Program-made: the position numbers and the translations under genes
From: Oscillospiraceae bacterium
Lineage (GTDB): Bacteria > Bacillota_A > Clostridia > Oscillospirales > JAAYXM01
NCBI GenBank assembly: GCA_017408185.1
Contig: JAFQVE010000595.1
Span: 1 to 17,069 of the forward strand
Direction: 5' to 3'
Length of the DNA: 17,069 bases
The notes under the pieces: model-generated
What the model saw: only the letters and a program-made list of their open reading frames with translations
What the model was told of the DNA's origin: nothing
Database searches by the model: none
Shown: piece by piece, positions 1-17,069 of the stretch
How positions within the stretch are numbered: position 1 is the first letter of the stretch
Layout of the letters: each line of letters begins with the position of its first letter

Positions 1-337
1 CAGTTCCCGCCATCGCATGATATCCAAGGAGAATTACTGCATCGCAGTCCTCTATCCCCTTATACCGTTCTTCACCCATATAACCGCAAATATAGTAGTC
101 TGCATTTTCGGAAAGCTTTTCATAGATAACGGTCTTGCTTGAAGCATGACAATCCCGTACATGGATTTTCTCGGCGCCGACTTCCTTTGCGGCATTAACG
201 CACGAGTTTATATCCTCTGTCATCATAAGCCTCGCCTCTTGTATCTTTATGGGATCGTCCGTAATCTGATCCCTCGAGAATACGCCGCTTATTCCTTCAA
301 GATCCACCATTATATACAGATTCATATACACAAACAT
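1..337 (-). CDS. M55 family D-aminopeptidase (DppA-like), N-terminal part, runs off left edge
   Basis: The first 112 residues of a probable zinc-dependent D-aminopeptidase of family M55 (B. subtilis DppA type). Such enzymes are cytoplasmic and release N-terminal D-amino acids from short peptides. The N-terminus reads LYIMVDLEGISGVF, giving the conserved metal pair D12/E14; RDCHAS supplies H64 and LLGYHAMAGT supplies H107, all at the spacing expected for the family. The rest of the family's roughly 270 residues, including the later metal-ligand Glu and catalytic region, lies outside the window. I chose ATG at 337 because AAGGAAAGGA sits directly upstream; a later in-frame GTG (331) and ATG (325, MNLYIMVD) are alternatives. 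It lies 41 bp after the amidohydrolase gene on the same strand, so it is probably the last visible gene of the operon. A complementary C-terminal M55 piece is present at the other end of the window. Confidence 0.88.
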   Translation of the reverse strand, partial: MFVYMNLYIMVDLEGISGVFSRDQITDDPIKIQEARLMMTEDINSCVNAAKEVGAEKIHVRDCHASSKTVIYEKLSENADYYICGYMGEERYKGIEDCDAVILLGYHAMAGT

Positions 338-378
338 TCCTTTCCTTAGATCATTGATAGTATTATGCACATACCAAT

Positions 379-1266
379 TTATAGCCCAAGAAGCTTTTCT
401 GCATTTTTGCGGATGATTTTTTCGTAATTCTCCCGGCTTATCATTTTATCTTCCATCATTTTTGTTAGGAACATATCAAAGTCATACTGGAAAGTTGCAT
501 TTACATTACAAACATCCGTTCCGTAGTATATTCTGTCAGAAAACTCTTCAATAAACTTTGCAGCATACTCAGGATCACGCATCATTGCATTTGCGCCGCT
601 TCCGGCAGATAAATCACAACTGAGATTACCATATTCACGCATAAGCTTCGGCATTCTTCCCTCTGTTACCTTACCTTTGGGATAGCCGTTGCGTTCGTCC
701 TGTGTTAAATCTGCCGATATCTCGCTCCAAAAAGCAGCAGAATGTCCGATAAGCTTTAAATCAGGATACTTTTTGAGCATCTTTTCTATTCTCGGAAGCC
801 CAAGGTCATCTATTATCCCGTATGTACCTCGCTCTACCGGAGAAATATGTATAATCAACGGCATATCGCACTGTGAAACATGATAGAAAAGATTGTCCAT
901 CAGTGGGTCATCAGCATAAATTGTTGCCGTAGTTTCTCCGACTCCTTTTGCGCCGAGAGATTTATAATGATTGATAAGATAGCTTAAGTCTGCTGTACTA
1001 TCGTTTGATATCATTCTCGGGTCTATATCGCAAAACCACATAAATCTGTCAGGATGCTGCACGGTAATAAATTTTGCTTCTTCATTTGAATGCTGCAAAA
1101 ATGTTCCTTCCGCCGATACCCCCGGCAATATGACACCAATATCTACATTAAGCTTATCATGTATAGCGATTTGTTCTTTGACATCAAGTGTTCTTGAACC
1201 GTTAAATCTTCTCGGGGCATACTCCGGAAATGCAGTTATGTGACAGTGAATATCAATCTTTTTCAT
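379..1266 (-). CDS. Amidohydrolase-2 family metal-dependent hydrolase
   Basis: A 295-residue TIM-barrel hydrolase of the amidohydrolase-related (PF04909-type) group, which includes decarboxylases and lactone or amide hydrolases. The N-terminal metal motif is DIHCH (H7, H9). It is followed by PLIIHIS and KLIGHSAAFW, each contributing a barrel histidine, and by the late aspartate in YYGTDVCN. Length is normal for the family. There is no signal peptide, so it acts in the cytoplasm. The start at 1266 is supported by AAAGGA 8 nt upstream. It sits between the substrate-binding lipoprotein (93-bp gap containing a stem-loop) and the M55 peptidase gene (41-bp gap). Context suggests processing of an imported product or substituent, such as hydrolysing a lactone or amide or decarboxylating an acid. 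The substrate cannot be read from the sequence. Confidence 0.85.
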   Translation of the reverse strand: MKKIDIHCHITAFPEYAPRRFNGSRTLDVKEQIAIHDKLNVDIGVILPGVSAEGTFLQHSNEEAKFITVQHPDRFMWFCDIDPRMISNDSTADLSYLINHYKSLGAKGVGETTATIYADDPLMDNLFYHVSQCDMPLIIHISPVERGTYGIIDDLGLPRIEKMLKKYPDLKLIGHSAAFWSEISADLTQDERNGYPKGKVTEGRMPKLMREYGNLSCDLSAGSGANAMMRDPEYAAKFIEEFSDRIYYGTDVCNVNATFQYDFDMFLTKMMEDKMISRENYEKIIRKNAEKLLGL

Positions 1267-1308
1267 TTTCTTTTTCCTTTCTAAAGCTAAAAGAAGTTAA
1301 TCGAGGTA

Positions 1309-1352
1309 TACAACAGGAAAGTTCTGAATTAGGTTAGAACTTCCCTGTTGTA
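1309..1352 (-). promoter_or_regulatory. Long intergenic stem-loop without U-tract
   Basis: Arms of 17 nt (1336-1352 and 1309-1325, core ACAACAGG/CCTGTTGT) are complementary except for one G.U pair, around a 10-nt loop. The stem begins 8 nt after the stop codon of the binding-protein gene. The following minus-strand sequence (TACCTCGATTAAC) is not a U-run, so this is not a standard intrinsic terminator. It may stabilise the 3' end of the upstream transcript, or attenuate or process the transcript before the amidohydrolase gene. Confidence 0.6.
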
Positions 1353-1359
1353 ATATAAT

Positions 1360-2907
1360 TTATTTTACGCGATTATATGCGCTTTCGTACGCAGCAAGAA
1401 CTTCATCCACACCCATCGACTTAAGCGTCTCAACAAACTTATCAAAGCTCGAAAGCGGCTCCTGACCGAGCATGAACTTTATAAGCATTTCTTCGGTATA
1501 TGTCTTCAGTCCCGTGTTATAGGTATCAATAACCGCCTGCTCTTCATCGTTAAAATCAAGCCACAATCCCATCGGATAATACGGAAGCATATGCTCAACA
1601 ACGATATTCTCGCTTTCAAGCGTTGTTTCAGACTGTACAGCCTTTGCGGCATCCGGGTCAAGGCGGGTAAAGGAGCCGTAGAGCTGGAAGCCGTACAGTG
1701 TGTTCGGACCACTGCCTTTTTCGTCAGTTATAAACTTTTTCTCGCCGTTTACAACCTCATAGGTTTCGCCCTCTTTACCCCATGAAACAAGCTCCATTGC
1801 CTCGTCGGTATACATCCAGTCAACAAACTTTGCGGCATTTGCAATGCTGTCAGCTTTACCGGTATCCGGAATAGAAATACCTATCATCTCAATGTCGCCG
1901 CGCTCCATCATGGAAACGCCTTTTTCCGGATTTGCAACAGGCGGAGCGAATGCCTGGATTTTAAATTCCGGATTCTCGTTTTGTGCAAGATTATTATAGT
2001 GGTCGATTCTTAACTGAAGATGCGGCATAATGAACGTTCTGTCCGTAAGAACAAGCTCATCAAACGTCGAACCATTCATCGTTACGCAATCAGAAGGCAT
2101 CAGCTTTTCACTGATCATCTTAGTGTAGAAGGTCACCACCTCAAGTGCGGTATCCTCAGTTGCGCCCCAGCGCCACTCGGCGTCATCGTGGTCATAATAT
2201 GCAACCGGCTGCCACCACTTATCAAATGATGAGCCGGGCAGGTCAAACACATAGCCAAAGCTTCTTGTGCTGTAAGGATAAGAGTCCGGATACAGTTCTT
2301 TTAATGTTTTTGATACCTCGTAAATCTCGTCGAAGGTTTCAGGGGCTTTGAGTCCGTGTTTTTTGAAAATATCCTCGCGGTAGAGCCATGCGCGCATACG
2401 CGTTCTGCCCTCGCGGCCCGTTCCCGGAGTATAGTATATTTTACCGTCTGCACGCTTACGGTTTTTGACAGCAACGTCATACTCTTCCTCCGAGAGACCG
2501 GAAAGCCATGCGTTGTAGTTTGGCATATATGCCTCTAAATCCTCAAATGCGATAAGTCCCTCGCCTGCATATGGTGTATGCGCATTCATTACTTCAAATG
2601 CCATCAAATCGGGAAGCTCTTCACGTGCCGCAAACATAACCGGAAGCTTTGTTCCCATATCAGTCGCCGGGATAGCGGTAATATCAAGCGTCGCGCCCGA
2701 GCCCTCCTCCATATATTCCCACAGCTTCCAGTCCTCGCGGAAGGGCCAGCCCGAATTCGAGGGAACTACCATGGTTATAACATCATCCTTTGTAAGCGGC
2801 TCTCCTGCCCCTGTGCCGTCAAGCTGAGTCGCTCCGCCGCCTCCGCCGCACGCGCAGAGCGCAAAAAGCATAACGGTTGCGAGGGTTAAAGCGATAAGTT
2901 TTTTCAT
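1360..2907 (-). CDS. Extracellular solute-binding lipoprotein (LplA/YtcQ-like, sugar ABC transporter)
   Basis: A 515-residue substrate-binding protein of an ABC importer, of the large class that usually binds oligosaccharides. The N-terminus MKKLIALTLATVMLFALCAC is a lipoprotein signal with lipobox LCAC (lipidated Cys at residue 20), followed by a Gly-rich spacer. Family-typical stretches are ADGKIYYTPG, LYREDIFKKHGLKAPETFDE, AAKFVDWMYTDEAMELVSWG and the C-terminal region around LSSFDKFVETLKSMGVDEV. A tryptophan-rich patch (WW and WRW near residues 231-250) could stack on sugar rings. The longer start at 2916 is rejected because AAGGA (2917-2921) would abut it; ATG 2907 leaves 9 nt. That ribosome site lies in the 7-bp gap after the lyase stop codon, so the two genes are probably translationally coupled. 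No permease or ATPase gene is in the window; related proteins usually pair with LplB/YtcP-type permeases encoded nearby or elsewhere. Confidence 0.9.
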   Translation of the reverse strand: MKKLIALTLATVMLFALCACGGGGGATQLDGTGAGEPLTKDDVITMVVPSNSGWPFREDWKLWEYMEEGSGATLDITAIPATDMGTKLPVMFAAREELPDLMAFEVMNAHTPYAGEGLIAFEDLEAYMPNYNAWLSGLSEEEYDVAVKNRKRADGKIYYTPGTGREGRTRMRAWLYREDIFKKHGLKAPETFDEIYEVSKTLKELYPDSYPYSTRSFGYVFDLPGSSFDKWWQPVAYYDHDDAEWRWGATEDTALEVVTFYTKMISEKLMPSDCVTMNGSTFDELVLTDRTFIMPHLQLRIDHYNNLAQNENPEFKIQAFAPPVANPEKGVSMMERGDIEMIGISIPDTGKADSIANAAKFVDWMYTDEAMELVSWGKEGETYEVVNGEKKFITDEKGSGPNTLYGFQLYGSFTRLDPDAAKAVQSETTLESENIVVEHMLPYYPMGLWLDFNDEEQAVIDTYNTGLKTYTEEMLIKFMLGQEPLSSFDKFVETLKSMGVDEVLAAYESAYNRVK

Positions 2908-2923
2908 GTTGAACATTCCTTTC

Positions 2924-5900
2924 TTACTTTATATAATCCAGTATTCTCTTAATCAGCACCGCGACCTCGGCACGTGTGGTGTAATCAGTTGGAGCGATTT
3001 TCCCCGATTTGCCGTTTACAAGGCCGCTTGTTATAAGTGCTTCCACTGCATCCTGTGCATACTCTGCAACAGAAGTGAAGTCTCCATAATCAACATCTGC
3101 ACTTTCGAGCTCTACCCCCAGTTTTGTAAGTGCACGGTGGACTATAACCATCATATCCTGACGGGTGATAGTATTGCGTGGTGCATACTTATTATCACCT
3201 ATACCGGATATAATTCCGTTATTTCTTGCTATTGCAAGCTCTGCGGCAAAGTAATCGGATGCAGCTACGTCTGCAAAGTTCTCCGCATTTTCGCTTTCAA
3301 GCTTAAATGCACGGACAAGGAGCAGCGCAAAGTCTGCGCGGGTTATGTTCTTTGCGGGCGAGTATGTGCTTGCAGACGTGCCCTTTATTATTCCATCTGC
3401 TGCAAGAGTGTTTATCGCATCCTCTGCCCAGGCGTGGTTAGAGAGGTCTGTGAAACGGATAGTATCCGTTTCACCCGAGGCCTCGGGTGATTTTTCGGTA
3501 TTTTGTGTATCGTCCGTTCCGGTATTTTCAGAGGCAGAATCATCCGGTATCGGTGCTGCACCGCCGCCTCCGCCGCCGGAGGTGCCGGAATTGTCGGTTG
3601 ACGTGCTGCTGCCGGTCGTTCGTCCGTAAACCGTTACGGTAAAGTGAACTGTTGTTTCAAGGACACCGTCACTCGCCGTTACTGCAACGTGATTCTCTCC
3701 GCCCTGCGAGTCGTCCGGCTTCCACGTAAGCGTTTTTGTCTCCTGATTGATGCTCATTCCGCGCGGAAGCGTTGTTCCGATGAGCGTAAGCACTTTTCCG
3801 CTCATGCTCTCGGCGTTTATCGGGATAGTTACCGTGCTTCCGGCCGAAACCGTGTAATCGTCGGGCTGTTCTACCACCGGTGCCCTGCTTGTAATTGCCG
3901 ACAGCGGAATTCTCAGTGACTGCCCTTTTTCAATATTGTAAACGTATCCGCGGTCAATATCATTTGCATCAACGTAGCTTCTGATGACCGAAACCGTTCC
4001 GATATTGAGAACAACATCGTCGCCATCGTATTTTGCACTTTCAATTCTGTATGCACTGTTGTCAATTCCGTCGTTGTCTATATACACATACTTGCCCGAA
4101 AGCGCATCGGTGTCAACCGTCTGTCCTGCAGTCGGTGTGAAAACAATGCTGTTTTCCATCTTAAGCTCGTCGGTATAGCTCTTTACTGTGCCTGTATACG
4201 CTGCAAGAGCCTCTTCCTTTTCTTCGTCTGCAAACTTAAGAACCTCTCCGTCGTTTAAGTAGCTGTATAGCACCGCATCCGGGCTTACCTCTCCATCAAA
4301 GGAGATAACCCCCGCAAAGCCGCGGAAATTGATATTGCCGTCAACTATATAATCAATCTCACTGTTCGTGGAGTAAATTATATAGTCAATTCTGCCGTTT
4401 TCAAGCTCTACGCGAACTGCGCCGTAAGAGTCTCCTGTGCCCGGCTTTGTCCCTGCCTGTCTCTCCATCGGAAGCTTTTCGATGCTCTTGATATACTTAT
4501 TTCCCGCTTCATACGGCTCCAGCACCGTTGTAAAGGTGGTGTTGAGGTTTGAGCCCTTGTTTCTCACGAGCAGATATTCAAGGTTTCCTATATTTGCGTT
4601 CGAATCCGTCCGCGGCGGATATGCCATCGCAAACGTAACCTCTTCCATCGGGTCATCATTCACCATTGTAAGACGCAGGCGGATATCCCGCTTCTGCGGA
4701 AGAACCTTGTTCCAGTCTTTAACCTTAAACTCAACGGAGAAATCTTTCTCTATCGTATTGAATGTACGTATGTTTCGGAGCCATGTGTATCCGCGCGGAT
4801 ATTTTCCGTTATTGATGCCTCCCGGATCCGGACCGTATTTTACATCCGCACCGGCATATGTGCCATATTCGTTCCCAAACACATCTTCATACATTGGAGT
4901 TTCCGTCATGTCGGAAAGACCGGAAACCGCCGAAATTTCATCAGACTGGCTGTGGAAGCTGTACATATGATCATTACCGCCGTTTATGTGGAAGAAATCA
5001 ACGCCATATGAAATTTCATCGTCCACCTCGACCATAATCATTGAACGTCGATAATCGTCCGTCTCTTCATAGACATCTTTGCTGATATCCATAAGCTTAA
5101 CTCTGCCCGAGTCGTCAAAATGATGCGAGGTTCCGACATCATCGCGGACTTCCTGCTCGTTCTCGTCGACAATCACCGTGTTGTGCGAAATGGTTGTCTC
5201 TACCCACTCATATCTGTTCGGCTGGTCGCCGGTCTGCTCGGGATATCCGATATCCGGAGCAACGTTAAGACCAAACGCCGAAGCAAAGAGGTTAAGCCCG
5301 TCTTTATGCCCGTGACCGCCGCTCGCGCCAAAATAAATTGCAAAGTCGCGGTTTGTGTTCGTCTCGGTAATTGAGCTTGCCGAGTTGTGCTTTGCACCGG
5401 CGCGAAGCGCTGCGAAGCCATAGCCGGTCATCATGTCGCTTTCGAGCGCATATTCGCCGTCTTCTTCGACAATCCTCTCAATGTCCTCGGTAACCTTTTC
5501 CGGATCGTCATCGAGAATAGAGCCGCGAAGTCCCTCTGCGGTATCGCCGTTATACATATAAAGCGCGCGGGCTATATCTCTGTCGCCGGTATATCTGAAC
5601 GCAGTAAGACTTGCCTCGGGATCCATAACTATACCTCGGCTTGCAACTGCGCCTGAGTCACCGGTCTGTGTTCCGTAATATCCGCCGAGCGTAAGACGCG
5701 CCTGAGCATCAAACATATTAATAAACCTGGCGTTCTTAAACAAATCCACGCTCGGATAAAGCTCATATCCGGAAAGAAGCTCTGCAAACTCAATAAGGTT
5801 TGCAACCCAGCCGCGGTTATATCCGGGAGCATTCTCATTACCGTTACCGTCGCGGTCCACCTGCTCGATGAGATACTGCATCGTCGCGCCGCCGGTTCGC

Positions 5901-8900
5901 GGCGCCGGATTATCCGCCGTGCTCTGCGCCGTCCCCGGTTTCATTACCCATTCAAGCATTTCAGCAGTTTCGGGCAGTCGGTTCAGCGCGACCGCAGCTG
6001 CAACAACCACTGTCTGCGTCATACCGAAGTTACCGGCAAGGTCGCTCATGACCGTAGCATCGTATAGCTCAAGCAGGATATTGTCTTCAACATGCTTGCG
6101 GAGCGCACCCGGGCTGTTCTTGAGATTTACCGGAATGGGATTTCCGTTTTCATCACGCTTCCAGTGTCCGTTCTCATCCATCTCATATCTCGGAGACTTC
6201 TTTGAAAGATATTCTGCCAAATACGGGTCGTTGTAAATAGGAATAAACGCGTCATATGCACGTGCAAAATCTTTTGCAATTGCGTTTTCCCAAACAGGGT
6301 CTAAAATTTTTCCGCGGTAGCCGTCGCCTCTGAACGAGTCCCAACGCTTCCAGTTGAAGGACGGATAGAAATCGGCAACGCGGTCAAGGAGAATTGCACC
6401 TGCACGTCCGTACTTTGCATCGCCGGTATAAACAAAGGCGTCGGTTAACGTGGAGATGGCTCTTTTTATCATTTCGTATGAGCCGTGCCATAAACCCTCA
6501 TGCAGATAATATGCAATATATGTATGCTGAACAGGACCTTTCGATGTTCCGTCTGAATACCACGCAGTACCGTCGCTCTCTTTATAGTAGCTCGGATCGT
6601 ATCCCGGAAGCGTTTTGTCCTCAATAAACGGCTGGTGATAACCAAAGCCGTCGTCAACCGCCCAGCCGGTAATGCCAAGCTCCTTGTCGATATCCTTATA
6701 CATATCGTTGGTGAGATATCCGCCCGCAACGTTGTAGCCGTAAAACTCCTTCCATGCATCGTTTCTCGGGTCGTTCTTTATCCACTCTGCCGAGCCGGGC
6801 TCCGGTGCGCTGTCTATCGGACGCTCGTGCGTACACTCCTGCCCCGCCTTTACATGCTCGCAGACAAACAGCTCATGGTGCTTCTGCAGCGCCTGAGCGT
6901 AGCTCCACACTGCTCCGCTCTCGGTGATACCGAGCTCATAGAAGCTTCCAAAGTCGTTTGACGGGAAAAGACGCTTGCAGTCCGGGCACTGAATCTTCCA
7001 CGGACGGGAGAGCATATCTACGTTCCACGCATATGAACCGTATTCAAGACCGATGTTGCAGCCGCACTGACGGCAGAAGAACTTCTGCGGGTCGTATTTA
7101 TGACCTACGTGATAATATCTCGGAAGCCCTTCCGGAACCATGCGCTCATAGAGAGACTCAAGGTTCTCGACGTATTTATCCGCCTGCTGCTTTATTGCCT
7201 CTACTTCTTTTTTTGCCCAGGAGTATCGCGAGGCGTTGAGCTTTGCGTTCTCTCGCTCCTTAATCGTGTAAATCGCGGGGTTTATTGTCGAATCCCAAAC
7301 AACGCCTATCGTTACAGGCGGTATTGAAAGCTTGTCAACCCCGTCTTTATATTCTGCCGAGACCACAGGGGAAACAACAATCTTTCCGACCGCCTTACCG
7401 GTTACCGTGCCGTCCTCGGCGATGTCTGCCGCATCTGCTCCCTGCATTACATTCCACGTGATATACTTTCCGGGGATTTCAACCGTCTTTCCGCTGTTCA
7501 TTGCAAGCAAAAGCTTTATTTGCGTTCTGCCATAAATGTAAATGCTTTCATCATACGATACGGTTATGCCCTTTTGCGTATCAATTCCGGAGGTGTCCTC
7601 AACCTCAAGCTCAAAGCTTGCCGTAACCGTGATATTTTCATAAGTAATAATCGCCGTAATGGTCGCTGTTCCTTCATTTAAGGCTGTGATATTTCCGTTT
7701 TCGTCAACGGCTGCAACCGTCTTGTCGGAGGACTTGAATATTATTTCATCCAGATCTTCAAAGGAATAATCTATCACCTCATCATCACCGGAGAAAAGCG
7801 CGGGAAATGCCTTTGCCGTTGTGCCGACTTCCATTTTCGTCTCTCCGTTTTCAAGAGACAGCTCTGCACGGGCAAGCGTACTTGTGTTCGTGAAAGAAAT
7901 ATAAAGCGGATACCATGCGTCGCCGTAGCCTTTTTCTGCCGCTGTTCCGTGGACAGCCTTGAACACCACGAGATATTCCCCCGGGTTTTCAATCTGTGTT
8001 TTTCCGAAAGTCTCCGTCACGCCGGTTGTTGCTTCTGCGCGGTAAGTATCTGCCGCTCCACCGTAAAATTCGTTGTCGGTCACAAGCTTTGCCGCAAGAT
8101 TTGCTATGTTATCCTCGGTAGCCGGCATGATATAAAGCTCTACTTTCGCCGCGCGGTTACGCGAATAACCCGTTGTCGATATTTCATAATTTCCTGCTGC
8201 GGGGATTTTTACCTTAAACGCAAGATATGAATTGTCCTCTATTCCTTTCCATACAATCTGTGAAAGGCTTGCAGTTGCGCTTGGAAGTCCTATTGTCGGA
8301 TATTCATCGCTGATGTTTGAAACAGCATGGAATATCCAGTTTCTGTATTCCGTGTATTTCACAAGCTCATGAAGCTTTTCTGCAGTATCCCCCGGATATA
8401 TATCCTGCCTTAAATCAATCTTGAAGCTTAACGGATACTCAACCGAGCCTTCCTCGCCTACGCTTACCGCCACGGCGTCTGTTTCGTGGACGATGCCTCG
8501 GATACGCACCCTTGCCTTGATTTCCGCAGTACCCACACCTGCGCCTATAAGCTTCTTTCCGTCATCATCAAGCTCAATTACATTATCGGCAGTCTGGCTT
8601 ACTATTTCATAGCCTACAATCTCGCCTGCGGAAAGAAGTGTTCTGTCCCTCTGCTCAAGGCGTATAACCGGCACAAGCTCTCTGCCTATGCTTCCTATTG
8701 AAGGAGCATAGAGATATGCACTGATAATATTATAGTCTTCGCTGACGAAAATTTCCGTTTCCTTTACATATGCGCTTCCGTCAATCAGAATGAGCGTTTC
8801 AATGGTTGCGTTTCCCTCTCCGATTGCTTTAAAGGTTTTTCCGTCATCACATATTTCAAGAATATCGCGGTCGTCCTCAGCTACGCTGTGCGCGATATAT

Positions 8901-10750
8901 GCATCGCTCAGGTCAATCACGTTGTCTGCCGAGTTTTTCGCAACAACATTTGTGATGCCTGTGTATTCGCCCACGCCGATTTTCGGTTCGTCCACCGTTA
9001 CCTCTGCATTTGCAATTCCGCCGGTTCCGACAAGCGTAATCGTATTTATAAGCACGTTCGGCGTTCCCGACTTCTTTTCGCTGTCGTTGCTCTCAATTAT
9101 CATCAGATAGTCGGTATAGCCCTTTTCATAATCAAGCGAAGGCTCCGCCGTAAATGAGCCGATGTTCGTCTGCATAACCGGAGCTGCTGCACTTCCGTTG
9201 AAATCAGCCTTTGCGGCAAAGTTTTCATCGGACATATAGCTTTCGATATTGTCGCGGATGTTTGCATAGGTCATAGCCTCGTTATACGGAAGCATAAAGA
9301 TTTTTGCAAGACCGCCGTTTGAATATGTATATCCGCTTGCGTCAATCGTATATTTTCCGGGCTTCGGCACCTTGATTTTAAACGCCGCCCAATCTCCCGC
9401 ATCGCCCGAAAGACTAAGATAAAGCGAACCCTGCGCAAAAAACTTACCTGCGCTGTTCGTGTGAGATGCGGTTGCAGCAACCAACCCCCACGGGCGCATT
9501 ACGCCGTAATCCTGATAAGGGAAGCTTTCGGTAAACGTCTGCTCATTCACTTCCGGAACACCAATGCCCGTCGATGTAAGCGAATCCTCATATGCACCCG
9601 AGGTGAAAAGGTATGAATAACTGTTCACACCTGCATATCCTCCGTCGGCATATACCGTCACCTCTGCCACTGCCGACGCCGAGGTTTCGTTCAGCGTTCC
9701 CGTCACGCGGACCCTCGCTGTTCCTTCTGCCTTGGCATAGACATTTCCGTTGCCGTCGGAGACGAGAACTCCGTCCTTATCCTCGGCAATTTCGACCGTG
9801 ACCTTTCCAGTGGAACCGTCTATAACCCTATCGCCGTTTTTCCATATCACGCCGGGAACTATTTTGCTCCCGACCATGACAGGAGAAACAGACGGCTCGA
9901 TATCCGTTACCTTTACAACAGGCACAAGCTCAAAGCTGTTGATGTAAGCATCAAGACCGGCATTTGTTCCATTTTCCAGACTGATTACAAGGTAATAATT
10001 GCCCGCGTCAATGCTTACTGCACTTCCGGAAAATGCAGCCGGACTTGTATAATCCTTTGTCTGACTTTCTGTAAAAGACGCCTTTAGCAGATATGTGTAT
10101 TCATCCGGAAGAGTTCTGTTATTCTCTGTAAATGCAGGTTTTAATACATCGACAGCCCACGCCGTCGAATTACCCGGGTCGCTTTCAAAATCCCATTTTT
10201 TTGATTTGCCGTCTGCATTAATATAGCTTTTCCCATTCACTGCTTCGGAAACCAGTGCTATATGGTAATTGGCAGCCGCTCCATTAGGTGCAATATTGAT
10301 TTTAGGTATATATTCTCCGGGTTCCGGAACATTTATCTTTAACGTCAACCCATTCACGCCCGGATTAGAATTTGAAGCCTTCTGAAGCCAGCCAAAGATA
10401 CCATATTCCGTCAGGGATGGCACGTACCTTGTGTCAACCGTGTCCTTATAGAAACCGTAAGTACCGACATACGACCAATCACATCCTTCTTCTTGGTCAT
10501 CATTCCCCATTCCTTTAACAGCCAGTTCCCTGTCTACCCCTCCGAAATAAGAACTGGAATACAACTTTTCTTTGTTGCCTCTTGCTTCATCAGATGCTTT
10601 TTCTTCTTCCGTAATTTCCTCTCCCGCGCCGGAGAGAGTAAATTCATATACGAGAACTCCATCCGCGGCTCCGCCGGCTGCAAACGCAACGCTCGGAAGC
10701 ATTCCGGCAAGAAGTGCCAACGTTAAAAACATCGCCAATATTCTTTTCAT
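2924..10750 (-). CDS. Giant S-layer-anchored heparinase II/III-type polysaccharide lyase
   Basis: A 2608-residue secreted cell-surface protein. Rough layout: signal peptide 1-24 (cleavage after AFA); module M1 about 34-280, starting YEFTLSGAGEE; Ig-like (BIG2-type) domain about 281-368; divergent module M2 about 375-575; two Ig-like domains about 580-768; divergent module M3 about 771-957; two more Ig-like domains to about 1150; helical toroid of a heparinase II/III-fold lyase from about 1160. Near the toroid start are CRQCGC (C1226, C1229, C1231) and CPDC (C1255, C1258), a zinc-ribbon-like pair. The lyase beta-sandwich has GGHGHKDGLN (H1813, H1815), APDIGYPE (D1833) and SHNTVIVDE (H1856), matching the His/Asp metal-site layout of this fold. 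A putative Ig (He_PIG-like) domain spans about 2290-2375, then a Ser/Gly/Thr linker, then three SLH domains (about 2433-2608) that should hold it to secondary cell-wall polymer. Likely reaction: beta-elimination of a uronic-acid-containing polysaccharide; substrate unknown. Start supported by AAAGGAG 7 nt upstream. Confidence 0.85.
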   Translation of the reverse strand: MKRILAMFLTLALLAGMLPSVAFAAGGAADGVLVYEFTLSGAGEEITEEEKASDEARGNKEKLYSSSYFGGVDRELAVKGMGNDDQEEGCDWSYVGTYGFYKDTVDTRYVPSLTEYGIFGWLQKASNSNPGVNGLTLKINVPEPGEYIPKINIAPNGAAANYHIALVSEAVNGKSYINADGKSKKWDFESDPGNSTAWAVDVLKPAFTENNRTLPDEYTYLLKASFTESQTKDYTSPAAFSGSAVSIDAGNYYLVISLENGTNAGLDAYINSFELVPVVKVTDIEPSVSPVMVGSKIVPGVIWKNGDRVIDGSTGKVTVEIAEDKDGVLVSDGNGNVYAKAEGTARVRVTGTLNETSASAVAEVTVYADGGYAGVNSYSYLFTSGAYEDSLTSTGIGVPEVNEQTFTESFPYQDYGVMRPWGLVAATASHTNSAGKFFAQGSLYLSLSGDAGDWAAFKIKVPKPGKYTIDASGYTYSNGGLAKIFMLPYNEAMTYANIRDNIESYMSDENFAAKADFNGSAAAPVMQTNIGSFTAEPSLDYEKGYTDYLMIIESNDSEKKSGTPNVLINTITLVGTGGIANAEVTVDEPKIGVGEYTGITNVVAKNSADNVIDLSDAYIAHSVAEDDRDILEICDDGKTFKAIGEGNATIETLILIDGSAYVKETEIFVSEDYNIISAYLYAPSIGSIGRELVPVIRLEQRDRTLLSAGEIVGYEIVSQTADNVIELDDDGKKLIGAGVGTAEIKARVRIRGIVHETDAVAVSVGEEGSVEYPLSFKIDLRQDIYPGDTAEKLHELVKYTEYRNWIFHAVSNISDEYPTIGLPSATASLSQIVWKGIEDNSYLAFKVKIPAAGNYEISTTGYSRNRAAKVELYIMPATEDNIANLAAKLVTDNEFYGGAADTYRAEATTGVTETFGKTQIENPGEYLVVFKAVHGTAAEKGYGDAWYPLYISFTNTSTLARAELSLENGETKMEVGTTAKAFPALFSGDDEVIDYSFEDLDEIIFKSSDKTVAAVDENGNITALNEGTATITAIITYENITVTASFELEVEDTSGIDTQKGITVSYDESIYIYGRTQIKLLLAMNSGKTVEIPGKYITWNVMQGADAADIAEDGTVTGKAVGKIVVSPVVSAEYKDGVDKLSIPPVTIGVVWDSTINPAIYTIKERENAKLNASRYSWAKKEVEAIKQQADKYVENLESLYERMVPEGLPRYYHVGHKYDPQKFFCRQCGCNIGLEYGSYAWNVDMLSRPWKIQCPDCKRLFPSNDFGSFYELGITESGAVWSYAQALQKHHELFVCEHVKAGQECTHERPIDSAPEPGSAEWIKNDPRNDAWKEFYGYNVAGGYLTNDMYKDIDKELGITGWAVDDGFGYHQPFIEDKTLPGYDPSYYKESDGTAWYSDGTSKGPVQHTYIAYYLHEGLWHGSYEMIKRAISTLTDAFVYTGDAKYGRAGAILLDRVADFYPSFNWKRWDSFRGDGYRGKILDPVWENAIAKDFARAYDAFIPIYNDPYLAEYLSKKSPRYEMDENGHWKRDENGNPIPVNLKNSPGALRKHVEDNILLELYDATVMSDLAGNFGMTQTVVVAAAVALNRLPETAEMLEWVMKPGTAQSTADNPAPRTGGATMQYLIEQVDRDGNGNENAPGYNRGWVANLIEFAELLSGYELYPSVDLFKNARFINMFDAQARLTLGGYYGTQTGDSGAVASRGIVMDPEASLTAFRYTGDRDIARALYMYNGDTAEGLRGSILDDDPEKVTEDIERIVEEDGEYALESDMMTGYGFAALRAGAKHNSASSITETNTNRDFAIYFGASGGHGHKDGLNLFASAFGLNVAPDIGYPEQTGDQPNRYEWVETTISHNTVIVDENEQEVRDDVGTSHHFDDSGRVKLMDISKDVYEETDDYRRSMIMVEVDDEISYGVDFFHINGGNDHMYSFHSQSDEISAVSGLSDMTETPMYEDVFGNEYGTYAGADVKYGPDPGGINNGKYPRGYTWLRNIRTFNTIEKDFSVEFKVKDWNKVLPQKRDIRLRLTMVNDDPMEEVTFAMAYPPRTDSNANIGNLEYLLVRNKGSNLNTTFTTVLEPYEAGNKYIKSIEKLPMERQAGTKPGTGDSYGAVRVELENGRIDYIIYSTNSEIDYIVDGNINFRGFAGVISFDGEVSPDAVLYSYLNDGEVLKFADEEKEEALAAYTGTVKSYTDELKMENSIVFTPTAGQTVDTDALSGKYVYIDNDGIDNSAYRIESAKYDGDDVVLNIGTVSVIRSYVDANDIDRGYVYNIEKGQSLRIPLSAITSRAPVVEQPDDYTVSAGSTVTIPINAESMSGKVLTLIGTTLPRGMSINQETKTLTWKPDDSQGGENHVAVTASDGVLETTVHFTVTVYGRTTGSSTSTDNSGTSGGGGGGAAPIPDDSASENTGTDDTQNTEKSPEASGETDTIRFTDLSNHAWAEDAINTLAADGIIKGTSASTYSPAKNITRADFALLLVRAFKLESENAENFADVAASDYFAAELAIARNNGIISGIGDNKYAPRNTITRQDMMVIVHRALTKLGVELESADVDYGDFTSVAEYAQDAVEALITSGLVNGKSGKIAPTDYTTRAEVAVLIKRILDYIK
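7877..8438 (-). repeat. Protein module copy M3 (divergent), in lyase
   Basis: About residues 771-957 of the lyase. The best anchor is AFKVKIPAAGNYEISTTGY followed by a strand ending in YIMPA, which aligns with the same place in M2 (AFKIKVPKPGKYTIDASGY, FMLPY). The copy ends with a PGEYLVVF strand, like the AGxYYL strand of the other copies. It lacks the opening GAGEE signature, so membership is inferred from the internal pattern. Confidence 0.5.
9028..9622 (-). repeat. Protein module copy M2 (divergent), in lyase
   Basis: About residues 375-575 of the lyase, between Ig-like domains. Opens with YSYLFTSGAYED (compare YEFTLSGAGEE), has the mid-module pattern AFKIKVPKPGKYTIDASGY, and closes with VLINTITLVG, matching the PYINSFEL ending of the other copies. 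Probably a beta-sandwich binding domain. Confidence 0.55.
9912..10651 (-). repeat. Protein module copy M1, N-terminus of lyase
   Basis: About residues 34-280 of the lyase. Nearly the same opening as the neighbouring 824-residue protein (YEFTLSGAGEE.TEEEKASD), then GMGND, WSYVG, a Tyr/Trp-rich stretch around YGIFGWLQKAS, the VPEPGEYIPKI strand, and the closing AGNYYLVI ... INSFELVPV. Similarity extends to DNA: near 10600-10637 and 13164-13201 the two genes share almost identical sequence, including CCTCTCCCGCGCCGGAGAG. This points to duplication or gene conversion. Confidence 0.8.
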
Positions 10751-10804
10751 ACACTATCTCCTTTCACCGTATTTCAAATGTGTATATGTGTTCTGCTTTT
10801 ATTA

Positions 10805-10830
10805 TAGCGGAGAGAACGACCTCTCCGCTA
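10805..10830 (-). promoter_or_regulatory. Perfect intergenic stem-loop without U-tract
   Basis: TAGCGGAGAG and CTCTCCGCTA form a perfect 10-bp stem with a 6-nt loop, 8 nt after the stop codon of the 824-residue protein gene. The minus-strand sequence after it is TAATAAAAG, so a U-tract is missing. It may be an mRNA-stabilising or processing element that lets the first gene be expressed more highly than the lyase behind it. A weak terminator is possible. Confidence 0.65.
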
Positions 10831-10838
10831 CAGGTAAA

Positions 10839-13313
10839 TTATTCTGCGTTTGATACTGTTATCTCGTTTCCGGTGATAAGCGAATATGTTTCGTCTGTGT
10901 TCTTGACAATCGCATAACCCTTATATTTCCCGTTTTTGTCTGCAACAACACTGAACTGGCTTCCCGGTGCAGTCATGGCAATTCTGTTATCACCAAACAT
11001 AATGCCTTTTTCTACAACCTTGTTGTCAAAGCCGACAAACTCTGCCATAATTCCCTTTTCGCTTCCTACATCAAAGCTATCTGTGATTATCTTCATTACA
11101 ACAGAAACAAATGAGTGTTCTTCATATTCTGCCGTAACCGTGCAGGTTTCCCATGCTTTGAAGGTATACTTCTTATCAATGCTTACTATCTCGGAGGTAC
11201 CGTCAAGGTTTGTCTTTTTCCAGCACTTGAACGGATTGCCACTTTCATCTGCAACATCTGCTGTACATGTGACCGAGGTGCCGTAAGGAACAGTTTTATC
11301 TTTACCGTTGACCTTTACGGTAACATTATCCGGCTGCGTTTTGTTGTCGTACTCTGCAACATAGATGTGTTTTTCACCGTACGGCTTCCATTCCGAAAAA
11401 CTGCCATAGCCTGCCATTGAGAGTTCCGTAGGCTTTTCACCTATTGCGATAAGCTGACCGTTTGCGTTGTAATACTCGGCATTTTCTTCTGTAGGACCTT
11501 CGCTGTCATATACTGCTATGAGATAATTTGTTCCACTATCGTCCGGAACATAGTTTGTAATAACGTTTGTCCACGAGACAATTCTCTTTTTAGCGGTAAG
11601 TCCCTTTGCCCAGTAGAGGAAGCTCTCTCCGGCACGGTTCTGTTCCGGTGCAGTGATGTCGTAGTAGCCTTTTTCGTTCTTTTCTACAGTTATGCTCTCG
11701 CCGTCAGAAGTAAACGATGCCACTGTCGGAGCCGTGTATTCGTAGTCGTCCTGTTTATTAACAGTAAACGCTGCATCAAGAGCAGTGTCAAGCTCTCCGA
11801 CCTTTTCAATCTCGAAGCTGTTGATGTAGGGCATGTATTTGTTGCTTCCGTCTTTTGCTATAAGAAGATAATATTCTCCCGCTTTAAGTGCAACCGTATC
11901 TGTTCCCGACAATGATACAACACTATCCGTTGTCACTTTATTTGTGTTTACAGATTTGAGTGTTCCAGAAAGAGCAAGCGTAATCTCACTGCGCAAATCC
12001 TTTCCGCCTGTCAGACTTGCTTGTAAAGTAGTTAGTGCATAGTAAACACTATCGCTTATTGTGACCAGATCGCTTACCGTATCGCAAAAATCATACGGGT
12101 AATCATTTGTATGGAGTCTTCCGTCTATGGCTTTATCTATAATACATGCATATACTGTTCCATCAGCCATACACGGCAAGTAATTCAACGCAGTTGTATA
12201 TTCTCCATCGGCAGGTACATTAATTTCAAAAACGATGCCATCCGAACCAAGCGTTGCGTGGCCATCCGCTGAATACCACCAAAAGCCATAGTTCGACAAC
12301 TGGCTGGAATAAGTATCAGTTGCCGTGTAAAGTCCTCTTTCCCCGATGTAGCTCCACTCGCTGGTTCCCATTCCTTTTTCTATTAATTTTGTATTTGATA
12401 CATCTGTTTCTCCGTAAAGCACGCTGTTATAACGATCAGCTGTCTCTCCGGCACCTGCGAGCGTAAATTCATACTTTGTTACCGGAAGCTTCTCAAGCTC
12501 AAAGCTGTGGATGTAAGGCAAATATCGGTTTGTAGCGCCTGCTATAAACAGATAATACGTTCCTGCATCGAGCGTTATCGGCTCGCCCGCCAGTGCTACA
12601 GCATCGCTTGATGTCGGAACAGTTTTCTGTTTTGTCACTTCACCCGAGAGCAAAAATGTCATTTCTGCGGGCTTACTCTCTCCGGCTTTCAGGCTATTAG
12701 CAAGGTAGCCTGTGCTTGTGTTCGCTGTACCATTTGTGTCGACTGCTGTGGTTGTTTCAAAATTGTATGCCCAACTATTGCCGCTGTATTGTTTTCCGTT
12801 TATCGCATCATCGATAATATATGCGTGAAGCGTTCCTTCGGATTCATACGGCAGATATTTGATCGTCGGGATATATTTCCCATTTTCGGGGATTACAATC
12901 TTAAACGTAACGCCGTAGGAACCTAACGATCCGATACTGGAAGAATTTCCGTACCACCAAAATCCATCTGGTGTGAGCTGGTTCTTATATCTCAGATCCG
13001 TCGAGCCATAGGTTCCACTTGCGCCGGCAAAGCTCCAGTCATCGCCGGCTTCTGTACTATCGTTTCCCATTCCGAATACTATTGCTCTTTTCTCCATCCC
13101 AAGAACGCTGTTATAATAGTTTTTTTCCGAATTATTAGCTATTGAATTATCCGAAGCCTTTTCTTCTTCCGTAACCTCCTCTCCCGCGCCGGAGAGGGTG
13201 AATTCATATTTATAAACCGTATTTCCTGTTTCTGCATCTGCCGCTGCGAAAGCAGCCGGCAGAAGCGCGATAACCATTGCGATTGCCAGGATAATTGATA
13301 ATAACTTCTTCAT
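10839..13313 (-). CDS. Secreted modular protein with two lyase-shared modules (function unknown)
   Basis: An 824-residue exported protein that I do not recognise as a named family. It has a signal peptide (residues 1-23, cleavage after AFA). Two tandem modules of about 230-240 residues follow (about 34-273 and 275-500); each opens with YEFTL(S/A)GAGE and ends with PYI(H/N)SFE(L/I)EK. The C-terminal 320 residues contain short beta repeats such as GESFLYWAKG, FSEWKPYGEKHIYVAEYD and FKCWKKTN...CTVTAEYEE, which resemble divergent InlB/Listeria-Bacteroides-type repeats. There is no catalytic motif, SLH domain, LPXTG or lipobox, so it is probably released or held non-covalently. It is the first gene of the operon, 88 bp before the lyase that carries the same module. 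A role as a soluble or matrix polysaccharide-binding partner of the lyase is inference. AAGGAG lies 11 nt before the ATG. Confidence 0.85.
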   Translation of the reverse strand: MKKLLSIILAIAMVIALLPAAFAAADAETGNTVYKYEFTLSGAGEEVTEEEKASDNSIANNSEKNYYNSVLGMEKRAIVFGMGNDSTEAGDDWSFAGASGTYGSTDLRYKNQLTPDGFWWYGNSSSIGSLGSYGVTFKIVIPENGKYIPTIKYLPYESEGTLHAYIIDDAINGKQYSGNSWAYNFETTTAVDTNGTANTSTGYLANSLKAGESKPAEMTFLLSGEVTKQKTVPTSSDAVALAGEPITLDAGTYYLFIAGATNRYLPYIHSFELEKLPVTKYEFTLAGAGETADRYNSVLYGETDVSNTKLIEKGMGTSEWSYIGERGLYTATDTYSSQLSNYGFWWYSADGHATLGSDGIVFEINVPADGEYTTALNYLPCMADGTVYACIIDKAIDGRLHTNDYPYDFCDTVSDLVTISDSVYYALTTLQASLTGGKDLRSEITLALSGTLKSVNTNKVTTDSVVSLSGTDTVALKAGEYYLLIAKDGSNKYMPYINSFEIEKVGELDTALDAAFTVNKQDDYEYTAPTVASFTSDGESITVEKNEKGYYDITAPEQNRAGESFLYWAKGLTAKKRIVSWTNVITNYVPDDSGTNYLIAVYDSEGPTEENAEYYNANGQLIAIGEKPTELSMAGYGSFSEWKPYGEKHIYVAEYDNKTQPDNVTVKVNGKDKTVPYGTSVTCTADVADESGNPFKCWKKTNLDGTSEIVSIDKKYTFKAWETCTVTAEYEEHSFVSVVMKIITDSFDVGSEKGIMAEFVGFDNKVVEKGIMFGDNRIAMTAPGSQFSVVADKNGKYKGYAIVKNTDETYSLITGNEITVSNAE
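11808..12482 (-). repeat. Protein module copy R2, in 824-aa secreted protein
   Basis: About residues 275-500. Opens KYEFTLAGAGE, has GMG, WSYIGERGLYTATDTY, GFWWYS, VPADGEYTTALNYLP and closes AGEYYLLIA ... PYINSFEIEK. It is shorter at the N-terminal acidic stretch than R1. The conserved Trp/Tyr positions (WSY, GFWWY) are what a glycan-binding face would need. Confidence 0.8.
12485..13214 (-). repeat. Protein module copy R1, in 824-aa secreted protein
   Basis: About residues 34-273. Opens YEFTLSGAGEEVTEEEKASD, then GMGND, WSFAG, a TDLRY segment, GFWWYG, IPENGKYIPTIKYLPY and closing AGTYYLFIA ... PYIHSFELEK. Closest relative in the window is M1 of the lyase. Confidence 0.8.
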
Positions 13314-13352
13314 TTTGTTTTTCTCTCCTTTAAATTTAAAACGTTTATCTTT

Positions 13353-13381
13353 ATTTTAAAATATATCCTGAGTTCATTCAA
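13353..13381 (-). promoter_or_regulatory. Predicted promoter of the secreted-protein/lyase operon
   Basis: Minus-strand TTGAAT (13376-13381), a 17-nt spacer, and TAAAAT (13353-13358). Transcription would start about 33 nt before the ATG of the 824-residue protein. An overlapping alternative, TTGCAT-17-TATTTT, starts about 5 nt upstream. The imperfect -35 fits a promoter needing an activator such as the divergent AraC-type protein. Confidence 0.5.
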
Positions 13382-13414
13382 TGCAATTTTATTGTAAATT
13401 CGTCCCATTTTCCC

Positions 13415-13443
13415 TTTACATGATATAACTTTTCTGATATAAT
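13415..13443 (+). promoter_or_regulatory. Predicted promoter of the AraC-family regulator
   Basis: TTTACA (13415-13420), exactly 17 nt, then TATAAT (13438-13443) preceded by an extended -10 TG (13435-13436). This leaves a leader of about 23 nt before the ribosome site GGGAGGTG. The -35 is back to back with the operon promoter, 33 bp away, so one bound regulator could act on both. Confidence 0.7.
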
Positions 13444-13472
13444 TATTTTGACAACTACCGGGAGGTGAAATC

Positions 13473-14438
13473 TTGGACAGAGTAATTCCGAAAATAATCT
13501 CGCCTAAACTCCACTATTCTGACATATTCCCTTTAAATATCCGCATTTTGCTCAGGCGCACTCCTTTCGGTAATGGGCTTCACTGCCACGACTGCACTGA
13601 GCTGTGGTACTTGCTAAGCGGCAAAGCCGTACAGAGAATCAATGATAAAACATTTATTCAAACTCCGGGAACCTGTGTTACGGTTCCGCCTTTTGTTCTG
13701 CATGATCTCGATACTTCCGTTTCTTCGGATACGCCGCTTTTTGTGCAAATAAATATTTACGACCACTATATACGCCGATGCGGACATGATTTCTGTTCAT
13801 ATTGTGATGGTAAAGTATATTTTAACGGAGCCTTTCTGCCTGTATTTCAGAAATTCTCATCTCAAAAGATGGATATTGCAAGTGGTCTTATGCATAAAAT
13901 AAGTGATGAATTCAATTTGGACGCAACTATTGATTTTGATAAAATACTCAGTCTGTTCGTGAGCTTTCTCGAGCTTCTGGAAGGAGATAAATCCACCCTC
14001 AGGCTAACCCCTTCCATGCTGAATCGCATAAACTCCATCTTGGACGCTGCAGTATATTTAGACAAGCATTACTCAGAAAATATTACAATTGACCACCTAT
14101 GCCGGATTTCAAACATGTCAAAATCCCGCTTTTCAGAATACTTCAAGCAAATCACAGGTGTTTCAGCAATGTATTATCTTAAATGTCTCAGATTGATAAA
14201 GGCGCGCAAGCTTTTTCTGCTGAGAGGAAAAGACCTTGCTTCAGCCGCAAGAGAGACAGGTTTTTATGACACCGCTCATCTTTGCCATGCTTTCAAGGAA
14301 CATTTTGGAGAAACTTTGTCAGAACAAAAAAGGAACATTCAGGTAAAAGAACAGCTAATTGACAGAGAAATCCGCCCATACTATTCAAAGCTCCGAAAGC
14401 ACCGGGAAATTTCAAAAAGTCAGGAGCAAGGAACATAA
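13473..14438 (+). CDS. AraC-family transcriptional regulator with cupin sensor domain
   Basis: A 321-residue DNA-binding regulator, divergent from the lyase operon and its likely controller. N-terminal cupin sensor about 20-115 contains a complete cupin motif 1: H37-C-H39-x3-E43-x6-G50. C-terminal AraC double helix-turn-helix about 190-290: first HTH around ITIDHLCRISNMSKSRFSEYF, second with the signature GFYDTAHLCHAFKEHFGETL. The TTG start at 13473 is chosen because GGGAGGTG lies 5 nt upstream and no closer ATG keeps the cupin domain. Extra cysteines (C38, C41, C103, C108, C111) beside the cupin histidines are unusual and could bind metal. A sugar ligand is typical for such regulators next to carbohydrate genes, but here it is inferred. 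Confidence 0.9.
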   Translation: MDRVIPKIISPKLHYSDIFPLNIRILLRRTPFGNGLHCHDCTELWYLLSGKAVQRINDKTFIQTPGTCVTVPPFVLHDLDTSVSSDTPLFVQINIYDHYIRRCGHDFCSYCDGKVYFNGAFLPVFQKFSSQKMDIASGLMHKISDEFNLDATIDFDKILSLFVSFLELLEGDKSTLRLTPSMLNRINSILDAAVYLDKHYSENITIDHLCRISNMSKSRFSEYFKQITGVSAMYYLKCLRLIKARKLFLLRGKDLASAARETGFYDTAHLCHAFKEHFGETLSEQKRNIQVKEQLIDREIRPYYSKLRKHREISKSQEQGT

Positions 14439-14683
14439 CCCGGAGGTGATGTCGGCCTGTGTCCAAAATATTGGGCGAGAAAACAAAACAGTGCCATCTG
14501 CGCATAGCGCAAACGACACTTCGTAAACTCTGATAACTGTGATTTCTCTATGGAAACCTTGAAACTTATATGCTTATTATATCAGAAAACCTCATTATAG
14601 TCAATTCATTTGCAGAAGAAAGGGCAATTTGTTGGTTATTAAAAGTCATTCATACAGATTTCCGGTTTTGAAACATACAGATT
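14439..14683. other. Convergent intergenic region between regulator and hipA
   Basis: Holds the hipBA terminator (see separate entry), an 11-bp direct repeat CATACAGATTT at 14651-14661 and 14674-14684, and a GGAGGTGAT followed 8 nt later by GTG opening a 24-codon frame (14459-14533) that overlaps the terminator. I see no convincing gene and no clear terminator for the plus-strand regulator. Confidence 0.5.
14478..14520 (-). terminator. Rho-independent terminator of hipBA
   Basis: On the minus strand AGTGTCGTTTGCGC and GCGCAGATGGCACT pair over 14 bp with three G.U wobbles and a UAU loop, followed by GTTTTGTTTTC. Read from the plus strand the wobbles become C-A mismatches and the U-run is absent, so it acts only on hipBA. 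It lies about 165 nt after the hipA stop. Confidence 0.75.
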
Positions 14684-15976
14684 TTACAGTTCTAAATCAA
14701 AGAATTTTTCAATTCTTTCTGCATTCTTCAGTGACAAACCGGCTTCTGTGGCAAAGTCAGTCCATTTAGATATAGCTGACCTTACCCGCTCAATATACTT
14801 CTCTGCTTCAGCCTTCTTGATACCGGCTTTCTCGGCAACCTTTATAAAATCGTCTGTCGTGATTTCATCTGCCTTCCCGTTTATAAGCATCTGATGTGCA
14901 TTTACCCATGTGCTGCTTTTGCTGTACGAGAAGGTCATATCATATGCCGGAGATAAACGCCATACACCCTTTTTATCCATCAGGAAAGTGATATTCTTGG
15001 TATGATCGTCATAGTTCTTTGCATATTCATTAAAAAGCATTCTTTTGTACAACTGCACAAAATCAATATGCGGCAGCTTCAACTGCCTCATAACACCGAA
15101 TGCGTCTTCATAAGAATACATTCTCGGAGAATTAAAATCCATATGCGCAATAGCACATAAGCTCTGCATATGAAGTTTTTCTCCTTTAATGCCTTTGCGG
15201 TCAAATCTTTTTGTCATAAAATGCGCTCTGCCGTTTTCTTTAAATAACCGACATTCGCTCATTTTTATGCCTGCAGCCTTAGCCATAAGGTAATATGCAT
15301 ATTCAATTCTTGTATATTCCTTATTATCGGGTTCTTTATCCTTGTCTTTATTGTTTGCAATATCGTCAAATTTCAGCAGCCAATATTCAAATCCTTTGCC
15401 GGCGCTTATTTGTCCCGAACGCACAACATTTGTTTCCGGGTTCAATGCAATAAGCGTTTTCGCTCTTGCACCGCCAACAGATGAACTCCCCTGCATTAAC
15501 TGTGCTATCATGTTGTCGTCATACTTTATATTCAGATTTTCTCTTTCAGACAAGATATCCGATGCAAGCTTTGTAAGTGCATCAATATCAATTTCATCGT
15601 TTACATCTATGATATTGGTTGAGGGTTCATATTCCAGCGCACCCATACCTCTTTGACCTGTATAACACAATTTCTCAAGAGTAGTTAAACTGTCTTCCGT
15701 TCTTCCTTGATTTTCCAGATAACGTTTAATAACAATATTACCGAATTTATCAGGCAGAGAATCTGCAAGCAATCCAGGCAAACCGCTAAAGGTTATTTCC
15801 GGCAAAGTAGGGAACGAATAGGTTATATCAGATAACGGCATTCTAAGCGGCGAAACCTCAATACCGCTCGGAATAAAATTCTCATCATATTGAAAGCCTA
15901 TCAACCCGTTATCCTGTCTGTGGAGATAGCCGATTGTTGTCCCCCACATTTTTACTTTAACCGTTCTTATATCCAT
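14684..15976 (-). CDS. hipA: HipA-type Ser/Thr kinase toxin
   Basis: A 430-residue type II toxin of the HipA kinase family, close in length to E. coli HipA (440). In E. coli the kinase phosphorylates glutamyl-tRNA synthetase and induces dormancy; the target here is unknown. N-terminal HipA_N/couple domain about 5-110. The Gly-rich loop SSVGGARAKT has S166 at the place of the E. coli autophosphorylated serine. Catalytic loop NYDDHTKN gives D323 and N328; SPAYDM gives D346, the second magnesium ligand. All key residues are present, so it should be active. It starts 12 bp after hipB, with GAGAGG 8 nt before the ATG. Base composition is AT-richer than the lyase operon, in keeping with a mobile accessory module. 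Confidence 0.93.
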   Translation of the reverse strand: MDIRTVKVKMWGTTIGYLHRQDNGLIGFQYDENFIPSGIEVSPLRMPLSDITYSFPTLPEITFSGLPGLLADSLPDKFGNIVIKRYLENQGRTEDSLTTLEKLCYTGQRGMGALEYEPSTNIIDVNDEIDIDALTKLASDILSERENLNIKYDDNMIAQLMQGSSSVGGARAKTLIALNPETNVVRSGQISAGKGFEYWLLKFDDIANNKDKDKEPDNKEYTRIEYAYYLMAKAAGIKMSECRLFKENGRAHFMTKRFDRKGIKGEKLHMQSLCAIAHMDFNSPRMYSYEDAFGVMRQLKLPHIDFVQLYKRMLFNEYAKNYDDHTKNITFLMDKKGVWRLSPAYDMTFSYSKSSTWVNAHQMLINGKADEITTDDFIKVAEKAGIKKAEAEKYIERVRSAISKWTDFATEAGLSLKNAERIEKFFDLEL

Positions 15977-15988
15977 AATCTATACCTC

Positions 15989-16330
15989 TCATTTATCTTC
16001 TTCCCAAATCCATTTTGATTTCAGATTAGCAGCATTTGATTTAACTCGCTGCCTTGGAGCCTTTTTCTCAAATATCGCCTTGAAATCCGGCTGTGCTTCA
16101 GGAATTAGTATATCCATATTCTGTGTTAACCCCAAGCCGTTCAGGATTTTTATATAATTTGAAAATATCGAATCGTCACCGTTCTCAATACGAGCTACAG
16201 TACTGGCAGAAATTCCGCATTTATGTGCGAGTTCCGATTGCGTAATATTTAATGATATTCGATACTGTTTAATCCTGGCACCAAGTTCTTTTATAATAGC
16301 CTGTGCGCCTTCATTTCCGCTTATTGTCAT
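15989..16330 (-). CDS. hipB: HipB-type antitoxin, Xre-family HTH
   Basis: A 113-residue antitoxin and autorepressor. Helix-turn-helix about residues 29-51 (ITQSELAHKCGISASTVARI), followed by IENGDDSIFSNYIKILNGLG, the usual Xre continuation. The basic tail (residues 91-113) ends in KWIWEEDK; in E. coli HipB a C-terminal tail with a Trp docks into HipA, so this Trp-rich end probably does the same. ATG 16330 is preferred, with GGGTGA upstream; an in-frame TTG at 16342 would add four residues (MGDR) but has no separate ribosome site. It should neutralise HipA and repress the operon by binding the palindromes upstream. Confidence 0.92.
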   Translation of the reverse strand: MTISGNEGAQAIIKELGARIKQYRISLNITQSELAHKCGISASTVARIENGDDSIFSNYIKILNGLGLTQNMDILIPEAQPDFKAIFEKKAPRQRVKSNAANLKSKWIWEEDK

Positions 16331-16345
16331 CCTATCACCCAATTT

Positions 16346-16362
16346 CTTAATTTATCAAACTT
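16346..16362. promoter_or_regulatory. hipBA operator, second arm near transcription start
   Basis: CTTAATTTATCAAACTT is the exact inverted copy of 16398-16414 (17 of 17). It lies just after the -10 element, at or next to the transcription start, 15 nt before the hipB ATG. HipB bound here and at the upstream palindrome would enclose the promoter, possibly with looping. Confidence 0.75.
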
Positions 16363-16370
16363 GCATAATT

Positions 16371-16399
16371 AGCATAACATAATATTCTTAATTTGTCAA
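16371..16399 (-). promoter_or_regulatory. hipBA promoter
   Basis: Consensus -35 TTGACA (16394-16399), 17-nt spacer, -10 TATGCT (16371-16376) on the minus strand. The -35 lies inside the upstream palindromic operator. A strong core promoter under autorepression is standard for this toxin-antitoxin type. Confidence 0.85.
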
Positions 16400-16417
16400 G
16401 TTTGATAAATTAAGAAT
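16384..16417. promoter_or_regulatory. hipBA operator, main palindrome
   Basis: A 34-bp palindrome with one internal mismatch: CTTAATTTGTCAA - GT - TTGATAAATTAAG, extended by ATT/AAT on each side. It covers the -35 of the hipBA promoter, so bound HipB would exclude RNA polymerase. Confidence 0.8.
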
Positions 16418-16420
16418 CCC

Positions 16421-16454
16421 AACAAACAAAAAGAGGTGCCACCGAAGTAACACC
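16421..16454 (-). terminator. Rho-independent terminator after the right-hand M55 gene
   Basis: Minus-strand GGTGTTAC-TTCG-GTGGCACC: an 8-bp stem with two G.U pairs and a stable UUCG tetraloop, followed by TCTTTTTGTTTGTT. It ends the transcript entering from the right edge just before the hipBA promoter. Confidence 0.85.
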
Positions 16455-16465
16455 CCTCAACTAAA

Positions 16466-16648
16466 CTATGCCGCACTCCTGTTAAGCTTCCACATACCGC
16501 GACCGGTATGAAGGAAGTGTGCAGGATTGCACTGCAAGGTCTGGCGGATTTTCTCTCTCCACCATTTATTTGTTCTTGTCTTTTTATGGTCTGCAAGCTG
16601 CTCGTAAAGATATGAAAGTCCGCCTTGTAGCCTTCGGGAATGGAAATA
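16466..16648 (-). pseudogene. 5'-truncated gene remnant, possible winged-helix C-terminus
   Basis: An open frame of 60 codons on the minus strand, bounded upstream by an in-frame TAA and lacking a start codon or ribosome site. It ends in TAG about 12 nt before the terminator stem. The residues look protein-like: LSYLYEQLADHKKTRTNKWW, REKIRQTLQCNPAHFLHTGR, then GMWKLNRSAA. The pattern W..KIRQTLQ.NP..F...GRGMWKL resembles the end of HARE-HTH-like winged-helix domains; this is tentative. It begins 7 nt after the M55 stop codon, as if a deletion fused the end of another gene to it. It could also be a chance frame. Confidence 0.35.
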
Positions 16649-16655
16649 TTAAATT

Positions 16656-17069
16656 TCACATCAACGCAAGAAGTTCTGCGATTGTATCAACGGTCACCTC
16701 ATACGTTCGACCGTCAATTGTTTTCACTCTCGGATCTCCGGCAACAAACGGCAGCACCCCGCGTTCACAAAGCTCTACGCGAAGCGTATATGGCTTCTCA
16801 GCCTTGCAGACAGGTATTTCCTTAAATTTCTCAATTGCCATTTTTGTACATTCCGCAATTTTACTATGCGCCTTCTGCTTCGGGATAAGCATAGCGCCAT
16901 TCCAAGTCATGCCGCGTTTAACCTCGCAGGTAACGGTATCAGGCAAAAATGCGTGAACCTCTTCACACAGCTTGTCATCTCCGGAGACCATGATAACAGG
17001 CTTTCCGAGCTCACCGACACCGAGCGCATCAATTCTTGCCTCTCCGACCTTTTCTCCGTTCAACCAATA
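16656..17069 (-). CDS. M55 family D-aminopeptidase (DppA-like), C-terminal part, runs off right edge
   Basis: The last 137 residues of a probable zinc D-aminopeptidase. In-frame sequence reaches the window edge (YWLNGEKVGEARIDALGVGE), so the real start is outside; TTG at 17061-17063 is not taken as a start. Family-typical blocks are LNGEKVGEA (its Glu falls at the conserved late metal-ligand position), PVIMVSGDDKLCEEV, and TVTCEVKRGMTWNGAMLIPK in the catalytic region. The end (TYEVTVDTIAELLALM) is the usual hydrophobic C-terminus, though slightly short. It is followed by a gene remnant and a terminator. Together with the left-edge fragment it would make a protein of about 265 residues if some 17 residues are missing between them. 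Confidence 0.87.
   Translation of the reverse strand, partial: YWLNGEKVGEARIDALGVGELGKPVIMVSGDDKLCEEVHAFLPDTVTCEVKRGMTWNGAMLIPKQKAHSKIAECTKMAIEKFKEIPVCKAEKPYTLRVELCERGVLPFVAGDPRVKTIDGRTYEVTVDTIAELLALM

Follow-up and report, generated by a model that had tools for sequence, protein, structure and literature searches.

Five related modules with a predicted carbohydrate-binding-module fold in a giant heparinase II/III-like lyase and its companion protein from an Oscillospiraceae genome

The window, that is the whole stretch of DNA analysed here, comprises 17,069 nucleotides of an Oscillospiraceae genome (GenBank assembly GCA_017408185.1, contig JAFQVE010000595.1, positions 1 to 17,069). It carries genes for an 824-residue companion protein, a giant lyase of 2608 residues, a solute-binding protein and an amidohydrolase, as well as a divergently oriented AraC-type regulator gene, which would control the cassette (Table 1). 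Scanning with Pfam assigned three stretches of S-layer homology (SLH) domains, Big_2, He_PIG and the heparinase II/III C-terminal domain to the lyase, whereas the companion returned no match at E ≤ 1. The C-terminal domain of the latter (window 10839–11789, minus strand) likewise lacks a Pfam match, but marks companions across loci; its pattern, resembling VEVGILFG...HGQF...ARGYMIY, is also seen in the companions of loci L074–L092. A scan of the window with Rfam yielded no matches. Beside the cassette, a gene for a HipA-like protein (430 residues) and, ahead of it, a gene for an HTH protein (117 residues) occupy positions 14684–16342 on the minus strand and form an apparent HipBA toxin-antitoxin pair. 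At the window edge (2–370, minus strand), an incomplete frame of 123 residues resembles, by eye, the start of an M55 D-aminopeptidase.

Table 1. Genes, protein regions and modules in the window (coordinates in nucleotides of the window).
Feature	Position	Strand	Basis
Amidohydrolase	379–1266	−	Pfam-scanned window gene
Solute-binding protein, extracellular (SBP_bac_1), after lyase	1360–2916	−	Pfam E 6e-14
Giant lyase gene, 2608 aa	2924–10750	−	ORF and Pfam
S-layer homology domains, 3 stretches, lyase residues 2432–2600	2951–3457	−	Pfam SLH E 2e-30; PDB matches to S-layer protein Sap
Heparinase II/III-like catalytic region, lyase residues 1230–2250	4001–7063	−	Pfam Hepar_II_III_C best stretch 1811–1936; PL17 profile match
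Module M3, lyase residues 768–966	7853–8449	−	
Module M2, lyase residues 369–576	9023–9646	−	
Module M1 (R type), lyase residues 31–280	9911–10660	−	40% identity to R1; 12-row R clade 98/95
Companion protein gene, 824 aa	10839–13313	−	ORF; signal-peptide-like start by eye, then R1, R2 and a C-terminal part common to other companions
Module R2, companion residues 277–508	11790–12485	−	37% identity to R1; profile match
Module R1, companion residues 31–279	12477–13223	−	BLASTP, motifs, profile, AlphaFold model
AraC-type regulator, divergent from cassette	13473–14438	+	Pfam HTH_18 and AraC_binding

A preceding sequence-only reading had proposed a family of five repeated modules in two giant neighbouring proteins. 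Indeed, both frames exist and five copies are present, which form one homologous family; only the lyase is giant. R1, R2 and M1 share the motifs quoted in that reading and are readily aligned by BLASTP (R1 and M1, 40% identity, E 4e-45; R1 and R2, 37%, E 1e-41; R2 and M1, 32%, E 6e-24). The VPxxGxY strand belongs to this shared set, albeit R1 reads IPENGKY and has no VP. M2 and M3, in which only the middle and closing strands had been recognized, retain more than that: M2 also has the opening Y-x-F strand, and the W block is found in both (PWG and NWI, respectively). The lower limit of the family had been placed at position 7877, in agreement with the modelled end of M3 at about 7853. M2 and M3 resemble each other (33% identity over 36 residues, E 3e-6; hhalign probability 97.8%), whereas a direct comparison with the R type is weak: searched against eight proteins, an HMM profile of R1, R2 and M1 scored M2 at E 0.056 and M3 at E 0.62, and a nine-row R profile gave E 0.17 and 0.56, respectively. 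Probabilities in hhalign were 23–60% for R type against M2 and 5–12% for R type against M3, as compared to 0.06–0.53% for control domains. The kinship was settled by intermediates: in a set of 176 sequences composed of homologous proteins and open frames from other loci, jackhmmer reached all five modules from R1, M2 or M3. Starting from R1, M2 was found with E 3e-31 and M3 with E 2e-18, the M3 match being limited to query residues 46–200. As the inclusion threshold was E 1e-3 and the set is enriched in the family, these values do not compare with those of an unbiased search, and the safeguards are the structures and the decoys; none of the reversed sequences, one added for every entry, was listed. 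Chance resemblance of M2 and M3 to the R type is thereby rejected. Across 43 modules, among them R1, R2, M1 and M2, the sole invariant residue is a tryptophan, corresponding to W93 of the companion; M3, which is outside this set, has a tryptophan aligned with that of M2. The aromatic residues Y36, F38, W93 and Y147 are kept in 41–43 of the 43 rows and may be core residues.

The AlphaFold model of R1 (pLDDT 87.3, pTM 0.87) has a CBM6-like fold, and the models of R1, M2 and M3 match CBM-type sandwiches with the same nearest structures. Thus, a new fold is rejected, a fold of M2 and M3 differing from that of the R type did not occur, and the β-sandwich most like carbohydrate-binding modules that had been predicted from sequence holds for all five copies, as judged by models and iterative searches. 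For M2 and M3 the informative Foldseek result is the comparison by domain, since a 646-residue model spanning both retrieved mainly multi-Ig proteins with low TM-scores. The stretch between them matches S-layer proteins, e.g. EA1, Sap and SbsC, in structure searches. Among the closest structures to R1 are the xanthan-binding module MiXBM (7ehg) and that of a xanthan lyase from Paenibacillus (6f2p), which also lead the list for M3 and likewise assist enzymes whose substrate is an acidic polysaccharide. However, identities in these structural alignments amount to 11–16%, and the likeness is one of predicted fold. We take 7ehg to be the Microbacterium module of the CBM84 paper, and the family assignment of 6f2p is presumed in the same way. 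CBM84 is the related named family in that paper (PMC10049358). Searching PDB sequences with the module profiles found no CBM, including no CBM84 chain even though 6f2p is a fold neighbour; the best hit (E 0.074) was an adhesin repeat domain.

Neither Pfam (E ≤ 1, both proteins) nor NCBIfam returned a CBM match for any of the five copies, and CBM_35 matched 3 of the 43 modules at E ≤ 1 (best E 7e-4). However, the CBM_35 cut-off of 28 bits is passed by two giant relatives, P0020 (residues 381–431, 30.1 bits) and P0097 (residues 632–689, 30.9 bits), which were scanned as the two among 120 listed lyase relatives with PF16990 in their precomputed domains. Both matches lie inside modules recognized by the family profile, and P0020 has a sub-threshold CBM_6 match within another module. 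Shared with CBM6 and CBM35 (PF03422 and PF16990) is the β-sandwich, with 2cdo and 2w3j among the neighbours, and the predicted fold is of the CBM6/35 type. On the other hand, the window modules have about 200–250 residues as compared to 138 in 2cdo and score below the Pfam CBM thresholds. The sequence-only reading, which recognized no existing Pfam or CBM family, was hence right in that the modules lack a Pfam entry of their own, whereas they are not apart from known CBMs. The models suggest a divergent CBM6/35/84-like β-sandwich family that was enlarged by insertions.

The catalytic region of the lyase scores above the cut-off of PF07940 (31.8 versus 24 bits). A 12-row profile of this region retrieved PL17 alginate lyases from the PDB (9irq, E 3.5e-11; 7bjt and 7bm6, 7e-6; 4nei, 4ok4 and 4ojz, 6e-5), the match to 9irq being partial with its best stretch at profile positions 390–539 of 902. 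Two more chains, WhiB1 and an activator of the CRP type, were listed at E ≤ 10 and are presumably chance matches; the PL35 structures named in PMC12088678 were not among the hits at this threshold. N1574, Y1644, H1813 and H1856 are among the residues conserved without exception in the 12 rows. The order of N1574, Y1644 and H1813 corresponds to the Asn/Tyr/His triplet that the accessible text describes as common to toroid-fold lyases of PL8, 12, 15, 17, 21, 23, 35 and 39 (PMC12088678), although the alignment with solved enzymes covers only the surroundings of H1813. According to the same source, the substrates of PL35 enzymes are hyaluronan, chondroitin sulfate and heparan sulfate, with alginate in a single case (PMC12088678). 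The window protein differs from PL17 and heparinase II/III-like lyases in that it is giant and carries SLH domains, the presumed cell-wall anchor, as well as Ig and CBM-like modules. Another architecture is represented by P0042, a relative of 4066 residues that lists PF13306 and PF13855 and has no SLH entry. We take both entries to be leucine-rich repeats.

The lyase family is restricted in distribution and amplified in two related genomes. It was detected in 9 of 59 relatives (E ≤ 1e-10) and, across the order, in 11 of 295 genomes (E ≤ 1e-20), while the R profile (A3) had matches in 7 of 98 relatives. A scan of genome contigs with one peptide pattern yielded a single locus (L001), from a goat rectum Oscillospiraceae MAG, in which a lyase of 3339 residues carries two R-type modules. 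Behind this gene (L001:18664–20294), two frames resemble, by eye, additional CBM-type modules together with Ig-like repeats. In the corresponding genome (G001, 2.7 Mb), a lyase query produced 65 matches in 60 open frames of 962–3815 residues, which total 428 kb from stop to stop or 16% of the genome; the module profile had 145 matches at E ≤ 1e-3, many of them partial (150 scored of 257 candidates). A second genome (G005, 3.2 Mb) has 88 lyase matches in 74 frames, 73 of which sum to 512 kb, again 16%. As frames at contig ends may be pieces of one gene, gene numbers are somewhat below these frame counts. Of 7988 scored candidates in the protein database, 388 matched the lyase at E ≤ 1e-20; 120 of these were listed. 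At least one module (E ≤ 1e-3) is present in 91 of the 121 giant relatives P0005–P0125, 252 modules in total, and clear R-type modules (>60 bits) in 9 of 125 proteins, including the window companion and four profile seeds.

The arrangement of genes recurs as well. At 19 loci around giants in G005, hand-chosen among high-scoring ones, a protein with the companion C-terminal domain is found in 13, a solute-binding protein like that of the window in 10 and an AraC relative in 10 cases; 14 of the 19 giants bear modules, as do companions at 3 of the 13 companion-bearing loci. Polysaccharide utilisation loci and cellulosomes likewise bring together a regulator, a surface-binding protein, an enzyme and a binding protein, but each of the present loci has one giant SLH-bearing polypeptide, and Pfam scans found neither a SusC/D pair nor a dockerin in the proteins covered. 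One TAA breaks a companion-type frame that lies ahead of a giant in G001 (G001:C95:6972–7580), owing either to decay of this copy or to an error in the assembly.

To trace how modules moved, we used a tree of 29 hand-chosen modules, including lyases picked for having M2 and M3. The M2 copies of five lyases group in one clade (support 83/91) and their M3 copies in another (100/100), with the same inner order, from which we conclude that M2 and M3 were inherited in place. Among the matches listed, P0005 is closest to the window lyase, with 77% identity in the lyase region and 1879 bits as against 1431 for the runner-up, but its first module groups with R1 of the window companion (100/100, 79% identity) and not with M1 (40%). 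This module was therefore exchanged between lyase and companion gene types, and either direction fits. P0005 and the companion-type protein P0003 come from records with the same longest contig, of 65,201 bases, and probably sit together. The starts of R1 and M1 in the window share a stretch of 78 nt with 82% identity; it includes the insertion TEEEKASD, which is missing from the first module of P0005 and from R1 of P0003. Judged by these sequences, a later partial conversion between the companion and lyase genes of the window may have occurred. In G001 the best match of a module lies in a different gene of that genome in 41 of 65 cases, in the same gene in 14 and elsewhere in 10, a count biased towards the same genome by the smaller comparison set for elsewhere. 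The median identity to the best module of the same genome is 32%, indicating that most copies are old. The 145 matches in this related genome, the position-specific clades and the exchange between genes lead us to reject local duplication as sole origin; the modules did not, as had been proposed, spread mainly by duplication inside the locus. Spread via mobile elements was also rejected, as companion relatives were absent from phage and plasmid records and module relatives were absent from viral contigs at the sensitivity of that scan.

We consider it probable, as the best explanation of the whole, that CBM6/35/84-like modules bind a glycan on behalf of a wall-anchored lyase and that this unit is repeated in paralogous cassettes. 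Most likely, the modules would bind polysaccharide and retain it at the cell surface beside the lyase. M1–M3 would do so as fusions to the heparinase II/III-like, PL17-related enzyme, held at the wall by its SLH domains, while the companion with R1 and R2 could act as non-catalytic surface binder. The locus would then be one of many cassettes composed of AraC regulator, companion, giant lyase and solute-binding protein, which probably differ in glycan target via their module sets. The likeliest targets would be acidic, uronate-bearing glycans such as glycosaminoglycans or alginate-like polymers.

Alternatively, the modules could be structural spacers or an S-layer-like scaffold that kept the CBM fold, lost sugar binding and projects the enzyme from the wall. 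The way in which they alternate with Ig-like Big_2 domains in a protein that also has SLH domains, the S-layer-like stretch between M2 and M3 and the single invariant residue would fit such a role. We nevertheless regard it as unlikely, given that the closest folds are binders, that the four aromatic positions are almost always kept (which may reflect the core) and that M2 and M3 hold their positions in the five lyases of the tree, chosen for having them. A further alternative sees the modules as domains that bind proteins or adhere to the cells of a host or neighbour, and that shuffling has diversified in the manner of surface antigens. This might likewise account for the exchange between genes and the many divergent copies, and Eph-receptor ligand-binding domains are among the fold neighbours; the fusion to a lyase, the adjoining solute-binding proteins and the CBM_35 matches speak for polysaccharide use, however, and make this quite improbable. 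It is hardly credible that M2 and M3 are unrelated β-sandwiches whose only likeness to the R type is a G-x-Y strand motif. Scores of the direct comparison are weak (HMM E 0.05–0.6, and the low hhalign values for M3), but the iterative searches connect all five without decoys, the nearest structures are the same and control domains score far lower.

Returning to glycan binding, a tentative extension is that this gut Oscillospiraceae lineage may have assembled a combinatorial arsenal for glycan degradation. Each genome would encode some 60–70 large lyases, most of them anchored to the wall and together taking up about 16% of the DNA, and every lyase would carry a module set of its own, drawn from a private and divergent CBM family. 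Module swaps between a lyase and its companion would then re-deal specificity and leave catalysis unchanged. In G001 and G005 the lyases, many of which carry such modules, appear to be the largest investment that a gut lineage makes in its surface, and the R-type exchange between lyase and companion offers a natural experiment on binding specificity evolving apart from catalysis. Lyase richness has been noted in one genome before: MAG052, an uncultivated clostridial genome among 322 from the gut of Tibetan pigs, has 50 polysaccharide lyases, 39 of them PL35 (PMC7785962, available text). This is richness of the same kind as in G001 and G005 and probably the same phenomenon seen as family counts; the accessible part of that report gives families and numbers without giant architecture or shared modules. 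If the modules bind uronate-bearing glycans, they would provide a targeting mechanism for such lyase-rich clostridial genomes. We found no description of the module family or of module exchange in the open-licence literature; new here are the scale and build of lineage-restricted large, SLH-bearing, module-decorated lyases. A simpler design is found in a further genome, G091 (L093:4305–17150), where four compact heparinase-like lyases of 1068–1091 residues with no module detected lie in tandem, possibly an ancestral or minimal form.
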